Positions 1-64,000 of a stretch of 64,000 nucleotides of DNA are shown piece after piece. Every line of letters begins with the position of its first letter. Within the stretch, counting starts at the first letter, position 1. Below the pieces are notes generated by a model. It searched no databases, had not been told where the DNA came from, and saw nothing but the letters and a program-made list of their open reading frames with translations. The translations under genes and the position numbers were made by a program. The stretch is from Desulfosporosinus youngiae DSM 17734 (GTDB lineage Bacteria; Bacillota; Desulfitobacteriia; Desulfitobacteriales; Desulfitobacteriaceae). Location: positions 5,050,198 through 5,114,197 of the forward strand of contig NZ_CM001441.1 of NCBI RefSeq assembly GCF_000244895.1. The letters are read 5' to 3'.

Positions 1-472
1 GCAGTGCTTTTTCATTCACTTCTTGAGCCTGTACTGTGAGGGCTTGACCACCATCTGCAAGGGATTGAGCCGAAGCTGCAATATTTTCAATAGCAGCGGA
101 AACTTGCTCCAAAGAATCTGAAAGTTCCTTGGCCAAGTCTGGTAATTTTTCCAGTGCATATTCTCTCTCGTTTGAACCTGTAGTGGCGATTCCACCGATG
201 ATGACACCATTTTCCCGAATTGGATAGGCTACTCCAGTATAAGCTACACCTAAGGATTCCGCCCCAACATGTCTTTGAACCTTTTCACCTGTTTGAAGAC
301 ATTGATACGACGTAGTCGTGGGGGCTAATATGTCACCGGCTTTAAGAGGGAGAACTATTATTGAACCCATTCTAATATAAATAAATTTCTCAAGATCAAA
401 TAAGAAAACGGATGTTTTCCCAAAGTCAGTGTCATAAATCACATCAACTATTTGAATGTAGTCCTCGATCAC
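1..472 (-). CDS. Methyl-accepting chemotaxis protein, soluble type (3' end missing)
   Basis: The minus-strand frame opens at a GTG preceded by AGGAG and runs off the left edge, so only about 157 N-terminal residues are visible. The first 115 or so form a sensory-domain-like region without any membrane segment. The last 45 residues turn into the heptad-rich, Ala/Ser-rich helix typical of the start of a receptor signalling domain (AAIENIAASAQSLADGG). It lies 18 bp downstream of cheW on the same strand, so the two are probably co-transcribed and work together in a CheA/CheW array. The signal sensed cannot be told. The family is inferred from the helix pattern and the neighbour, because the diagnostic hairpin tip lies outside the window. 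Confidence 0.8.
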   Translation of the reverse strand, partial: MIEDYIQIVDVIYDTDFGKTSVFLFDLEKFIYIRMGSIIVLPLKAGDILAPTTTSYQCLQTGEKVQRHVGAESLGVAYTGVAYPIRENGVIIGGIATTGSNEREYALEKLPDLAKELSDSLEQVSAAIENIAASAQSLADGGQALTVQAQEVNEKAL

Positions 473-490
473 GGCAATTCCTCCTAACAA

Positions 491-979
491 TTAACTTCCT
501 TGGACCGTCTTTGCTTTATCTATCAATTCAGGGTCAGAAGAGCCCAGCCAGGTTAAAACTTCGTTTGAAAAGAGCTGTTCCACATCTATTACCGGAATGA
601 TGTTATCCTCTGTTTTGATGATTTCTTTGATTGTACCTTGATGTACGATATCCGGGATTCTTTCCAGGGAGTTGCCTTCAACTTCCAGAATTTCAACGAC
701 ATCATCTACCCACAAACCCACTTTTTCTGTCTCTTTATCCGACTCGAAAATCATGATTCTTGGTTCACCTTCATCTGTGGGTTTAATTAAAAACTTTTTT
801 CTTAAATCAATTATGGTGACAACTCCTTCACGAACTTTAGCAATTCCCTGTACAAATTCAGGTGCACCTAAAAGGTCTATGACTTTTACAGGCTTGATAA
901 TTTCGCGAACACAACTCATTTCCACAGCATAATCGTTCAACCCCATTTTAAACTGAATAAATTGCTTCATTTCGTCCAT
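491..979 (-). CDS. cheW: Chemotaxis coupling protein CheW
   Basis: 162 residues, the normal length for a single-domain CheW. The N-terminal strand (FIQFKMGLNDYAVEM), the VREII segment and the central GIAKVREGVVTIIDLRKKF match the CheW beta-barrel pattern. The protein is a cytoplasmic scaffold joining receptors to the CheA kinase. An AAAGGAGC ribosome site lies just before the ATG. The partial receptor gene follows on the same strand after 18 bp, so the pair probably forms a dedicated coupling unit. No other chemotaxis gene is visible in the window. Confidence 0.93.
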   Translation of the reverse strand: MDEMKQFIQFKMGLNDYAVEMSCVREIIKPVKVIDLLGAPEFVQGIAKVREGVVTIIDLRKKFLIKPTDEGEPRIMIFESDKETEKVGLWVDDVVEILEVEGNSLERIPDIVHQGTIKEIIKTEDNIIPVIDVEQLFSNEVLTWLGSSDPELIDKAKTVQGS

Positions 980-1330
980 TTACATTGCTCCTTTCTTTTA
1001 AAATAAATAAGAAATTGTTGTTTAAGTGATTCCTTATCTAACTTCAGAAATGCAATAATCGTACCAATTGTCTAAATATTTCTTCAATTTTAGCCCCGCA
1101 GTCTATAGTTGTTTGATAATACGACATTTTACTTTATATAATTTTTAGAAACTACAAATATCTCAATTCGGAAAATCAAGCTATTTGTACACTAATCCAG
1201 ACACTTTTCTGCTCTCTTTCCCATAAAAGCCCCCTCACACGGGTAAAAATCACCTTCTTCACATATGTACACATTTAGAGACTAGTCTCAAATCGTAGAC
1301 AAATATCAAACATCACACCAAAAGGAATGG

Positions 1331-1384
1331 CCAGGCTCCCCGGCTGAAAGCCTGCAGTGTATGCCAGAGGCTTGTTTGGGCATA
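1331..1384 (+). promoter_or_regulatory. Structured leader upstream of the cytochrome operon
   Basis: The 500-bp gap between cheW and the cytochrome gene holds no ORF of note. About 100-150 bp before the cytochrome start, two adjacent stem-loops can be drawn: CAGGCT/AGCCTG (1332-1337 with 1349-1354) and ATGCC/GGCAT (1361-1365 with 1379-1383). A 12-bp palindrome GAGACTAGTCTC lies upstream at 1278-1289. The stems could belong to an untranslated leader RNA or to protein-binding DNA. I could not match them to a known riboswitch class. Confidence 0.3.
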
Positions 1385-1479
1385 ATAATTTCGGTCACTG
1401 AGTATAGCACCCTACTAGTAGAATGGGATGTACTTTGAAGCCAAAAGGCAAAATCTGTTAGTTTAAAGAGGTGTGGCAA

Positions 1480-2127
1480 ATGTACAAACCCGCACAATGG
1501 CGGTTTCAGTTTTGGAAGGTATTGAGCATTTTAATGCTATTGCTCTTGTCCGTGGCTATCTTTGCAACTGAAGCAAAAGCTCAGGAAACTTGTCTCCAAT
1601 GCCATGGTGATGTCGGTCAAAAAATTGAGCGTTCCGAGCACAGCTTTCTAAGCTGCACAAGCTGCCATACAGACATAAAAGGGTATCCACATCCTAAGGG
1701 GGCCTCCCTGGACAAAAAAGAGAGCGTTGCAACCTGTTCGAATTGCCACAAAGGTCAGATAGCCGATAGTTATGGATCGAGTTTTCATGGTAAAGCAGTT
1801 CACCTTGGCAGCGAAAAGTCAGCAACTTGCGCAGACTGCCACGGTGCTCACGACATTTTGGGATCGGATTACCCCAATTCCAAAGTCGCTAAAGCCAATG
1901 TCCCCCAAACCTGCGCCGCCTGTCACGAGCAGGCCTCACCTGGCTTTGCCGAGGGGTCTGAGCATTTCAAGTTTGCACCTTCCGGTCCGGGCGCACCTAT
2001 GTACTATACCGCCAAGTTTTTTACCTGGCTAACCCTTATCGTGATTACTGCCTTGGTAATCCATATCGAACTGCAACTATACCATAACCTGCGTACAATT
2101 CTCAGAGAACGGAAAAGGGGGGAGTAA
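1480..2127 (+). CDS. Membrane-anchored pentaheme cytochrome c
   Basis: Five CxxCH heme-binding motifs are visible (CLQCH, CTSCH, CSNCH, CADCH, CAACH). An N-terminal signal/anchor segment and a C-terminal transmembrane helix (about residues 175-198) flank them. ATG 1480 is chosen because AAAGAGGTG sits six bases before it; the in-frame GTG at 1471 overlaps that site. The protein should sit outside the membrane and pass electrons between the quinone pool and an extracytoplasmic partner. The gene is followed after 3 bp by a cytochrome b gene and then by a tiny membrane protein, forming a quinone-linked c/b module. The electron donor or acceptor is unknown. No reductase catalytic subunit lies next to it. 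Confidence 0.88.
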   Translation: MYKPAQWRFQFWKVLSILMLLLLSVAIFATEAKAQETCLQCHGDVGQKIERSEHSFLSCTSCHTDIKGYPHPKGASLDKKESVATCSNCHKGQIADSYGSSFHGKAVHLGSEKSATCADCHGAHDILGSDYPNSKVAKANVPQTCAACHEQASPGFAEGSEHFKFAPSGPGAPMYYTAKFFTWLTLIVITALVIHIELQLYHNLRTILRERKRGE

Positions 2128-2130
2128 GCA

Positions 2131-2844
2131 GTGGCGAAAGAGCAAGTTTTTCAACGTTTTGATCTCCACCAACGTATTCAACATATCATGATGTTTACCA
2201 GCTTTATCGTTCTGACAATCACAGGATTACCTATCAAGTTTGAGCAAAGTGGTATATCCCAAAGGGTTGTCTCGTTGTTTGGTGGTTTTGATACCATGTT
2301 TGCCGTTCATCTGGCGGCAGCGGCAGTCATGCTGTTAGCTTCCGCTTATCACTTAATCTACCTGGTAATTGATCCCTTAGTAAACAAAAAACTATCTCTG
2401 GCAATCTTGCCAAATGGAAAAGACTTTGTTGATGTCGTTCAAGACATACAATATTTATTGGGACTGAGAAAAGATCCCCCCAAATTTGATCGTTATTCCT
2501 ATAAAGAAAAATTCGACTACTGGGCCGTATTCTGGGGTATGGCCATCATGGGCGGATCCGGCTTAATGATGTGGTTTCCTCAGTTTTTCACCCAGTATAT
2601 GCCTCGCTGGATCATTGACTCATCCAGATATGCCCACACTGACGAAGCCATCTTAGCCATCAGCGCAATTTTCATTTGGCACTTTTTCAACTCCCACTTC
2701 AGCCCTCGGTTCTTTCCAATGAATCACGTTTGGTACAAAGGTACCATCACCCGGGAAGAAATGAAAGAAGATCATCCCTTAGAGTTAGAACGACACGATC
2801 GTAAAAACGAAACATACGTCGAGGACACAAACAAAGGAGAATAA
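2131..2844 (+). CDS. Cytochrome b-type membrane subunit
   Basis: 237 residues with about four hydrophobic helices. Histidines lie in the expected membrane positions (FDLHQRIQHIMMF, FAVHLAAAA, SAYHLIYL, IWHFFNSHF), a pattern seen in the b561/FdnI/HydC-like diheme quinone-oxidising subunits. It starts 3 bp after the pentaheme cytochrome c stop, so the two probably form one complex moving electrons across the membrane. It resembles the arrangement in which a b-type subunit is paired with a multiheme c subunit in anaerobic respirers. Which direction electrons flow cannot be read from the sequence. Confidence 0.85.
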   Translation: MAKEQVFQRFDLHQRIQHIMMFTSFIVLTITGLPIKFEQSGISQRVVSLFGGFDTMFAVHLAAAAVMLLASAYHLIYLVIDPLVNKKLSLAILPNGKDFVDVVQDIQYLLGLRKDPPKFDRYSYKEKFDYWAVFWGMAIMGGSGLMMWFPQFFTQYMPRWIIDSSRYAHTDEAILAISAIFIWHFFNSHFSPRFFPMNHVWYKGTITREEMKEDHPLELERHDRKNETYVEDTNKGE

Positions 2845-2846
2845 CC

Positions 2847-2957
2847 ATGACGCAATATTACAAATACAGGAAAAATCTACCACTGACCATATTTCAGATG
2901 GTGTTTTACGGAATCGTGCTTCTGCTGGTTCTCTTCTGGGGATTCAAGGTAACTTAA
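2847..2957 (+). CDS. 36-residue single-helix membrane peptide of the cytochrome operon
   Basis: ATG two bases after the cytochrome b stop, with AAAGGAGA directly upstream. It encodes a basic N-terminus (MTQYYKYRKN) followed by one hydrophobic helix ending in FWGFKVT. It is too short for standard ORF calling. Position and ribosome site support a real gene. An accessory subunit that stabilises or assembles the cytochrome b/c complex is a plausible role, by analogy with small subunits of other respiratory complexes. No named family was recognised. Confidence 0.6.
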   Translation: MTQYYKYRKNLPLTIFQMVFYGIVLLLVLFWGFKVT

Positions 2958-3076
2958 TTGTCAGAATCGCTTCCCATTGTGCGGGGGTCAGACCTCCACA
3001 CAATTCTCCCCACATTTAAATACCTTTTGCTCAATATATAAGTATAAACCCCATTATTTTGAGGGAGGTATTTTAA

Positions 3077-3622
3077 ATGAGCGGAGCCAATTATGAAATT
3101 CATAAAAGAGAGGGGTATTCTGATCCCTCTCCCTATCCTGAAATCAAAGTTCAAGGGCCCAACCTTCACTATGCCGAATTGTTAATGGACGATTATGCCG
3201 GTATTGTCAGTGAATTTACGGCCATCAATCAATACCTTTATCATTATTTTTTCTTTAAAGATTATGATAAAAAACTAGGAGAACTTCTTGAGAACATCTC
3301 CATTTCAGAAATGCTGCATATGGAAATTTTAGCGGAACTCATTAAGAAGCTTGGCGGGAAGCCAGTCATTCGAGGCTCATACAGTACCTCGGGGAACTTT
3401 TGGGTAGGCAGTTATATTTATTACGGCAGCAATCTTTGCGAACAGCTGAGAGCTGATATTAACGCTGAATATAAAGCGATAGAAGAATATCAAAAACATA
3501 TCCATTCTATCGCCGATCCTTATATCAAAGCTATACTCCATCGCATTATTCTGGATGAAAAGGTCCATATTCACCTCTTTAACCAGGCTCTGGCTCAATT
3601 CTGTACAGTATTTCCAAAGTAA
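3077..3622 (+). CDS. Ferritin-like/manganese-catalase-like diiron protein
   Basis: 181 residues. The four-helix metal-binding pattern is clear: E46 (SEFTAINQY), E78 and H81 (SEMLHME), E131/E136 (AEYKAIEEY) and E161/H164 (DEKVHIHLF). That is the ExxH-twice arrangement of the ferritin-like superfamily (rubrerythrin, CotJC/Mn-catalase branch). A strong GAGGGAGG ribosome site precedes the ATG and a perfect terminator follows, so it is a single-gene unit. Likely roles are peroxide detoxification or metal handling. A rubredoxin domain is absent, so it is not a classical rubrerythrin. Confidence 0.8.
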   Translation: MSGANYEIHKREGYSDPSPYPEIKVQGPNLHYAELLMDDYAGIVSEFTAINQYLYHYFFFKDYDKKLGELLENISISEMLHMEILAELIKKLGGKPVIRGSYSTSGNFWVGSYIYYGSNLCEQLRADINAEYKAIEEYQKHIHSIADPYIKAILHRIILDEKVHIHLFNQALAQFCTVFPK

Positions 3623-3632
3623 TCTAAAGTTC

Positions 3633-3693
3633 AAACTATCCCATCTCCTCTGAGGGCAAACCACCTTGCCCTCAGAGGAGATGGGATAGTTTT
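3633..3693 (+). terminator. Rho-independent terminator of the ferritin-like gene
   Basis: A 27-bp near-perfect inverted repeat (AACTATCCCATCTCC... with its complement) around a 6-base loop, ending in TTTTG, begins 10 bp after the stop codon. Its length and perfection suggest a very efficient stop. It is symmetric enough to act on both strands. Confidence 0.9.
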
Positions 3694-3816
3694 GCATTTA
3701 AACTATGAATTTATCAGTTTTACTGAGGAAAATTTGGGCTATTGAATTTCTAAATGTAATTTTTCTTCCTTCCCGCATATAGTTAAACGTTACTATCCGT
3801 GAAGGGAGAGTTTTAA

Positions 3817-4965
3817 GTGAACGAGGATGCCGGCTCTTCAGAACAATCCAGAACCCTAAATAAGCCGCAACGGCGTAAAATCTTATTAATCATTCTTGGT
3901 GCAATATTGACGCTTTTTGGAGTTCTTACCCTTTCACTGGTTCTATATACTTGGGACAGAGGGACGATCGCCAAAGGCGTCGTATTGGAAATTTCCTTAG
4001 AACAGCTCTCTATTGAAGAAGCTGAATTCAAACTGGAACAATTGAGCAATAGCATACATAAACGTCCTATTCATCTCGTCTCGGGCGAGAAAAGTTATCA
4101 ACTAAGCTCGCAGGAACTTGGTCTCACCTATACCTATGATGAACCGCTTCAGAAAGCCTGTCTCATCGGGCGGGAGGGAAACCTCATTGACAAGGCGGTC
4201 AGCAAGTATAAAGCAAGCTGGGGAATCACCTTTGAACCTGACTATCATTGGGATGATCCCGCCCTTGTAGAAACTCTGACCAAACATCTCTCAACCTTGA
4301 ATATTCCTGCAGAGGACGCTCACTTTTCCGTTAACTCAGATAACTACTTAGAAATTGTCCCGGAAAAACCCGGAAAACAAGTAGATATTGAGTCCCTAGC
4401 AGAAAGTATAAAGAAGCAGTTTCCCAATGATGTCCAAGAGATCCAGATTCCGTTTAAAGAAATCACGCCAACTCTTACGGAAAAAGACCTTGAGAATGTG
4501 AAGCTGAGCGACCTCTTGAGCGACTACACTACCTACTTTGATCCGAATCAGAAAGAACGAACTTTCAACATTATGCTCGCAGCCAAAGCCATCGACGCAA
4601 CAGTGTTAAAACCGGGAGATGTGTTCTCTTTTAACCGTACTGTAGGCCCCAGAACTGCTCTGGCAGGGTATCAGGAGGCTATGATTATTGAAGGAAATAC
4701 CTTCGTACCCGGTCTGGGGGGAGGAGTCTGTCAAGTTTCCAGCACCCTTTATAATGCCGTACGATTAGTATCCTCATCTCTAAGTGTAATCGAACGTTGG
4801 CGCCATAGCTTACCCGTTACTTATGTCCCATCCGGTCAGGATGCAACCGTGGCCTATCCTACGTTAGATTTTAAGTTTAGAAATGATACCGGAGGCTTTC
4901 TACTTATCCGCAGCCTCGTTAAGGGCAATAGCCTGAGCTTTAGTATCTATAAAAGCAATCCATAG
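3817..4965 (+). CDS. VanW family protein with peptidoglycan-binding-like domain
   Basis: 382 residues starting at GTG with GAAGGGAGAG upstream. There is a cytoplasmic N-terminus, one membrane helix at about 22-44, then a putative peptidoglycan-binding-4 region (about 75-215) and a C-terminal VanW domain. Marker motifs are KPGDVFSFN, GLGGGVCQVSSTLYNA and WRHSLPVTYVP. VanW proteins are envelope-associated and often sit near cell-wall genes; their biochemical activity is not settled, and this one is not linked to vancomycin-resistance genes here. It is a stand-alone gene between the ferritin-like gene and a dispersed repeat. Confidence 0.9.
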   Translation: MNEDAGSSEQSRTLNKPQRRKILLIILGAILTLFGVLTLSLVLYTWDRGTIAKGVVLEISLEQLSIEEAEFKLEQLSNSIHKRPIHLVSGEKSYQLSSQELGLTYTYDEPLQKACLIGREGNLIDKAVSKYKASWGITFEPDYHWDDPALVETLTKHLSTLNIPAEDAHFSVNSDNYLEIVPEKPGKQVDIESLAESIKKQFPNDVQEIQIPFKEITPTLTEKDLENVKLSDLLSDYTTYFDPNQKERTFNIMLAAKAIDATVLKPGDVFSFNRTVGPRTALAGYQEAMIIEGNTFVPGLGGGVCQVSSTLYNAVRLVSSSLSVIERWRHSLPVTYVPSGQDATVAYPTLDFKFRNDTGGFLLIRSLVKGNSLSFSIYKSNP

Positions 4966-4984
4966 GAAAGACTTCTGCTCCCCC

Positions 4985-5027
4985 AAAAAAATCGCTCCCA
5001 TGGGGTAGAAATCCTGCCATGGGAGCG
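4985..5027 (-). terminator. Minus-strand terminator downstream of the repeat and regulator
   Basis: An 11-bp perfect stem CGCTCCCATGG with its complement around a 13-base loop. The poly-T tract lies only on the minus-strand side (the A run at 4985-4991 of the plus strand). It would therefore stop transcription coming leftward from the FCD regulator through the dispersed repeat, implying that the repeat is transcribed. It may also act weakly on the VanW transcript. Confidence 0.65.
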
Positions 5028-5103
5028 CAAAGCTGTTGTGAATTGTCGGAGTAGCCGTCCATGCTGCTGACGTGGCACCAACAGAGGATGAAAGTGGGGG
5101 CGC

Positions 5104-5440
5104 TCTGGTCGGGCAGCTTCGCCACATCCGTGCAAGATTAGTTAATTCGTGCGAAGACAGTGTCTTCGTACCGCAGCATTCCGAGGCTCGCCCACTCGCC
5201 GGTGCGGGAGCTACCTTCAGCGGATAAGTATTCTTTAGAGATAGCCGCTTCGGCGAAACTGTCCACCGGACACTTTCGTGCCAAACCTCCGGGTAATACC
5301 TGATGTGAACCTGTGGCTCCGTCTCCCCGCACCGTCTTGTGGGTTTTTATCGCCTCTCCATGCAATGGGTTCGCTTCTGTGGACGAAGCTGCCCTGCTTG
5401 CGGGTCTAGGGATTCTTCAGATTGTCTTTAGGGTCTTTTT
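5104..5440. repeat. Dispersed repeat, copy 1 (about 330 bp)
   Basis: About 90% identical by eye to 47645-47983, same orientation, with long identical blocks such as the stretch around CCACCGGACACTTTCGTGCC. The minus strand of both copies encodes the same short reading frame (here 75 residues, with GDGATGSHQVLPGGLARK), and several substitutions between copies are conservative. That fits either a small coding element or a structured RNA. No terminal repeats or transposase are visible. It fills the gap between vanW and the regulator, its right edge touching the regulator stop codon. Confidence 0.8.
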
Positions 5441-6174
5441 CAGAACAGTTTCCCCTCGTTCGCGGGTCTGAACCCCTCGGTGCCCTCGTTTCTCGAGTCT
5501 TCGAGGTGTCTCCTCATTAGAGTTCTTGCTTGTTCTGCGTCATGGGTTGCTATAGCATCGTAGATGGAGATATGCTCCTGGATTGTGCGCAGACCTCCGA
5601 TATCGTGACTAAAGCGGAGCGGACCGGCTTTCTTGATGAGTTCTACGATATGAACGACGAAGGTTTGCAGCAGGCGGCTCATCATTGAGTTCTGAGAAGC
5701 ATGAGTCACTAGAAAGTGAAACTGCATATCTGCTTTAGCATAAGCATCCAGATTCTTTAATTGAGATTCCATTTCACAAATGGCCCGGGAGATTTGCTCC
5801 AAGTCTTTCTCAGAGGCCCGTAAGGCCGCTAAGCCTGCACACTCGACCTCAAGGGTAATCCGAGTTTCCCAAAGTTCTTCCATGCGCGTGGACTCGGCGG
5901 ATAGGGCTAAAGCTAAAGGGCTGATGACCTCATTTAATTGAGCATCACGTATGAATGTACCGTCTCCGGGCTTAATTTCAACCCATCCTAAGAACTCCAT
6001 AGTTCTTAAGGCCTCACGTAAGGTTGTTCTGCTAACCCCCAACTCAACCGCCATCTCTCGTTCACCCATTAATCGATCACCGGGGCAAAGCTTTCCATCG
6101 ATAATCAAGTTATTAATCTGTTTTAAAACCTCTTGATAGGTTCGATGAGGTTTCGTAATTTTCTCAAACTGCAT
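5440..6174 (-). CDS. GntR-family (FadR/FCD subfamily) regulator, LutR/LldR-like
   Basis: 244 residues. An N-terminal winged helix (about 10-75, with GEREMAVELGVSRTTLREALRTM) is followed by an all-helical FCD ligand-binding domain (about 95-220) carrying the metal/ligand-coordinating D/H pattern (DMQFHFLV and HISIYDAI). Such proteins usually repress organic-acid catabolism genes and are released by the substrate. It is the last gene of the LUD operon, 26 bp after the preceding stop, so lactate or a related 2-hydroxy acid is the likely effector. A candidate operator lies upstream of the operon (9444-9454). Confidence 0.88.
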   Translation of the reverse strand: MQFEKITKPHRTYQEVLKQINNLIIDGKLCPGDRLMGEREMAVELGVSRTTLREALRTMEFLGWVEIKPGDGTFIRDAQLNEVISPLALALSAESTRMEELWETRITLEVECAGLAALRASEKDLEQISRAICEMESQLKNLDAYAKADMQFHFLVTHASQNSMMSRLLQTFVVHIVELIKKAGPLRFSHDIGGLRTIQEHISIYDAIATHDAEQARTLMRRHLEDSRNEGTEGFRPANEGKLF

Positions 6175-6200
6175 TGTTTCCTCCCATAAAGTGCGCGGAC

Positions 6201-7244
6201 CTAAACTGTAATACCCGTGGGGCAGTTTTTATTACATAATGAGCATTCCCCACAATCCGCAACATCGGCTTGTTTAGATCCCTCTAAAAAAGCAGCTAAA
6301 ACCTTGGCCCGTTTTCCGGTGTAATAATAGCCCCGCTCTAATCCTTCAGCCAAATAATTCGGGCAATTAACGAGGCATCCTCCGCAGTGCAGGCATTTAA
6401 GCAAATCCCACTGCCGATTTTCAGCCGCTGCCAAACGTCCATTATCAAGCAAAATCACATATACCTCTTTAGGGCCATGCATCCCTTGGACCATTCTAAA
6501 CTCGATATCAGCCGTTCTGCTTGGACCACTAATAAAGGAAATATATCTAAGCATGTCTTTTCCTAACCCATACACACTGATCGCCCGGCAAACAGCTAAA
6601 GCATCTTCCAGAGAGGGAACAATTTTATCGATTCCTGCCACCACAATATGGTTATAGGGCAGATTCGAAGTGAACCGTACATTGCCCTCACTTTCTAACA
6701 AGACAATGGTTCCATTTTGTTCAACGATAGCCTCTGTCCCTGTAATACCATACTGCATGTGAGCCACCTGGTGCTTAATCTCATCCTTGACCTGAGCGAC
6801 CCATTCTTTATTTGGAATTGTGGTATTGATGCTGGCAATCCAAGGATGCACATCAACCGACCGTCCGGCAACTCGTTCCCCCAGATCCGTATCTAAAACC
6901 TCTACCTTATTAGATGCCAGAAAATCCCGCAGCGCTATCTCGGTAAAAACAGGGTTTTTACTGAGGGCTACATGCTGATTGCCCGCTAAGATTTTCAGAA
7001 TTTGCTCTTGAGCCTGGGCCGCATCCTTAGCGAAAATCACATGACACCCTTTACCTTTTAAGGAAGCAACCGCCTTTTCGACGGACTCCTTGAGATTATT
7101 CGCTATTGTGCTTTTGATACCCTGCACTTGGCTTGCTAAATTTGGATACTCCTTAAGAAGTGCGTCCCGGCGAGAAGCAATTCCCTTTAAAATCCTTTCA
7201 GCTTTTGTTTTGCCCATATTACTTGAACTATTCGTGCTGCTCAT
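6201..7244 (-). CDS. LUD-domain iron-sulfur protein (LutB-like, short form)
   Basis: 347 residues. The LUD domain occupies about 25-270, including the segment GITGTEAIVEQNGTIVLLESEGNVR. It is followed by two cysteine clusters (CLHCGGCLVNCP and CGECSLCNKNCP) for 4Fe-4S clusters. The true start is the ATG whose A overlaps the upstream TAA stop (TAATG), with GGGAGGAGATC in front; an extended frame upstream is an artefact. It lacks the CCG domains found in its neighbour. It probably forms part of a cytoplasmic multi-subunit lactate (or related hydroxy acid) dehydrogenase and is translationally coupled to that neighbour. Confidence 0.85.
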   Translation of the reverse strand: MSSTNSSSNMGKTKAERILKGIASRRDALLKEYPNLASQVQGIKSTIANNLKESVEKAVASLKGKGCHVIFAKDAAQAQEQILKILAGNQHVALSKNPVFTEIALRDFLASNKVEVLDTDLGERVAGRSVDVHPWIASINTTIPNKEWVAQVKDEIKHQVAHMQYGITGTEAIVEQNGTIVLLESEGNVRFTSNLPYNHIVVAGIDKIVPSLEDALAVCRAISVYGLGKDMLRYISFISGPSRTADIEFRMVQGMHGPKEVYVILLDNGRLAAAENRQWDLLKCLHCGGCLVNCPNYLAEGLERGYYYTGKRAKVLAAFLEGSKQADVADCGECSLCNKNCPTGITV

Positions 7245-9415
7245 TATGATCTCCTCCCATAGGCTCGGCTCAGAATCTGAACCACGTGTGATACCGTTTG
7301 CTTCATTTTGTGCTGGGCAATCCCATCCCGGAAATGAACCATGCATCCAGGGCAACTCGTTGCCAGAGTGGTAGCCTGAGTATCTGAAACATTCTTCAAT
7401 TTTCCTTCGTTAATCCGTTGCGAGAGTTCATAAAAGCTCAAGCTAAACGACCCGCCAAACCCGCAGCATGTATCGGCATCCTGCATTTCCACATAGTTTA
7501 ACCCCGGGATCCTTTGGATAAGTTCCCGTGGTTCCTTTTTTACACCCATACTACGAGCGAGATGACAAGGATCATGATAGGTCACCGTTTCTGTGACTAT
7601 TTGTTTTGGCTGCTTTAAGACAATATCCTGGATCAGAAACTCATTAATATCCTTTGCCTTTTGAGCAAGTTTTTTCACTTTTTCCTGAATCCCGGGGGAA
7701 GCATCGGCGAACAATTTAGGGTACTCTTCTTTGAAGGCGACCGCACAACTCGGGCAAACGAAAACTAAAGCATCTATGTCAAACGAACTATACGTTTCGA
7801 TGTTTTTCAAAGCCATGGCTTTGGCATGAGCCAGATCTCCACTCACAATACTGGGAATCCCACAACAAACATCCTCTTTGGCAAGCTTAACTTCAACATT
7901 ATTTTCCCCTAAGACATGAAGCAGCGCTTCGCCGAGATCCGTCTCCGTGTAATTCACAACACAACCAGGATAAAAACCTACTTTTTTGACCGGCTTAACC
8001 GTCGTTTTAGGCTTGGCGATTTCTGCAAAGGATTTCTTCGAGAAACGTGGAATGACACGCTCCCGCGGCAGGCCAAATGAACTGAACGCCAAACGAGAGG
8101 TCATCCCTGTCCCCGTGGCTGACTCTTTTAAGGCCAGCTTTCCGAAGGTCGTCGCTAGTTTACTGACCATGGGTAAGGTTTGGGGTTTAGTTAACATGGA
8201 GAAGACCATATCCTTCTTCCAGCCAACCCCTTCTTTGGTCACAGCATTTTGGCGCAGCTTCCATAGCATATTGGGCGTCGCCATCTGTACGGGACAAGCC
8301 GTTTGACACTTTTGACATCCGATACAAAGAGATAAGCCATTTTCTTCAGACTTTTCCAAGTCGCCATGAAAGGCTGCAAAGACTAAGCCCCGCCCCCCAA
8401 GATACTTATATCCATACCTGCCGCCAACTTCTTGATAGACTGGGCAAAAGTTCAAACAGCTTCCGCAATTGATACAGTACAGAGACTCTTTAAAACCTGC
8501 ATCGATGGCTCTTTTACGTCCATTTTTTAATAAAACAATATGCACTTCTTTAGGACCCTGACCGTGAGCATCTGCCTCCAGCTCAGGATCAAGTGATTCG
8601 CTCACCCCTGAGACTACTGAAACATAGGTGCCGATATCCTGACCCACCCCATAGACCGCTGCCGCCCGCACTACTTGCATAGCGTCTTCCAAAGTGGGAA
8701 CAATTTTCTCTAAACCTGCGATGACAATATGAACTTTGGGCATCATCGAAACCGCACGAATATTCCCCTCATTTTCAGTGACGAAAACACTCCCCGTATC
8801 GGCGGCAATGGCATTCGCTCCCGAGATTCCCACATCTGCTTTGACCAAAAAGTCACGAAGCCCTTTACGCGCAGATACGACTAACGCTTCGGCCGTACAT
8901 TCTAACGGGGCCCCCTCTTCTTTAGAAAAAAGCTCAGTGACTGTCTCGATCGGAATATGGATCGCCGGTGCCAGCGAGTGACTTGCGTCACACTTAGCCA
9001 GCTGATTAATGCGATCTCCTAAATCTGTCTCGACAACCTTCACGCCCCGATCTTCGAGATAATGGGATATGTTGATTTCTTTGCCGGCATTTGATTTAGA
9101 CTTAACGACCAAGCCTTGATCCGGAATGAGGCTGGCAATATACTTCTGAGCATCCTCCGCAGTTTCGGCAAGATAGACTTTGCAGCCTTTTTCTTCCAAC
9201 GACCGTTTTGCCCGGGCTACAACTTCATCTAAATGATCGATACTGTACTCTTTGATCTTACGCAAACGATTTGAAAGCTCGGGAAAATTAGGAACCATCC
9301 TAATCATAGCAGGTCGAATCGCATCAAACGCTCGAAATCTTCCCTTCCGTGACTCCATATCATGGAGCCCTTCATTGACTTTACCTTTGACGATTTTATG
9401 GGTTTGATTTCCCAT
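7244..9415 (-). CDS. LUD + ferredoxin + CCG fusion protein (LutB/LutA-like)
   Basis: 723 residues, much longer than LutB (about 470) because a LutA-like C-terminus is fused on. Order: LUD domain (about 60-310), two 4Fe-4S motifs (CINCGSCLNFCP, CIGCQKCQTACP), then two CCG cysteine-rich modules (YPGCV...DVCCG and YHDPCHLA...DTCCGFGG), which in heterodisulfide-reductase and LutA relatives hold an unusual iron-sulfur site. The role inferred from the family is oxidation of L-lactate or a similar acid to the keto acid with electron bifurcation or transfer to quinone. It is the first gene of a three-gene unit ending in the FCD regulator. Confidence 0.88.
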   Translation of the reverse strand: MGNQTHKIVKGKVNEGLHDMESRKGRFRAFDAIRPAMIRMVPNFPELSNRLRKIKEYSIDHLDEVVARAKRSLEEKGCKVYLAETAEDAQKYIASLIPDQGLVVKSKSNAGKEINISHYLEDRGVKVVETDLGDRINQLAKCDASHSLAPAIHIPIETVTELFSKEEGAPLECTAEALVVSARKGLRDFLVKADVGISGANAIAADTGSVFVTENEGNIRAVSMMPKVHIVIAGLEKIVPTLEDAMQVVRAAAVYGVGQDIGTYVSVVSGVSESLDPELEADAHGQGPKEVHIVLLKNGRKRAIDAGFKESLYCINCGSCLNFCPVYQEVGGRYGYKYLGGRGLVFAAFHGDLEKSEENGLSLCIGCQKCQTACPVQMATPNMLWKLRQNAVTKEGVGWKKDMVFSMLTKPQTLPMVSKLATTFGKLALKESATGTGMTSRLAFSSFGLPRERVIPRFSKKSFAEIAKPKTTVKPVKKVGFYPGCVVNYTETDLGEALLHVLGENNVEVKLAKEDVCCGIPSIVSGDLAHAKAMALKNIETYSSFDIDALVFVCPSCAVAFKEEYPKLFADASPGIQEKVKKLAQKAKDINEFLIQDIVLKQPKQIVTETVTYHDPCHLARSMGVKKEPRELIQRIPGLNYVEMQDADTCCGFGGSFSLSFYELSQRINEGKLKNVSDTQATTLATSCPGCMVHFRDGIAQHKMKQTVSHVVQILSRAYGRRS

Positions 9416-9443
9416 GGTGAAACGTCTCCTCTCTTCGGTTTAC

Positions 9444-9454
9444 AGGTTGGACCA
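9444..9454. promoter_or_regulatory. Candidate FCD-regulator operator upstream of the LUD operon
   Basis: AGGTTGGACCA matches the FadR/FCD consensus TNGT-N3-ACNA with one mismatch. It lies 29 bp before the start of the fused LUD gene, where a repressor encoded by the same operon would be expected to bind. A short sequence like this can occur by chance. Confidence 0.35.
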
Positions 9455-9567
9455 TCAATCCGCAATTAATAACTGCCAATAGATAATCCCCACTCCTACT
9501 CTTGCAGAGAAAAGCGGGGGATTAATTGAATCTCTTCCATCAAGACTCTGCTATTCGATCTCAAGTA

Positions 9568-10284
9568 TCAGGTCATCGCCTTCGCTCCACCCAGGTAGGC
9601 TTCCATAACACGAGGATTACTGGCGACCTCATCCGCTTTCCCATGCAGGACGATCTTGCCGGTTTCCAGCACATAAGCATAGTGAGCAATCTTCAAAGCT
9701 TGACGGACATTTTGCTCCACGAGAAGAATCGTCGTCCCTTCCTGATTGATTTCTTGAATAACCTTAAAAATATCGGATACAACCAGAGGAGCTAATCCCA
9801 TGGAAGGTTCATCCAACAGGAGTAGCTTAGGTTTGGCCATGAGAGCACGGCCGATCGCCAGCATTTGCTGCTGCCCGCCGGAAAGTGTGCCTCCCAATTG
9901 TTGTTTGCGTTCTTCTAAGATTGGAAAACGCTTAAACACCTTCTCAAAATCTGCCTGAACCTCTTTGTCCTTTCTTTGATAAGCTCCCATTTCTAAGTTT
10001 TCAAGCACCGTCATTCCGGCTAAAATATTCCGGCCCTCCGGGACCAAAGACATACCTAAGTTAACAATTTTGTGAGGAGCTAACCCGCGGATCTCCTGCC
10101 CCTGGAAGATAATTTGTCCGGCCTGAGGCTTGAGAAGCCCAACCAGGGATTTCATCGTCGTCGTTTTTCCTGCTCCATTCGCTCCGATGAGGGAAACAAT
10201 CGAGCCTTCCGGAACGTCGATATCAATCCCTTTAATCGCTTGGATACTGCCATAACTCGTTGACAAACCTTTAATGTTCAGCAT
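9568..10284 (-). CDS. livF: Branched-chain amino acid-type ABC transporter ATPase LivF
   Basis: 238 residues with Walker A (GANGAGKTT), Q-loop, signature LSGGQQQ and Walker B (LLLLDEPSMGLAP); the EPSMGL form is typical of LivF. It is the last gene of a five-gene importer unit (livK-H-M-G-F), separated from livG by 3 bp. The importer is of the hydrophobic amino acid uptake (HAAT) type. Because it stands directly upstream of the LUD operon, its substrate may be an organic acid or amino acid related to that catabolism rather than leucine. Confidence 0.93.
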   Translation of the reverse strand: MLNIKGLSTSYGSIQAIKGIDIDVPEGSIVSLIGANGAGKTTTMKSLVGLLKPQAGQIIFQGQEIRGLAPHKIVNLGMSLVPEGRNILAGMTVLENLEMGAYQRKDKEVQADFEKVFKRFPILEERKQQLGGTLSGGQQQMLAIGRALMAKPKLLLLDEPSMGLAPLVVSDIFKVIQEINQEGTTILLVEQNVRQALKIAHYAYVLETGKIVLHGKADEVASNPRVMEAYLGGAKAMT

Positions 10285-10287
10285 TCT

Positions 10288-11049
10288 CTACGCCTCCTCC
10301 CGGCCCAAATACGCCTCAATGACCAATGGGTTCTGCTGAATCTCCGCCGGAGTCCCTTCGGCAATCTTTTGTCCGAAATTGATCACCATCAAACGCTCAC
10401 AAACATTCATGACAAGGTTCATATCATGTTCAATTAAGATAACTGTCTTGCCCATAGTTTGAATCTTTTTAATCAAAAGCCGTAAATCTTCAGTTTCGCT
10501 CTCATTCATCCCCGCCGCCGGTTCATCCAGGAGAATTATTTCCGGCTCCGTGGCGAGCGCTCTGGCAATCTCCAGGCGTCGTTGCTGCCCGTAGGGAAGT
10601 GAACTGGCCGGAGTGTCCGCAGCCTCTTCGACTCCGACTAGCTTAAGCAAAGTCTGAGCACGTTCTCTGGTCGCCTTCTCTTCCTTGCGTTGGGCAGGCG
10701 TGCGCCATAACCCTTTCCAAACCCCGGATTTCATTCGGCAATGCGCACCAACCATGACATTGTCCAAAGGGCTTAAATGCCCAAAGAGACGAATATTTTG
10801 AAAGGTCCGGGCTAAGCCCAGCTCTGTTACCTTATAAGGTCGTAACCCTAACAAACTCTTGCCTTGATAGGTAATCCTTCCTTCAGTAGGAGGAAAGATC
10901 CCTGTGATGAGATTAAAGAGAGTTGTTTTGCCTGCGCCATTAGGGCCGATAATTCCGACAATTTCTCCCTTATTTACCTTAAGGCTGACGTCACTTAACG
11001 CAGCCAACCCGCCGAAGTTTTTACTTACTTGGTCAAGGACTAACGTCAT
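10288..11049 (-). CDS. livG: Branched-chain amino acid-type ABC transporter ATPase LivG
   Basis: 253 residues. Walker A GPNGAGKTT, signature SLPYGQQRRLEIARAL and Walker B IILLDEPAAGMN; the LPYGQQR signature and AAGMNESE segment mark LivG. Its ATG overlaps the livM stop by four bases (ATGA), so it is translationally coupled. It pairs with LivF as the second nucleotide-binding subunit. Confidence 0.94.
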   Translation of the reverse strand: MTLVLDQVSKNFGGLAALSDVSLKVNKGEIVGIIGPNGAGKTTLFNLITGIFPPTEGRITYQGKSLLGLRPYKVTELGLARTFQNIRLFGHLSPLDNVMVGAHCRMKSGVWKGLWRTPAQRKEEKATRERAQTLLKLVGVEEAADTPASSLPYGQQRRLEIARALATEPEIILLDEPAAGMNESETEDLRLLIKKIQTMGKTVILIEHDMNLVMNVCERLMVINFGQKIAEGTPAEIQQNPLVIEAYLGREEA

Positions 11050-11990
11050 TGCTTATTCCCCCTTCCAAGCTTACCCTTCCAATAACGAACCGTATCCTCA
11101 CTAATAAGCCCTTGAGGCCGAAACGCCATCATCGTCACCAACAACGCTCCGTAAATCATCAAACGATAATTGGAAGCCGAGCGCAGCAGTTCGGGTAACA
11201 AGGTAAGGAGTAAAGCCCCGACGATCGGGCCAAAAACCAAGTCGCTTCCTCCTAAGACCGCATAAAGCAGGATTTCAACCGTACGGTGATAAGCAAAATC
11301 CTTCGGTCCGATAAAAAAGGTCAAATGAGCGGATAGCCCGCCGGCAATCCCGGCGATTAAAGCCCCCAAAGCAAAGGCCAGCAGTTTGTAGTAAGTTGTA
11401 TTAATCCCCATTGCTTCAGCTGCCGACTCGTCGGCTTTAATAGCGGCAAACGCCCGACCCACTCTGGAGCGGTTCAGTCTTGCACAGAAAAAGACCAGAA
11501 AACCAAGAATGAGAATCAGCAGCACTAATACCAGCAAAGTGCTGGTCTGTTGAACACTCAAACCCCCAAAACTCTGGGGCAGACCAAAGGACGACAGAGT
11601 TTTGCTGATCTTTGTGCCTAAGGTTGGAATTCCAGAGATTCCTAAGGCACCATTTGTAATTTTCAAGTTCAGAACAATAACTCGAACCACTTCACCAAAG
11701 CCCAGCGTGGCAATCGCCAGATAAATCCCCGTCAATCGCAAGGCAGGAAAACCAATGATGATCGACATCAAACTAGCAGCGATACCACCGATTGGGATAG
11801 CCAAATAAACAGGGAAGCCTGCTTTGACCGTCAGGATCGCACAGGTGTAAGCTCCAATACTCATGAATCCGGCATTTCCTAAGGATAATTGACCGGTCGA
11901 TAAAGTCAGATAAATACTCACCCCAAGGATGGCATTGACCATAACAAAGACGGCAATCTGAAGATAATATTGGTTAAAAATAATATCCAT
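11046..11990 (-). CDS. livM: Branched-chain amino acid-type ABC transporter permease LivM
   Basis: 314 residues, strongly hydrophobic with about 8-9 membrane segments. It carries the family segment LSLGNAGFMSIGAY near residue 35 and the C-terminal GSDLVFGPIVGA and FRPQGLI stretches. It begins directly after the livH stop and overlaps livG. It forms the membrane channel together with LivH. Confidence 0.93.
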   Translation of the reverse strand: MDIIFNQYYLQIAVFVMVNAILGVSIYLTLSTGQLSLGNAGFMSIGAYTCAILTVKAGFPVYLAIPIGGIAASLMSIIIGFPALRLTGIYLAIATLGFGEVVRVIVLNLKITNGALGISGIPTLGTKISKTLSSFGLPQSFGGLSVQQTSTLLVLVLLILILGFLVFFCARLNRSRVGRAFAAIKADESAAEAMGINTTYYKLLAFALGALIAGIAGGLSAHLTFFIGPKDFAYHRTVEILLYAVLGGSDLVFGPIVGALLLTLLPELLRSASNYRLMIYGALLVTMMAFRPQGLISEDTVRYWKGKLGRGNKQ

Positions 11991-12878
11991 TTAGAAACGT
12001 CCTCCTTGCCGTTTTCCAAAAAGTCCTTGAGGACGAATAAACAGAATGAGAATAATCATTCCAAAGGCAACCGCATCCCGGTAGGACGAGGCACCATAGG
12101 CAACTGTGAATACTTCCGCGATCCCCAGAATCAGTCCGCCCAGCATCGCACCTGTGATATTTCCCATACCACCAAGGATCAGAACGGCCAACCCTTTCAG
12201 GCCCATTGACAGTCCCATCGTCGGCTCAACCGCATTAAAGGAAAGACCCACTAAAACGCCGGCAATTCCCCCTAAACCAGAGGCGAGAGCAACGGTTAAA
12301 AAGATGATTTTGTTCGTATTGATACCCAGAAGGTTAGCTGTTTCAATGTTCTCGGCCGTTGTCCGGATCGCTTTGCCCACCCGGGTTTTAGAAAGCCAAA
12401 AACGCAGGACAAACATCAAGCCAAAGGATATGCCAAGAATCAGAATCTGCACCAGGGAAATCCGAATAGGCCCAACCTGCATTTGCACTGCGGCTAACTC
12501 GGTTGGAAAAGCTTGGGACTGAGGCCCAAAGAGATTTAAAGCCAGACTTTCCAAAAAGATTGATACCCCGATGGTACTAATCAAAGGCGCCAGGTGGGAA
12601 ACAGCCTTGCGTCTCAAGGGACGCAAGGCGAGCATTTCCATTAAACAACCTAGCAACGCACTGACCAACATGGCTCCAGCCATGGCCACGAAGATATTTA
12701 CTTTAAAATAAGTCACCAGGTACAACCCGACAAAAGCCCCGATCATAAATATCTCTCCGTGAGCCATATTGATGATGTTGAGAACTCCCATAATCAAGGT
12801 ATAACCTAAAGCGACCAGAGAATACGTACTTCCCAGGGTCAAGCCATTGACCAATTGTTGCCAGAACAAACCGTTCAC
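11991..12878 (-). CDS. livH: Branched-chain amino acid-type ABC transporter permease LivH
   Basis: 295 residues with about eight hydrophobic segments. Typical LivH motifs are GLTLGSTYSLVALGYTLIMG at the N-terminus, NMAHGEIFMIGAF, and GGMGNITGAMLGGLILG before the C-terminal FIRPQGLFG. GTG start, nine bases after the livK stop. Partner of LivM. Confidence 0.93.
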   Translation of the reverse strand: MNGLFWQQLVNGLTLGSTYSLVALGYTLIMGVLNIINMAHGEIFMIGAFVGLYLVTYFKVNIFVAMAGAMLVSALLGCLMEMLALRPLRRKAVSHLAPLISTIGVSIFLESLALNLFGPQSQAFPTELAAVQMQVGPIRISLVQILILGISFGLMFVLRFWLSKTRVGKAIRTTAENIETANLLGINTNKIIFLTVALASGLGGIAGVLVGLSFNAVEPTMGLSMGLKGLAVLILGGMGNITGAMLGGLILGIAEVFTVAYGASSYRDAVAFGMIILILFIRPQGLFGKRQGGRF

Positions 12879-12887
12879 TCCTAATCC

Positions 12888-14045
12888 TTATTTCAATTCC
12901 GTAAACTGACCATCCTTAACAATCAAAACCGTTGCATCCATCACAGGTTCACGGTTTTCATCGAAGGCAAATTTGCCGGTCACGCCCTCGAAGTCCTTAA
13001 TACTCGCTATAGCATCGCGCAGTTTTTGGCGATCCGTGGTCGTTCCGGCTTGCTCCAAAGCATTAGCATAGATATAGAGGGCATCATAGGATTGGGCTGC
13101 AAACTGATCAGGGACTTTATTATTGTACTTTGCTTTATAGTCGGCAATGAACTTTTGTACCTTCTCATTGTCTTTACCAGGGAACCAAGGACTTGCCACA
13201 ACCGCGCCATCAGCCGCCGATCCGGCAATCTTGATCAGCTCAGGGGAGTTAAAGCCATTTGTTCCGACAAAAGGAACGGCAATTCCGATTTCTCTTGCTT
13301 TCTTCAAAATAAGGGCCGCTTCCTGATAAAGGCTGGAGACCATGACAGCATCCGGCTTTAAGGAAGCAATTTTTGTCAACTGAGCAGAATAATCCGTATC
13401 TTTATCCGCAAAGGTTTCCGTAGCAATGATTTCTACGCCATTTTTCTTGAGAGTGCTCTCAATGGTCTTATAACCGGACACTGCCCAGTCATTATTGTTA
13501 GAATACATAACTGCAACTTTTTTCAAGCTATAGGTTGAGATTGCCTTCTCTACAGCCTGGGGAACCGCTAAAAACTCGGGCAAAGCGTTCCGGAAAACAA
13601 AATCGCCCAAGGCAGGGATTCCTTCAGCTGTCGTTGAGGTTCCCATGATAGGAATGCCCGCTTGATTAGCAATCGGACCGGCAGCAAACATTTCTCCACT
13701 TAAAGTAGGTCCAATAATCCCCACAACATTATCTTTGTTGATCAATTTATTAGCACCATTGATTGCTTCTGTCTTTTCCCCGCGGGAATCGGCATAAACC
13801 AGCTCAATCTGGACTTTGCCTTGAGCATTGATCTCATCTTTCGCGAGATCCAGACCTTCTTTAATGGCTTCACCATAGGCTGCTCCGCCACCCGTCATAT
13901 AGGCGATTACCCCGATCTTAGCCGTTCCGCCTTGTGAACCCGAATTTGCAGCGGGAGCAGTCCCTCCACCTCCACATCCTGCCGTCGTCAGCAGCAGCGC
14001 TCCAATGGTCATACCAGTAATCCATTTGATTAGCCTTTTTTTCAT
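12888..14045 (-). CDS. livK: ABC transporter substrate-binding lipoprotein (LivK-like)
   Basis: 385 residues from the chosen ATG, which has GGAAGGTG upstream; a longer in-frame start at 14105 would place the signal peptide internally. Signal peptide with lipobox LLTTAGC at about 18-24, then a glycine-rich linker and a periplasmic-binding type I fold (KIGVIAYMTGGGAAYGEAI and IIGPTLSGEMFAAGPIAN). It captures the substrate outside the membrane for LivHMGF. The conserved family pocket does not allow a safe choice between amino acids and other carboxylates. First gene of the importer operon. Confidence 0.92.
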   Translation of the reverse strand: MKKRLIKWITGMTIGALLLTTAGCGGGGTAPAANSGSQGGTAKIGVIAYMTGGGAAYGEAIKEGLDLAKDEINAQGKVQIELVYADSRGEKTEAINGANKLINKDNVVGIIGPTLSGEMFAAGPIANQAGIPIMGTSTTAEGIPALGDFVFRNALPEFLAVPQAVEKAISTYSLKKVAVMYSNNNDWAVSGYKTIESTLKKNGVEIIATETFADKDTDYSAQLTKIASLKPDAVMVSSLYQEAALILKKAREIGIAVPFVGTNGFNSPELIKIAGSAADGAVVASPWFPGKDNEKVQKFIADYKAKYNNKVPDQFAAQSYDALYIYANALEQAGTTTDRQKLRDAIASIKDFEGVTGKFAFDENREPVMDATVLIVKDGQFTELK

Positions 14046-14200
14046 TGTTGTAATTACACCTTCCTTATTTCTTTGTGTTTTATAATAGATTTTACTATTC
14101 GTCATTTTTTATGGAATACCTTCCACCTTTTAAAAAAAATTGTCAAAAAAACAAGCAATTTTTGTTAGACAGATGATCTTTATGAGATCTGTTGCACATC

Positions 14201-14227
14201 ATTGTCCCCCATTGTCTGGGGGGCCAA
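14201..14227. other. Inverted repeat in the livK / small-peptide intergenic region
   Basis: ATTG-TCCCC and GGGG-GCCAAT halves surround CATTGTCTGG in the 290-bp divergent region. They could be an operator for either gene or a weak stem-loop. A clear TTGACA-TATAAT pair for livK was not found. Confidence 0.25.
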
Positions 14228-14334
14228 TCCCAAAATTTACAGCAAGTTTCCAAGAACATCCAAGGGACATGCTGAATAGACTATCGTAAAGAACCCTCCC
14301 CGTCTTAGAAATCTAAACTAGAGGAGTGAAAAAT

Positions 14335-14454
14335 ATGCTTCTAACAGCGCTGGCCATTATTATCATTTTATTGTTAACCATCATATTTCAACTATGTAGT
14401 ATTATTCGAGAACTGGATTGCCTCTGTCCCGAACCAGGCCCCTGCCCTTATTAA
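14335..14454 (+). CDS. 39-residue membrane peptide with Cys-rich tail
   Basis: GAGGAG lies eight bases before the ATG and a strong terminator follows 16 bp after the stop, so this looks like a complete single-gene transcript. An N-terminal hydrophobic helix (LLTALAIIIILLL) ends in a short charged segment and a tail with three close cysteines (DCLCPEPGPCPY) that could bind metal or form disulfides. No family recognised. It lies divergent from livK. Confidence 0.55.
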   Translation: MLLTALAIIIILLLTIIFQLCSIIRELDCLCPEPGPCPY

Positions 14455-14470
14455 GGACTATAAAATTTTA

Positions 14471-14500
14471 GCCTAGGTATCAATTACCTAGGCCTTTTTT
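14471..14500. terminator. Bidirectional terminator
   Basis: Stem GCCTAGGTA / TACCTAGGC with a 5-base loop followed by TTTTTT on the plus strand, ending the small peptide gene. The stop codon of the convergent CGGC-like gene falls inside the stem-loop, and the opposite side is A/T rich, so it probably serves both genes. Confidence 0.9.
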
Positions 14501-14860
14501 GGCGCAATTGCCAGAATTATTTCTTATTGTTTGGGGGGCAGACTCCACTTTTTTCATCCTTACCTCTGGACCATGTGTATAGCCCACAACCTTAAAATCC
14601 TTAGAGAGACGTTCCATCAAGGAAGCATAATCTGGTGATCTGGCTCTTAAGCAGGAAGAAAGGTGTACGCATTCTATCCCGGCTCTAATCATGTTTTTAA
14701 TCTTTCGCTCTAAATCGCCGCCAACGTGAGTGAATGTTAACAATTCTATCTCTTCGGTATATCCGGCAAAAGAATCTTTTCTTTGAAAAAGGGCATTAAG
14801 ACAGCCCTTTCCTGTACAAACCATCGAAGTTTCTTCTCTTACTAAAATTCCGATTTTCAT
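14480..14860 (-). CDS. CGGC-domain-like protein with altered core motif
   Basis: 126 residues from the ATG with AGAGGTGG upstream; a longer frame to 15004 is not supported. MKIGILVREETSMVCTGKGC resembles the CGGC-domain start, but where CGGC is expected the sequence has HVGGD (FTHVGGDLE). LSSCLRA and the TGKGC cysteines remain. CGGC proteins are small putative metal/redox-binding proteins of anaerobes with unknown role. Loss of the central cysteines suggests either a diverged subfamily or loss of function. Confidence 0.6.
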   Translation of the reverse strand: MKIGILVREETSMVCTGKGCLNALFQRKDSFAGYTEEIELLTFTHVGGDLERKIKNMIRAGIECVHLSSCLRARSPDYASLMERLSKDFKVVGYTHGPEVRMKKVESAPQTIRNNSGNCAKKGLGN

Positions 14861-14998
14861 ATTCCACCTCTTGTATATTATACTTCTATATTGATGAGAT
14901 ACAGTGTGACATGCGGCACAGTCTAAAAAATGACGTTTGTTAGATCTGGATATTTCAGGAAAATTTGCTTTAAGACGGTTTTCTATGAAAACAAAATA

Positions 14999-15023
14999 GG
15001 ACAAGGTTCCTGTTCCCTTGTCC
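14999..15023 (-). terminator. Terminator-like hairpin downstream of galE
   Basis: GGACAAGG / CCTTGTCC stem, followed on the minus strand by a T-rich tract (TATTTTGTTTTC). A second inverted repeat CAGACAT/ATGTCTG lies between it and the galE stop at 15038-15071. Confidence 0.6.
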
Positions 15024-15085
15024 TAACGTGAAATCAGACATAGTACTTCTTCAGGCGCCAATGTCTGGTCTGAGATGAACGAGGA

Positions 15086-16075
15086 TTATTCATATCCTAA
15101 CGGGTGACACTTATGCCACTGCCAAGCCGTCGAGATAATCGTCTTAAGATCACTGTGCTGAGCTTTCCACCCTAATGATTTTTCGATCTTTTCTACTTTT
15201 GCAACCAGTATATCCGGGTCCCCTACTCGTCTTGAAGCATCAAGGACTGGAATTTCTAAGCCAGTGACTTTCTTAGCCATATCAATCACTTCACGAACCG
15301 AGTACCCCTTTCCTGTTCCCACATTGTAGGCTCCACTTTCCAAATCCTTCTCTAGAGCTTCCAAAGCAAGAATATGGGCTTCAGCTAAATCCACCACGTG
15401 TATATAATCCCGGATACAGGTTCCGTCAGGCGTGCTATAATCTGTCCCAAATACCGATATAGCCTCTCTTTGTCCTAAGGCAGTTTTAAGTACCAACGGA
15501 ATTAAATGAGTTTCCGAAGTATGATCTTCTCCTATAGAACCATCTAAAGATGCCCCCGCAGCATTGAAATACCGTAAAGCAATCCATTTTAGGCCATAAG
15601 CTTGTTCCAACCAATAAAACGATTGCTCAATCATCCGTTTTGACGCGCCATAGGGATTGATCGGCTCCGTCTTAGCAGATTCTGAAATGGGCATCTCTTC
15701 AGGAACACCGTAAGTCGCCGCTGTGGATGAAAAAACAATTTTGTTGACCCCCTGCCGAAGCAATGTTGAAATAAATCCATTACTTTTAGCTGTATTCTCA
15801 TAGAAGTACAGATCTGGCTTAAGCATAGACTCTCCAACAAGACTTCGTGCAGCAAAATGTATCACCGCTTCTACTTGATGGTCTTTAACAATCCGACCGA
15901 TAAGCTCTGCGTCACTTATATCCCCCTCATAAAAAATGGCTTGAGAAGGTACTGCTCCTCGATGACCCGTAATTAAACTATCTAAAACGACGACCTTAAA
16001 TGCGCGTTCAATTAATGCCTGAACAGTATGACTGCCAATATACCCCGCGCCACCTGAAACTAAAATCGTAGGCAT
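15086..16075 (-). CDS. galE: UDP-glucose 4-epimerase GalE
   Basis: 329 residues from the ATG that follows AGAGGTGAAATA; a start six codons upstream lacks this spacing. The NAD-binding GGAGYIGSH motif is at residues 8-16, the SSTAATYG serine follows at about 120, and catalytic YGASK comes next. The C-terminal region (NVGTGKGYSVREVI) is typical of GalE. It interconverts UDP-glucose and UDP-galactose in the cytoplasm, feeding surface polysaccharide synthesis. It follows galU, which makes its substrate, on the same strand. Confidence 0.95.
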   Translation of the reverse strand: MPTILVSGGAGYIGSHTVQALIERAFKVVVLDSLITGHRGAVPSQAIFYEGDISDAELIGRIVKDHQVEAVIHFAARSLVGESMLKPDLYFYENTAKSNGFISTLLRQGVNKIVFSSTAATYGVPEEMPISESAKTEPINPYGASKRMIEQSFYWLEQAYGLKWIALRYFNAAGASLDGSIGEDHTSETHLIPLVLKTALGQREAISVFGTDYSTPDGTCIRDYIHVVDLAEAHILALEALEKDLESGAYNVGTGKGYSVREVIDMAKKVTGLEIPVLDASRRVGDPDILVAKVEKIEKSLGWKAQHSDLKTIISTAWQWHKCHPLGYE

Positions 16076-16109
16076 TATTTCACCTCTTAACATACTCCAA
16101 TATCTGATT

Positions 16110-16979
16110 CTATTTAACCAATTCTCGCAAGTATATCATAAGATCTTCTGAAAGATCATCCCGACGCAAGGCATATTCAATCGTTGCTTTCACAAAGCCT
16201 AACTTGTCCCCAACGTCATACCTGCGACCTTCGAATTCATATGCATGGATATCCTGATACCGTCCAAGCTCCTTAATCCCATCCGTGAGCTGAATCTCCC
16301 CACCTTTACCTGCCGGAAGACCACTCAAGATATCGAAAATCTCCGGATTCAAAATATACCGTCCCATGATGGCTAAATGAGTTTCAGGAGCTTCTTCCGG
16401 ACGAGGTTTCTCCACCATATTCTTGGCCCGATAAAGCCGATCCGCAAACTTCTCACCATCCACGATCCCGTATTTGGATGTATCCTGTAGTGGAACTTCT
16501 TGAACCCCTACCATGCTTGCACCATAGCGCTCATATTGTTCAATCATTTGACGAAGAGCAGGTACTTCAGAATAAATAACATCATCCCCTAAAAGGACTG
16601 CGAAGGGTTCATTCCCAATAAACTTACGGGCACTATAGATGGCATGTCCCAAGCCTAACGCTTCTTTTTGCCGAACATAATAAATATCCGCCATTCGAGC
16701 GACATCCTGCACTAAATCTAAGAGTTCCCCTTTTGATTTTTTCTCCAAAAAACCCTCAAGCTCCATAGAACGATCAAAGTGATCTTCTATGGCACGCTTA
16801 TTCCGCCCTGTTACTATAATGATATCTTCAATTCCAGCTTCTATAGCTTCTTCCACAATATATTGAATCGTCGGCTTATCCACGATAGGCAACATCTCTT
16901 TAGGCTGGGCCTTAGTTGCCGGCAAAAAACGGGTCCCCAGTCCTGCCGCCGGGATTATTGCTTTTCGAATTTTTCGCAT
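16110..16979 (-). CDS. galU: UTP-glucose-1-phosphate uridylyltransferase GalU
   Basis: 289 residues from the ATG with AAGGAGAAGG upstream. The nucleotidyltransferase signature [19 protein letters not shown] is close to the start, and [11 protein letters not shown] and [11 protein letters not shown] are diagnostic of GalU. It makes UDP-glucose from glucose-1-phosphate and UTP. galE lies 34 bp downstream, so the two supply UDP-glucose/UDP-galactose, presumably for the glycan genes at 27-47 kb. Confidence 0.95.
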
Positions 16980-17060
16980 CGCTTTTCCTTCTCCTTTAAA
17001 CAAACACTCTACTGGTTTTAGCACTTATATTAAGCGTATTTCTAGCTTGATGACATTGGG

Positions 17061-18443
17061 TCAGGCCTCCATCTTTTTTCCCCTTGCCAGAGAAGCGAAA
17101 ATCCCAATACAACAGAGGACCGTAAAAACAATGAAACTAGTTTTCGAACTTTGCAGAAAACTCGTAACATAATCCGGTGAATCAAGGGTTAGATCTTTCA
17201 TACCTAAAGAAGTAATGAGGGCTACAATCGTCATACTCAGCGTCTGTCCGAGCAGTCTCATGGTTCCAAGGGTAGAAGACGCTACTCCGTAAAGAGTTCG
17301 ATCAACTGAACTCATTACCGCATTTGAATTGGGAGACGAAAAAAAGGCGAAACCCAGACCAATAAACGCCAAATTAATTATTACAAGTAAAATTGACGTC
17401 TTTTCATCCAGAAAGATAAAAAGGAAGAGTCCCAAAGTAGTAATTGCCATCCCTAATGAAGCAAGTATTTGAGAATTGATTCGATCCGATAAACGTCCAG
17501 CTAAAGGAGAAAGTGCGGCCATGAGTATGGGCTGAGACAATAGAATCAAGCCTGATTGAGAGATTCCGATATTTTGCACATTTTGTAAGTATAAAGACAT
17601 CAGGAAGGTTAAGGCAAAGGTAGCACTGTAGTTAATGAGTGCGGCTAAATTTGAAAAGGTAAAGGAACGATTATTCATAAACATGCGTATAGGCAACAAG
17701 GGATTAGAGATTTTAGTTTCATAGACAACAAACGCGATTATAAGGGCCAGACCGAGAATAAAGGTAACCATATACTGAAAACCTGCTGTTATATCAGTTA
17801 GTCCATAGAGAAAGAGCACTATACCAAAGGTCCAGAGAATCCCGCCCCACGTATCAAATTTGTCCACTGCCCCCAACCATTCACCAGAGAGCTTAGCCAA
17901 TGTTAAACTAAGGACGACTAAGGAAAGTATGAAGGTAAAATAAAAGATTCCTCGCCAACCTATGGTACTGCATATCATACCTCCTAAGACAGGCCCCAGT
18001 GACAGACCGATATAGGTGGTTGCAGCGCTAAGTCCCATGGCTTTTCCCCGTTCTTTTGGCGGGACAACGGACGTTAGTATCGCCATAGAAGTCCCAAAAA
18101 TCATGGCGCTGGCGATTCCCTGCAAAACTCTGAAGATTATTAGCATAGGAAACGAGAAGGCGAATCCGCAGCCTAAAGCCGTTAAAGCAAAAAGGAACAT
18201 TCCAAAGATAAAAACTTTTTTCCGGCCCATAATATCCGCTAAACGTCCGAAGGGAAGCAAAAAAGCAGCCGTCGCCAAAAGATAACTGGTGACAACCCAG
18301 TTAAGCAATGATTGACCAACTCCGAATTCCAGAGCCATCTGTGGAATACCCAGATTAATGGCATTGCCCATAAATGGGGCCATAAAGGATGTTATCATGA
18401 CAATAACCATAGTGAGCTTTACGATAGATCGATTCTGTTCCAT
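17061..18443 (-). CDS. MFS drug-exporter-type transporter (DHA2-like)
   Basis: 460 residues from the ATG with AGGGGGA five bases upstream. The sequence is hydrophobic, with 12-14 predicted membrane segments, motif A (GRLADIMGRKKVF) near residue 75 and motif C-like GLSLGPVLGGM near 150. Motif C marks proton-driven antiporters of the drug:H+ class. Substrate unknown. It is a single gene with no adjacent regulator, lying 80 bp upstream of galU. Confidence 0.85.
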   Translation of the reverse strand: MEQNRSIVKLTMVIVMITSFMAPFMGNAINLGIPQMALEFGVGQSLLNWVVTSYLLATAAFLLPFGRLADIMGRKKVFIFGMFLFALTALGCGFAFSFPMLIIFRVLQGIASAMIFGTSMAILTSVVPPKERGKAMGLSAATTYIGLSLGPVLGGMICSTIGWRGIFYFTFILSLVVLSLTLAKLSGEWLGAVDKFDTWGGILWTFGIVLFLYGLTDITAGFQYMVTFILGLALIIAFVVYETKISNPLLPIRMFMNNRSFTFSNLAALINYSATFALTFLMSLYLQNVQNIGISQSGLILLSQPILMAALSPLAGRLSDRINSQILASLGMAITTLGLFLFIFLDEKTSILLVIINLAFIGLGFAFFSSPNSNAVMSSVDRTLYGVASSTLGTMRLLGQTLSMTIVALITSLGMKDLTLDSPDYVTSFLQSSKTSFIVFTVLCCIGIFASLARGKKMEA

Positions 18444-18610
18444 ATTAATTCCCCCTAAACCACTCTTTCTCATTTGAATATCAAGCTACCTAACTGGATT
18501 TGTCCTTACTACAACTATAATCCTAATTGACTGCAAAATATGGCGAAAAAGTGCATGGTTCGAAAGGTAATACAGAAAAAGCCCTCAGGCATTAGCCTGT
18601 CCTCTTCGTC

Positions 18611-18637
18611 AAAAAGGTCCCCGACCGAGCGGGGACC
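18611..18637 (-). terminator. Terminator of the 18.6-19.3 kb gene
   Basis: Perfect stem GGTCCCCG / CGGGGACC with a 6-base loop, followed on the minus strand by TTTTT. It lies 17 bp downstream of the stop codon. Confidence 0.85.
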
Positions 18638-18653
18638 GCGAAGCGATCATGGA

Positions 18654-19313
18654 TTATCGTCTCACTTGCGCTAATAACTGAGAGCGTTTAGCCGACTTAG
18701 CATTTTCATATTGCTCACGATAGACCTTTACTATATCGGTGGCCAGTTTATTCTCCTTCAGTTCCTCCTCCAGCTTCGTTAATACACTATAGAACTGGCT
18801 GTCCACATTAGCCTCCAGAGTAGTACTGGCCTGAATATACTTTTGAGCAAGCTGAGATTCATTCACTTTACCTTCTTTATACTCCTGGAGAGCTGCCGCG
18901 AACAAAATGTCCAAACGGCTTAAGGCTAAATCCTGCAGATGCATAAATTTAGCGTGATACTTATCGCCGACTTGCTCCGGTGTAGGGATTTTCTCCCTCT
19001 CCTCCTTCACCGGTGCAGAATCCTTATTCTCCTCATTGGCCTTATTTACACCGGCATTTACCTGGTTAGGAGTATTTTGAGGCGAAGAATTCCCTTTTTC
19101 ACCCTTGTCATTTTCCCCGACCGCAGCACTATTATTTGAGCCGGTGTCGCCGCTCAACTCAATATCCTCAAAAGAGAAAAAATCCTCTCCGAACTGCTCT
19201 CTAAGCTGCTGCTGGATTACCGGATCAGGCCTGAAAAACTTGTCATATCCCCAAAAACCTGCTATGGCGATAATAAGTGCTAGAATTCCCGTAATTTTAA
19301 GAATCTTTTTCAT
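18654..19313 (-). CDS. Membrane-anchored hypothetical protein with acidic linker
   Basis: 219 residues. One N-terminal membrane segment (about 5-23) is followed by an Asn/Glu/Lys/Gly-rich low-complexity linker (about 50-110) and a C-terminal helical, charged domain (about 115-219) likely to form a coiled coil. No catalytic motif is visible. Probably extracytoplasmic, tethered by its N-terminus. It is a single gene with its own terminator; no family recognised. Confidence 0.7.
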   Translation of the reverse strand: MKKILKITGILALIIAIAGFWGYDKFFRPDPVIQQQLREQFGEDFFSFEDIELSGDTGSNNSAAVGENDKGEKGNSSPQNTPNQVNAGVNKANEENKDSAPVKEEREKIPTPEQVGDKYHAKFMHLQDLALSRLDILFAAALQEYKEGKVNESQLAQKYIQASTTLEANVDSQFYSVLTKLEEELKENKLATDIVKVYREQYENAKSAKRSQLLAQVRR

Positions 19314-19460
19314 AGGTTCAACTACCTCTTCTTATAAAAGATTTTCCTGGTATCTTAATTCGACCAAAAGGCTCGGAATCCTCCAGCTCATTTATTATAG
19401 ACAACAAACATTTTGATTAGACCCAGATATTATGAGTTTGCTCCGGTCACCGGCGGAGAA

Positions 19461-20624
19461 TTATTTCAACCTATAACGAACTCTACTTCCATATCGCTGT
19501 GAAGATAACAGCCCTTTGTTCTCAAGTTTAAGGACAAAGTTTCTGATCGTTGCATAGGCTGCGTTTTTGTAGTCCTTTTCAAGCTGCTTGGTCGAAAATT
19601 CATGAGCACCATAAGCTGATAGTACATAATGAAATAAATCTCTTTCTTTGGCTGTAACCTCTCCACCTTGAAGCAGATCATTAAATCTCTGAAGCGTATC
19701 CGCTGGTTCAGCCCTTTTCTGAAGCTTGGTAATTACTTGATCTATAAAATAGTTAACAAACGGCGTTATGTCCAAAACTTGCGAAACCCTAAAATTATCC
19801 GTTATGGAAATAAACGCCTTATAATACATACCCTTGCTTTCATTAATATAGACAGAAAAAGGAACAAAGAGCGTGGATGTATAACCCTTTTGTACCAAAT
19901 ACCAAAGTTGCAGCAGCCTTGACATTCTTCCATTTCCATCAAAATAGGGATGCAAATATGCAAAATAGTAGTGAATTACGATAGATTTAATGATGTGGTC
20001 CAACCCATCATCTTTCTGTACATAGTCAATCATATTGGCTATATACTCTGGAAGCAGCTGATATTTAAGCCCCTGATGCTCAATATCCTGTCCCACTATA
20101 TACACTGCGTCATGACGATATTTTTGCTCTGGCATCAGCCTATCTTCATCGTCCAGAAAATCACCGACTGCAAGCTTGTATAGCTGATATAAATTTTCCT
20201 CTGTGATTTTATTTGAAGGCTCTGATATAAAATCCAAGCCTCGCTTAATACCATACGCTTTGTTTTCATTACTTGTTTCGGGTGCCCCACCATTTAAGAT
20301 TTTTCTTACACTCTCCCTTGACGAATCAATTTGCTCAATGGACAGCGTTGAAATGATTTCATCCTCCATTGCCTGAATGCCATATTTTTCACCTGAATAG
20401 GAAGCCGTTATCAACTTTGAAAGCTGCGTTGTTAGATTGATTTTTACAGGAAGCAGTACTGCTGATTTACCCTTAAAGTCATTCAATGGGAGCTTATAAT
20501 AAAAACTCTCACTTAGTGTCTCTAGATATCCAGCTAGGTTTTCCTCCCCAAATTTATACTTTAGTTTATTAAAATTTAATGAATTTTTATCCCTGAGCAT
20601 CTCAGTAAAGATTTTCAATTCCAT
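19461..20624 (-). CDS. Fic-domain protein (putative AMPylator) with winged-helix tail
   Basis: 387 residues. The Fic motif HPYFDGNGR is intact at 225-233, with His225 as catalytic base and Asp/Asn for Mg-ATP binding. An N-terminal segment STLSIEQ at 92-98 resembles the inhibitory helix [ST]xxxE(G/N), with Gln in place of Gly/Asn, so self-inhibition (class II Fic) is likely. The last 70 residues look like a winged helix (FSTKQLEKDYKNAAYATIRNF). Such solitary Fic proteins modify unknown targets by adding AMP. Upstream TTGATA/TATCAA repeats suggest it is regulated, perhaps by itself. Confidence 0.88.
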   Translation of the reverse strand: MELKIFTEMLRDKNSLNFNKLKYKFGEENLAGYLETLSESFYYKLPLNDFKGKSAVLLPVKINLTTQLSKLITASYSGEKYGIQAMEDEIISTLSIEQIDSSRESVRKILNGGAPETSNENKAYGIKRGLDFISEPSNKITEENLYQLYKLAVGDFLDDEDRLMPEQKYRHDAVYIVGQDIEHQGLKYQLLPEYIANMIDYVQKDDGLDHIIKSIVIHYYFAYLHPYFDGNGRMSRLLQLWYLVQKGYTSTLFVPFSVYINESKGMYYKAFISITDNFRVSQVLDITPFVNYFIDQVITKLQKRAEPADTLQRFNDLLQGGEVTAKERDLFHYVLSAYGAHEFSTKQLEKDYKNAAYATIRNFVLKLENKGLLSSQRYGSRVRYRLK

Positions 20625-20650
20625 ATTCCTGTTTCACACTCCTCGTATAC

Positions 20651-20680
20651 TTGATATTTATTAGTATCAATATGTATCAA
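20651..20680. promoter_or_regulatory. Candidate operator of the Fic gene
   Basis: TTGATA-N8-TATCAA inverted repeat plus a third TATCAA half directly beside it, about 30-55 bp upstream of the Fic start. The winged-helix tail of the Fic protein is one candidate binder. It also loosely resembles FNR-type sites, but the spacing is wrong. Confidence 0.4.
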
Positions 20681-20689
20681 TTATAGTTT

Positions 20690-21271
20690 ACCATAAAAAT
20701 ACAGAATGTAACCATATCAATTACATCCTGCCACAATGTTGGAAAGTTGTATGAGGGATAAACATTATGATAAGCCAGACATTTTGAACCATTATTCTCA
20801 ATAATACGTATCCTTAAGCCTTTCTTCTCAACCATTCGACATAAGCGGCTCTTTCAGCCATAATATCTTCAGCATCATATAAGGAGAGAGGATATTTATG
20901 GAAGAAATGAGAGAATTGAGCGTTGCCTATTTGGAGTATTGCTGTCCGCAATACAAACCTGCAATCCGCCGTGAGCGGGAATACAGCCCGAAACATGTTT
21001 AAAATTGCTCATAATCCACCTTTGCCATTTGAAATAAAAACACCTTAATTCCGTTAACAAATGTTGTTTTATATTAGGCATAAATCTACTATAATGATAT
21101 TACCATAGCCATTGTGAAGCATTTGTAATATTATGTCGGATTCAAGAGATTTACTTGGTTCGTTGTTATCTATTATAATCGGCTTGATGTCGCGCTCTGA
21201 TCATTTGGGAGTCACCTCCTCCATGATTCGAGCCTGGCCGGGACCGATATTATCACTGCAACAAGGACAGC
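20690..21271. other. Gene-poor interval with possible degraded small ORFs
   Basis: Two short overlapping minus-strand frames (ending in AERAAYVEWLRRKA at 20814 and ILSFLP at 20896) read in different phases and may be one frameshifted gene. A 34-codon plus-strand frame at 20898-21002 has an AAGGAGAG site. None matches a family I know. The rest shows no promoter, repeat or RNA that I could support. Confidence 0.25.
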
Positions 21272-21304
21272 AATCCCCACCTTGAAGTTGTCAAGGTGGG
21301 GATT
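21272..21304. terminator. Strong stem-loop between Fic and CHAT loci
   Basis: AATCCCCACCTTG / CAAGGTGGGGATT perfect 13-bp stem with a 7-base loop, followed by ATTCT. It could terminate the minus-strand CHAT pair (120 bp downstream of its last stop) or be a remnant of a mobile-element end. Confidence 0.6.
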
Positions 21305-21423
21305 ATTCTATGCCCCCTCAATACGAGCCAAAGGGTTAATGACGCTTTTATGGTGTTTCTTGGCATACCGCGCCTCATAGAGCAGATACCTCAATAATAG
21401 AGAAAAGTGAATTGTGCAGTCCC

Positions 21424-21969
21424 TCAATCCCCATTTTTAGTACAGGATAATAAACCCTTAAGAACCTCAACAATCTTATCTGTCCCCAGCTTGAACTCGA
21501 CATGAAACTCCGAAGTACTGGAGTTTTTTTCATAGGTTTTTTTACAATCAACTTTTATATGGGGCTGAAGTATAGCCACAGCAACAGCATAAATTATGGG
21601 GATAAGCTGAACCGTTGCCGGAATGTCCAGGAGCAGTGTATCCCCGGCAAAGCCCTTAGCAGAAGCTTCCACAACTGAAGCTTCCATTTTCCCTCGATGC
21701 TCAGGACAACTGTCAGCAATGCTTATTAGAAAATCAGCGGCAAGTTCCTTTATGTCTGTGAATTCCCCATAGTTTTTGCCTTCAGCTTTACTCTCTAAAC
21801 AGTAAGCTTCCAACAAAGCGCGATCATTTTCCAGTTTGCGTTTGATTTCCTTCGGAGTAATAAGAGGCTCCCTTTCAGGTTCCAGCACCTCAAACAGATT
21901 GACATAAACATCCTTAAGCTGCAGGAAGTTTAATTGTGAGATTTTATCGTCTAATGATTGAGCTGACAT
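21424..21969 (-). CDS. Small partner of the CHAT protein, function unknown
   Basis: 181 residues with GGAGG upstream of the ATG. The N-terminal 100 residues are charged and helical. A moderately hydrophobic stretch (TVQLIPIIYAVAVAILQP, about 118-135) lies before a polar C-terminus ending in cysteine. No known domain was recognised. It starts 37 bp after the CHAT gene on the same strand and is almost certainly co-transcribed. In CHAT systems a neighbouring gene is often the protease substrate or effector, so this is a candidate, but that is inference from position only. Confidence 0.65.
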   Translation of the reverse strand: MSAQSLDDKISQLNFLQLKDVYVNLFEVLEPEREPLITPKEIKRKLENDRALLEAYCLESKAEGKNYGEFTDIKELAADFLISIADSCPEHRGKMEASVVEASAKGFAGDTLLLDIPATVQLIPIIYAVAVAILQPHIKVDCKKTYEKNSSTSEFHVEFKLGTDKIVEVLKGLLSCTKNGD

Positions 21970-22006
21970 CGCAATATATCCTCCTTTCTTTCCCGTTGGC
22001 TTAAAC

Positions 22007-24967
22007 TCAATAACCGAGGCCGATCAACTGAAAAGCTGCCCAGTGGATAAAATGGGACCACAGGGGAGACTCTGACCCGGATGCCAGTTGGTGCTGGGCA
22101 TTAGCCCAGGCTTGCCACTTCGGCTGATGGTCGATAAGCCAATTATGGTAAAACAGTTCAAAAAATCTCGTCGAAGAAAATAAATCCGCATCCCACAGGG
22201 GGGCCGCTACACTATTGGCACCGGCAGAAATTACGGCACGGCAAAAACCCCAAAATTCATTGCCCTGATCCGCCAACCGTTTACCCAAAGAACAGGCTTG
22301 CAGGGAAACATGAGACGCGGAAGTACCATTGAGCATGAGCATCGTGCCCGTCGTTCTCGAAGAAGTCTCTTTGTCCGGCAATCCGGAGGGCTCGGCCAGC
22401 AGCAAGCCTGAGTCCATTGCCTGCCGGCCTTCAAGAAAGCAGCCATGGGCCAGAACATGATATAGACTTACTTGATTAAGATCCTCCATAACCTTGTCAC
22501 TTGTGGCCTGAATCCCGAAAGCATCTCGAATAATGGCTTCTGTCCCTTGCAGCAGTGTTAAAAGGTTCTGATGAGCCTTAAGATAAGATTTTTCACTTTC
22601 ACCTGCAGCATGGACCGTTGCCAAACCGTAATACTTATAAAGCTGGCGATTATTTAAATGTCTATGCTTTAAGATTTCTAAGAGGTGAATACTGGGAATG
22701 TAAACCAGGCCCGGCACCCTGCCCTCTTGCCAAAACAAAGGAAGCAGAAGAACATGGATGGGCAGAGAATGCCATGTACCATGAGGAGAGATATAAACAA
22801 GATCCACATCATCGAGATAACCAATAAGAGGCTTTAATATATCGGCCATAGCTAAAAACGGAGCGAAAAAGAGCTTATGTTTTTCCGGCTCGTTATAAAT
22901 TACCTGCTTGGAATAAGTATATTCGTTTCCGTTAATGCCGGTATGTAAGCTTTCAGATACTTTTCGCAAATCACTGCCGCTTATATTTAAACGAACAATT
23001 ACCGGCGTTTTAAAAGGGGCTTTAAGAATATAAACGAAAGTTTCTCCGCCGGCAGCATAAAACATGACTGCCGCCGTGCGATAACTTTGCTGAGAAAGAA
23101 TTGATTGTATCCGTTGAGAATCTAAAGGCCTGGTAAAAGAATAATCATAATTCTCCAATACAGACCGGCTGTCTGCATCGACATCCCATTTTAAAAAACC
23201 ATGATAGTCGGCCATTAAGAGCCGGGGGTCGATATTATGCTTGCTCAGGGATTTACGCAGAAACCGGTATTTGCTTTTTAAATAGGAGGAAAGTTTCTGG
23301 TCCGCGGCTTGGCTGTAAAAAAACAAGTCTCTTCTGAAGAAACGTCCTTTCTGACCCTCGCCAGTATCTAAGGCCCGCCAAATCAGAGCGTCGTTTTCAG
23401 AAGAATCATGTTGTACGATCAGGGTATGTTGAAGCTTTCCGGCAATATCCAGCGCCGCAATCCCTCCCCATGGAGAACCGGGACCAGAAGCAAGGACTAC
23501 ATTTTGCAGCAATAATTGCTGCCGTTCATAGGCTGCTGAAAAATAGGCTATTGCATCTTGAGGATTATCTAAAGTTAATAAGGCATCCCCCATTATAACA
23601 CTCAACAAACAAGCTTTATCAGGCAAAGCAGAGAATATATTAGGAAGTATTTCCGCGGCTTCGTTCAAAGACAGGAGGTATTGTATGCGCCACTGGGGAT
23701 CTTTGAACGAAAGGTTTCTTAAAGCTGTAAGGCTATAGATCACTGCCGAGATCATAAGCTTTGGGCTCTCATTAAGATCATAGTCCTCATTAGCAAAATC
23801 TTCGAGTTTCTTTAAACACTGCAGATGGTCACCGCGCAGGTCGTCAAGCCGGGCCAAATCAAAGTGGATTGCACAGCGAGCAAAGCCTGTGTTGTAATCC
23901 GGCAATTGATCAAACAACTTGAGAGCTTCAGTAAAATAATTCTGAGCAGGTGTAAGAATTTGCTCCTCAATGCCCTCACGGGCCTCCTCATCTAAATCTT
24001 CAAAATCCAGATGGGAAGAGAGAGCAATCAAGGATATACCGCAGCTCATTAAAAACCGGGCTTTCTTCCGCAGATCACTTACATCATTAAATAACAGCCT
24101 GCCTTTCTCATAGGCCGCCTGCGATGCCTCAATCCTTCCCATGGCTTCATTGACAATTCCCAACCACCGGTACCCGACTAAAGCTAATTCAGACTCTCTA
24201 TGCAGACACGCCAGGGAAGTCGCCCACGCCCCAGCCCAATCAGCGTAATCGTAGAACATTTTCCCTACTAAAAATCTCGTAATCTCTAAGCCAAGGTTTA
24301 TTGCTGCGACGACATCCGGATTTTCATCCTGATCAAATAATTGAGCGTAACGGACAAAAGACCGAAAGGCTTCCAGGGGAGATTGCTGTTCAATGTATAA
24401 AATTACTTCTTCGCCATATCTCTCTGCCGAGAAAGTCTCTAACTTGTCTATAAGCTGGACCATAAGCCCTAAATCTGAGGGACTTTTTGCCAGCACAGAC
24501 GTACTCAATGCTTGGCCTGAATTTTTAAGGGTATATTCAAAAAAGTCCGTTTCTGTAACATTTCCAAATTCGGTTATTCTATAGTCCTGCCGGTTCACTA
24601 TTTCTGAGCTTTCAATCACCGTGTCCTCTAAGACCAGGGCTGCAATGATCTCAGCCTTATCTTCATCAATTGACGAAGGATGGATCTCCAGCTGGGCATT
24701 GCCATTTTCCCCGGGTTGCAGATTACAGACATAGAGAGGTATCCCGAACCAGGATTGATAAGTTTGAGAGACATAATTCATAACAAGGTCAAATAAGGAC
24801 TGATAATTTCTTTCGATTCTCATCCTTTGCAGATCATCATTAAGAACAACAAAACATAAGGTACCCTTAAAATCTAAGAAAGGACCACTAACTACATACG
24901 CCGCAAGAGTAAGCTTGTTCTCCGGTCTATAGGGACCTGAGAACGCTAAAAAGTGATTTCCAGCCAA
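22007..24967 (-). CDS. CHAT-domain (caspase-like) protease with long helical-repeat region
   Basis: About 986 residues. The C-terminal 300 residues form a CHAT domain with the catalytic pair visible: His in HVLAHGC (about 843) and Cys in SLQACSLG (about 894), followed by the family segment GANSVAAPLWD. The middle 230-520 region is helical and TPR-like (ASQAAYEKGRLLF, DAIAYFSAAYERQ). The N-terminal 200 residues are an unrecognised alpha/beta domain, perhaps the sensor. The second TTG is preferred as start because GGAAGGTGA lies six bases before it, while the first TTG touches that site. CHAT proteases act in programmed death or phage defence in several described systems. Confidence 0.85.
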   Translation of the reverse strand: MAGNHFLAFSGPYRPENKLTLAAYVVSGPFLDFKGTLCFVVLNDDLQRMRIERNYQSLFDLVMNYVSQTYQSWFGIPLYVCNLQPGENGNAQLEIHPSSIDEDKAEIIAALVLEDTVIESSEIVNRQDYRITEFGNVTETDFFEYTLKNSGQALSTSVLAKSPSDLGLMVQLIDKLETFSAERYGEEVILYIEQQSPLEAFRSFVRYAQLFDQDENPDVVAAINLGLEITRFLVGKMFYDYADWAGAWATSLACLHRESELALVGYRWLGIVNEAMGRIEASQAAYEKGRLLFNDVSDLRKKARFLMSCGISLIALSSHLDFEDLDEEAREGIEEQILTPAQNYFTEALKLFDQLPDYNTGFARCAIHFDLARLDDLRGDHLQCLKKLEDFANEDYDLNESPKLMISAVIYSLTALRNLSFKDPQWRIQYLLSLNEAAEILPNIFSALPDKACLLSVIMGDALLTLDNPQDAIAYFSAAYERQQLLLQNVVLASGPGSPWGGIAALDIAGKLQHTLIVQHDSSENDALIWRALDTGEGQKGRFFRRDLFFYSQAADQKLSSYLKSKYRFLRKSLSKHNIDPRLLMADYHGFLKWDVDADSRSVLENYDYSFTRPLDSQRIQSILSQQSYRTAAVMFYAAGGETFVYILKAPFKTPVIVRLNISGSDLRKVSESLHTGINGNEYTYSKQVIYNEPEKHKLFFAPFLAMADILKPLIGYLDDVDLVYISPHGTWHSLPIHVLLLPLFWQEGRVPGLVYIPSIHLLEILKHRHLNNRQLYKYYGLATVHAAGESEKSYLKAHQNLLTLLQGTEAIIRDAFGIQATSDKVMEDLNQVSLYHVLAHGCFLEGRQAMDSGLLLAEPSGLPDKETSSRTTGTMLMLNGTSASHVSLQACSLGKRLADQGNEFWGFCRAVISAGANSVAAPLWDADLFSSTRFFELFYHNWLIDHQPKWQAWANAQHQLASGSESPLWSHFIHWAAFQLIGLGY

Positions 24968-25160
24968 CTGCAATCACCTTCCCGAAAATTTAACCATTCC
25001 CTTGAGTATTCGCTGTGATTTGGCGTTTTCCTACTTAGCAGAAAACTTTAAGCCGCTTGTGAGCTGCTCTGAAGATCTTGCCTTTCTATAGCAAATTATA
25101 AGGAGTTTGCACACTAATGAGTCTAAATTGATAGCCGGTCGTACGCCCCAAAACTGCCTC

Positions 25161-25202
25161 TGTAACTATTTTGTAACTATTGTTAAGATGTTTGTAAATA
25201 AT
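25161..25202 (+). promoter_or_regulatory. 11-bp-spaced direct repeats upstream of the SLH gene
   Basis: TGTAACTATT occurs twice exactly 11 bp apart and is followed by TGTTAAGATG and TGTAAATAAT at about one-turn spacing. This is the layout bound by tandem OmpR/PhoB-type regulators, whose half sites lie on one DNA face. It sits about 110 bp before the start codon, in the 340-bp divergent gap between the CHAT gene and the surface-protein gene. An AT-rich stretch with TATAAAT follows at about 25225-25240. Confidence 0.5.
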
Positions 25203-25310
25203 AACCTGTTCATTTGCTGTATTGTATAAATATACCATTATAGGAAAGGAGGCTAACTTAAAGGGCTAAAGAAACGCCTTATGAAACAGACCGGAAAGGA
25301 TTGAGGGAAA

Positions 25311-27485
25311 TTGTTGGTTAAAAAAATTCGCCCCTTAAACATTATGATTGCCCTGATGCTTCTTTTGCAGGTGACGATTTATCCTGCCAGTGCCTTAGGA
25401 AGTGAAAAAGCTAACATAACCGTTGAAGAAGCTGTCAGGATTGTCAAAGACAACTTCACTATCCCCGCGGAATATTCACGCATGCATACCAGCTATAATG
25501 AGTACAACAAGCGGGCCACCTATTCTTTAAATTGGAACTCCGACCAGCCGCCGGGCGGCAGCTTTTATGCGGAGGTCGACGCCACGAATGGAGACATTTT
25601 AAACATGGGCCAATGGCAGGGAAAGACTCAGCCTTCTTTAAAACTGCCTCTCTTATCCGCCGCTGAAGCAGAAAAAACAGCCGCCAACCTGGTTTCTAAA
25701 TTAGCCAAGCAACATCAGGCGGAATTGCAGCTGGTTAAAGATGAGCAACAAATTCTTTCCTTAAGCAGCAGCCAACCCTTTACTTATAATTTCCGCTGGA
25801 ACCGTATGGTAAACGACATTCCGTTTCCCGGTAACGGGGTGACTGTGGCCATTAGCGGCGCGGATGGACAAATTATCAACTACAGCTATACTTGGAGCAA
25901 AGATCTGGACTTTCCCCAAGCGACAGATATCATATCCCCTGAGCAGGCAAAGCAAGTATTTACCGACACTCCAATGCTTGAATTACAGTATTATGTCCCC
26001 CCTATTATGGATCCTCAAACTTCGGAACCACAACAGGTCCTGCTCGTTTACCAGCCCTCCAATGACTTCTACGGAGGTGCCATTGATGCTCTTACCGGAA
26101 AACCTGTAACCCTTGGCGGACAGGAGGTTGCTGAGCGATCTTCCTCAACTGCGGCAACACAGCCGGCGAAAGCATCTGCTTCTTCAACAGTACAGCCTGC
26201 CTCCGATCAGGATACTACCCAAAATTCCGGACAAATCAGCCAAGCAGAAGCCATTAACATCATCAAAAAGGCCATTAAAATTCCCAGCAGTCTCGTTCTC
26301 CAGAGCAGCAATCACAGTCCGGACTGGCGAAACCCCGGCGAACAAGTCTGGAACATACAATGGAACACAGATCCGGCAAAGACGAACGAACATCTTTACT
26401 TCAGCGCACGGGTCAATGCCCGGACAGGCGATTTAATCGGCCTCAATCAGTCCTTGGAAGGAAATCTAACGGGGAATTCTAAACCAATCTCCCGCAAGGA
26501 TGCCCAAAAAATAGCCGAAGATTTCCTCAAGCGCATCCAGCCTGAGCGCTTTCAGCTTGTCAGCTTGCGTCAAGAAAGCTATGCAGGCAAGATGCCCGAC
26601 AATCTGCAAATGTTTTATTATGTCCGGCACGTAAACGGCATCCCGGTTGCCAGCGATGGAATAAGAATAGCAATTAACGCCCTATCCAAAGAAGTATTCG
26701 ATTATGATTTGGCCTGGACCAACTCCCAATTCCCTAATTCTTCAGAAGTAATTCCTATTGACAAGGCCACCGAAAAATTCTTGCAATTACGTCCTTTAAC
26801 TTTAAATTACACCTTAATTTACCCGCCCGGCGAAGAACAGCCTGAAGTACACCTGGCCTATCAGCCCAAGACAAATTCCATCCCCTATCTCCCTTCCATG
26901 CTCGATGCCCAAACCGGCAATCCTATGGATGTCTTCGGCAAGACCCAGTCCCAGTGGGCTGGTCCCCGTACTTTTACGGATATCCAGGGCAATTATGCGG
27001 AAAAAGAAATCGGCATCATTGGTTTGACCGGTGCTTTCGGAGAATACGGAGAATCCTTCCATCCAGCTGAAAAAATTACCGTCGGATCATTTCTGCAGGC
27101 CATGCTTACTGCGGAAGGAACCAATCTCAATCTTGTTTTAAGTGATGAGATTGTTTTAAAAACTGCCAAGGAACGCGGCTGGCTGCAGGAAGATATGAAT
27201 CCGGGGTCAGAGTTAAGCCGCACAGACCTGAGCAAAATCATGATTCGCTATCTGGGTATGGATGCCTCGGCCAAAGCCAAAAACATCTATACCGTACCTT
27301 TTAAAGACTTAAGCACGATTCAACCCGACGCACTGGGCTATATCGCCTTAGCCTGGGGACTGGGCATCCTGCATGTTGACGGAGACAACCTGCAGCCAAA
27401 CCAAACAGTAACCAGAGCCGACGCCGCCTACGCCTTAGTCCACGCTTATGCCGTCGATCGACCGGCGAATCCTTACCTGAGATAA
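25311..27485 (+). CDS. Secreted YcdB/YcdC-like protein with C-terminal SLH region
   Basis: 724 residues with a signal peptide (about 1-30, cleavage near ASA-LG). Two similar halves each carry a PepSY/YcdB-like unit with the repeated patterns VRIVKDNFTIPAEY / INIIKKAIKIPSSL and DATNGDILNMGQWQG / NARTGDLIGLNQSLEG. The C-terminal 180 residues hold SLH-like repeats (LSRTDLSKIMIRYLGM and TVTRADAAYALVHAYA) that would bind the secondary cell-wall polymer. A TTG start with GAGGG four bases upstream is used; a second TTG follows immediately. Likely a surface protein with protease-inhibitor-like domains; role unknown. Confidence 0.82.
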   Translation: MLVKKIRPLNIMIALMLLLQVTIYPASALGSEKANITVEEAVRIVKDNFTIPAEYSRMHTSYNEYNKRATYSLNWNSDQPPGGSFYAEVDATNGDILNMGQWQGKTQPSLKLPLLSAAEAEKTAANLVSKLAKQHQAELQLVKDEQQILSLSSSQPFTYNFRWNRMVNDIPFPGNGVTVAISGADGQIINYSYTWSKDLDFPQATDIISPEQAKQVFTDTPMLELQYYVPPIMDPQTSEPQQVLLVYQPSNDFYGGAIDALTGKPVTLGGQEVAERSSSTAATQPAKASASSTVQPASDQDTTQNSGQISQAEAINIIKKAIKIPSSLVLQSSNHSPDWRNPGEQVWNIQWNTDPAKTNEHLYFSARVNARTGDLIGLNQSLEGNLTGNSKPISRKDAQKIAEDFLKRIQPERFQLVSLRQESYAGKMPDNLQMFYYVRHVNGIPVASDGIRIAINALSKEVFDYDLAWTNSQFPNSSEVIPIDKATEKFLQLRPLTLNYTLIYPPGEEQPEVHLAYQPKTNSIPYLPSMLDAQTGNPMDVFGKTQSQWAGPRTFTDIQGNYAEKEIGIIGLTGAFGEYGESFHPAEKITVGSFLQAMLTAEGTNLNLVLSDEIVLKTAKERGWLQEDMNPGSELSRTDLSKIMIRYLGMDASAKAKNIYTVPFKDLSTIQPDALGYIALAWGLGILHVDGDNLQPNQTVTRADAAYALVHAYAVDRPANPYLR

Positions 27486-27553
27486 ATAATTCGGCCCCTC
27501 CCCATCACAGTATCTGATCCTAAGATATACTATGTTGCTCCATATTGCCCCGT

Positions 27554-27584
27554 AAAAGCAGGTCTTATCTTTAGACCTGCTTTT
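27554..27584. terminator. Bidirectional terminator between the SLH gene and the glycan operon
   Basis: AAAAGCAGGTCT / AGACCTGCTTTT stem with a 7-base loop. T runs flank both sides, so it can end the plus-strand surface-protein gene and the leftward 20-gene operon. Confidence 0.85.
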
Positions 27585-27586
27585 GC

Positions 27587-27670
27587 TTAAGCGGTTCTCT
27601 CAAAGAATACCCTGGACATAGCCCCTCTTTCCAGAGCTTCGGGATTACCCCATTTTAAGAGGAGGAATTG
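27587..27670 (-). pseudogene. Fragment of a DUF4143 ATPase gene
   Basis: The minus strand reads LLKWGNPEALERGAMS and is nearly identical, at DNA level over about 45 bp, to part of the complete ATPase gene at 56827-58089. The rest of the gene is absent. It is therefore a leftover of a second copy, showing that this gene family moves or recombines within the chromosome. It fills most of the 260-bp gap at the end of the glycan operon. Confidence 0.7.
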
Positions 27671-27749
27671 TGTCGAGCACGTTGGCTTAAGGCTGTACAT
27701 TTCCACGAGCTTCAATAGCTGCCTAATTTGGTATGGCTTGGCCATCCCG

Positions 27750-28412
27750 TTAACATCCCATTTTCCCATCTTGAATTTTAATGATGCGGCCGGCTAAGTG
27801 TTTGTCGTGAGTAACAATGACAAAAGCAACACCATACTCTTTATTCACTTGTTTAAAAATATTATATACTTCTTCTGAACTCTGTAAGTCCAGGTTTCCC
27901 GTCGGTTCATCAGCCAAAACAATCTTAGGGTTATTAATCAGCGACCGGGCAATCGCTACTCTTTGCTGTTGACCTCCTGACAGATCAAGGACATTGTATA
28001 GGCGATACTTATATAATCCTAACCTATCTAGTAAACGATTCGCCCGTTCCTTCACCTCGGATCGGTTATTTCCCAGTATTTTGCTAGGTATCAGGACATT
28101 GTCCAAAACATTGAATTCCTGTAATAAAAAATGAAATTGAAAAATAAACCCCATCGTCTGATTCCGTAATTTAGCCAACTGGCCCTGAGACATAATTTTA
28201 GTATTAAAGCCATCGATGATGACTTCTCCACTGGTGGGTCTATCGAGAATACCCATAATATTCAAAAGCGTTGTTTTACCACTTCCGGAAGCACCAACAA
28301 CCGAGTTAATGCTGTGTTCCTCAATTTCTAAATTAATATCGTGAAGAATCTGGGATTTTACCCGAGTCCCATAGCTCTTGTTGACATCTGTCAATTCAAT
28401 GATATTAAGCAT
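27750..28412 (-). CDS. MacB/LolD-type ABC transporter ATPase
   Basis: 220 residues. Walker A GASGSGKTT, signature LSGGQQQRVAIARSL, Walker B IVLADEPTGNLD. The DEPTGNLD form and short length mark the lipoprotein/peptide export (LolD, MacB, FtsE) group. It overlaps the permease gene by 8 bp and ends the glycan operon. No third partner such as a membrane-fusion protein is adjacent, so substrate and role in glycan export or signalling are open. Confidence 0.92.
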   Translation of the reverse strand: MLNIIELTDVNKSYGTRVKSQILHDINLEIEEHSINSVVGASGSGKTTLLNIMGILDRPTSGEVIIDGFNTKIMSQGQLAKLRNQTMGFIFQFHFLLQEFNVLDNVLIPSKILGNNRSEVKERANRLLDRLGLYKYRLYNVLDLSGGQQQRVAIARSLINNPKIVLADEPTGNLDLQSSEEVYNIFKQVNKEYGVAFVIVTHDKHLAGRIIKIQDGKMGC

Positions 28413-29583
28413 TTTTAATTACCTCAATTGGGTTTAATTTTCTGCACTTAAGCGCAGGGAAAATAGCAGTTGTCAGTGAAACTACCAGAAAAATAAGGAT
28501 AGAAAGCCCGATAAACTTATAATCCACGGTAATATTAACCACAGGTGATCCTTGAGCAGTCACAATATACTTATTAAATCCCCTAACAAAGAAGACCAGG
28601 AAGCTAAGACTAAGCGCAATTCCTGAAAGGCTAAGGAATAACGCTTGATAGAAGAAAACAAGGCTCGCCGAAAAATTCGTAAGCCCCATAGCCTTTAAAA
28701 TACCAATTTGTTTAGATTTTTGAAAGACGTTGATTGTCAATATATTGACAATACTTATAATGGTCGCCAGCATAATGAAGAATTCGATTACAAGAGTCAC
28801 TATTTTTTGGCCTACGATAGCACTGACCATTAACTGATTCTCGTCTTTCCAATTAGAAAGGACTAACTCTTCCCCTGACAGGGCGCTGCTAATTTGGTCA
28901 CTGACAACATCTGCTTGAAACGGGTCGGTAATCGCTAATTCAATCTCAGTCACTTTATCCCCAAAACCGATGAAGTTTTGCACGGTAGTCAAATTCGTAA
29001 TCACCCAAGCTTTATTAATCTTAGTAACTCCGAAATCATATAGGCCAACAATTTTCATAGTCACCGTTTGTCTGCCAAGGGTTAAGCTACTGACCTCATC
29101 CCCAACCTTGACACCTAATCGCTCAGCTAATTCTTTGCCGAGTAAAATCTCATTATCATTAACCGGTGGACTTCCTTCGTAAATTGCCGCTGTAATGTTA
29201 TATAGACGCTCAGTATCTGTGATATTGAACCCCCGTACAAGTATAGGAATCGTCATTTTCCCCAGTTTTATCCACGCCTGACTATTGACATTAGGAGCTA
29301 CGGCTTCAACTTCAGGGAAATCACTTCTGATCCTGTCCGCTTCCTTCTGCCAGTCACCAAATCCTCCACTTTTGGAGTACATGGTAATATGGGGGCTATA
29401 AGCTAAAATCTTACTGACTAATGTCTTTTCAAGTCCTTGACTGACCAGGCCGATAAAAATCTGAACAGAGACTCCTATGGCTATGCCGAAAATAACTAAG
29501 ACTGTTTGTAACTTTTTATCAAGCAGAAATCGCCACGCAATTTTTAAAGGTAACAGCACAACAATGTTAGCCCTCCCTTGCAT
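28405..29583 (-). CDS. MacB/FtsX-type ABC transporter permease
   Basis: About 392 residues. One N-terminal helix (about 20-40) is followed by a large extracytoplasmic MacB-core domain (about 45-250) and three C-terminal helices ending in TAIFPALKCRKLNPIEVIKN, the usual FtsX-family tail. The ATG used overlaps the rfbB stop; a GTG at 29559, after GGGAGGG, is an alternative start. Partner of the downstream ATPase; together they form a mechanotransmission-type transporter. Confidence 0.85.
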   Translation of the reverse strand: MQGRANIVVLLPLKIAWRFLLDKKLQTVLVIFGIAIGVSVQIFIGLVSQGLEKTLVSKILAYSPHITMYSKSGGFGDWQKEADRIRSDFPEVEAVAPNVNSQAWIKLGKMTIPILVRGFNITDTERLYNITAAIYEGSPPVNDNEILLGKELAERLGVKVGDEVSSLTLGRQTVTMKIVGLYDFGVTKINKAWVITNLTTVQNFIGFGDKVTEIELAITDPFQADVVSDQISSALSGEELVLSNWKDENQLMVSAIVGQKIVTLVIEFFIMLATIISIVNILTINVFQKSKQIGILKAMGLTNFSASLVFFYQALFLSLSGIALSLSFLVFFVRGFNKYIVTAQGSPVVNITVDYKFIGLSILIFLVVSLTTAIFPALKCRKLNPIEVIKNA

Positions 29584-30601
29584 AATCACCCGAGGCAATG
29601 CTTTCCAGCCACTCAGTATTCTCTATATACCAAGCAATCGTCTCTTTTATCCCTTGTTCAAATGTATAAGCTGGTTCCCAGCCTAGTTGAGTTGTAATTT
29701 TTGTATTATCGATAGCATATCTTCTATCGTGTCCAGGACGATCTTTAACGTTTTTAATTAAGTCTTCAGACTTCCCCAGAGTATTAACAATTAATTTTAC
29801 AATTTCTATATTGGTTTTTTCATTATTTCCACCAATATTATAGACCTCTCCGTCTTTGCCTTTATGAAGAACTGCATCAATTGCAGTGCAGTGATCTGAT
29901 ACATGAAGCCAGTCTCTTACTTGCATGCCATCGCCATAAACAGGAAGTTCCTTTTCTTTAAGACAGTTATTGATCATAAGAGGAATCAGTTTTTCGGGGA
30001 ACTGATATGGCCCATAATTATTACTACACCTTGTTATATTGACTGGTATTCCAAAGGTTTCATGATAAGCTCTTACAATCAAATCCGCACTTGCTTTGGA
30101 TGCCGAATATGGGCTATTTGGCATTAGCGGCATCGTCTCAACAAACATACCTGTCTCACCTAAAGCTCCGTACACTTCATCTGTTGATACTTGGATGAAT
30201 TTTACTCCAGGTTTGTATTCCTTACTATACTTATCACTAGGATTCATTTTCCAATGCTTCTTTGCTGCATCAAGCAAAACTTGTGTCCCAATAACATTAG
30301 TCGTTAGAAAAACTTCCGGTTCTTCGATACTTCTATCAACATGTGATTCTGCAGCAAAGTTTACAACTGTATCGATATTGCAGGTCAAAAATAGTTCATC
30401 CATCCTTTGTCTGTCCCTAATATCTGCTTTGATAAATGAATAGTTATGGTTATCAGATATAGCTTGTAAGTTCTCCGGATTTCCTGCGTAGGTCAATGCA
30501 TCAACATTAATAATTTTATAGTTAGGGTGCTTGTACAACATTGTTTTTACAAAGTTGCTGCCAATGAAGCCAGCGCCTCCTGTGACTAAAATAAATTTCA
30601 T
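29567..30601 (-). CDS. rfbB: dTDP-glucose 4,6-dehydratase
   Basis: 344 residues from the ATG with GGGGAAGG eight bases upstream. NAD-binding GGAGFIGSNFV is at the N-terminus; VSTDEVYG and the catalytic YSASKAS follow. It converts dTDP-glucose to dTDP-4-keto-6-deoxyglucose, the branch point for deoxysugars. It lies after rfbA in the operon. No rfbC or rfbD (rhamnose) genes are present, so the product must feed the 2,3-dehydratase and aminotransferase encoded upstream. Confidence 0.95.
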   Translation of the reverse strand: MKFILVTGGAGFIGSNFVKTMLYKHPNYKIINVDALTYAGNPENLQAISDNHNYSFIKADIRDRQRMDELFLTCNIDTVVNFAAESHVDRSIEEPEVFLTTNVIGTQVLLDAAKKHWKMNPSDKYSKEYKPGVKFIQVSTDEVYGALGETGMFVETMPLMPNSPYSASKASADLIVRAYHETFGIPVNITRCSNNYGPYQFPEKLIPLMINNCLKEKELPVYGDGMQVRDWLHVSDHCTAIDAVLHKGKDGEVYNIGGNNEKTNIEIVKLIVNTLGKSEDLIKNVKDRPGHDRRYAIDNTKITTQLGWEPAYTFEQGIKETIAWYIENTEWLESIASGDYAREG

Positions 30602-30670
30602 TGTCAAAACCTTCCCCTTTAACACTGACTTTAATTCCTATTTTAATTCTTACTTCAGCTCTAACTTTAA

Positions 30671-31537
30671 TTATTCATTTAATAAAGATAAAATGTACTG
30701 TCCGTAATCCGTCATCTTCAAGCTTTCGCCAATAACGTTTAATTCCTGATCATCAATGAATCCTCTCCGCCAGGCAATTTCCTCTAAACATGCTATATAG
30801 AATCCTTGCCTGGACTGGACCGCCTCAACATACTCAGCAGCTTTTTGCATGCCATCAGGGGTACCAGTATCCAGCCAAGCCATACCGCGGCCAAGCAAAA
30901 TAACATTAAGCTCCCCTTGCTCAAGATAAGCATTATTAACAGCAGTAATTTCAATTTCCCCCCGTTCCGAAGGCTTAACACTTTGAGCTATCTCTACAAC
31001 CTGGTTATCGTAAAAATATAACCCCGGAACAGCGTAATTTGATTTTGGCTTGCTTGGTTTTTCTTCAATAGAAACCACTTTTCTATTTTCATCAAACTCA
31101 ACAACTCCAAACGATCGCGCATCTTTCACAGGATATCCAAAGATGTAGGCACCCTCTTTTAATTCACTGGCATTATGAAGAAGTCGCACAAAGTCTTGTC
31201 CATAGAAAATATTGTCGCCTAAAATTAAACAAACTCTATCCTCGGCAATAAACTCTTTACCAAGAATAAATGCATCGGCAAGCCCTCTGGGAGTTTCTTG
31301 TACCTTATAAGAAAGTTTAAGTCCTAACCTGGAACCATCTTCAAAAAGCTTTTCATAGATCGGTGTATCCTCTGGTGTTGATATGATAAGTATCTCCCGA
31401 ATACCTGCCATCATTAAGACTGAAAGAGGATAATAGATCATCGGTTTATCGTATATAGGCAATAATTGTTTTGATACTGCCCGGGTCATAGGATACAATC
31501 GGGTTCCCTTGCCTCCTGCAAGAATTATACCTTTCAT
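30671..31537 (-). CDS. rfbA: Glucose-1-phosphate thymidylyltransferase
   Basis: 288 residues, standard length. The signature [20 protein letters not shown] lies at the start, with [24 protein letters not shown] and WLDTGTPDG further on. It makes dTDP-glucose from dTTP and glucose-1-phosphate in the cytoplasm. It is followed after about 70 bp by rfbB. Feedback inhibition by dTDP-sugars is usual for the family. Confidence 0.95.
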
Positions 31538-31580
31538 CTCTTTCCCTCCAATTCTAAAGTTAAGACAACCTGCTTAGCCA

Positions 31581-32687
31581 TTACTGCAAAATGATCTTAC
31601 AGATCATATCCACGTCTTCAACTGTCAAGTCAGCATATAATGGAAGGGTTAGTACATTATCAGCTATCCTCTTTGCCACAGGTGTTTGCTGAAGTTTAAA
31701 CAACCCCTGGTATGCCCCAAAATCATTTGTAAGTGGATAAAAATATTTTCTGGCAAGGATATTATTTTTCTCAAGCAGAGCAGCAGCCTCATCCCTGTTC
31801 ATGCCAAATTCCTTCTTATTAAATAGCACAGGAAAATAACTATAATTAGGACTAATATCCTTCTGTAGATCGCATAACGTCAATCCTTTGACTCGCGATA
31901 GCAATTCACGGTATCTGTTCACTGCCAGACCTCTCTTGGCAATATTCTCGTTGATATACCGAAGGTTACACAGACCCATTGCGGCATGAATTTCAGTCAT
32001 TTTGGCATTGGTTCCGATGGTTGGTACTGATTCTTGCCCAACCATTCCAAACTGACGAAGCCTTGAAAGTACTTGCGAGTACTTCGAATTACTATATGTC
32101 AAACCACCGCCTTCAACAGTATGGAAAACCTTCGTAGCATGGAAACTAAACATTGACATGTCCCCGAAATTTCCAACAGCCTTATCCTTTATCTTCACAC
32201 CAAAAGCATGGGCTGCATCGTAGATAACCTTGAGATTATATTTTTTTGCTAGCGCATCAATCCTATCAACATCACAAACATTGCCATACACATGAACCGG
32301 CATAATTGCGGAGGTTTTTTCAGTTATCAGCGCCTCAATCTTACTCACATCAATCGTATAATCATCCTCATTTATGTCGCAGAACACCGGAGTTAATCGA
32401 TTACGCACGATAGCCTGGGTGGTAGATGCGAAAGTAAATGGGGTCGTTATTATTTCACCAGACAAACCAAGGGCATCAATGGCGAGTTCAAGGGCCAGAT
32501 GCCCATTAGCAAACAAGGAGATATTATCCACGTCCAGATATTCACAGAGTTTCTTCTCTAAAGCTTGGTGTTTTGGCCCGGAATGAGTGAGCCACCGGCT
32601 ATTCCAGATCTCTTTGATCTCACCGATATACTCCTCATAAGGTGGCATGGATGGTCTAACAACCGGTATGGATTTTAGATGATTCAT
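31581..32687 (-). CDS. DegT/DnrJ/EryC1 sugar aminotransferase (deoxyaminosugar branch)
   Basis: 368 residues. PLP-binding lysine in FSFHATKVFHTVEGGG; also FANGHLALELAIDALG and YDAAHAFGV, typical of the family. By position among rfbA, rfbB, the ketoreductase and the 2,3-dehydratase, it probably adds an amino group at C4 (or C3) of a dTDP-keto-deoxyhexose. Its start overlaps the oxidoreductase gene by 32 bp, so the two are coupled. Distinct from the second family member at 44422, which belongs to the bacillosamine-like branch. Confidence 0.88.
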   Translation of the reverse strand: MNHLKSIPVVRPSMPPYEEYIGEIKEIWNSRWLTHSGPKHQALEKKLCEYLDVDNISLFANGHLALELAIDALGLSGEIITTPFTFASTTQAIVRNRLTPVFCDINEDDYTIDVSKIEALITEKTSAIMPVHVYGNVCDVDRIDALAKKYNLKVIYDAAHAFGVKIKDKAVGNFGDMSMFSFHATKVFHTVEGGGLTYSNSKYSQVLSRLRQFGMVGQESVPTIGTNAKMTEIHAAMGLCNLRYINENIAKRGLAVNRYRELLSRVKGLTLCDLQKDISPNYSYFPVLFNKKEFGMNRDEAAALLEKNNILARKYFYPLTNDFGAYQGLFKLQQTPVAKRIADNVLTLPLYADLTVEDVDMICKIILQ

Positions 32688-33720
32688 AGTTGCCCCCTGC
32701 TTTTTTAGTTAGATTTAAAATGTCATCAATCTGTCTGCTTTGGGTCTCTATTTCACCGTATGTTTTCAGACGTACTGCGGTATCTAGAATACAATGATAG
32801 AAATGATCAATAGATCCCAGGAACTGATCGTTCTTGGCAATCTCATAGACTTTCCCTTCCTGCTTATTCAGTACTACTGTAGCTGTCAAATCTGCAGGTG
32901 CCGTAAAAATTCTTGGAGCATAAATACACCCTTCACTTCCCCATATTTCCAGCTCACATTTATAGGAATTATCCATCCCAAAGGAAACCTGAGCGGTAAT
33001 GCCAACATCATTTTCTAAAGTGGCACTTCCAAATACATCCACATTGTGCTCTTTGGCAGTATGTAATGCGGCTGTCATTATTTGGGCTGTTTTACCAAGA
33101 AACAAGGTTGACAATTTAATAGGATAACCCCCACTATCCAACAAAGCTCCTCCACCTAGTTCTCTGTCATATCTAAAATCAGCAGCTCCCCGGTAAGGAA
33201 AACCAAAAGCGGTCCTTATCTGCCTTACTTCTCCGATCTCTCTATCCTTAATCAACTGGCGAATTTTACCGATTTGCTCATGATAACAAAAGGCATAGTT
33301 TTCGTGGACTGCCAATCTCTTTTGCTTTGCTATTTTAAGCAACTTCTTGGTATCGGCCAAATTCGTTGTAAAAGGTTTTTCCAGCAACACATGCTTCCCA
33401 TATTCCAATGCCTTTTTTGCCCATATAAAGTGTAAAGCCGGAGGCAATGGAATATATATCGCATCAATGCTGGAAGACAACAGTTGTCCATAGCCGGTAA
33501 AAATAGCACCTTCATATTTGCTTATAAAATCCTCAGCCTTCGCCATGGATTTTCTGAACATGGCTTTTAGTTCATGGTCATGACAGGATTGATTTCGCTC
33601 ATCCGGTTTGGCAACAGCCACTCCTGCATATTCAAAGTGTGCGCTTTTTTTAAGGGCTGGCAAAAACCGGCGAAGAGCAATCTCTGAAGGGCCTAATATC
33701 CCAATTCTTAATTTATGCAT
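32656..33720 (-). CDS. Gfo/Idh/MocA oxidoreductase, probable dTDP-3-ketosugar reductase
   Basis: 354 residues. N-terminal Rossmann fold (RIGILGPSEIALRRFLPAL), the EKPFTTN motif with the conserved lysine at about 118, and a C-terminal alpha/beta domain. It directly follows the 2,3-dehydratase gene (one base between). In macrolide and related pathways an enzyme of this family reduces the unstable 3,4-diketo product to the 4-keto-2,6-dideoxy sugar. That assignment rests on gene context. Confidence 0.85.
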   Translation of the reverse strand: MHKLRIGILGPSEIALRRFLPALKKSAHFEYAGVAVAKPDERNQSCHDHELKAMFRKSMAKAEDFISKYEGAIFTGYGQLLSSSIDAIYIPLPPALHFIWAKKALEYGKHVLLEKPFTTNLADTKKLLKIAKQKRLAVHENYAFCYHEQIGKIRQLIKDREIGEVRQIRTAFGFPYRGAADFRYDRELGGGALLDSGGYPIKLSTLFLGKTAQIMTAALHTAKEHNVDVFGSATLENDVGITAQVSFGMDNSYKCELEIWGSEGCIYAPRIFTAPADLTATVVLNKQEGKVYEIAKNDQFLGSIDHFYHCILDTAVRLKTYGEIETQSRQIDDILNLTKKAGGNYESSKIHTGC

Positions 33721-33721
33721 T

Positions 33722-35110
33722 TCACACCTCCAACAATGAGAGTAGATTTCGCAGTTGGATATTTAAGCAGTTATTAACCTGGGTAAGAGTGTTTAGGGTT
33801 TTATAATCACTCCAAAAATAACCTCGCGGCAAATCTGAGGGGATTTCATTTTTCTGAATTTCAATAATGACATTGCGGTTTTGTTCATGATAAAAGCGTC
33901 CGCCTTCTTCAGAAAGCAATACATTAACCCTGACATCCTTACCGGAAGAAAGTTTTTCATAAAATAAACGAGTAATCTTATCCTCATCTCTTTCCTGAGC
34001 AGGTTCATGTTGAACAGATGGTCCTAGTTCTATTCCATCAAGGCACCCGATTTCAGGCTTAGCCTTGACAAGAAATTTCTTTATGCCATTATCTTCACAA
34101 CTTAAGAGTCCAAAAGTAGCAATTCCTTGAGCCTCAAAAAGAGGTTGTGTCCATTTAACCACTTCACGTCCTTCAATCGATATGTCACAAAAAATCAAAC
34201 AAAAGGGAAAAGGATCCCCGCAAACGAATCTGTTGTTCTCCATATGCCAGTTCTTTAAACAATCCAGTCCCACCAATCTTGTATATATCTCGCTAAACAT
34301 TTTATAATTGTTAAAAGTATGGTAAATATCTGTCAATAAAGGCTGGCTTGCAGCACCACTAATGGAACGTAACAAGGTTTTATCCTTACATCTATTTTCA
34401 ATTTCTTCTAATCCTCTTTTTTCTCTTTCCAGCAGTGAAAAAGGAAGGCAGGAAAGTACTGTGCGTGTATCCATATTAACCAAGTTATCATAACCCATTA
34501 ATTCTTTAATTTGACCTAATGTCATCCATTGATGAGTAGGCGGTACCGTAATATGCTTGTCCAAATTCAAAATAACATTTCTATTTCTTTTTTTAAAAAA
34601 ACGAGAAGACTGTTCAGATTGAATCTGATCAACAAGGGTTTGATTGGGTTTTGCTTCTATAAAATAGTCAAGAAAAGCAGGTCTCTTTCCACCATGTTTT
34701 TGCGTAAAATTACTCTTTGTTGCTTGGATGGTGGGCGAAATCTGTACTTTATTGATGTTGCCCGGCTCTATTTTGGCTTGCATTAAGAAGTGCAGTACTC
34801 CATTGATCCTTTGGAAGATAATTCCTAAGAATCCTATTTCATTCTGGATAATAACGGGTTGTTCGATCAGCAGATCATCCTTTTGATATTGTTGAATTCC
34901 GGATATAGAGAAAAAGCTATTGCTTTTATTCCTGATCAAACCGGAATGCTTATCAAAGAACCAAAAATCGCTATCCTCTAAAGATATTCTCTCGATTTTA
35001 ACTTCTAGTTTCCTGTTTTGTTCATGGATCCATTGGAGTAAGGCTTCGGTTGAATTAACACCTTCCTTAGTGAGCCATGAGTTCATTAAATCATAAAATA
35101 GATTATTCAA
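33722..35110 (-). CDS. NDP-hexose 2,3-dehydratase family protein
   Basis: 462 residues made of two similar halves, each with a W-[IL]-H-E-Q type element and a Q-P(II/LF) ... A-K stretch: QPVIIQNEIGFLGIIF with AKIEPGN in the first half and TQPLFEAQGIATFGLL with AKPEIG in the second. This duplicated layout is characteristic of the TylX3/EvaA group that removes the C2 hydroxyl of dTDP-4-keto-6-deoxyglucose. Such genes are best known from actinomycete antibiotic clusters; here the gene sits in a surface-glycan operon. It is followed by the matching ketoreductase. Confidence 0.85.
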   Translation of the reverse strand: MNNLFYDLMNSWLTKEGVNSTEALLQWIHEQNRKLEVKIERISLEDSDFWFFDKHSGLIRNKSNSFFSISGIQQYQKDDLLIEQPVIIQNEIGFLGIIFQRINGVLHFLMQAKIEPGNINKVQISPTIQATKSNFTQKHGGKRPAFLDYFIEAKPNQTLVDQIQSEQSSRFFKKRNRNVILNLDKHITVPPTHQWMTLGQIKELMGYDNLVNMDTRTVLSCLPFSLLEREKRGLEEIENRCKDKTLLRSISGAASQPLLTDIYHTFNNYKMFSEIYTRLVGLDCLKNWHMENNRFVCGDPFPFCLIFCDISIEGREVVKWTQPLFEAQGIATFGLLSCEDNGIKKFLVKAKPEIGCLDGIELGPSVQHEPAQERDEDKITRLFYEKLSSGKDVRVNVLLSEEGGRFYHEQNRNVIIEIQKNEIPSDLPRGYFWSDYKTLNTLTQVNNCLNIQLRNLLSLLEV

Positions 35111-35129
35111 ACTAATTTCTCCCTATAAG

Positions 35130-35627
35130 TTAAATGCTGTAATGACAAACCGATATAACATACCCACCAACAAACTCCGTATTAATAAACACATTATTAT
35201 GATCTAATTGGAGAACATCAAATGACGTAAAGGGTATCATCATCCCTTTGCCTATCCATTTAACATAAGCCTCTTTCCTTGTCCATACTTTGGCAAATCT
35301 CTGATCTTGATTTCTCTTATCAGCAAAAATATAAGTTTGCTCATTTTGAGTAAAAAACCGCTCGGCAATACGTTTATTAAAGTTTGTTATTCTTTCAATA
35401 TCCACCCCCACCGGTTCGTCTGACACAGCGCAAACGATAGCCCCTTTTTTGTGAGAAATATTATAGTGTATATTTGGATAGTCTCTTAAATAGGGTTTGC
35501 CAAACTCATTAATACTTATAGATAAACTACTTCCATCCACCTCTAACCATTTACCTAAAACGTTTCTGGCAAATAATTCTGAGTAAGTAGCAGCATTTTC
35601 TTTCTTTAAGAAATACAGTTTGGTCAT
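35130..35627 (-). CDS. 4'-phosphopantetheinyl transferase (Sfp type)
   Basis: 165 residues from the ATG preceded by AAAGGA; a GTG at 35651 overlapping the upstream stop is possible. The Sfp motifs GVDIERI and FAKVWTRKEAYVKWIGKG (with the Mg-binding Asp and the WxxKEAxxK core) are intact. The enzyme transfers phosphopantetheine from CoA to a carrier-protein serine. The operon encodes an ACP at 42293, its probable client. A dedicated activator supports real carrier-dependent chemistry in this pathway. Confidence 0.92.
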   Translation of the reverse strand: MTKLYFLKKENAATYSELFARNVLGKWLEVDGSSLSISINEFGKPYLRDYPNIHYNISHKKGAIVCAVSDEPVGVDIERITNFNKRIAERFFTQNEQTYIFADKRNQDQRFAKVWTRKEAYVKWIGKGMMIPFTSFDVLQLDHNNVFINTEFVGGYVISVCHYSI

Positions 35628-35647
35628 CTTCAAATATCCTTTAACCT

Positions 35648-36277
35648 TCACCTTGTTTCTCTTGCAGGATTACCGAATACTTTCGTATTGTCTTCAACAT
35701 TCTTTATGACCACACTGCCCGCACCAATATAGGCATTGTCACCAATAGAAATATGCGGAATAACTGTGGAACCTGCGCTGACAAAAACACCGCTGCCAAT
35801 CCTTACATAACCCAGAATTGCCGATAAAATACTTACCGTAGAATAATCTCCTATCTGACAATCATGGGCAATTTTTGTGTTTATATGAACATGATCCCCT
35901 ATAACGGCATTCGGCCCTATAACTGCGTCTCTGTAAAGAATGATTCCTTCTCCCAGTGAGCAGTAGTCATTTATCTCAACATTCGGGTGAATGATATTAG
36001 CAAATTTGGCGCCCTTAGCCCTTAATCGTTGTGTCACGATTCTCTTGGAATCAGGATCAGCTATGGCACATACATAGTCTTCCGCCGGTTTCGGAGTCCA
36101 TTCGGCGATCGTACCAACAATATCGAATTCTCCATTTGTGAGTTTAGGAATATCTAAGCCACTATCGGCAATAAATCCTTTGATATTCCATGTCATCTCA
36201 ATCTTATTTATTTCTTTCACGACCTGCAGTACATCCCTAGCTGCATTGGAAGCTCCTACAATAACCAGATCTTTCAT
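35648..36277 (-). CDS. PglD/NeuD-family sugar acyltransferase (copy 1)
   Basis: 209 residues. An N-terminal Rossmann-like subdomain (DLVIVGASNAARDVLQVV) is followed by left-handed beta-helix hexapeptide repeats (about 95-200) with the catalytic His in NTKIAHDCQIG and the C-terminal NPARETR. The enzymes N- or O-acylate nucleotide-linked amino sugars. In its own ribosome context it precedes the phosphopantetheinyl transferase. It may acylate the dTDP-4-amino-deoxyhexose. Paralogous to the gene at 42574. Confidence 0.88.
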   Translation of the reverse strand: MKDLVIVGASNAARDVLQVVKEINKIEMTWNIKGFIADSGLDIPKLTNGEFDIVGTIAEWTPKPAEDYVCAIADPDSKRIVTQRLRAKGAKFANIIHPNVEINDYCSLGEGIILYRDAVIGPNAVIGDHVHINTKIAHDCQIGDYSTVSILSAILGYVRIGSGVFVSAGSTVIPHISIGDNAYIGAGSVVIKNVEDNTKVFGNPARETR

Positions 36278-36278
36278 A

Positions 36279-37763
36279 TCATAGCTCCTTTTGTTTTTTT
36301 AAAGGATTTCGGAAAGGATATCCTGACATTTTTAAAACATAGCTCAAACATTCAAACTTTAATAATGCCGCTACGCCAAAATAAACCACAGTACCCACGA
36401 GCACTTGCAGGGTAAGGGTTATTCCCACCGGCAGCTCGAGAAGCATGATTGAGTCAACAACCATTCCCATCGCCAAGGAAAGAAAAAAGGAAGGCAGGAT
36501 GTCAGCAATCTGTTCATGGATTGGGTAACCAAGTAACTTTATGTTTGGGTAGGAATTGATCACTAAGCTGATCAAACCAGTGACAACTCCGCCTATAGCT
36601 ATCGAAACTATTCCCTGGGGTATGGTTATTAGGAGTATGATGATACCTACGGACTTTTTGATGATTTCTAATTTCAAATTAATGTCACTTCGACCAATTG
36701 CACTAATCGCCTGAAGGTTTGCTGTGTGGATCGGATAAAGTGCAAAATAGGCGCAATAGATCTGAAGGAAGGGAACACAATAAAGCCATTTGTCCGTTAA
36801 AATTAACTTCACCATAGGATTCGCCGCTGCGGCGAGTCCTGCCATTATCGGAAACACAATAAATGAACTTGTGACTATTGAGCGCCGCATCATATTCTTA
36901 AGCTTCAATTTGTCATCTTGAACCCGGGAAAAAGCCGGAAACATAACCGCTTGGATAGATCCGTTAAGACTTGTTACAATTATTCCCGGAAATTGTTTCC
37001 CTCTGTTGAAATAACCAAGCATCTGGGGACTAAATAGTTTTCCGATGACAATCGTGTAAATATCTATATATATTGCATCTATCAAAGAGGTAAGCAGCAT
37101 TTTCCATCCAAAGGAAAAAAGGCCTGCGGCTTTTTGAGTGGAAAACAGCATTTTAGGCCGCCATTTCACAACCTTTGCCATAAAGAAACAGTTCAATATT
37201 ACATAGGATATCTGTTGTGAAACCAGTGCCCATACGGCAAAATCCCCAAGAGCCATCACAATGCCTATGGTTCCGGAACAAACTATGGCACCCATGCTGC
37301 TGAAAAACAGCTTTTTGAACTGCATATTTCGGGATACAAAGGCTATTTGCACAGAATTTGCGGCACTAAAGGGAAGGGAAACCGCCAAAACTCGCAAGAC
37401 AATGGAAAGCTCCATGATATTGTAAAAGCCGGCGATATAAGGGGCCGCGAAAAAAAGCAACAAATACAATAGGCAGGAACCGGCGACACTTATGAAAAAT
37501 ACAGTAGAAAAATCTGTCTCATCAACATCCTTGTTCTGTATAAGCGCCGAAGTAAATCCCCTTTGGAGAAGTATATTAGACAAATTTACAAAAATAGTAA
37601 TCAAAGCAATGGTGCCAAAATCCTTAGGCATGAGTAAGCGCGCCAGAACAAGCTGAATTATTAATTGGATTCCCTGAACTCCCAAGCTCTCAAGCAACTT
37701 CCAAAACAAGGCTGAAACAACCATCTTTTTTGTGTCTTGCGGCATAGATTCAGGCTTTACCAT
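36279..37763 (-). CDS. wzx: Wzx-type lipid-linked oligosaccharide flippase
   Basis: 494 residues with about 12-14 membrane segments. N-terminal pattern SALFWKLLESLGVQGIQL and LLMPKDFGTIALI are typical of MOP-superfamily polysaccharide flippases. It should move undecaprenyl-linked repeat units across the membrane for the Wzy polymerase encoded nearby. The ATG overlaps the end of the glycosyltransferase gene by 14 bp and lacks a clear ribosome site, so translation is probably coupled. Confidence 0.9.
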   Translation of the reverse strand: MVKPESMPQDTKKMVVSALFWKLLESLGVQGIQLIIQLVLARLLMPKDFGTIALITIFVNLSNILLQRGFTSALIQNKDVDETDFSTVFFISVAGSCLLYLLLFFAAPYIAGFYNIMELSIVLRVLAVSLPFSAANSVQIAFVSRNMQFKKLFFSSMGAIVCSGTIGIVMALGDFAVWALVSQQISYVILNCFFMAKVVKWRPKMLFSTQKAAGLFSFGWKMLLTSLIDAIYIDIYTIVIGKLFSPQMLGYFNRGKQFPGIIVTSLNGSIQAVMFPAFSRVQDDKLKLKNMMRRSIVTSSFIVFPIMAGLAAAANPMVKLILTDKWLYCVPFLQIYCAYFALYPIHTANLQAISAIGRSDINLKLEIIKKSVGIIILLITIPQGIVSIAIGGVVTGLISLVINSYPNIKLLGYPIHEQIADILPSFFLSLAMGMVVDSIMLLELPVGITLTLQVLVGTVVYFGVAALLKFECLSYVLKMSGYPFRNPLKKQKEL

Positions 37764-38778
37764 ACAATAGCCTATGACGCAAACCGCTGACTCTTGTCGT
37801 TAAGACAAGGAAAGGATACTTAATCAATGTCAGCATAATTTTGACGGTAATATATGGTTTACTGGGAAACACACTGCACATATATAAGAAGCTATCCCAC
37901 TTGTCTTTATTAGGCTTCAATATCGTCTTGCCCAGGGCAATCGTAGTATATAAAATCAGAAGCTTTGAGTAATTCAGCTTAACCCCCAGCACTTCTCCGG
38001 CAAAGTCCTGCATAGCAAGGCATTCATCGAAAACAAATCTATTGACATTGATTTTAGAGAGCTGTGCACTCCAACTATCACCGCCCGCATAGATACGCCT
38101 ATGATGACTCATGACTTCCTCGAAACAATGAGTATCCCCTCGTATAGAGATGAGCATTGCTTTCTTGACATCCCCCGTTGCTTTTAGCTTCCCATATTTA
38201 TCGACCACCTCAGGATTATTGAGCTCGATGGCTTCTCTCCTATGCAAAAGAGTAGCAGTTTGTCCGTATAATAATCTCTTTTTTTGATGAGTTTCCAGCG
38301 TGTAAACACCACTTTTTCTGTATCCATAAAAGTACCGGCTTGACAACATTTTTCCATTTTCATCAACTTCCCAGCATTCATGGGTGGTCGCAATATATTC
38401 AGGATGCTCTTCCAGAAAATCCACTTGCTTTTGTAATTTATACGGATCAGTCCAATAATCATCTCCTTCACAATAGGCTATATATTTACCCCTGGCTGCG
38501 GGGAGAATAAACTTATGGGTAATAGATACATGCTTAGAATATTGATTCTCCCTTTGGAGTATTGGTTTAATGATATTAGGGTACTTCTCAGCGTATTCCC
38601 TGATAATAGCGGCTGTATTGTCCGTTGAGGCATCATCATGCACAATGATTTCATAGGCAAAGGTTGTCTTTTGCATCAACATGGAATCAAGAGCTTGCCT
38701 TAAGTACTTTTCATGTTTATAGGTCAAGCAGCTGATACTAACAATAATTTCATTAGTATCTTGAATTTCATCACCCAT
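37750..38778 (-). CDS. Family 2 glycosyltransferase
   Basis: 342 residues. GT-A fold with VSISCLTYKHEKYLRQALDS at the start, the nucleotide-binding VHDDASTDNT and the metal-binding EGDDYW (about 103-108). The acceptor and donor sugars are not readable from sequence. It is the only clear glycosyltransferase in the operon besides the initiating PglC-like enzyme, suggesting either a short repeat unit or that other transferases lie elsewhere. Confidence 0.9.
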   Translation of the reverse strand: MGDEIQDTNEIIVSISCLTYKHEKYLRQALDSMLMQKTTFAYEIIVHDDASTDNTAAIIREYAEKYPNIIKPILQRENQYSKHVSITHKFILPAARGKYIAYCEGDDYWTDPYKLQKQVDFLEEHPEYIATTHECWEVDENGKMLSSRYFYGYRKSGVYTLETHQKKRLLYGQTATLLHRREAIELNNPEVVDKYGKLKATGDVKKAMLISIRGDTHCFEEVMSHHRRIYAGGDSWSAQLSKINVNRFVFDECLAMQDFAGEVLGVKLNYSKLLILYTTIALGKTILKPNKDKWDSFLYMCSVFPSKPYITVKIMLTLIKYPFLVLTTRVSGLRHRLLYGKA

Positions 38779-40063
38779 TAATCTGTTTCATCCTTTCCTT
38801 TTTGCTAATTTTTTGCTGTCTGTTCCAACTGTAGACCACCGCAATCCCAGCCCAAAACTCAGGCACATACCAATAGGAATCAGAGAGCAGCAGCTTTAAA
38901 GAGCAAGCCAAAAAGATTAAAAACAAATCCAGCCAATCATCGTCATGGCATTTTAGCAGTGTCCAGACACCATGGTATAACAGAAAGAAGATTAACAATC
39001 CCCCGCATAGGACACCAAAGGTTATCAAAATCTCCAGGAAAATATTATGGGGATACCCCCAAAAATAATAATTCCCGATTACATAACGATCCCCGTACAG
39101 CCCATAACCAAAAAAGCCCATGTTCTTGATCATCTCGATTGACATATCATAGATTGCTGCTCTGCCGTTATCATCACTTATGGAGCCAGATAACAGCATG
39201 TCTATACTTCTGGCTGATATACCTCGAGCTTGCAAGAAAAACACAAGAAACCCAGTTAAGTCTTCAAGTTTCAGATATATCAACAAAAAGACAGGTACAG
39301 TCAATCCCCAAATTACCTTAACCTTACTAGTTATAAAACCTTTTATCAGCATCACAGTAAAAAATACTATAATCCACAACAAAGGTGCTCGAGAACCAGC
39401 CACTAAAATCATAAATATACACATAATGCTAAGTGCCAAGTGTAAGGTTTTCTTATCTCTCATTGCATAATACAGAAATACCATTGAAGGTAACATCATG
39501 TCATAGCCAAAGCTCATACTATAGGGCAGTTCTTCATATCCATTTGCCGTCAATGTCAGCCAACTACCAACCTGCATTGCATTCGTAAATTTATAGAATC
39601 CATAAATCAGAAAAATGTAGGAGACAAATTTTAAATTTTTCAGTATTTGCTTCGGATCATTAATAATTCGCACCATAAAATAAGCATACAAAGCACGATC
39701 CGGTCTAAAGATGTAATCCCAGACACCATAAAGCGGATGTTTAAACCAAGTTTCATATTCGGGATGGACCATAATTGTAACTATAAATGCTAATAATACA
39801 GTCACCCAAAGAAGCAAGAAATCACGTGTACGTCTTCTTTCTCCGCTTACAAATGGCATCAACAGCAGAGGAAAGTAGATAATAATCGACGTCAAAATCC
39901 AGGCATAGTCCGCCAAGCCATAAAATCCGAAAAGCCGGGTCGTACAAAATGAAATCGTATCTGAGGCAAAAAACATCACAAAACACATATTAGCAAGGAT
40001 TTGTTTTGATATCGCAAATTTAACGGCAGTTACATTTTGCTTCGGCTCCAGCTGTAGTTCCAT
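38771..40063 (-). CDS. Wzy-like O-antigen/EPS polymerase
   Basis: About 430 residues from the ATG with GGAGGG five bases upstream. Some 10-11 membrane segments and a larger extracytoplasmic loop after residue 260 (between about 280 and 340) carrying charged residues, as in O-antigen ligase/polymerase proteins. It would join flipped repeat units into polymer outside the membrane, with chain length set by the Wzz protein at 53.2 kb. Sequence conservation in this family is poor, so topology and context carry the call. Confidence 0.8.
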   Translation of the reverse strand: MELQLEPKQNVTAVKFAISKQILANMCFVMFFASDTISFCTTRLFGFYGLADYAWILTSIIIYFPLLLMPFVSGERRRTRDFLLLWVTVLLAFIVTIMVHPEYETWFKHPLYGVWDYIFRPDRALYAYFMVRIINDPKQILKNLKFVSYIFLIYGFYKFTNAMQVGSWLTLTANGYEELPYSMSFGYDMMLPSMVFLYYAMRDKKTLHLALSIMCIFMILVAGSRAPLLWIIVFFTVMLIKGFITSKVKVIWGLTVPVFLLIYLKLEDLTGFLVFFLQARGISARSIDMLLSGSISDDNGRAAIYDMSIEMIKNMGFFGYGLYGDRYVIGNYYFWGYPHNIFLEILITFGVLCGGLLIFFLLYHGVWTLLKCHDDDWLDLFLIFLACSLKLLLSDSYWYVPEFWAGIAVVYSWNRQQKISKKERMKQING

Positions 40064-40105
40064 ACACACCCTCCGTTTTATCTAGCTCATCAAAACACCC
40101 CTGAT

Positions 40106-41524
40106 TCAAATCACCCGCAAGGTCCGCTTTCTAACTAATGCCTCATACTGAACCTTACCTGACTCATTGCGCGGTATACTCTCAACAATAAACACAGCAT
40201 AAGCAGACATAACTATCCCAGTTTTTTTACTAATAAACCGCTGTACTCCATCTTTGCAGCTATCCCCTGTGATATAAATATCCATTCGTTTATCTGTACC
40301 TGTACACACACAATCTATCTTGAACTCATCCTTTATTAACCTTTCACATCGATCGAGGCTGACGCGTAGTCCATAAAGCTTTAAAAACCTACTTTTTCTG
40401 CCGATGATATAATAGCATCCGTCACTATCTCGTTTAGCAATATCTCCCGTAAGATATTCTCCCTGCCATTCATCACCCAGCAGCAAATCATTACGACAAA
40501 AAGCATACCCCATAGTCACATTTGGCCCTCTATATCCCATCTCACCCTCAGCTTCCATTTGCTTTATTTCTTTACCGTTTTCATCCAGTAAAAACAATTC
40601 ACCCCCAGGTATCGCTCGACCTATACTTCCAATCTTGGCTTTAGCAAGCTCCGGAGGTAAAAACGCCAGCCGGGCTGATGTCTCGGTAGTGCCAAAGGTA
40701 GCGAAAAATCTCTTTCCGGTACGGCCGGCGTAGTCTGCAAGATCAGCAAACATGCCAGTAGTCAGCTTTCCTCCTCCTTCGGCAAGTGTGGTCAAATATG
40801 GCAAATCCATTCGGGTAAAACGAAGTTTAAATAAAACCTCATAACTGAAAGGAACTCCTGTGAAATTAGTGGCACGCTGATCCTTAATATTACGCCAGAA
40901 ATCAGGACTCATCAGATTATGCGCCGTAAGCAACACCGATGCTCCTGCGTACAGATGACTGTTAATCACATTAAGTCCCATGGTATATTGCATTGGCAAA
41001 TCGGCAATAGCACGATCGTCCTTTGTCCAGCCAAAAAAAGCGGCCACATTTTTGGCGTTTGCTTCAAGATTGATGTATTTATGACGCACCAATTTCGGGC
41101 TGCCTGTTGAGCCGGAGGTTGTGAGCAGCATCGCCAAGTCGTCATTGATCGGATAAAGTTCATGTTCCGTACGAACAAGGACAAATCCATACCCTTTATA
41201 TAATATGGGCAAGTTAAATTCGGATACCAGCCGCTCGGGCATCCACAGGTAAGCCGGGGTATATACCTCAATCAACCGGGCTAGCAACTTGCGGTCTATA
41301 GCAGCACCAATCAAAAGAGGAACAATCCGATTGGATAAACAGCCAATGTAGCCGGACAGGGCACCAATTGTATTCTCACACAGACAAAAAACCATAGACC
41401 GTCGTGGCATCATGGCTCCGAACACTTGGGCAAAATCACACAATCCGCCATAGCTTAATTCCAGGCCTGTATCATCAATGGCGGCAATGATTTCTCGGCT
41501 GTGCCTATCAATTCCTAAATGCAT
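40106..41524 (-). CDS. AMP-forming acyl ligase (acyl-CoA/ACP synthetase-like)
   Basis: 472 residues. Adenylation motifs A3 LTTSGSTGSPK, A5 FGTTET, A7 YLTGDI and the C-terminal catalytic lysine in ESGKVQYEAL are all present, so it should be active. It activates a carboxylic acid as acyl-AMP. With the SDR and ACP genes directly downstream-to-upstream beside it, loading onto that ACP is the likely step. It is slightly shorter than typical acyl-CoA ligases, as many stand-alone carrier-protein ligases are. Confidence 0.87.
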   Translation of the reverse strand: MHLGIDRHSREIIAAIDDTGLELSYGGLCDFAQVFGAMMPRRSMVFCLCENTIGALSGYIGCLSNRIVPLLIGAAIDRKLLARLIEVYTPAYLWMPERLVSEFNLPILYKGYGFVLVRTEHELYPINDDLAMLLTTSGSTGSPKLVRHKYINLEANAKNVAAFFGWTKDDRAIADLPMQYTMGLNVINSHLYAGASVLLTAHNLMSPDFWRNIKDQRATNFTGVPFSYEVLFKLRFTRMDLPYLTTLAEGGGKLTTGMFADLADYAGRTGKRFFATFGTTETSARLAFLPPELAKAKIGSIGRAIPGGELFLLDENGKEIKQMEAEGEMGYRGPNVTMGYAFCRNDLLLGDEWQGEYLTGDIAKRDSDGCYYIIGRKSRFLKLYGLRVSLDRCERLIKDEFKIDCVCTGTDKRMDIYITGDSCKDGVQRFISKKTGIVMSAYAVFIVESIPRNESGKVQYEALVRKRTLRVI

Positions 41525-41536
41525 ATAATATCCTCC

Positions 41537-42283
41537 TCACATTATCGTACAGCCATCGACCGCAAGAACTTGTCCCGAAACATACCCTGATAAATCCGAA
41601 GCAAAAAAAACGCAAGCCCGTGCTATATCTGAAGGTTCCGCAATGCGCCCTACACTAATGTTGGCGATCCTGCCTTTTAACTTCTCAATATCTGCGGCTT
41701 CCATCATCTCTGTTTTTGTGAGACCCGGAGCAATCGAATTAACCCTTATATTTTTCGAGGCAAGTTCTTTAGCGGCAGATTTTGTCAAGGCTATGACCGC
41801 ACCCTTTGTTGCCGAATATACAAGTTGCCCAGGGTTGCCTCTGATTCCGACCAGCGACGATATATTAATAATGCTGCCGCCACTATCTTGTCTTGACATC
41901 AGGCGACTTGCCATTTGCAGCATTTCAATGGTTCCAAAGACATTAATCGAAAACATTCTTTCCAGGTTTTCCCGGGATATCATACCAATAAGCTCGTTAT
42001 ATTCAACCCCTGCATTATTCACAAGGACATCAAGCTGTTGTCTTTCCTTTTTTAGGTGTGTTAAAGCATTCTTAACCCCTGCCGAATCCGTTATGTTAAA
42101 ATAAAGCGGCCTAATTTGATTGCGTAGTTTACTTTCAGTAAGCCAGGAATCTACAGAACCTTCTCTTGCGTCATTTGCATACACAAAAGCACCTTCAGCA
42201 GCAAAGCTTTCCACTATTGCACGACCGATGCCCCTTCCCGCACCGGTAACAATACATACTTTATCTCTTAATAAGCCTGTCAT
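41537..42283 (-). CDS. SDR-family 3-oxoacyl-ACP reductase-like enzyme (FabG-like)
   Basis: 248 residues. NAD(P)-binding TGAGRGIG, NNAG, catalytic Ser in NISSLVG and YSATK are intact. FabG-like proteins reduce 3-oxoacyl-ACP to 3-hydroxyacyl-ACP. It sits between the acyl ligase (13 bp away) and the ACP (10 bp away), which points to reduction of an ACP-bound acyl group rather than of a sugar, though a sugar ketoreductase role cannot be excluded. Confidence 0.87.
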   Translation of the reverse strand: MTGLLRDKVCIVTGAGRGIGRAIVESFAAEGAFVYANDAREGSVDSWLTESKLRNQIRPLYFNITDSAGVKNALTHLKKERQQLDVLVNNAGVEYNELIGMISRENLERMFSINVFGTIEMLQMASRLMSRQDSGGSIINISSLVGIRGNPGQLVYSATKGAVIALTKSAAKELASKNIRVNSIAPGLTKTEMMEAADIEKLKGRIANISVGRIAEPSDIARACVFFASDLSGYVSGQVLAVDGCTIM

Positions 42284-42292
42284 TCGAACCTC

Positions 42293-42541
42293 CTAAACAT
42301 CATTAAAAGAAACCTCATACTTTTCCAGTATCTTCATACCGTTCTCGTAGGAACCAAAAGAGAGTATATCTTCGGTTTCAAACATTACATCAAAGGTATC
42401 TTCAAGCTCTGTTATCAACGACAAGTGAAGAATCGAATCCCAATCCTCGACATTTTTAAAGGTAAAGTCTTTGTTTAACTGATTGTCATCTATATTAAAT
42501 AAGGTTGTAAAAACCTCATTGTATTTCTGCAGGTTACTCAT
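42293..42541 (-). CDS. Acyl carrier protein
   Basis: 82 residues from the second ATG, which has AAAGGAG nine bases upstream; the first ATG overlaps that site. Four-helix ACP pattern with the phosphopantetheine serine in DWDSILHLSLI. It is not the primary fatty-acid ACP, whose motif is usually DSLD, and it sits inside the glycan operon. The operon supplies its own phosphopantetheinyl transferase (35130) and ligase (40106). Confidence 0.88.
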   Translation of the reverse strand: MSNLQKYNEVFTTLFNIDDNQLNKDFTFKNVEDWDSILHLSLITELEDTFDVMFETEDILSFGSYENGMKILEKYEVSFNDV

Positions 42542-42573
42542 ATCTCTCATCTCCTTTATGCTTAATCATGTTT

Positions 42574-43203
42574 TTAACGTAGTCCTCTTGCCGGATTCCC
42601 AAAAACCTTCATATTGCTCTCTACATCATTAATCACAACACTACCCAGTCCCACATATACGTCATCCCCAATTCTTTTCTTCGGCACAATCGCTGCATGA
42701 CTACCTAGAAAAACTCTCTTGCCCAATCTGACGTCTCCATTAACCCCACAGTGCGAAGATATTGTCGTGTAATCGCCAACCCAAGCATCATGACCAATTT
42801 TCGAAGACAATAATGTGACAAAATCGCCCACATAGGCGTCGGGCCCTATCCCCGAATTGGGGTAGGCAACAAATCCAAGACCATAGGTTGCGCTTTCGGC
42901 AATTCTGGCGGTGGGATGAATAACTGAAGCAAATTCTGCACCACGATCCCTAAGCAGCTTCGTTACCTTTTCTTTAATTACCGGAGAAGCAATGCCCAAA
43001 GCAAAGCATTGATTTTTCTCAATCTTCCAGTCCGCTATTCTTCCGATTATTTTATAGCTGCATTTTTTATCAGCCAATTGATTTAAATTGTCATCAATAA
43101 AACCCAGCACGTTCCAGGTTGGATTATCTTCATTGATGTCCCTCACCCACTCCAGAACTTCGCGCCCGTGCCCTCCGGCACCAACAATAATTAGATCTTT
43201 CAC
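42574..43203 (-). CDS. PglD/NeuD-family sugar acyltransferase (copy 2)
   Basis: 209 residues. GAGGHGREVLEW nucleotide-like binding loop at the N-terminus, then hexapeptide repeats with the catalytic His in SSKIGHDAWVG and the ending FGNPARGLR. Closest by role to PglD, which N-acetylates UDP-4-amino-sugars to give UDP-di-N-acetylbacillosamine. Next to PglC-, PglE- and PglF-like genes, so the bacillosamine-type branch is the likely user. Co-directional with ACP, so ACP-linked acyl donors are also possible. Confidence 0.88.
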   Translation of the reverse strand: MKDLIIVGAGGHGREVLEWVRDINEDNPTWNVLGFIDDNLNQLADKKCSYKIIGRIADWKIEKNQCFALGIASPVIKEKVTKLLRDRGAEFASVIHPTARIAESATYGLGFVAYPNSGIGPDAYVGDFVTLLSSKIGHDAWVGDYTTISSHCGVNGDVRLGKRVFLGSHAAIVPKKRIGDDVYVGLGSVVINDVESNMKVFGNPARGLR

Positions 43204-43223
43204 AGCATAACCTCATTTATGGT

Positions 43224-43784
43224 TTAGTTTTTAGCATCGAACTTCTCCCACTCATGCACAGCCAATTCCGGTTTGATTCTTTTACCTTTTGGTTTTAAGT
43301 CTTCCGGATAGGTATTTAAGTCTGATAATCTTTTTTTCACGTAGTCGTCAAACGTCCCTATAACCCTGGCTGGGTTCCCCCCAACAACAGTATTTTCCGG
43401 GACATCTTTTGTGACAACACTCCCTGCCGCTACAATTGCATCGGGGCCAATCCGAATATTATATAAGATCGTTGAGTTGGCCCCTATAAAGACATTGTCC
43501 ATGATCTCAATACAGCCGATTTTTTCTGTAAACTTGTTATCAGGAAATGCTTTATTAAGCATATTGTGTGTTACATCATGGGTTAGAAACGTCACATTCG
43601 AGGCAACCATAATATTGTTATGGAAACGAATTAAGCGTGAATAGAGCGGAATTTTTCTGGATTGAATCATAACATTCTCACCGATAGCGTTATAGATTCC
43701 TTTCCTTCTTGCAAATTCCGCTCGTCGAAATCCGCTTCTGATAAATGCCATTCTCACCATAAGCCAATACCGCTTTATTTGCAT
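43224..43784 (-). CDS. Left-handed beta-helix acyltransferase (CatB/maltose-acetyltransferase type)
   Basis: 186 residues. Short hexapeptide-repeat protein with an N-terminal helix and the family pattern VFIGANSTILYNIRIGPDAIVAAGSVV, catalytic His region TFLTHDVTH, and NPARVIG. No Rossmann subdomain, unlike the PglD copies. It may O- or N-acylate a sugar of the repeat unit from CoA or from the operon ACP. It overlaps the initiating transferase gene by 10 bp. Confidence 0.85.
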   Translation of the reverse strand: MQIKRYWLMVRMAFIRSGFRRAEFARRKGIYNAIGENVMIQSRKIPLYSRLIRFHNNIMVASNVTFLTHDVTHNMLNKAFPDNKFTEKIGCIEIMDNVFIGANSTILYNIRIGPDAIVAAGSVVTKDVPENTVVGGNPARVIGTFDDYVKKRLSDLNTYPEDLKPKGKRIKPELAVHEWEKFDAKN

Positions 43785-44407
43785 GACATTGTCCTCTCAG
43801 CCGCACCAAACTCTTCCATCGTCTGATTCTTCGACTGATTAACCCCGCGCCTTAAAAACACAATCCCCAAAGTCTTAAAGAAAATCCTTAAATCCAGGCC
43901 AAAGGAAATATGATCTACATACCACACATCATATTTAAATCTTGTCTCCCAGCCTACCTGATTACGCCCATGGATCTGTGCCCATCCGGATATTCCCGGC
44001 GTCACATCATGCCGCCGCATTTGTTCAGGCGTATATCGCTCCAAATACTGAACCATCAAAGGACGGGGACCAATGAAACTCATCTCCCCTTTTAATATAT
44101 TAAAAAGCTGAGGCAACTCGTCGACACTAAGCTTTCGTATAATCCCACCGACACGAGTCATCCGTTCCATATCGGATAAGGAATGACCATCTTTCTCCCT
44201 CTCCAGGCGCATTGTACGAAACTTATAAATCGTAAATATTACTCCATCTTTACCTGGCCGCTCTTGTTTAAAGAGCACGGGCCCCCGGGACCCTAACTTG
44301 ATGGCAAGGGCTGCACAAAGCATAATCGGGGATACTGCAATCAACAAAATAATAGAAAATAATAAATCCATGACTCTCTTAACCTTAACGTAAGATAGCA
44401 TGATCAC
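43775..44407 (-). CDS. PglC/WcaJ-type undecaprenyl-phosphate sugar phosphotransferase
   Basis: 210 residues. Membrane re-entrant helix at about 10-33, KFRTMR, the catalytic Asp-Glu pair in LSVDELPQL and the GPRPL motif. Monotopic short form, as PglC. It starts the lipid-linked oligosaccharide by moving a phosphosugar from the UDP-sugar to undecaprenyl phosphate on the inner face. GTG is used because AGGAG sits six bases before it. Its sugar is probably made by the two upstream Pgl-like enzymes. Confidence 0.93.
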   Translation of the reverse strand: MIMLSYVKVKRVMDLLFSIILLIAVSPIMLCAALAIKLGSRGPVLFKQERPGKDGVIFTIYKFRTMRLEREKDGHSLSDMERMTRVGGIIRKLSVDELPQLFNILKGEMSFIGPRPLMVQYLERYTPEQMRRHDVTPGISGWAQIHGRNQVGWETRFKYDVWYVDHISFGLDLRIFFKTLGIVFLRRGVNQSKNQTMEEFGAAERTMSCK

Positions 44408-44421
44408 TCTACACTCCTAGT

Positions 44422-45567
44422 TCATATCGTCTCTTTCAGTCGTGCTCCGGAATCAGGCAGAGAGGCATACCGAATAGCTCTCCTAATCTCAGCCACGACG
44501 TTATCGATTTGCTCCTCGGTGAGATTATTAAAAAATGGAATAGCCAAAGTACCACTCGCGACATGTTCTGTCACCGGAAAATCCCCTTCCTTATACCCAA
44601 ATATCTCTCGATAGAAAGGCTGAAGGTGAATCGCAGTAAAGTATGGCCTGCATCCAACCCCCCGTTCTAAAAGTAGTTGCATAACAAGATTTCGATCGAT
44701 CCATGCTTCAAACCTTATTACAAAAACAAACCAACTCATTTTCGCTCTCTGGTCTATGGTCGGAAGAATAACTCCATCCACATCCTTAAGTTTTTGCATA
44801 TAGAAATCAGCAACTCGCTGGCGTTTAGCGAGGATCTCATCAATACGTTCCAATTGGGCAATACCAAGTGCGCAACTAATGTCACTCATCCGATAGTTGT
44901 AACCTAACCGAACATGATTGAGCCACTGAGTATCAATTCCACGTCCTTGATTCCGGAGGCTATAACATAACTTAGCAAGGTTTTCATTGTTCGTAACAAC
45001 AACCCCACCCTCACCCGTTGTCATTTGCTTATTCGGATAAAAGGCGAAAACCCCGGCATTAGACATCGCTCCGGCTTTCTTACCATTCCACTCTGCCCCA
45101 ATCGCCTCGCAAGAGTCTTCAATAATCGCTAAGCCATGCTTAAGAGCAATACGTCTGATGTCATTCATGTTGGCAGGCTGCCCGAAAACATGAACCGGTA
45201 AAATTGCTTTGGTTCTTTCGGTAATCTTCTCTTCAATTTGTGTTGTATCCAAGTTATAGGTCTTCTCATCAATATCCACAAACACAGGTTTGGCACGCTC
45301 AAATAACATACAGTTACTGGAGGAAATAAAACTAAAGGGCGTAGTAATTACTTCATCACCATCTTTTATTCCTAAAGCAGCGATAATCATATGCAAACCA
45401 CTGGTTCCACTATTACAGGCTATTGCAAACTGTGTTCCGGCGTAATCTGCCATTTTTTTCTCAAACTCATTCAATTTGGGCCCTAAGCTTAGGATATTGG
45501 AATCCAAGACCTCTAGTACGGCTTGTTTTTCTTTCTCTGTGATATCTGGCCTTGCTAACGGAATCAT
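44422..45567 (-). CDS. PglE-like UDP-4-keto-sugar aminotransferase
   Basis: 381 residues. DegT/DnrJ/EryC1 family with PLP lysine in FAFYPNKQMTTGEGG and the family markers ACNSGTSGLH and EDSCEAIGA. It should transaminate the 4-keto product of the PglF-like dehydratase, whose gene ends one base before this gene begins. The amino product is the substrate for the PglD-like acyltransferase. Paralogue of the aminotransferase at 31581. Confidence 0.9.
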   Translation of the reverse strand: MIPLARPDITEKEKQAVLEVLDSNILSLGPKLNEFEKKMADYAGTQFAIACNSGTSGLHMIIAALGIKDGDEVITTPFSFISSSNCMLFERAKPVFVDIDEKTYNLDTTQIEEKITERTKAILPVHVFGQPANMNDIRRIALKHGLAIIEDSCEAIGAEWNGKKAGAMSNAGVFAFYPNKQMTTGEGGVVVTNNENLAKLCYSLRNQGRGIDTQWLNHVRLGYNYRMSDISCALGIAQLERIDEILAKRQRVADFYMQKLKDVDGVILPTIDQRAKMSWFVFVIRFEAWIDRNLVMQLLLERGVGCRPYFTAIHLQPFYREIFGYKEGDFPVTEHVASGTLAIPFFNNLTEEQIDNVVAEIRRAIRYASLPDSGARLKETI

Positions 45568-47424
45568 CTATATAGCCCTCCTCATCTCTTTCTTCACCGA
45601 AAATTGTTTAAACCCCGGCACAACCCCACCCAACACAGTTACGATCTGTTCCCTCGTCAAGTAAGAACCTCGCTCCCTAATCATCTGCACCAAACTCTCA
45701 ATCCCTTCAGCATTTATTCCATTTGGCTTTGCCACAAAAATTCTCTGATGCTTCGTACTCGCAGTCCCCTCATCTGCTGTGAGCAACTCCTCATACAGTT
45801 TCTCCCCGGGACGTATGCCTGTATATTCAATCTTAATATCCACATCCACTTTAAGGCCTGAGAGCCGAATCAAATCCCCTGCCAAATCAACAATTTTGAC
45901 CGGTTTTCCCATATCCAGAATGAAAACCTCCCCACCTTGGGCCATGGCACCCGCTTGAATCACAAGTTGGGCCGCTTCCGGAATGGTCATAAAGTAACGT
46001 ACCATCTCAGGATGAGTCACTGTCACGGGACCACCCTTAGCAATCTGTTTCTTGAACGTCGGAATCACACTTCCCCGGCTCCCCAGGACATTGCCAAAGC
46101 GAACGGTGACGAACCGCGTCTGGGATTGTCGATCGAGATTTTGAATGATCATCTCAGCCACTCGTTTTGTGGCCCCCATAATACTCGTCGGATTTATAGC
46201 CTTATCTGTGGAAATAAGGACAAAGGTTTTTACTTGGGTAATATCCGAGATCTCTGCCACATTATAAGTTCCTAAGATATTGTTCTTCAAAGCTTCTTCA
46301 GGATTTCGCTCCATGAGTGGAACGTGCTTATGAGCAGCGGCATGAAAGACAACTCCCGGTTTGTACCTGCTAAAAACCAATTCCACTTTTTCCCGGTCTT
46401 TGACGTCCAGGATTTCTGCAATAACGTTAATCCCGGGACATTCTGTACGCAGTTCTTGCTCGATATCAAAAATACTGTTCTCACCACGTCCAACCAGGAT
46501 AAGTTTTTGCGGGTTAAATCTACATATTTGCCGACAGAGTTCCGAGCCGATTGACCCCCCAGCACCTGTAATTAAGACGGTTTCTCCCGCTAAGTAACCC
46601 GCTACCTCCTCAATATCGAGATCCACCTGATCCCTTCCCAGTAAATCTTCGATCTGTACTTCGCGGACGTTTAAGCTATCCACTTGTCCACTGAAATAGT
46701 TATAAATACCGGGAATAATCTTAATGACAAGCCCGCTTTTTTCGCAAATCTCAGTCATATCCCGAATCACATCCCCTGAGGCTGAAGGCATGGCAATAAT
46801 AACCTCTTCAACTTTGTGGGATCTGACAACTCGCGGGATATCCTTCCTGGTTCCTAAGACGGGAATTCCCATCAATTTAAGTTTTTGCTTTTGCGGAGCG
46901 TCATCGATGATCCCCACCGGGTAACCATCACGATAATTGGAATTTTTCAGTTCACGAACCGCTAAGGCCCCGGCATCTCCTGCCCCAATGATCAGGACTC
47001 GCTTCGGGATTCCGGAGAAATGCAGGTTGAAAACACTGTCTTGTAATATCCGTCCCAGGAAACGAGAGCCTCCGATCAAAAACGTGGTGGTCAGCCATAA
47101 TAACACGGCCACCGTGTTTGGATAGCGCATCGGGGCCAAAAAATAAATGACGAGTACTACACTACTCGTTCCAACCGTAACCGCATAAACAATCGAAAGA
47201 AGTTCACTGATACTGGCATACTGCCAAAGCCGGTTATATAGGCCAAATATTGAGAAGATGATTAAGTAAATCAGCGTTCCGGCCCAAGCTGTATGATAAT
47301 AAGTTAAGAAATATTCCTGAGGAATATTTCCTTCAAAACGGAGGTAAAAACTTCCGAAGGCAGCTAAATTGACTAGTACTACATCAATTAATATTAATGT
47401 TAAGGATTTTCGGTTAAATTTCAT
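45568..47424 (-). CDS. PglF/CapD-type UDP-N-acetylhexosamine 4,6-dehydratase
   Basis: 618 residues. About four N-terminal membrane helices (1-110) are followed by a Rossmann-like region with IIGAGDAGALAVREL, then the catalytic SDR domain with TGAGGSIGSEL, STDKAINPTS and MGATK. In this family the usual SDR tyrosine is Met, as here (MxxxK). It converts UDP-GlcNAc to the 4-keto-6-deoxy sugar at the membrane. It is the first gene of the 20-gene operon, about 130 nt downstream of promoter A. Confidence 0.92.
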   Translation of the reverse strand: MKFNRKSLTLILIDVVLVNLAAFGSFYLRFEGNIPQEYFLTYYHTAWAGTLIYLIIFSIFGLYNRLWQYASISELLSIVYAVTVGTSSVVLVIYFLAPMRYPNTVAVLLWLTTTFLIGGSRFLGRILQDSVFNLHFSGIPKRVLIIGAGDAGALAVRELKNSNYRDGYPVGIIDDAPQKQKLKLMGIPVLGTRKDIPRVVRSHKVEEVIIAMPSASGDVIRDMTEICEKSGLVIKIIPGIYNYFSGQVDSLNVREVQIEDLLGRDQVDLDIEEVAGYLAGETVLITGAGGSIGSELCRQICRFNPQKLILVGRGENSIFDIEQELRTECPGINVIAEILDVKDREKVELVFSRYKPGVVFHAAAHKHVPLMERNPEEALKNNILGTYNVAEISDITQVKTFVLISTDKAINPTSIMGATKRVAEMIIQNLDRQSQTRFVTVRFGNVLGSRGSVIPTFKKQIAKGGPVTVTHPEMVRYFMTIPEAAQLVIQAGAMAQGGEVFILDMGKPVKIVDLAGDLIRLSGLKVDVDIKIEYTGIRPGEKLYEELLTADEGTASTKHQRIFVAKPNGINAEGIESLVQMIRERGSYLTREQIVTVLGGVVPGFKQFSVKKEMRRAI

Positions 47425-47558
47425 GAATGGGCTCCTTTACAGTAGTACAAATACGGAATTATCGCCTCTTTACCCAAACCTTTCTGCTTCCTGCAACTTT
47501 GTATTGATATTATTGAGAAAGACGGCCAGATAATTCTTCAAACTTTATGTTTGAGTTC

Positions 47559-47635
47559 ATTATAAGTGGCTTCCAATATTTGTACATCCGTAGAAGCTAC
47601 GGGAAAAACAAATAAACTTTTCAGGTAGTTTCTAC
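47559..47635 (-). promoter_or_regulatory. Promoter A of the 20-gene glycan operon with two inverted-repeat sites
   Basis: On the minus strand TATAAT (47559-47564) has no good -35 hexamer (ATGTAC at 17 bp). Instead GTAGCTTCTAC lies at 47590-47600, with its outer edge 36 bp above TATAAT, and a second GTAGAAACTAC at 47625-47635. The same arrangement exists in promoter B at 53950. This geometry, with a site overlapping the -35 zone, is typical of activator-dependent promoters. The predicted start is about 128 nt before the PglF-like gene. Confidence 0.65.
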
Positions 47636-47644
47636 AGGTGCACT

Positions 47645-47983
47645 CAGGTCGGGCTGCTTCGTCCACATTCGTGCAAGATTAGTTAATTCGTGCAAAGACA
47701 GTGCCTTCATGTCCCTCAGCATTCCGAGGGTCGCCCACTCGCCGGTGCGGGAGCTACCTTCAGCGGATAAGTCTTCTTTGGAGATAGCCGCTTCGGCGAA
47801 ACTGTCCACCGGACACTTTCGTGCCAAACCTCCGGGTAATACCTGATGTGAACCCGTGGCTCCGTCTCCCCGCACCGTCTTGTGGGCCTTTACCGCCTCT
47901 CCATGCAATGGGTTCGCTTCTGTGGACGAAGCTACCCTGCTTGCGGGTCTGGGGATTCTTTGGCATGTCTTTAGGGTCTTTTT
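47645..47983. repeat. Dispersed repeat, copy 2 (about 340 bp)
   Basis: Matches 5104-5440 in the same orientation. Most differences are single bases or a short divergent block (near 47708-47718). The minus-strand frame is again open (GDGATGSHQVLPGG) and here continues past the end of the copy-1 frame. It lies between comA and promoter A, so either a transcript from comA reading through, or an independent RNA, would contain it. The flanking GC-rich stretch CATGCCGCCGGCGCGGCACC at 48000 resembles 5060-5080 beside copy 1. Confidence 0.8.
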
Positions 47984-48037
47984 GTCAGGGTAGACCCCCA
48001 TGCCGCCGGCGCGGCACCATCTGATGATGAAAAATAC

Positions 48038-48087
48038 AAAAAAATACGCTTTGACCCGTCTTAAAAAGACGTTCAAGCGTATTTTTT
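48038..48087. terminator. Terminator downstream of comA
   Basis: AAAAAATACGCTT / AAGCGTATTTTTT stem with an inner GTCTT/AAGAC stem; A and T runs on either side make it active on both strands. It ends the comX-Q-P-A transcript about 45 bp after the comA stop. Confidence 0.88.
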
Positions 48088-48131
48088 CGCTGTTAGACTC
48101 TATAACTGCTTATAAAAGATTACCTCATTCT

Positions 48132-48818
48132 TTAACTAATCTTATCCCCTAGGCCATTATCCTTTGTATAAATCAATACAGCCTCTAAACGGGATTTTGC
48201 GCCTAACTTTGACAAGATATTGCCGACATGGAAATCCACAGTGCGGTTTTTAATCTCCAAGGCGGCAGCGATTTCTCTATTGCGCAAGCCTTGGGCGATT
48301 AATTCTATTATTTCTAGTTCCTTTGGAGTCAGTGAGAATCTTTTTGACTCACTGGTATTCGTTCCGGTCTCTTCGCCAACAATTACAGATCTAAGATACG
48401 GGGCCATGTTTTGGGAAAAATAGTACTGACCGCTACTACTTGAGACCTGCAATATTGCCGCTGTCATTTCACTTTTTGAACAATCTTTAAGAAGAAAACC
48501 ATTGGCACCTTTATTTAAGGAGGCATCAACATACCCCTCTGGGCTTTGTCCGGTCAGCATAATAATTTTAACATTTGAAGCCAGCACTTTTATTTTTTCT
48601 ATCAAATCAGTTCCGCTGAAATCAGGAAGATTAATATCGAGTAATACCACGTCCGGATGTTCCGTCTTCACTAGTTTTAAACAATCTCTTCCATTCTTAG
48701 CCGTTCCCACAACGGAGATATAGCTCTCAGAGGATAGCAATGATACCGTCCCTTCCGCAAAGAGTGTATGATCATCTACTACTACAACTCTTATGGTCTT
48801 CTCCAAACCAGGGACCAT
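48132..48818 (-). CDS. comA: ComA-like LuxR/NarL-family response regulator
   Basis: 228 residues. Receiver domain (about 8-125) with acidic VVDDH, phospho-acceptor Asp in VVLLDINLPDFSG and MLTG; C-terminal LuxR helix-turn-helix (FSLTPKELEIIELIAQGLRN). Start at ATG with GGAGGTGG upstream. It is the output partner of the ComP-like kinase 51 bp upstream. Its natural targets are probably the two glycan promoters with GTAG-N3-CTAC sites that flank the locus, though binding is inferred from position. Confidence 0.9.
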   Translation of the reverse strand: MVPGLEKTIRVVVVDDHTLFAEGTVSLLSSESYISVVGTAKNGRDCLKLVKTEHPDVVLLDINLPDFSGTDLIEKIKVLASNVKIIMLTGQSPEGYVDASLNKGANGFLLKDCSKSEMTAAILQVSSSSGQYYFSQNMAPYLRSVIVGEETGTNTSESKRFSLTPKELEIIELIAQGLRNREIAAALEIKNRTVDFHVGNILSKLGAKSRLEAVLIYTKDNGLGDKIS

Positions 48819-48869
48819 CACACTTCCACCTCCTTCAATAATCCTTAGTTATCTGGTAATTGGTAAGCT

Positions 48870-51200
48870 CTAAATCGGAATAGACGCCTTAAGGGTCGCA
48901 CCCTGACCAATCTTTGCAGTGATAGAAAACTCTCCACCCAAGCTTTCTATCCGTTCTTTCATGCCAATGATTCCGAAATGATTGCCCGTTAACGACCAAT
49001 CAGCTATCTCCCGGGGGTCAAACCCTTTACCGGAATCCTTCATGATCATTTCAATTTTCTTATTGACCAAGGTAATGGTGACATTTACTCCGGAGGAACC
49101 AGAATGCTTTATAACGTTATTAATGCCTTCCTGCAAAAATCGAAACGCTACCAGTTCAATATCCTCATTAAACCGAGCCTCTCTAGTCACTCCTCTTACT
49201 TCCAGCACTATAACCAAAAGCTCTTTTTGCATAATTTGCTGAAACATGACCTCGACAGCAGGAATAAGACCCAAATCCCTCAAAGAAGATGGGCGCAAAT
49301 TACTGCAAATTGAACGAAGTTCATAATTCAAATCCTCCATCATGTCCTGCATTTCCAAGATCGCTTGAATACAATTACTTTCAGTCGAAAAATTAGTAAT
49401 TAATTCTTTCATTCTCCGATTTAGATCTAAGCCTATCTGTAATACTCCGTCATGTATTTCCCGCGCCAGAACTTTCTTTTCTTCCTCTAGGTTACTAAAT
49501 AACAATCGATTGATTACTTCCAGCCCCTGGCTTCTTCGTTGTGTTTCCCAAGATTTTTTCTCTATAGCATTTATTTCCCTGGACAATTGCTTCATGTCAC
49601 GGATCAACTTGAGACGTTGACCTAATTGATCACACACTTTAGTGAGTATCAGTACTTCATTTGATTTAAATTTGATATAAGAACGGCGATGGCTCAGGAA
49701 AATTCCGCATGCAAACTCTTCGGAAACAACAGGTATGTACAATTCCGCAGGAAAATTGCCGGTAAAATATTGGATGGTATGCCTTGTATTTTTAGCTATT
49801 CGATAATAATCCTCCATAATTGCTTGCTCTTTTGCATTGCCAAGATATCGTCCTACTGCAGTTTTAGTGTACCGCTCTTCCTGACCGTCTACTATAACAA
49901 AGGCACCTTCCAACCCGAGTTGGTTTATTAACTCTTCAACAATCAAGACTTCATTCATTGAGGACGAATTCCTGTGTAATTCAACGATTTTAGTTCCAAT
50001 TCCACGATTTCTATGAGTAAAGATATACTTATCAGCGGCATAATGTACTAAAGCTTTAAAGAGGTTAAAGATGACAAGTGCCATAGCAGTTAAAGACAAC
50101 CATAGTAGATATGTCTCGAGCTTCAAATCATTAATCATTCCTATTAGAAATAAAAAATAAGCACAAGCCAGGCAAGTTAAAATGCCAGAAACCATAGATA
50201 TAATAAGGGACTCGAGAAACATACGGCCATTTGGCAAACTCTTATTTAGGACAACATAACTAAGGGTAAGCGGAACAATCACAATGAAAAGAGCACTAAC
50301 CTTCGGATTAGCGATAAGTTCAACATCCAGAAGGATAGGAACCGCTGTAAGTATTACAAAGGGCAGCAAGCCTATCGCCAGACTCCAAAGCACAATGGCT
50401 GCCTGGTTTTTCGCGGGCTGCTCAGCGGGCAATCTAATCAGCCAGACTAAATTCCATAAAACTGTAACAGTCCCGATCACCCCATTAATGAGGGGGAGTT
50501 TTCTAATTTCCACAACCTCGATTGCAGCCCCTAACCCGTTTAAAACAAAGATCATAACTAAAAGGGCTGAAATAATGCCTAAAATCCAAATGATGAGTTG
50601 ATTTAAACGATTAACCTTGTTATTAAAAACTGAAATAAAATTCACTAAGAGGACTGGTACGAGGGAGAAACCAATGGCCTCTATTTCTCTCGCCAAGATC
50701 AATCCACGACTGGAAACCGGGGCTAAGATTATGACCAATCCGACCAGCCAATTAAACCAGAACAGAGCATGAGCTTTGACAAGGAAGGGTCGCTTAAATA
50801 CTGTAACAAGACCAACTAACCAGAAGATAACTCCTAAAGCGGCCACCGGGAGTTCACTTAACAAAGTATAAGCAAAAGGCGGATTCTCAATTTGGACAAC
50901 TCTCAGCGGCGCTTCAGGACTCTTTACGGTAATCGTGGAGGCTCCTTCTGCCTCCCCCCACTTTTTAGTCGACGGATACGTCCCCGGGTCGCCGTTATTA
51001 ATTTTTATAACCATATCCCCTATGCGAATTCCCGATCGATAGCCCTCGCCATGAGGGTCACTAAACGTTACGTTCCAGTTTCCTTCAATATTTTTAAGGC
51101 TCAGCCCTACGTAGGGTTGATTGAACAGAATAGTAAAATATACAAGACAAACTAAAATAAAGACGGCATTAGCAGTTCGAAGTGCTAGCCGCCTAAACAT
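48870..51200 (-). CDS. comP: ComP-like sensor histidine kinase
   Basis: About 776 residues. N-terminal helix (about 10-30), an extracytoplasmic PDZ-like region (about 35-100, with GIRIGDMVIKINNG), some seven to eight further helices to about 385, a GAF-like cytoplasmic region, then the HisKA_3 dimerisation helix with the phospho-His in REIHDGVLQ and a HATPase_c domain (INNVIKHSGSSG, DSGKGFD). This multi-helix plus PDZ-like plan is that of ComP. It overlaps the comQ stop region and has a weak ribosome site, so it is coupled. It would sense the modified ComX-type peptide. Confidence 0.88.
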   Translation of the reverse strand: MFRRLALRTANAVFILVCLVYFTILFNQPYVGLSLKNIEGNWNVTFSDPHGEGYRSGIRIGDMVIKINNGDPGTYPSTKKWGEAEGASTITVKSPEAPLRVVQIENPPFAYTLLSELPVAALGVIFWLVGLVTVFKRPFLVKAHALFWFNWLVGLVIILAPVSSRGLILAREIEAIGFSLVPVLLVNFISVFNNKVNRLNQLIIWILGIISALLVMIFVLNGLGAAIEVVEIRKLPLINGVIGTVTVLWNLVWLIRLPAEQPAKNQAAIVLWSLAIGLLPFVILTAVPILLDVELIANPKVSALFIVIVPLTLSYVVLNKSLPNGRMFLESLIISMVSGILTCLACAYFLFLIGMINDLKLETYLLWLSLTAMALVIFNLFKALVHYAADKYIFTHRNRGIGTKIVELHRNSSSMNEVLIVEELINQLGLEGAFVIVDGQEERYTKTAVGRYLGNAKEQAIMEDYYRIAKNTRHTIQYFTGNFPAELYIPVVSEEFACGIFLSHRRSYIKFKSNEVLILTKVCDQLGQRLKLIRDMKQLSREINAIEKKSWETQRRSQGLEVINRLLFSNLEEEKKVLAREIHDGVLQIGLDLNRRMKELITNFSTESNCIQAILEMQDMMEDLNYELRSICSNLRPSSLRDLGLIPAVEVMFQQIMQKELLVIVLEVRGVTREARFNEDIELVAFRFLQEGINNVIKHSGSSGVNVTITLVNKKIEMIMKDSGKGFDPREIADWSLTGNHFGIIGMKERIESLGGEFSITAKIGQGATLKASIPI

Positions 51201-51201
51201 T

Positions 51202-52143
51202 TTATCCAACAAGCTGAATCAACTTCTCTTTACTTTTTTCCGAAATTAAAATACCGTTTAAAATCCCCAGCGCACATTGCTTATACATCTCGTGAATTAC
51301 TGAACAATAATGAATAGTGCCCTCGTTTACAACCAATTCTCTTAACTGTCCTTTTTCAGTTATCCCGAATTCAGCTAATCCTTGGCTAGCCAAAGTACTC
51401 AGGTACTTTAACTTTTCAGCTTCTATCTCATTAAGAACATTCAGAAGATAAACAAACGGTAGTGTTTTCCTTCCTTTAATCAAATCACTTTTCGTCTCCA
51501 AATTCAGGAAGTCATCGAGATCATTTTTGATTTGACTCATCATACCTAAGCACATTCCGAATTGTTCGAACCGGCCGGCAAGTGTTTGATCGGCACCTCC
51601 TAAGATCGCCCCAATTTTACAAGCGCCGGCGGTCAATCCACCGGATTTTTTCTTAATAATCTCAAAATATTCTTCAAGCGTAATTCTATCTTTACTGTCA
51701 TTCATAAGCTCCTGAAATTGTCCGTCACACGCTTGTAACCCCATCTGGTTAAGAATCTCACTTACTTTCTCGAAATGCCTGGAATTAGCTAACCTCGAAA
51801 GCGCTTTGTAGCTAAGAACCAGAATACAGGTAGCTAAATTAATCCCTTGGGCAGGAGGGACTTTACGCCAAGGGAGATCGTTGTTATCTTGGTCTTGAAT
51901 ATCGTCCAAAATATCAGCCGCCAGGGCATAGAGTTCCATAGCGATGGCTCCTTGAAGACCTTCATCTAAAACTCCCCCAGTGCTATCGCAAGTTATAAGG
52001 GTTAATTGGGCCCATCCATACCTTCCCTTGATTTCAAAGCTGGAATCGAGCCAACGATTAATGATGTTTACTACACCCTTGCTAAGCCCGGATTCAGTCA
52101 TAAGCAGCTCTATTTCATTGGCAATAATTCCGTCCATATTCAT
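51202..52143 (-). CDS. comQ: ComQ-like isoprenyl transferase (polyprenyl synthetase family)
   Basis: 313 residues. First aspartate-rich motif in AADILDDIQDQD and second as KNDLDDFLN, so both Mg-diphosphate sites are kept. Length and placement between a ComX-like peptide gene and a ComP-like kinase gene match ComQ, which prenylates a tryptophan of ComX and helps export. Housekeeping prenyl synthases are usually found with isoprenoid genes, none of which is near. ATG start with AAGGGG upstream, 16 bp after the comX stop. Confidence 0.88.
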   Translation of the reverse strand: MNMDGIIANEIELLMTESGLSKGVVNIINRWLDSSFEIKGRYGWAQLTLITCDSTGGVLDEGLQGAIAMELYALAADILDDIQDQDNNDLPWRKVPPAQGINLATCILVLSYKALSRLANSRHFEKVSEILNQMGLQACDGQFQELMNDSKDRITLEEYFEIIKKKSGGLTAGACKIGAILGGADQTLAGRFEQFGMCLGMMSQIKNDLDDFLNLETKSDLIKGRKTLPFVYLLNVLNEIEAEKLKYLSTLASQGLAEFGITEKGQLRELVVNEGTIHYCSVIHEMYKQCALGILNGILISEKSKEKLIQLVG

Positions 52144-52159
52144 GTATAACTTGGCCCCT

Positions 52160-52360
52160 TTATACCCAATAAAGAGTCGGTTTCATTACAGCCGCTAAAG
52201 AATTAGCCGATATTTTTTCTTGCGAGAACACCTTTGCTATGGCGTTCAATTCGCAGTTACTCATTTCGCGGTTAGATTTTAACAGCGGTATTTCTACAGA
52301 GCTGCGATTTGGGTTTTTAGCTAATTCGTGAACTAATTCAGCAATCTTGTCAAAGTTCAT
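52160..52360 (-). CDS. comX: ComX-like pheromone precursor
   Basis: 66 residues behind GGGAGG. A polar helical leader, a CELNAIAKVF segment like the conserved middle of ComX precursors, and a short C-terminus with tryptophan at position 65 (KPTLYWV), the residue that ComQ would prenylate. The Trp lies next to the last residue, close to the C-terminal placement in Bacillus ComX. The mature peptide is probably the last 6-10 residues. ComX sequences diverge fast, so the call rests on size, Trp and the comQ-P-A context. Confidence 0.78.
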   Translation of the reverse strand: MNFDKIAELVHELAKNPNRSSVEIPLLKSNREMSNCELNAIAKVFSQEKISANSLAAVMKPTLYWV

Positions 52361-52473
52361 TAAATTACCTCCCTTCCTATTGAGATAGGTTTGACATCTT
52401 TTCCTAAATCCCTCCTATTTCGGGAAATATTACGAAAATCTTCACATTTGATGCCTTCTGCTCCACTCCATAT

Positions 52474-53184
52474 CTACAGATAAGCCATCTTGCTTTGCTT
52501 CTTCTTCGTATCGTCTGCAGCGTTATAATAGTTATAACAATAATATCCTTTGGTATTCATGGCCACTTTATTGAGAACCGCGCCGAGGATCTTTATCCCC
52601 AACTTATCCAGCAGACCCTTGGCTTTTTGCGCATGCCCCTTGTCCACTTCCCCTGAGGCTAAGACTAAGATGACACCATCAACTTCCAGGGCAAGAATCG
52701 CGGCATCTGTAACTGCAATAACAGGAGGAGTATCCATGAGCACCATGTCAAATTCCCCACTGACTTCCTCGATCAAGCATTTCATCCGTTTGGACCCGAC
52801 GAGCTCTGCAGGATTTGGAGGAACGGGACCTGCCGGGAGAACCCGGACACCAGGCACAACTGTTTCCCAGATATACTTTCGATAGTCCTGATCCTCAACC
52901 AGGTAAACCGATAACCCTGCTCTATTATCTAACCCGAATAGTTTATGTTGAGTGGGATTACGTAAATCAGCGTCAATAATCAGCACAGATTTTCCGGATT
53001 GAGCTATACTAACCGCGAGATTAGCGACGGTATGAGATTTCCCCTCCCTAGGGCCTGAGCTTGTGACGACTATTTTCTGAGTGTCTGAATCCACACTCGT
53101 AAACTGAACATTTGTTCTAAGCGACCGATAGGCCTCTGAGATTGGAGATTTTGTTTGCTCAAAGGTGATTAACGAATAGACCAA
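52474..53184 (-). CDS. BY-kinase (CpsD/YwqD/EpsB-type tyrosine kinase)
   Basis: 236 residues. Walker A GPREGKS, A' motif LIIDADLRNP, Walker B VLMDTPP, and a C-terminal tyrosine cluster (GYYCYNYYN and a final tyrosine) for autophosphorylation. It pairs with the Wzz-like membrane activator encoded 21 bp upstream and controls polymer length and export. TTG start with GGGGGGA upstream. comX begins 113 bp further on, on the same strand. Confidence 0.93.
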   Translation of the reverse strand: MVYSLITFEQTKSPISEAYRSLRTNVQFTSVDSDTQKIVVTSSGPREGKSHTVANLAVSIAQSGKSVLIIDADLRNPTQHKLFGLDNRAGLSVYLVEDQDYRKYIWETVVPGVRVLPAGPVPPNPAELVGSKRMKCLIEEVSGEFDMVLMDTPPVIAVTDAAILALEVDGVILVLASGEVDKGHAQKAKGLLDKLGIKILGAVLNKVAMNTKGYYCYNYYNAADDTKKKQSKMAYL

Positions 53185-53205
53185 TGAAATCGTCCCCCCT
53201 CGCTC

Positions 53206-53898
53206 TTATTTTCCCATTTCATAGTCTGGAATGATTCCCAGTACTGGAATCCCTAAAAGCTTCTCAACATCACTCGAAGTCTTTACCGTGTTATCCATAT
53301 ATTCCAACAAGAAGACCAAGCCAAGGGAAACCATAAGGCCGGCAATAAAGGCAATCAATATGTTCAGCAATTTATTAGGCTTAATGGGCTTATCCGGAAT
53401 CACTGCAGTATCCACAATACTTACACTGTCAACTTTTTTAATTTCAATGACAGCCTTAGAAAACTCTTGCGCCATTGTGTTGGCTATCGAGGCTGCCAGC
53501 TCAGAGTTTGTATTGCTCACCTGGATTTCCAGGATTTCTGTCGTCTTCACCTGATTTATGGAGATCAGACGATCGAGTCCTTCAACCGTCAGCTCTAAAT
53601 CCAGTTCTTCGATCACTTTTTCTTCGACGGTACGACTTTGGGCGATCAGGGCATAGGTTTTGGCAAGTTGTTGGTTCGCTTGAAGTACATTATTATCGAG
53701 CATTTTGACTGCCTCTTGGCCGGACTCTGCAGCTTTCTTTCCCACAATCAAGGTGGTTGAAGCTTGGTAAACCGGTTTTATGACAAAAAAGCTAATCACT
53801 CCACTGGTGAGTGCCGCGATGAGTGGCAAAGCCACCACGATGATCCATCGTTTTCGCAGCACACCCCAATACTGCCTTAAATCTACTTTCTCTTCCAT
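53206..53898 (-). CDS. Wzz/CpsC-type chain-length determinant and kinase activator
   Basis: 230 residues. Membrane helices at about 17-38 and 177-198 flank an extracytoplasmic coiled-coil region with the proline-rich segment PDKPIKPNKLLNI before the second helix. The conserved YWGVLRKRWII start is typical. With the BY-kinase it forms the regulator of polysaccharide chain length. First gene after promoter B; GGAGG precedes the ATG. Confidence 0.92.
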   Translation of the reverse strand: MEEKVDLRQYWGVLRKRWIIVVALPLIAALTSGVISFFVIKPVYQASTTLIVGKKAAESGQEAVKMLDNNVLQANQQLAKTYALIAQSRTVEEKVIEELDLELTVEGLDRLISINQVKTTEILEIQVSNTNSELAASIANTMAQEFSKAVIEIKKVDSVSIVDTAVIPDKPIKPNKLLNILIAFIAGLMVSLGLVFLLEYMDNTVKTSSDVEKLLGIPVLGIIPDYEMGK

Positions 53899-53949
53899 GT
53901 CAACCTCCTAAATCAGTCCCGCAAAACCCCAAACATTGTTTCAAAATTC

Positions 53950-54024
53950 ATTATAGAATTGCTCCGGTCTTTTTACATCCGTATAAACTACAGGCAAATA
54001 AAAAAGGAACCCGGTGGTTCCTAC
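53950..54024 (-). promoter_or_regulatory. Promoter B of the wzz/kinase operon with two inverted-repeat sites
   Basis: TATAAT (53950-53955) with weak -35 (ATGTAA), a GTAGTTTATAC site at 53981-53991 whose outer edge is again exactly 36 bp above TATAAT, and a second GTAGGAACCAC at 54014-54024. Around the inner site the string ACGGATGTA is identical to promoter A. The upper site overlaps the terminator of the upstream gene, so part of its similarity could be accidental. Confidence 0.62.
54005..54022 (-). terminator. Terminator of the 54.0-54.5 kb gene
   Basis: AGGAACC / GGTTCCT stem with a 4-base loop, then TTTTTT on the minus strand, about 25 bp after the stop codon. Confidence 0.8.
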
Positions 54025-54045
54025 AGGTTCTGCGACAACCTCTGC

Positions 54046-54516
54046 CTAGAGCTTTATGGTCGTGGATAGACTTCCAAAGACACTACCATCTTTTAGAAAT
54101 TTCCCTTGAATTTCAACACTCTTGCTGTAAAACCTTCTAAAGGTTCTTAAGCTAATTCCATCTCCGCCTTGGGTTCCCGGTATTAAGTCATCGAGGTTTA
54201 CCCAGGTGGGCTGTCCTCCTGACAGAGGAATTGTTTTATCGGTCATATTCAATTTTAAGTCACATGACTCGTCAACGGTGATACTAAATCCAGTCACTTG
54301 AGTCGTATCCGGAGCACCACTGAGGTCAAAGGTTGAGTCATTACTCATCTCACTTAAGTTGTAAGAAGGAACCGTTAGCACTTGAATCTGAAGGACCTTA
54401 ATAGGCGGAGTTGGAACCGACGTCTTGGCAGAGAAAATTTGTACTGCTAAGCCTAAAAGGCATGCCAGTCCAATAGCCAAGCTTATGTAGAATAACCGCG
54501 GCCATTTTTTACGCAT
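54046..54516 (-). CDS. Membrane-anchored hypothetical protein
   Basis: 156 residues. An N-terminal basic stretch and helix (about 8-30) precede an extracytoplasmic domain of beta-strand character, without recognisable motifs. Placed just upstream of the wzz operon and with its own terminator. Probably envelope-associated; no function assigned. Confidence 0.65.
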   Translation of the reverse strand: MRKKWPRLFYISLAIGLACLLGLAVQIFSAKTSVPTPPIKVLQIQVLTVPSYNLSEMSNDSTFDLSGAPDTTQVTGFSITVDESCDLKLNMTDKTIPLSGGQPTWVNLDDLIPGTQGGDGISLRTFRRFYSKSVEIQGKFLKDGSVFGSLSTTIKL

Positions 54517-54624
54517 GTTGTAAATTCCCCTTTACAATTCTCAGGATACTCTTTTATCCTCTGCAAACTCTCCCAGTAGCTCACTGTTAATGATTTCTAT
54601 TCCCTCAAAGTCTTCCACCCTTAG

Positions 54625-54670
54625 TTTGTCCATGCAAAATCGGACACGAATCCGATTTTGCATGGGCAAA
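54625..54670. repeat. 20-bp inverted repeat
   Basis: TTTGTCCATGCAAAATCGGA and its near-perfect complement flank a 6-base CACGAA spacer, one mismatch. It lies in the divergent gap before the DUF3102 gene and has no T tail, so an operator, a recombination site or a mobile-element relic fits better than a terminator. A minus-strand frame (MQNRIRVRF, ending at 54541) starts inside it but has no ribosome site. Confidence 0.6.
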
Positions 54671-54750
54671 CTTTCTTTAATACTCGGCTCACATTTCCAT
54701 ACTCTTCCACATATCTTATGATTGAAGTATGAAAGACAGGAGCCATCGCT

Positions 54751-55701
54751 ATGACAGAATCCGCCGCAAAGGAGAGAACACCTCAAGTCATCGCCGCAGA
54801 AATCAACACCATCAAATATCAGGCCGGGAGAATCCTGCTTTACAGTCTCATTGAGATCGGACGACGCCTGAAAGAAGCTAAAACCAAAGTCCCTCATGGA
54901 GAATGGAGCACATGGCTGAAGGAATCCGTCAGCTTCTCACAAAGCCGAGCCGAAAAACTGATGCGCATCGCCACAACTTACGGCTCCGAGGATTCGGCGT
55001 CTCTTGGCACCGGCACCCGGACACAAACTCTTTCCAATCTGACCTACTCCCAGGCCCTCCTCCTCTTAGGCATCCCTGAAGAAGAACGGGCCGAGTTTGT
55101 CACCGAACTGGATATTGAAGGCCTGACGACTCTGGAACTGAAAAAAGCCGTAGAAGAAAAGAAAGCAGCCTTACAGGAAAGGGACCAAGCTAGAGAAGAA
55201 CGAGATCAGGCCGTTGAAGCAGGCCGGCAGACTACTCAAAAATTAGAGCAACTTACACATGACCATAAAGATCTGAAAAAACAGGTGAACGAAAAAGACA
55301 GCGAACTCAGCCGGTTAACCACTGTGAACCAATCTCTGGATCAGCAGGTAAAAGATTGCCGGCCTCACTCCGGCAATGAACAGAAAAGCCTGCGCGAAAA
55401 AGAAGTTAGGCTCAAAGAAGATCGTGACAACAGTGAATATGCCGAAAAAATCACTCAACTGGAAAATCAGATCAAGACAACGGAAGGCCTAATCCCTATC
55501 ATGACCGCAGAAGCGAAATACGTCTTTTATCGGGATCAATTGCTCAGAGCTTTTGAAAATGTCTTGATAGCCCTTAAAGTATTAAACGACAAAGACCCCG
55601 AGGTAAAGGAACAGCATCGCGAGGCGGCCTATGAGATGATGAAGAACCTGACCAAGCAGTTGGAGGTATATCCGCCTGTCCCCACCTTCACTGTCATGTA
55701 A
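54751..55701 (+). CDS. DUF3102 coiled-coil protein
   Basis: 316 residues. The N-terminal 120 match DUF3102 (LLYSLIEIGRRLKEAKTKV, GEWSTWLKESVSFSQSRAEKLMRIA), a domain seen on plasmids and mobile elements near replication/partition genes. A long heptad coiled coil (about 125-240, rich in Glu/Arg/Lys) follows, then a helical C-terminus. The ATG has AGGAG eight bases upstream. Its function is unknown; DNA binding via the N-terminus is possible. Confidence 0.8.
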   Translation: MTESAAKERTPQVIAAEINTIKYQAGRILLYSLIEIGRRLKEAKTKVPHGEWSTWLKESVSFSQSRAEKLMRIATTYGSEDSASLGTGTRTQTLSNLTYSQALLLLGIPEEERAEFVTELDIEGLTTLELKKAVEEKKAALQERDQAREERDQAVEAGRQTTQKLEQLTHDHKDLKKQVNEKDSELSRLTTVNQSLDQQVKDCRPHSGNEQKSLREKEVRLKEDRDNSEYAEKITQLENQIKTTEGLIPIMTAEAKYVFYRDQLLRAFENVLIALKVLNDKDPEVKEQHREAAYEMMKNLTKQLEVYPPVPTFTVM

Positions 55702-55886
55702 TAAAACCAGCTTGGCGCACGGTGCGATCCCTTTGGCCCTACCCTCATTTTGTCCCAAAACTCTCAGATGAATAAATACTATTTTACCCTTCCGCGATTA
55801 AATCCTTTTTCTTTAGCCGTATCTTCCCTAACTTGATGTCATTACCTTTATTAAGGTATAATTAGCTAAGAAATAGTATAGATTAA

Positions 55887-55912
55887 AACCGGGATGCGTC
55901 AACATCCCGGTT
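55887..55912. terminator. Stem-loop downstream of the DUF3102 gene
   Basis: AACCGGGATG / CATCCCGGTT perfect stem with a 6-base loop, 185 bp after the stop. The T tail is weak. The rest of the 510-bp gap holds the hairpin at 55944 and a short repeat relic. Confidence 0.5.
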
Positions 55913-55943
55913 ATACAACTGACCGTAGTGAGCGGCGATGATG

Positions 55944-55984
55944 AAAGAGCAAGGTGCCCGGCGGAATGGACTACTTGCTCTTTT
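55944..55984 (+). terminator. Terminator-like hairpin
   Basis: AAAGAGCAAG / CTTGCTCTTT with a 21-base loop, ending in TTTT on the plus strand. It may be the real end of the DUF3102 transcript or of a non-coding transcript. Confidence 0.45.
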
Positions 55985-56011
55985 GCGTTCCTTTAAGTAT
56001 TAACACAGAGA

Positions 56012-56057
56012 AGTGCCAGTCCTCTTTGGGCGGAAAAGTTGACCCCGAAGACGTGAA
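56012..56057. repeat. Short relic of the 337-bp repeat
   Basis: GAAGTGCCAGTCC...GGCGGAAAAGTTGACCC matches the core of the longer direct repeats at 56478 and 60600 (about 85% by eye over 46 bp). It shows that the repeat family has several decayed members here. Confidence 0.6.
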
Positions 56058-56213
56058 TTTGACAATATTAAGGATACCAAACGACATATCTTAAATCATT
56101 TTTATGAAAACACAGGACGTTTTTCCTATCCATTTTAAACACAGTGATACATAGATAAAGCTTATTTGTTTTGTTAGAATAATACTTGTCAATGTTTGAT
56201 GGGGGGATTACTT

Positions 56214-56327
56214 TTGCTCTGGCATAAATTAAGCTACAAAAAACAAAATTGGATTATCATCGGCGGCACACTGATACTTGCCCTCGCCGCTATTCTAGCC
56301 GTCAGCTTCTTCGTCAAAGTCCTTTAA
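56214..56327 (+). CDS. 37-residue single-helix membrane peptide
   Basis: TTG start seven bases after GGGGGGA. Basic N-terminus (LWHKLSYKKQN) and one hydrophobic helix (IIIGGTLILALAAILAVSFF). Followed seven bases later by a strong hairpin, so it looks like a complete single-gene unit. Function unknown. It does not resemble the toxin next to the RelE pair. Confidence 0.5.
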   Translation: MLWHKLSYKKQNWIIIGGTLILALAAILAVSFFVKVL

Positions 56328-56333
56328 AAGGAG

Positions 56334-56383
56334 ATTATAAAGGAGTGTTCCAAGCTATCTGGCTTTGGACACTCCTTTATAAT
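56334..56383. terminator. Terminator of the 37-residue peptide gene
   Basis: ATTATAAAGGAGTGT / ACACTCCTTTATAAT stem of about 18 bp with one bulge and a CTATCTGGC loop. The strong pairing within the AT-rich arms suits a terminator on either strand. Confidence 0.7.
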
Positions 56384-56477
56384 CGAAAACTTGAGCTGCT
56401 TGATGAGTTGCCCTGAAATAATGAGTATGTCCACATATTCTGTGACTAAAGCAACGGAAAGGGCTGGACAAGTGGAT

Positions 56478-56815
56478 GGTAACACATTACACCCTTCCAA
56501 AAGGTCACAGATATTAAGAGTAAGTCTTTAGTCAAACTTTTGCCCTATTATACCATTATTACCGTAGCAGGTTAACTGAATTCTTTCTATACAAATGTAA
56601 ACGGCTTAATGTCACTAATCGGTGGAGAATAGCTGGTAAGCCATTGATATCTGTGTCCTATAATGTGAGTTATGATCAATCGAAAAATGAAAGGTTCCAG
56701 TACACTTTTCGTTGCTTTTCGTTGTTCGACAAATTCCGGGAAGTACCAGTCCCCTTTGGGAGGAAAAGTTGACCCTCGAAGACGATCTTCGAAGGCCTTT
56801 TCCGACCCGAGCACG
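56478..56815. repeat. Direct repeat, left copy (338 bp)
   Basis: About 94% identical to 60600-60935, same orientation. It contains the same minus-strand promoter and ribosome site as the antitoxin gene in the right copy, and the first codons GTG TTA CC, but the antitoxin body is missing; the sequence diverges right after. Between the copies lie about 3.8 kb with ATPase, HD and toxin-antitoxin genes. Nothing else occupies the 500-bp gap before the ATPase gene. Confidence 0.92.
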
Positions 56816-56826
56816 GGAACCTCAAA

Positions 56827-58089
56827 TTAGATCATCCATACAGGAACATACCAGTTCTTTGCATTGATGGGAAGCAGATCATTTGCCATGCAGACGACTG
56901 CGCCGTTCCCGATTTTCAGTTTCGTCTGAGAAAGTTCACCGAACTTTTCTGGCTCTGTAACGGATTCTAACACACCAAAATGCTTAATGGCATCCTTGCC
57001 AGGGGAAGCTGATTTTTTAATTTCGATAGGATAAAGCGCTCCGTTCTCGTAGATTATCAGATCAATTTCCTTCTTATCCTTGTCACGGTAATAATATATG
57101 GGTGGTTCCTTTCCTGCGTTCAGGTAACTCTTGTAAATCTCCGAAAAAACATAACTCTCGAAAAATGCTCCAGACATAGCCCCTCTTTCCAGAGCTTCGG
57201 GATTACCCCATTTCAACAGATGGGCGCAAAGCCCTGTATCAAGGAAGTGAAGCATCGGCGTCTTTGTGACTCGCTTTAAGAGGTTGTTGTAATACGGCTG
57301 GACTAGTGCAATGATATGGGATGACATGAGGATGGAAAGCCACTTTTTTGCTGTAGGAGATGATATGCCACATTCGCGGGCAATTTCGTCATAAACAACA
57401 GGCTTTGCTGTTCTTGCCGCAACGACAGTCATGAAATTGTAGAAAGCCATTTCATCTGCAACCTGTGTCAAATCCTTTATGTCACGTTTAAGGTAACTAT
57501 CGATATAGGAGCGATAATACATTTCAATGTCTACATTATTATCTGCATAGAGCTTCGGCATGGAGCCTTTAAAGATGCGGAAATACAGGCTATTAAGATC
57601 AAACTTCTTAACCTTTTCGATGCGTTTCATCAACCTATCCGAGTCTGTCGTAAATACTTCGGATGAGACTGCATTAATTTCATTAGTCGATAAACCCAAT
57701 AAGTTAATAATCCCGACGCGACCTGCAAGAGATTCGCTGACATTCTGCATCATGACAAATGCCTGTGATCCGGTGATCCAAAAATCCCCATTACGCTTTG
57801 ATTTATCAACCGCCATTTTGATATGCGGAAATAATTCGGCAGCAGCATATTGGATTTCATCAATCAAAACAGGCGGTGTGTATCTTTGCAAAAATAATGC
57901 AGGATCACTCTTTGCTAAATATCGGATATCCGGATCGTCCAAGGTCACAATTTTGCGGTTAGGCTCTGCTAATCTTTCTAGCATCGTTGATTTTCCTACC
58001 TGGCGCGGGCCGGTTACAAGCATCACGGGAAATGATGCTGATGCTTTTCGGACAGTATCTTCTAGCGCTCTTTGTATATACACAAGCAA
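56827..58089 (-). CDS. DUF4143/AAA ATPase
   Basis: 420 residues. Walker A GPRQVGKST at about 27-35, Walker B-like PPVLIDEIQ, sensor ITGSQAF, then a winged-helix region (DEIARECGISSPTAKKW) and a C-terminal DUF4143 nuclease-like part with DLIIYENG...PIEIKK. The family (ATP-binding protein, DUF4143) is widespread and accessory; targets are unknown. It stands just inside the left direct repeat. A fragment of a sister copy lies at 27587. Confidence 0.9.
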   Translation of the reverse strand: MLVYIQRALEDTVRKASASFPVMLVTGPRQVGKSTMLERLAEPNRKIVTLDDPDIRYLAKSDPALFLQRYTPPVLIDEIQYAAAELFPHIKMAVDKSKRNGDFWITGSQAFVMMQNVSESLAGRVGIINLLGLSTNEINAVSSEVFTTDSDRLMKRIEKVKKFDLNSLYFRIFKGSMPKLYADNNVDIEMYYRSYIDSYLKRDIKDLTQVADEMAFYNFMTVVAARTAKPVVYDEIARECGISSPTAKKWLSILMSSHIIALVQPYYNNLLKRVTKTPMLHFLDTGLCAHLLKWGNPEALERGAMSGAFFESYVFSEIYKSYLNAGKEPPIYYYRDKDKKEIDLIIYENGALYPIEIKKSASPGKDAIKHFGVLESVTEPEKFGELSQTKLKIGNGAVVCMANDLLPINAKNWYVPVWMI

Positions 58090-58095
58090 ACACCT

Positions 58096-58128
58096 CGTCT
58101 AAAGTAAAATATAATTTTATATTAGACG
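58096..58128. promoter_or_regulatory. Inverted repeat upstream of the ATPase gene
   Basis: CGTCTAA and TTAGACG halves 19 bp apart, with an AT-rich centre that would hold the -10 region, start six bases before the ATPase start codon. A repressor operator is plausible; the ATPase winged helix is a candidate binder. Confidence 0.45.
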
Positions 58129-58208
58129 AATTTACTTATTTTGTCAACTGTAATGCTCAGCTTTTCGTAAGAGTAAAAGCTAGCTTTAAATTTAGCTCAT
58201 ATCCGAGT

Positions 58209-58291
58209 CCTATAATGAGTTTATGATCACTCGAAAAATGAACGGTTCCAGTACACTTTTCGTTGTTCGACAAATTTCGGGAAGTACCAGT
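58209..58291. repeat. Partial third copy of the 337-bp repeat
   Basis: CCTATAATGAG...GGAAGTACCAGT resembles the last third of the direct repeats, lacking one TTTTCGTTGC unit. It lies in the 530-bp gap between the ATPase and the small gene. A GC-rich hairpin TGCGCCC/GGGCGCA (58294-58312) follows. Confidence 0.7.
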
Positions 58292-58622
58292 GGATTGCGC
58301 CCATGCCGGGCGCACAAGAAAGGTTCCGGCGAGTAGAGCGAGCTAGCATCATCCCCTTGGGTGAAAAATCCCCCCTAAAGATGAATCTTGACGGACTTTG
58401 CCTACCCCAAACATTTGCCAGTTTTAGGCGCTTAAGTTATAATAAAAACATCATAAACACGCGGATCATTGACATAGTACAAGCTGCCTAACATACTATA
58501 TTAGTGTATAACGGTACATAATTTTTCAAGACAATAGACATTACAATTACCGTAATCATCTGGCAAAGTGTTCGCGGTTTTGGAGGTCTATTCTATTTTA
58601 TTGGGAATGAGGTTGGTTTTTT

Positions 58623-58991
58623 ATGTGCAGATTTATTGGAATTGAGGACTTGGTGGCAAATGCCTTGATAGAGCTTTTAGAAAAAGGTGCTTGCCGAAGA
58701 GTAAGTTTTGAAACACTTGTTAAATATGGAACTGTTGTTATGAGTGTTTTGCGTGAAAATGGTAGTGAAGCGGTTATTTTGATTTCTAAAGAACATACCA
58801 ATGAATTAATCCGAAATTATTCAGATTTCTTTGAGATTGATCAGAGTGAGCTAAACAATGATGCTATAGTTTTAAAAGCAGAAAAAACTGTTGATGATTT
58901 GCGCAATCGTTTTAGGGCTTTCTTGACTATTGATAGCTTGTTGGCCTTTACAGATACTAAATCTCTCGCTGAATTGGGGGTCGCAGTTTGA
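58623..58991 (+). CDS. Small protein paired with the HD hydrolase, function unknown
   Basis: 122 residues, ATG with GAGG upstream. Mixed helix/strand composition; no known motif. It overlaps the HD gene by 4 bp (stop TGA inside the TTGA start), which argues for a coupled two-gene unit. No homologue recognised. Confidence 0.6.
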   Translation: MCRFIGIEDLVANALIELLEKGACRRVSFETLVKYGTVVMSVLRENGSEAVILISKEHTNELIRNYSDFFEIDQSELNNDAIVLKAEKTVDDLRNRFRAFLTIDSLLAFTDTKSLAELGVAV

Positions 58992-60046
58992 GTTTCAAGC
59001 TTTTTAAGGATCCGATATATGGATATGTAGAAATTGATTCCAAACTTGTAAGTAGTATTATTGATACTGCTTGTTTTCAAAGACTTAGAAATATTAGGCA
59101 AACAAGTTATGCCCCCTTGTACCCTGCCTCATTTCACAATAGATTCTTGCATTCTATCGGCGTTTATTATTTAGGAAAAAAGGCGTTTAACGTAGCTTAT
59201 AAATCACTTCAAGATGATGATAAAACATTCGAAGAAGATGAATTAGGCAACATTAAACGCCTTTTTGAATTAGCCTGTTTACTTCATGATGTAGGACATG
59301 CACCCTTTTCACATACGGGAGAGTTGCTTTTTTTAGCGGATTCATCGAATCCTCCGGCCATATATACGAAATTAATCTCCTTAGTGGAAGATGCTACCTT
59401 TACTGCTGATGTCGAACACTATTATAAAAATGGAAAAGCTGCCGCGCCCCATGAAATGATGAGTTGTATTGTTTCCTTAGTAACTTTTAAAGAGCATTTT
59501 CAAACGCCTGACGAACGCGACTTCTTTTCTCGCTGTATAACCGGATTTAAATTCCGTAATACAGACAAAAAGAATTATGATGTTTTGAATTGTTTTATCG
59601 AACTGCTGAATTCCCCAATAATTGATGTTGACAGGCTGGATTACATAATTAGAGACTCACAAACAACAGGATTTCAAAGTGTTTCCATTGATTATGAAAG
59701 GATCTTAAATGGTATCCGGATTATTAAAAAGGATGGTTTAAGCCTTTTAGGTTTCCATAAGAGTGCTTTAAGTGTAGTTGAGAATGTAATATATGCTCAT
59801 GATTCGGAAAGGAAATGGATTCAAAACCATCCAACTATTTTGTACGAGCATTTCTTATTACAACATGCCATGCGAAGTATAGATAAACTTTTTTCATTTT
59901 CAGAGACCGGTACGAGGTTTTTTGCTTTAGAGTCTTTAACTATAGAAGGGGCGAACTTTGGAGATAAGGGTAAAATCTCCTTATTAGCAGATGAGGATAT
60001 TTTTTCGAAGAAAAGAAAGGTTCCAGGAACCTGTCCGGAACGCTGA
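58988..60046 (+). CDS. HD-domain phosphohydrolase (dNTPase-like), C-terminus probably truncated
   Basis: 352 residues, TTG start. Metal-binding H in FLHSIGVY, HD pair in LLHDVGHAPFSHTGE (about 97-111) and the distal Asp in DVDRLDYIIRDS place it with SAMHD1/YwfO-like HD hydrolases that split dNTPs. Family members usually have 400 or more residues. The reading frame ends in KVPGTCPER where the DNA switches to a repetitive GGTTCCAGGAACC stretch, suggesting that the 3' end was replaced. Confidence 0.72.
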   Translation: MSFKLFKDPIYGYVEIDSKLVSSIIDTACFQRLRNIRQTSYAPLYPASFHNRFLHSIGVYYLGKKAFNVAYKSLQDDDKTFEEDELGNIKRLFELACLLHDVGHAPFSHTGELLFLADSSNPPAIYTKLISLVEDATFTADVEHYYKNGKAAAPHEMMSCIVSLVTFKEHFQTPDERDFFSRCITGFKFRNTDKKNYDVLNCFIELLNSPIIDVDRLDYIIRDSQTTGFQSVSIDYERILNGIRIIKKDGLSLLGFHKSALSVVENVIYAHDSERKWIQNHPTILYEHFLLQHAMRSIDKLFSFSETGTRFFALESLTIEGANFGDKGKISLLADEDIFSKKRKVPGTCPER

Positions 60047-60104
60047 CCAACGGGAAGCAGTTCCCGAGCAAGGGGCTTCCCTCTAGCTGAGGTCTTTTTC
60101 ACCC

Positions 60105-60353
60105 TTACTTATCATAGGCTTCCTTACTGTGAAGAACTCTAAAGGTATATACTGTTACAGTTTGTTTCGAAATATCTATAATAACTCTACACTCCCCAAC
60201 CCTAATTCTGTAATTTTCGGATCCTCTTAGCTTTTTTATATCAACACGTTGACCAGCAACAAAATGTTCTAGAGCTAAATATACACGGTTTCGAGTAGCT
60301 TTATCTAGTTTCTCCAGATCTTTTTTTGCACGAGTAGTAATGACTATATTCAT
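60105..60353 (-). CDS. RelE/ParE-family toxin
   Basis: 82 residues. TTRAKKDLEKLDK, KLRGSENYRIRVGECRVIID and VYTFRVLHSKEAY match the RelE/ParE fold core (ribosome-dependent mRNA cleavage or gyrase poisoning). Its ATG overlaps the antitoxin TGA, the common layout of type II pairs. It directly follows the truncated HD gene in convergent orientation. Confidence 0.88.
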   Translation of the reverse strand: MNIVITTRAKKDLEKLDKATRNRVYLALEHFVAGQRVDIKKLRGSENYRIRVGECRVIIDISKQTVTVYTFRVLHSKEAYDK

Positions 60354-60607
60354 AAGTCACCCAGCTGTTTTTTAATTTCGTCTAGGCTATGGATCCTACC
60401 CGCTATCACATCTTCTTCACCCTGGACAATGGAAATCTCATCTTCTTCTGTCAAATCTTCTTCATCATATAAAGGGTAACTCAATGCTTCCTCCATTGTT
60501 TGTCCAAAAAGTGATTTTAAATATTTTATTGCCTTCTCTAATTCCTTAGCAGTCATACTTTGTGTTAGGTATCTAACTTCTTCCCTCAATTTGTCTTCTG
60601 GTAACAC
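60350..60607 (-). CDS. Antitoxin of the RelE-type pair
   Basis: 85 residues from GTG, which has GGGAGGG six bases upstream; a TTG farther out overlaps that site. Acidic, with a charged helical N-terminus (LPEDKLREEVRYLTQ) and an acidic C-terminus (IVQGEEDVIAGR). It would neutralise RelE and repress its own promoter. Start region and promoter lie inside the right direct repeat. Confidence 0.82.
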   Translation of the reverse strand: MLPEDKLREEVRYLTQSMTAKELEKAIKYLKSLFGQTMEEALSYPLYDEEDLTEEDEISIVQGEEDVIAGRIHSLDEIKKQLGDL

Positions 60608-60935
60608 ATTATACCCTCCCAAAAGGTCACAGATATTAAGAGTAAGCCTTTAGTCAAACTTTTCCCCTATTATACCATTATTACCGTAGCAGGTTAACTG
60701 AATTCTTTCTATATAAATGTAAACGGCTTAATGTCACAATCGGTGGAGAATAGTTGGTAAGCCATTGATATCTGTGTCCTATAATGGAGATTATGATCAC
60801 TCGAAAAATGAAAGGTTCCAGTACACTTTTCGTTGCTTTTCGTTGTTCGACAAATTACAGGAAGTACCAGTCCCCTTCGGGAGGAAAAGTTGACCCTCGA
60901 AGACGATCTTCGAAGGCCTTTTCCGACCCGAGCAC
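60600..60935. repeat. Direct repeat, right copy (336 bp)
   Basis: Partner of 56478-56815. It includes the antitoxin promoter and start and ends with CGAAGGCCTTTTCCGACCCG just before the dprA stop. The spacing of copies (about 4.1 kb) is suited to homologous recombination. The gap between antitoxin and dprA holds nothing else that I can name. Confidence 0.92.
60669..60697 (-). promoter_or_regulatory. Promoter of the toxin-antitoxin pair
   Basis: TTAACC - 17 bp - TATAAT on the minus strand, ending about 62 bp above the GTG. The same promoter is present in the left direct repeat, where it now drives no antitoxin. Confidence 0.7.
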
Positions 60936-60952
60936 CGGCTCGAAGGTCAATA

Positions 60953-62050
60953 TTATTGTACTCTCTTCACCATCTGCCCTATTACAACAACCTTACCCTC
61001 AAGCTCCATCTTGCAAAGAAGTTCTATTAAGCTACTAAGATTTCCGCTACACACGTCGGTAAGACTGTTTATACTCTGAGCCTGGTCTAATCGATTGAGA
61101 ATCATCTTCTCCTGAAGATTCTCAGGGAAACTCTTAATTTGCTTTTGCTTCTTAACCTCTATCGGCACTTTAGTCAAGGAGTCGTTTATCTCCATTATAT
61201 TACTGTTTATTAATTGATCGGGGCTAAGATAAATTTCCGCTCCATTCAAAATCAAATGATTCGTTCCAGCACTTTCAGGACTATGAATGTTATTTGGAAC
61301 TGCAAACACCTTTCGTTTATATTTTTTAGCGTATTCAGCAGTAATTAATGCTCCGCTCCTTTTTGCTGCCTCCACAACCAAAAGCTTTTCCACCCAAGCG
61401 GCCAAGAGCTTATTCCTATCTGGAAAGTATTCTTGCCTAGGTCGTATCCCCGGAGGATAAGGCGAAACAATCGCTCCTCTTTTAATTATTTCTTCCATTA
61501 GCGTTTGATGTTCCGGAGGATAGCAGAAATCCACACCATTAGCCAGAAAAGCTATGGTATATCCCCCCGCCTTAAGGCAAGCTGTGTGAGCATAACTATC
61601 GATTCCCTTCGCCATACCGCTAACTACCGTTATACCTGCGTGAGCTAGGAAAGCTGCAGCATCAGCAGTAACACCTTTTCCATAGGAGGTACAGCGACGG
61701 CTTCCAACTATTCCAACACACGAGGTCAGTTTTTGTAAATTCCCGCGGTAATAAAGTATCGCTGGAAGGATTGGAAACTTATTTACATAACAAGGAAAAC
61801 GCGAATCATCGTAGGTCAAAAGTTTAATTTCAAATTTTTGCATGTAATCTTCAAGTTGTTTAGCTGCTTCTAATGAACGCTGACTTAATATTAGCTCAAT
61901 CAGCCCGGACCTCAGCCCCTTAACACTGAGCAAATCTTCGCGCGTCGCTTCATATACCTCCATGGGTGAACCCAATCCGTCCACAAGTTTCCTTAAAGTT
62001 GCCGGCCCTATTCCTTTTAAATGACTAAGCCATAGCCAATATGTAACCAC
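60953..62050 (-). CDS. dprA: DNA-processing protein DprA
   Basis: 365 residues. N-terminal SAM/helix-hairpin-like region (HLKGIGPATLRKL), the Rossmann core with GSRRCTSYG, SGMAKGIDSYAH, and PEHQTL and EYFPDRN segments; C-terminal winged-helix-like tail. It loads RecA on incoming single-stranded DNA in transformation. GTG start behind AAGGAGG. Its 3' end touches the direct repeat, so the repeat block was inserted right after dprA. Confidence 0.94.
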   Translation of the reverse strand: MVTYWLWLSHLKGIGPATLRKLVDGLGSPMEVYEATREDLLSVKGLRSGLIELILSQRSLEAAKQLEDYMQKFEIKLLTYDDSRFPCYVNKFPILPAILYYRGNLQKLTSCVGIVGSRRCTSYGKGVTADAAAFLAHAGITVVSGMAKGIDSYAHTACLKAGGYTIAFLANGVDFCYPPEHQTLMEEIIKRGAIVSPYPPGIRPRQEYFPDRNKLLAAWVEKLLVVEAAKRSGALITAEYAKKYKRKVFAVPNNIHSPESAGTNHLILNGAEIYLSPDQLINSNIMEINDSLTKVPIEVKKQKQIKSFPENLQEKMILNRLDQAQSINSLTDVCSGNLSSLIELLCKMELEGKVVVIGQMVKRVQ

Positions 62051-62070
62051 AAAAGCCTCCTTAAAGAAGT

Positions 62071-63615
62071 TTAAACCACTAGCATCCCACTTCGATCTTT
62101 ATCTAAATCCCTACTCATCAAGGCGGCACTCACATCTTTTTTACGAATAACGTCCGATTCCTCAAGGTCGGCAAACGTTCTTGCTGTCTTAAGGAATTTG
62201 TTGTAGGTTCTAGCACTATATTGAAACTTATCGAAGGCAAGACTTAGCAGCTGAGTACTCTCTAAATCGAGTCGACAAAATTCTTTGATCATCGCTTCAG
62301 TCATCTGGGCATTTGAATTAACACTAGGAATTCCACTGAACCGTTCTTGTTGGATACGCCTTGCCTTTTGAACCTGTTCCTTAAGTTCATTCGAACTTCG
62401 TCCTTTCACCTGAGCTGATAGGTTCAGGAAATTAACAGGCTGAACGTATTTATGGACTTCAATTCGATCCAATATGGGACCGGATATCTTTTGTCTGTAT
62501 TTAAGGACCTCGTAATCCGTACAGCGGCAGCGAGGTTGCCCGTAATACCCACACGGACAAGGATTCATCGCAGCAACAAGCATAAAGTTCGAAGGAAAAA
62601 CTCCGGTGCTCTTCACCCTTGAAACCGTAACAACTTTATCCTCCATTGGCTGTCGAAGGGCATCCAGACTCTTTTTATCAAATTCCGCAATCTCATCAAG
62701 AAAAAGGATTCCATTATGAGCCAACGAAATTTCACCAGGAACAACTGGGCTCCCACCACCAACCAGTGAATTCATCGAAGCATTATGATGTGGCGAGCGG
62801 AAAGGGCGTTCAGTAACTAAACTCCTTCGTTCACGCAAATGACCAGTTATACTATAAATTCTCGTAATCTCAAGGGCTTCCTCCTCACTGAGCTCCGGCA
62901 TAATGGTCGATATACGTTTCGCGATCATGGATTTCCCACATCCCGGAGAACCAATCATGAGGATATTATGCCCCCCGGCCACTGCCGCGACGATATATTC
63001 TATGAGTACATCCTGTCCTCTAACATCAGCAAAGTCAAGGTCTTCATGGGAATCACGGAATTTCTCACCTTCTTCAAAGTTCGGAGGACAGTACTCTTGT
63101 TTTCCTTGCAAAAATCCGATGACGTCACCAAGAGATTTAAAAGCATAGATCTCCAGCCCTTTAACAAGGCTCGCCTCACGATAATTTTCAAAAGGGACAA
63201 AAATGCGCTTCATACCACTTTCTCTGGCTGCAATGACCATGGGAAGCACTCCACTGACGGAGCGCAATTCTGCATTCAGAGAAAGCTCTCCGATGAATGC
63301 AGAATCCGAAAGTTCTTCCCTATCGAGTAAAACTTGTCCTGCTTCAAGTAATAACGAAATCGCCATCGCTAGGTCGAAGTGTGAACCACTCTTTTTAATT
63401 CCACTAGGAGCTAAATTAATCACTACTTTGAGCTTTGGGAATTCGAAACTACCATAGGTCAAAGAGGCCTCTAAACGATGAGCTGCCTCCTTCACTGCTG
63501 TGTCGCCCATTCCAACGATATTCACCGAGGGTTGGCCATGTAGGGTTACTGTTTCGACAGTTACCGAGTAGGCATTAACACCCGACAAGGCAAAGGAACG
63601 GATAACTGTTGCCAT
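62071..63615 (-). CDS. comM: YifB/ComM Mg-chelatase-like AAA+ ATPase
   Basis: 514 residues. N-terminal Lon-like domain (SVNIVGMGDTAVKEA), Walker A GSPGCGKSM, Walker B GILFLDEIAEFD and AAMNPCPCGYYG, plus the C-terminal domain with RTYNKFLKTARTFADLE. The ComM helicase promotes branch migration during transformation. It precedes dprA by 20 bp on the same strand, the usual pairing. Confidence 0.95.
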   Translation of the reverse strand: MATVIRSFALSGVNAYSVTVETVTLHGQPSVNIVGMGDTAVKEAAHRLEASLTYGSFEFPKLKVVINLAPSGIKKSGSHFDLAMAISLLLEAGQVLLDREELSDSAFIGELSLNAELRSVSGVLPMVIAARESGMKRIFVPFENYREASLVKGLEIYAFKSLGDVIGFLQGKQEYCPPNFEEGEKFRDSHEDLDFADVRGQDVLIEYIVAAVAGGHNILMIGSPGCGKSMIAKRISTIMPELSEEEALEITRIYSITGHLRERRSLVTERPFRSPHHNASMNSLVGGGSPVVPGEISLAHNGILFLDEIAEFDKKSLDALRQPMEDKVVTVSRVKSTGVFPSNFMLVAAMNPCPCGYYGQPRCRCTDYEVLKYRQKISGPILDRIEVHKYVQPVNFLNLSAQVKGRSSNELKEQVQKARRIQQERFSGIPSVNSNAQMTEAMIKEFCRLDLESTQLLSLAFDKFQYSARTYNKFLKTARTFADLEESDVIRKKDVSAALMSRDLDKDRSGMLVV

Positions 63616-63616
63616 T

Positions 63617-64000
63617 CTACTTACCCCCCTCTACAAACATCCGGTAACGTTCAGCCCTTGGCTCAGAAAAATAGCCCAAGGTTTTCTCCTTATTTACAAT
63701 TGAGTTTACTCGAATACCCATATAATCACGGAAACTACTCCATTCATAATCAATCGATAGCTCTGTCATATTCGCCCGAACAGGATTTAAATGTATGTAT
63801 CTGCTGATCTCCAGGTGATACTGATCTGACTCAATAAGTTCAGACTTAAATCGGTCTTGGAATAAATGACCTACAAAGTTATACTTATTATTAAAAAACT
63901 GTGTATAAAGCAAGCTGATTCTTTTCATGATTGTGCTTATATCTATATCTACCGTCTCAATCTGTAAATGTACGTGGTTCGACATGAGGCAATATGAATG
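63617..64000 (-). CDS. IS200-like/RAYT transposase (5' end outside the window)
   Basis: At least 127 residues with the frame open to the window edge. The HUH motif YCLMSNHVHL and the C-terminal RYIHLNPVRANM and YEWSSFRDYM are typical of REP-associated tyrosine transposases. A single-strand DNA nuclease/transposase domain. The stop codon lies one base before the comM start, and comM's ribosome site is inside it. No REP palindromes were noticed nearby. Confidence 0.9.
   Translation of the reverse strand, partial: HSYCLMSNHVHLQIETVDIDISTIMKRISLLYTQFFNNKYNFVGHLFQDRFKSELIESDQYHLEISRYIHLNPVRANMTELSIDYEWSSFRDYMGIRVNSIVNKEKTLGYFSEPRAERYRMFVEGGK

Follow-up and report, generated by a model that had tools for sequence, protein, structure and literature searches.

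A divergent ComX-type X-Q-P-A cassette and its predicted link to surface polysaccharide genes in Desulfosporosinus youngiae

Introduction

To our knowledge, work on pheromones carrying a prenylated tryptophan has been almost entirely confined to Bacillus. Four adjacent genes of Desulfosporosinus youngiae DSM 17734, a strict anaerobe from soil, raise the question whether they form a pheromone circuit of this type and, if so, which genes it controls. A first-pass annotation made from the sequence had read them as the Bacillus-type gene set with comX ahead of comQ, and had predicted a surface polymer rather than competence as the output. The window analyzed here is the whole stretch of 64,000 nucleotides around these genes (positions 5050198–5114197 of the 5.66-Mb single-contig genome).

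The 2014 census of such systems (Dogsa et al., PMC4008528) records loci of the comQXPA type for Desulfosporosinus and Syntrophobotulus and describes the gene order as quite conserved, with comX between comQ and comP. A literature search, conducted mostly outside subscription journals, found no prior description of the order X-Q-P-A or of the CTGTAG promoter reported below.

Results

Organization of the locus

The genes, protein families, motifs, co-occurrences and promoter described here were read from the DNA. ORF calls placed four adjacent genes on the minus strand between positions 48132 and 52360 in the order X-Q-P-A (Table 1), as annotated before; the four protein types of the Bacillus-type set are represented, including a NarL-type regulator with Response_reg and GerE domains. 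The described setting, with Wzz and BY-kinase genes upstream and glycan genes downstream, was found as well, except that the glycan run comprises 19 and not 20 genes. Domains identified among the tested genes of this run were CapD-type, DegT, sugar transferase, Wzx, Wzy, glycosyltransferase, hexose dehydratase, and GMD. An ATG at 51200 is an alternative start codon of P. The BY-kinase gene and the start of X are separated by 113 bp; because this gap is conserved, a separate promoter of X is possible. A canonical comQXPA locus is also present in the genome (about 3512392–3513481; its ComX scores 99 bits against PF05952), which therefore carries two ComX-type systems.

The region 3' of A contains a strong terminator, a copy of a dispersed repeat and the promoter of the glycan operon, in this order. 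The repeat copy (47640–48025) represents an element of roughly 390 bp with 63 matches in the genome, of which the longer ones are about 75–96% identical and some are arranged in tandem or wrap around. An Rfam search over the locus, including this repeat, gave no match.

Table 1. Positions of the genes, motifs, and regulatory elements within the window
Feature	Position	Strand	Evidence or remark
Surface glycan run, 19 genes, first gene CapD-type epimerase; predicted target operon	27750..47424	-	
CTGTAG-type promoter of the glycan operon	47552..47643	-	Predicted operator sites 47624-47638 and 47584-47603; TATAAT -10 at 47559-47564
Intrinsic terminator 3' of A	48034..48092	-	Fold -26.5 kcal/mol, z -7.7, U-rich tail
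A, comA-like NarL-type response regulator, 229 aa	48132..48821	-	Response_reg and GerE
P, comP-like sensor histidine kinase, 780 aa from TTG	48870..51212	-	HATPase_c, HisKA_3, weak PDZ_6
Extracytoplasmic PDZ domain of P, TM1-TM2, residues 37-107	50892..51104	-	AlphaFold model and Foldseek
Q, comQ-like tryptophan prenyltransferase (predicted), 313 aa	51202..52143	-	PF00348 (E 9.6e-24), tree, model
Pseudo-SARM NDLDD of Q, ComQ-diagnostic	51511..51525	-	
FARM DDIQD of Q	51892..51906	-	
X, comX-like pheromone precursor, 66 aa	52160..52360	-	30-member alignment, hhalign, pairwise match
Trp65 codon of X, penultimate residue, predicted prenylation site	52166..52168	-	W at -2 in 29/30
BY-kinase-type ATPase (CpsD/Wzc-like), probably in one transcript with XQPA	52474..53184	-	Domain; same position in 8 loci
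Wzz chain-length determinant, probably in one transcript with XQPA	53206..53898	-	PF02706; same position in 8 loci
CTGTAG-type promoter before wzz-BYkinase-X-Q-P-A	53942..54030	-	Predicted operator sites 54013-54027 and 53975-53994; TATAAT -10

The peptide X

X carries the conserved leader IAxLVHxLxKNP and terminates in PTLYWV. Its description as a small Trp-ending peptide was accurate as to size, but the precursor ends in Trp-Val, with the tryptophan in a conserved penultimate position. In the alignment of 30 family members (66 columns), Met1, Ala7, and Trp65 are invariant, and the tryptophan is the second residue from the end in all peptides but one, in which it is the last. The values for X (66 aa, W at −2) lie within those of ComX precursors (52–73 aa, Trp near the C-terminus). 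In vitro, ComQ accepts a tryptophan at the second to fourth position from the precursor end (PMC5331326).

The Pfam ComX model (PF05952), which had been proposed as a check of the 66-residue peptide, gave no match over the cut-off for X and matched only two of the 30 relatives weakly (best E 0.034); searches of NCBIfam and PHROGs yielded nothing useful. Despite this, the assignment to ComX was sustained by two other comparisons. With hhalign, the 30-member family matched the profile of canonical Desulfosporosinus ComX peptides (probability 91, E 1.1e-6) over 52 columns with the tryptophan aligned. Furthermore, an X peptide of a distant member of the Bacillota (L135), which is 34% identical to X of the window (pairwise E 2e-8), scores 33.5 bits against PF05952, with a cut-off of 25. 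Because of the family profile match and this intermediate above the Pfam cut-off, X is, as judged by sequence, a divergent ComX.

The enzyme Q

Two aspartate motifs had been attributed to Q. The first is a FARM of the usual type, whereas the second is not DDxxD but a pseudo-SARM (Table 1). ComQ enzymes are distinguished by a pseudo-SARM NDxxx or GDxxx in place of DDxxD, which is needed for the prenylation of tryptophan (PMC5331326). ND was found in all 50 ComQ-like rows of the alignment (31 XQPA, 7 canonical, and 12 other) and DD in each of the seven rows of housekeeping synthases (DDxxD). In the phylogenetic tree, Q of the XQPA cassettes is placed beside canonical ComQ with all seven housekeeping paralogues outside, so that the prenyl synthase does not cluster with housekeeping enzymes; support for the XQPA grouping itself is weak (89/70), with L056 and L123 as long branches. 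The AlphaFold model of Q (pLDDT 89) matched polyprenyl synthases and the Trp prenyltransferase Ord1 in Foldseek. The prenylation of the tryptophan of X by Q is thus predicted.

The PF00348 domain and the glycan neighborhood would also suit a polyprenyl diphosphate synthase with a housekeeping or glycan-carrier function next to a chance ORF. This explanation is hardly credible: its enzyme part was rejected because of the ND pseudo-SARM and the tree position, and its peptide part is refuted by the conservation of X in 30 loci.

The kinase P and the regulator A

The AlphaFold model of residues 1–425 of P consists of one helix, a PDZ-like domain (residues 37–107, preceded by YVGL), and nine more helices, i.e., ten transmembrane helices in total, which bears out the earlier description of a multi-helix kinase with a PDZ-like region. 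Bacillus ComP combines a PDZ-like loop between TM1 and TM2, ten transmembrane helices, HisKA_3, and HATPase_c (PMC9620489), and P fits this layout in domains and model, with HisKA_3 slightly under the cut-off (21.5 bits, cut-off 24). Foldseek matched the PDZ domain of P to those of DegS, CtpA/B, and HtrA3 (E 0.02–0.2, probability mostly 1.0). The matches include HtrA PDZ structures with the phage-derived ligands FGRWV and WTMFWV; if X, which ends with TLYWV, is bound in a similar manner, its tryptophan would occupy position P−1 of the PDZ ligand. The regulator A has the receiver aspartate and lysine positions and joins the receiver to a LuxR/NarL helix-turn-helix, as is characteristic of ComA-type regulators; its recognition helix is KNRTVDFH.

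The related Trp prenyltransferase PalQ acts on a RiPP in a gene cluster with a histidine kinase, and Q might likewise produce a PalX-like prenylated RiPP with another role (e.g., antimicrobial) while P and A sense something else. This is quite improbable, since X is a member of the ComX family rather than of the NHLP leader type, no gene for export or immunity was noticed among the four, the PDZ and ten-helix layout of P is that of ComP, and in nearly all intact cassettes P is accompanied by A.

Conservation of the cassette

The order X-Q-P-A is kept in about 30 orthologous or paralogous cassettes of Desulfosporosinus, Desulfitobacterium-like, Dehalobacter-like, and other genomes, and because the whole cassette recurs in order in so many loci, the four ORFs are not a product of chance. 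The hits of a tblastn search with Q in 101 relatives were separated by E into three groups: a ComQ-like set (<1e-60), a weaker group (1e-22 to 1e-42) of mainly canonical Q-X-P-A loci, and housekeeping synthases (~1e-11). Nearly all loci of the ComQ-like set have P and A downstream of Q, and about 30 of them have a small ORF, encoding a peptide with a C-terminal Trp, about 10–60 bp upstream of Q. One locus (L050) contains Q without recognized X, P, or A, and another (L061) is degenerate. The closest named relatives of Q are found in Desulfosporosinus lacus, D. fructosivorans, and D. nitroreducens; a search of viral contigs with Q gave no relative.

Downstream of the cassette, CapD is present in seven of the eight close loci. 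In L034, an initiating sugar transferase takes its place downstream of A, and the CTGTAG promoter is found there, too. The cassettes of the other XQPA clade lie outside this glycan locus. A glycan linkage as a rule for all XQPA cassettes was rejected because the paralogous cassettes checked adjoin unrelated genes.

Several variants were recorded in addition. In L135 and L137 (about 6000–9850, cassette strand) of distant Bacillota, A precedes P (X-Q-A-P). In L138 (genome G047), a second X peptide (...PMESWM) is followed by kinase pieces, with no Q within the 12-kb stretch. Loci L109–L124 of Paenibacillus genomes have the order Q-X, and the two peptides tested exceed the Pfam ComX cut-off. Loci L040–L060, which belong to the other XQPA clade, have a conserved element of another kind upstream of X (about TTCGACAnnATnAGCTAAATTTC...GCAGGAAAAG), the start of which resembles a Spo0A box.

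A promoter shared by the cassette and the glycan operon

A block of ~90 bp, which was first aligned in the gap before the CapD-type gene of seven loci, contains tandem CTGTAG-N3-mYAC sites and TATAAT and recurs before wzz in the window. The tandem sites are about three helical turns apart, and the second is centered near −43. The 20-bp core has two exact matches in the window, compared to a mean of 0.6 in shuffled sequences even at three mismatches. At 0–1 mismatches, the whole 5.66-Mb genome contains only the two promoter copies before wzz-XQPA and the glycan operon, with profile E-values of 3.8e-22 and 7.7e-20. The profile comprises 97 positions and was built from 24 copies, mostly from cassette-bearing genomes. 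Three operator-pattern matches in coding sequence (L157, L165, and L168) were discarded as false positives, as the context of a promoter was missing. The shared promoter is a new result of this analysis. Its high specificity suggests that the system switches on the neighboring surface-sugar genes as well as its own genes, and the previously predicted surface-polymer output gains strong support from it.

With an E of 1e-7 or better as the threshold for presence, the promoter was detected in all nine Desulfosporosinus genomes that carry this cassette clade and in 3 of the 21 that lack it (30 genomes). These three are G021 and G028, with one copy apiece, and G029, with a partial copy at a contig end; none was found at this threshold in the other 18 genomes of the genus. 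The co-occurrence has a Fisher p of 1.5e-5, uncorrected for phylogeny, and local copies are inherited with the cassette. The XQPA-linked BY-kinase (82–85%) is restricted to genomes with the cassette, so that locus and promoter move as a unit. This, together with the copies in G021 and G028, would be expected if the promoter served another regulator or a sigma factor and XQPA were a co-inherited target rather than the controller. We consider this rather unlikely for several reasons. Outside the genus, copies in G041 precede X and follow A of a second, divergent cassette (L056), and in D. lacus a copy follows A of the second cassette (L039). Copies unlinked to a cassette occur almost only in cassette genomes, where they precede genes for CWB2 and BY-kinase, a Big-domain protein, a subtilase, WecB, and other surface genes. 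Activation of the ComA type would suit the tandem arrangement, in which the second site lies near −43. Moreover, the recognition helix of A tracks the promoter: regulators of promoter-bearing cassettes (window, L031–L039, and L056) share [NK]RTVD[FYC]H, those from promoter-bearing genomes share [NK]RTV[DE][FYC]H, and most other XQPA regulators differ. The helix rule is loose, as the regulator of L057 has the near match KRTVDLH without a promoter match. Control of the promoter by A itself is hence preferred.

The four protein types are those of comQXPA, which could point to a Bacillus-like control of genetic competence; this is very improbable, given that the genome has only two promoter copies, one in front of wzz-XQPA and one in front of the glycan operon, and that it carries a canonical comQXPA locus besides.

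Two further loci with ComA-like genes were noted. The Dehalobacter-like genome G049 (L258, about 1476–2184, and L217) encodes an orphan ComA-like regulator with the helix KRTVEYH and has a single CTGTAG promoter copy in front of a gene for a secreted protein, with no Q nearby. In L038, a second ComA-like gene (3776–4468), 61% identical to A of the window, is situated directly upstream of X and is preceded by a CTGTAG promoter.

Discussion

X-Q-P-A is likely to form a ComX-type quorum circuit that controls surface polysaccharide and itself, as a second, divergent system of the cell. In this circuit, Q would modify the penultimate tryptophan of the X precursor with a group of the geranyl or farnesyl type, and the precursor would be exported and trimmed to a short peptide ending with ...TLYWV. 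The peptide might bind P from outside, plausibly via the PDZ domain between TM1 and TM2, upon which P would phosphorylate A. Phosphorylated A is predicted to bind the tandem CTGTAG-N3-mYAC sites, and we infer activation rather than repression, both of the wzz-BYkinase-X-Q-P-A promoter (positive feedback) and of the glycan operon promoter. Because A would activate both promoters, the output would be a density-dependent surface polysaccharide and not competence; in some relatives, other surface or exoprotein genes may belong to it.

A broader reading can be put forward only tentatively. The strict anaerobes Desulfosporosinus, Desulfitobacterium, and Dehalobacter might possess a separate ComX-type X-Q-P-A branch, in which the invariant penultimate tryptophan is both the prenylation site and the P−1 residue of a C-terminal PDZ ligand. 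The clade of the window would be hard-wired by its dedicated tandem-site promoter to a regulon of surface glycans and surface proteins, beside a canonical comQXPA in the same cell.

Gene order, predicted operator, and peptide family set this divergent branch apart; it spans sulfate-reducing and dehalogenating anaerobes, which are relevant to bioremediation and corrosion. The shared promoter provides a concrete, testable regulon that ties surface polymer to the sensing of cell density, the presence of two pheromone systems in the same cell raises the question of cross-talk, and the sequences offer about 30 new prenyltransferase–peptide pairs.

Among known systems, PalX-PalQ-PalP of Paenibacillus alvei (PMC10853753) resembles the cassette in its trans-prenyl-synthase-like enzyme, a small peptide with a near-C-terminal tryptophan, and a histidine kinase. 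In contrast, PalX has an NHLP-type leader, for which X of the window gave no domain match, and its tryptophan is at the very C-terminus; the three-gene cluster as described is without a response regulator. The canonical comQXPA of Desulfosporosinus and Syntrophobotulus (PMC4008528) shares the host group and the protein types. Compared to the canonical Desulfosporosinus system, Q of the window falls into a separate clade (about 31% identical), and X differs from the canonical ComX, which ends with ...YW, matches Pfam, and is encoded in the order Q-X-P-A.

The comQXPA system of B. subtilis likewise consists of the four protein types: a ComX-family precursor with a C-terminal Trp, a prenyltransferase with FARM and pseudo-SARM, a kinase with PDZ domain and ten helices, and a NarL-type regulator. 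In both, each target promoter has two operator sites, although those of the cassette are predicted; B. subtilis ComA uses an inverted and a direct repeat of TTGCGG at each promoter, whereas the sites here are of the CTGTAG type. Further differences are the order X-Q-P-A instead of Q-X-P-A, the divergence of X beyond the reach of Pfam ComX, and the position of the tryptophan, which is penultimate in X and third to fourth from the end in B. subtilis ComX. The predicted output of the cassette of D. youngiae, a surface glycan, is different as well.
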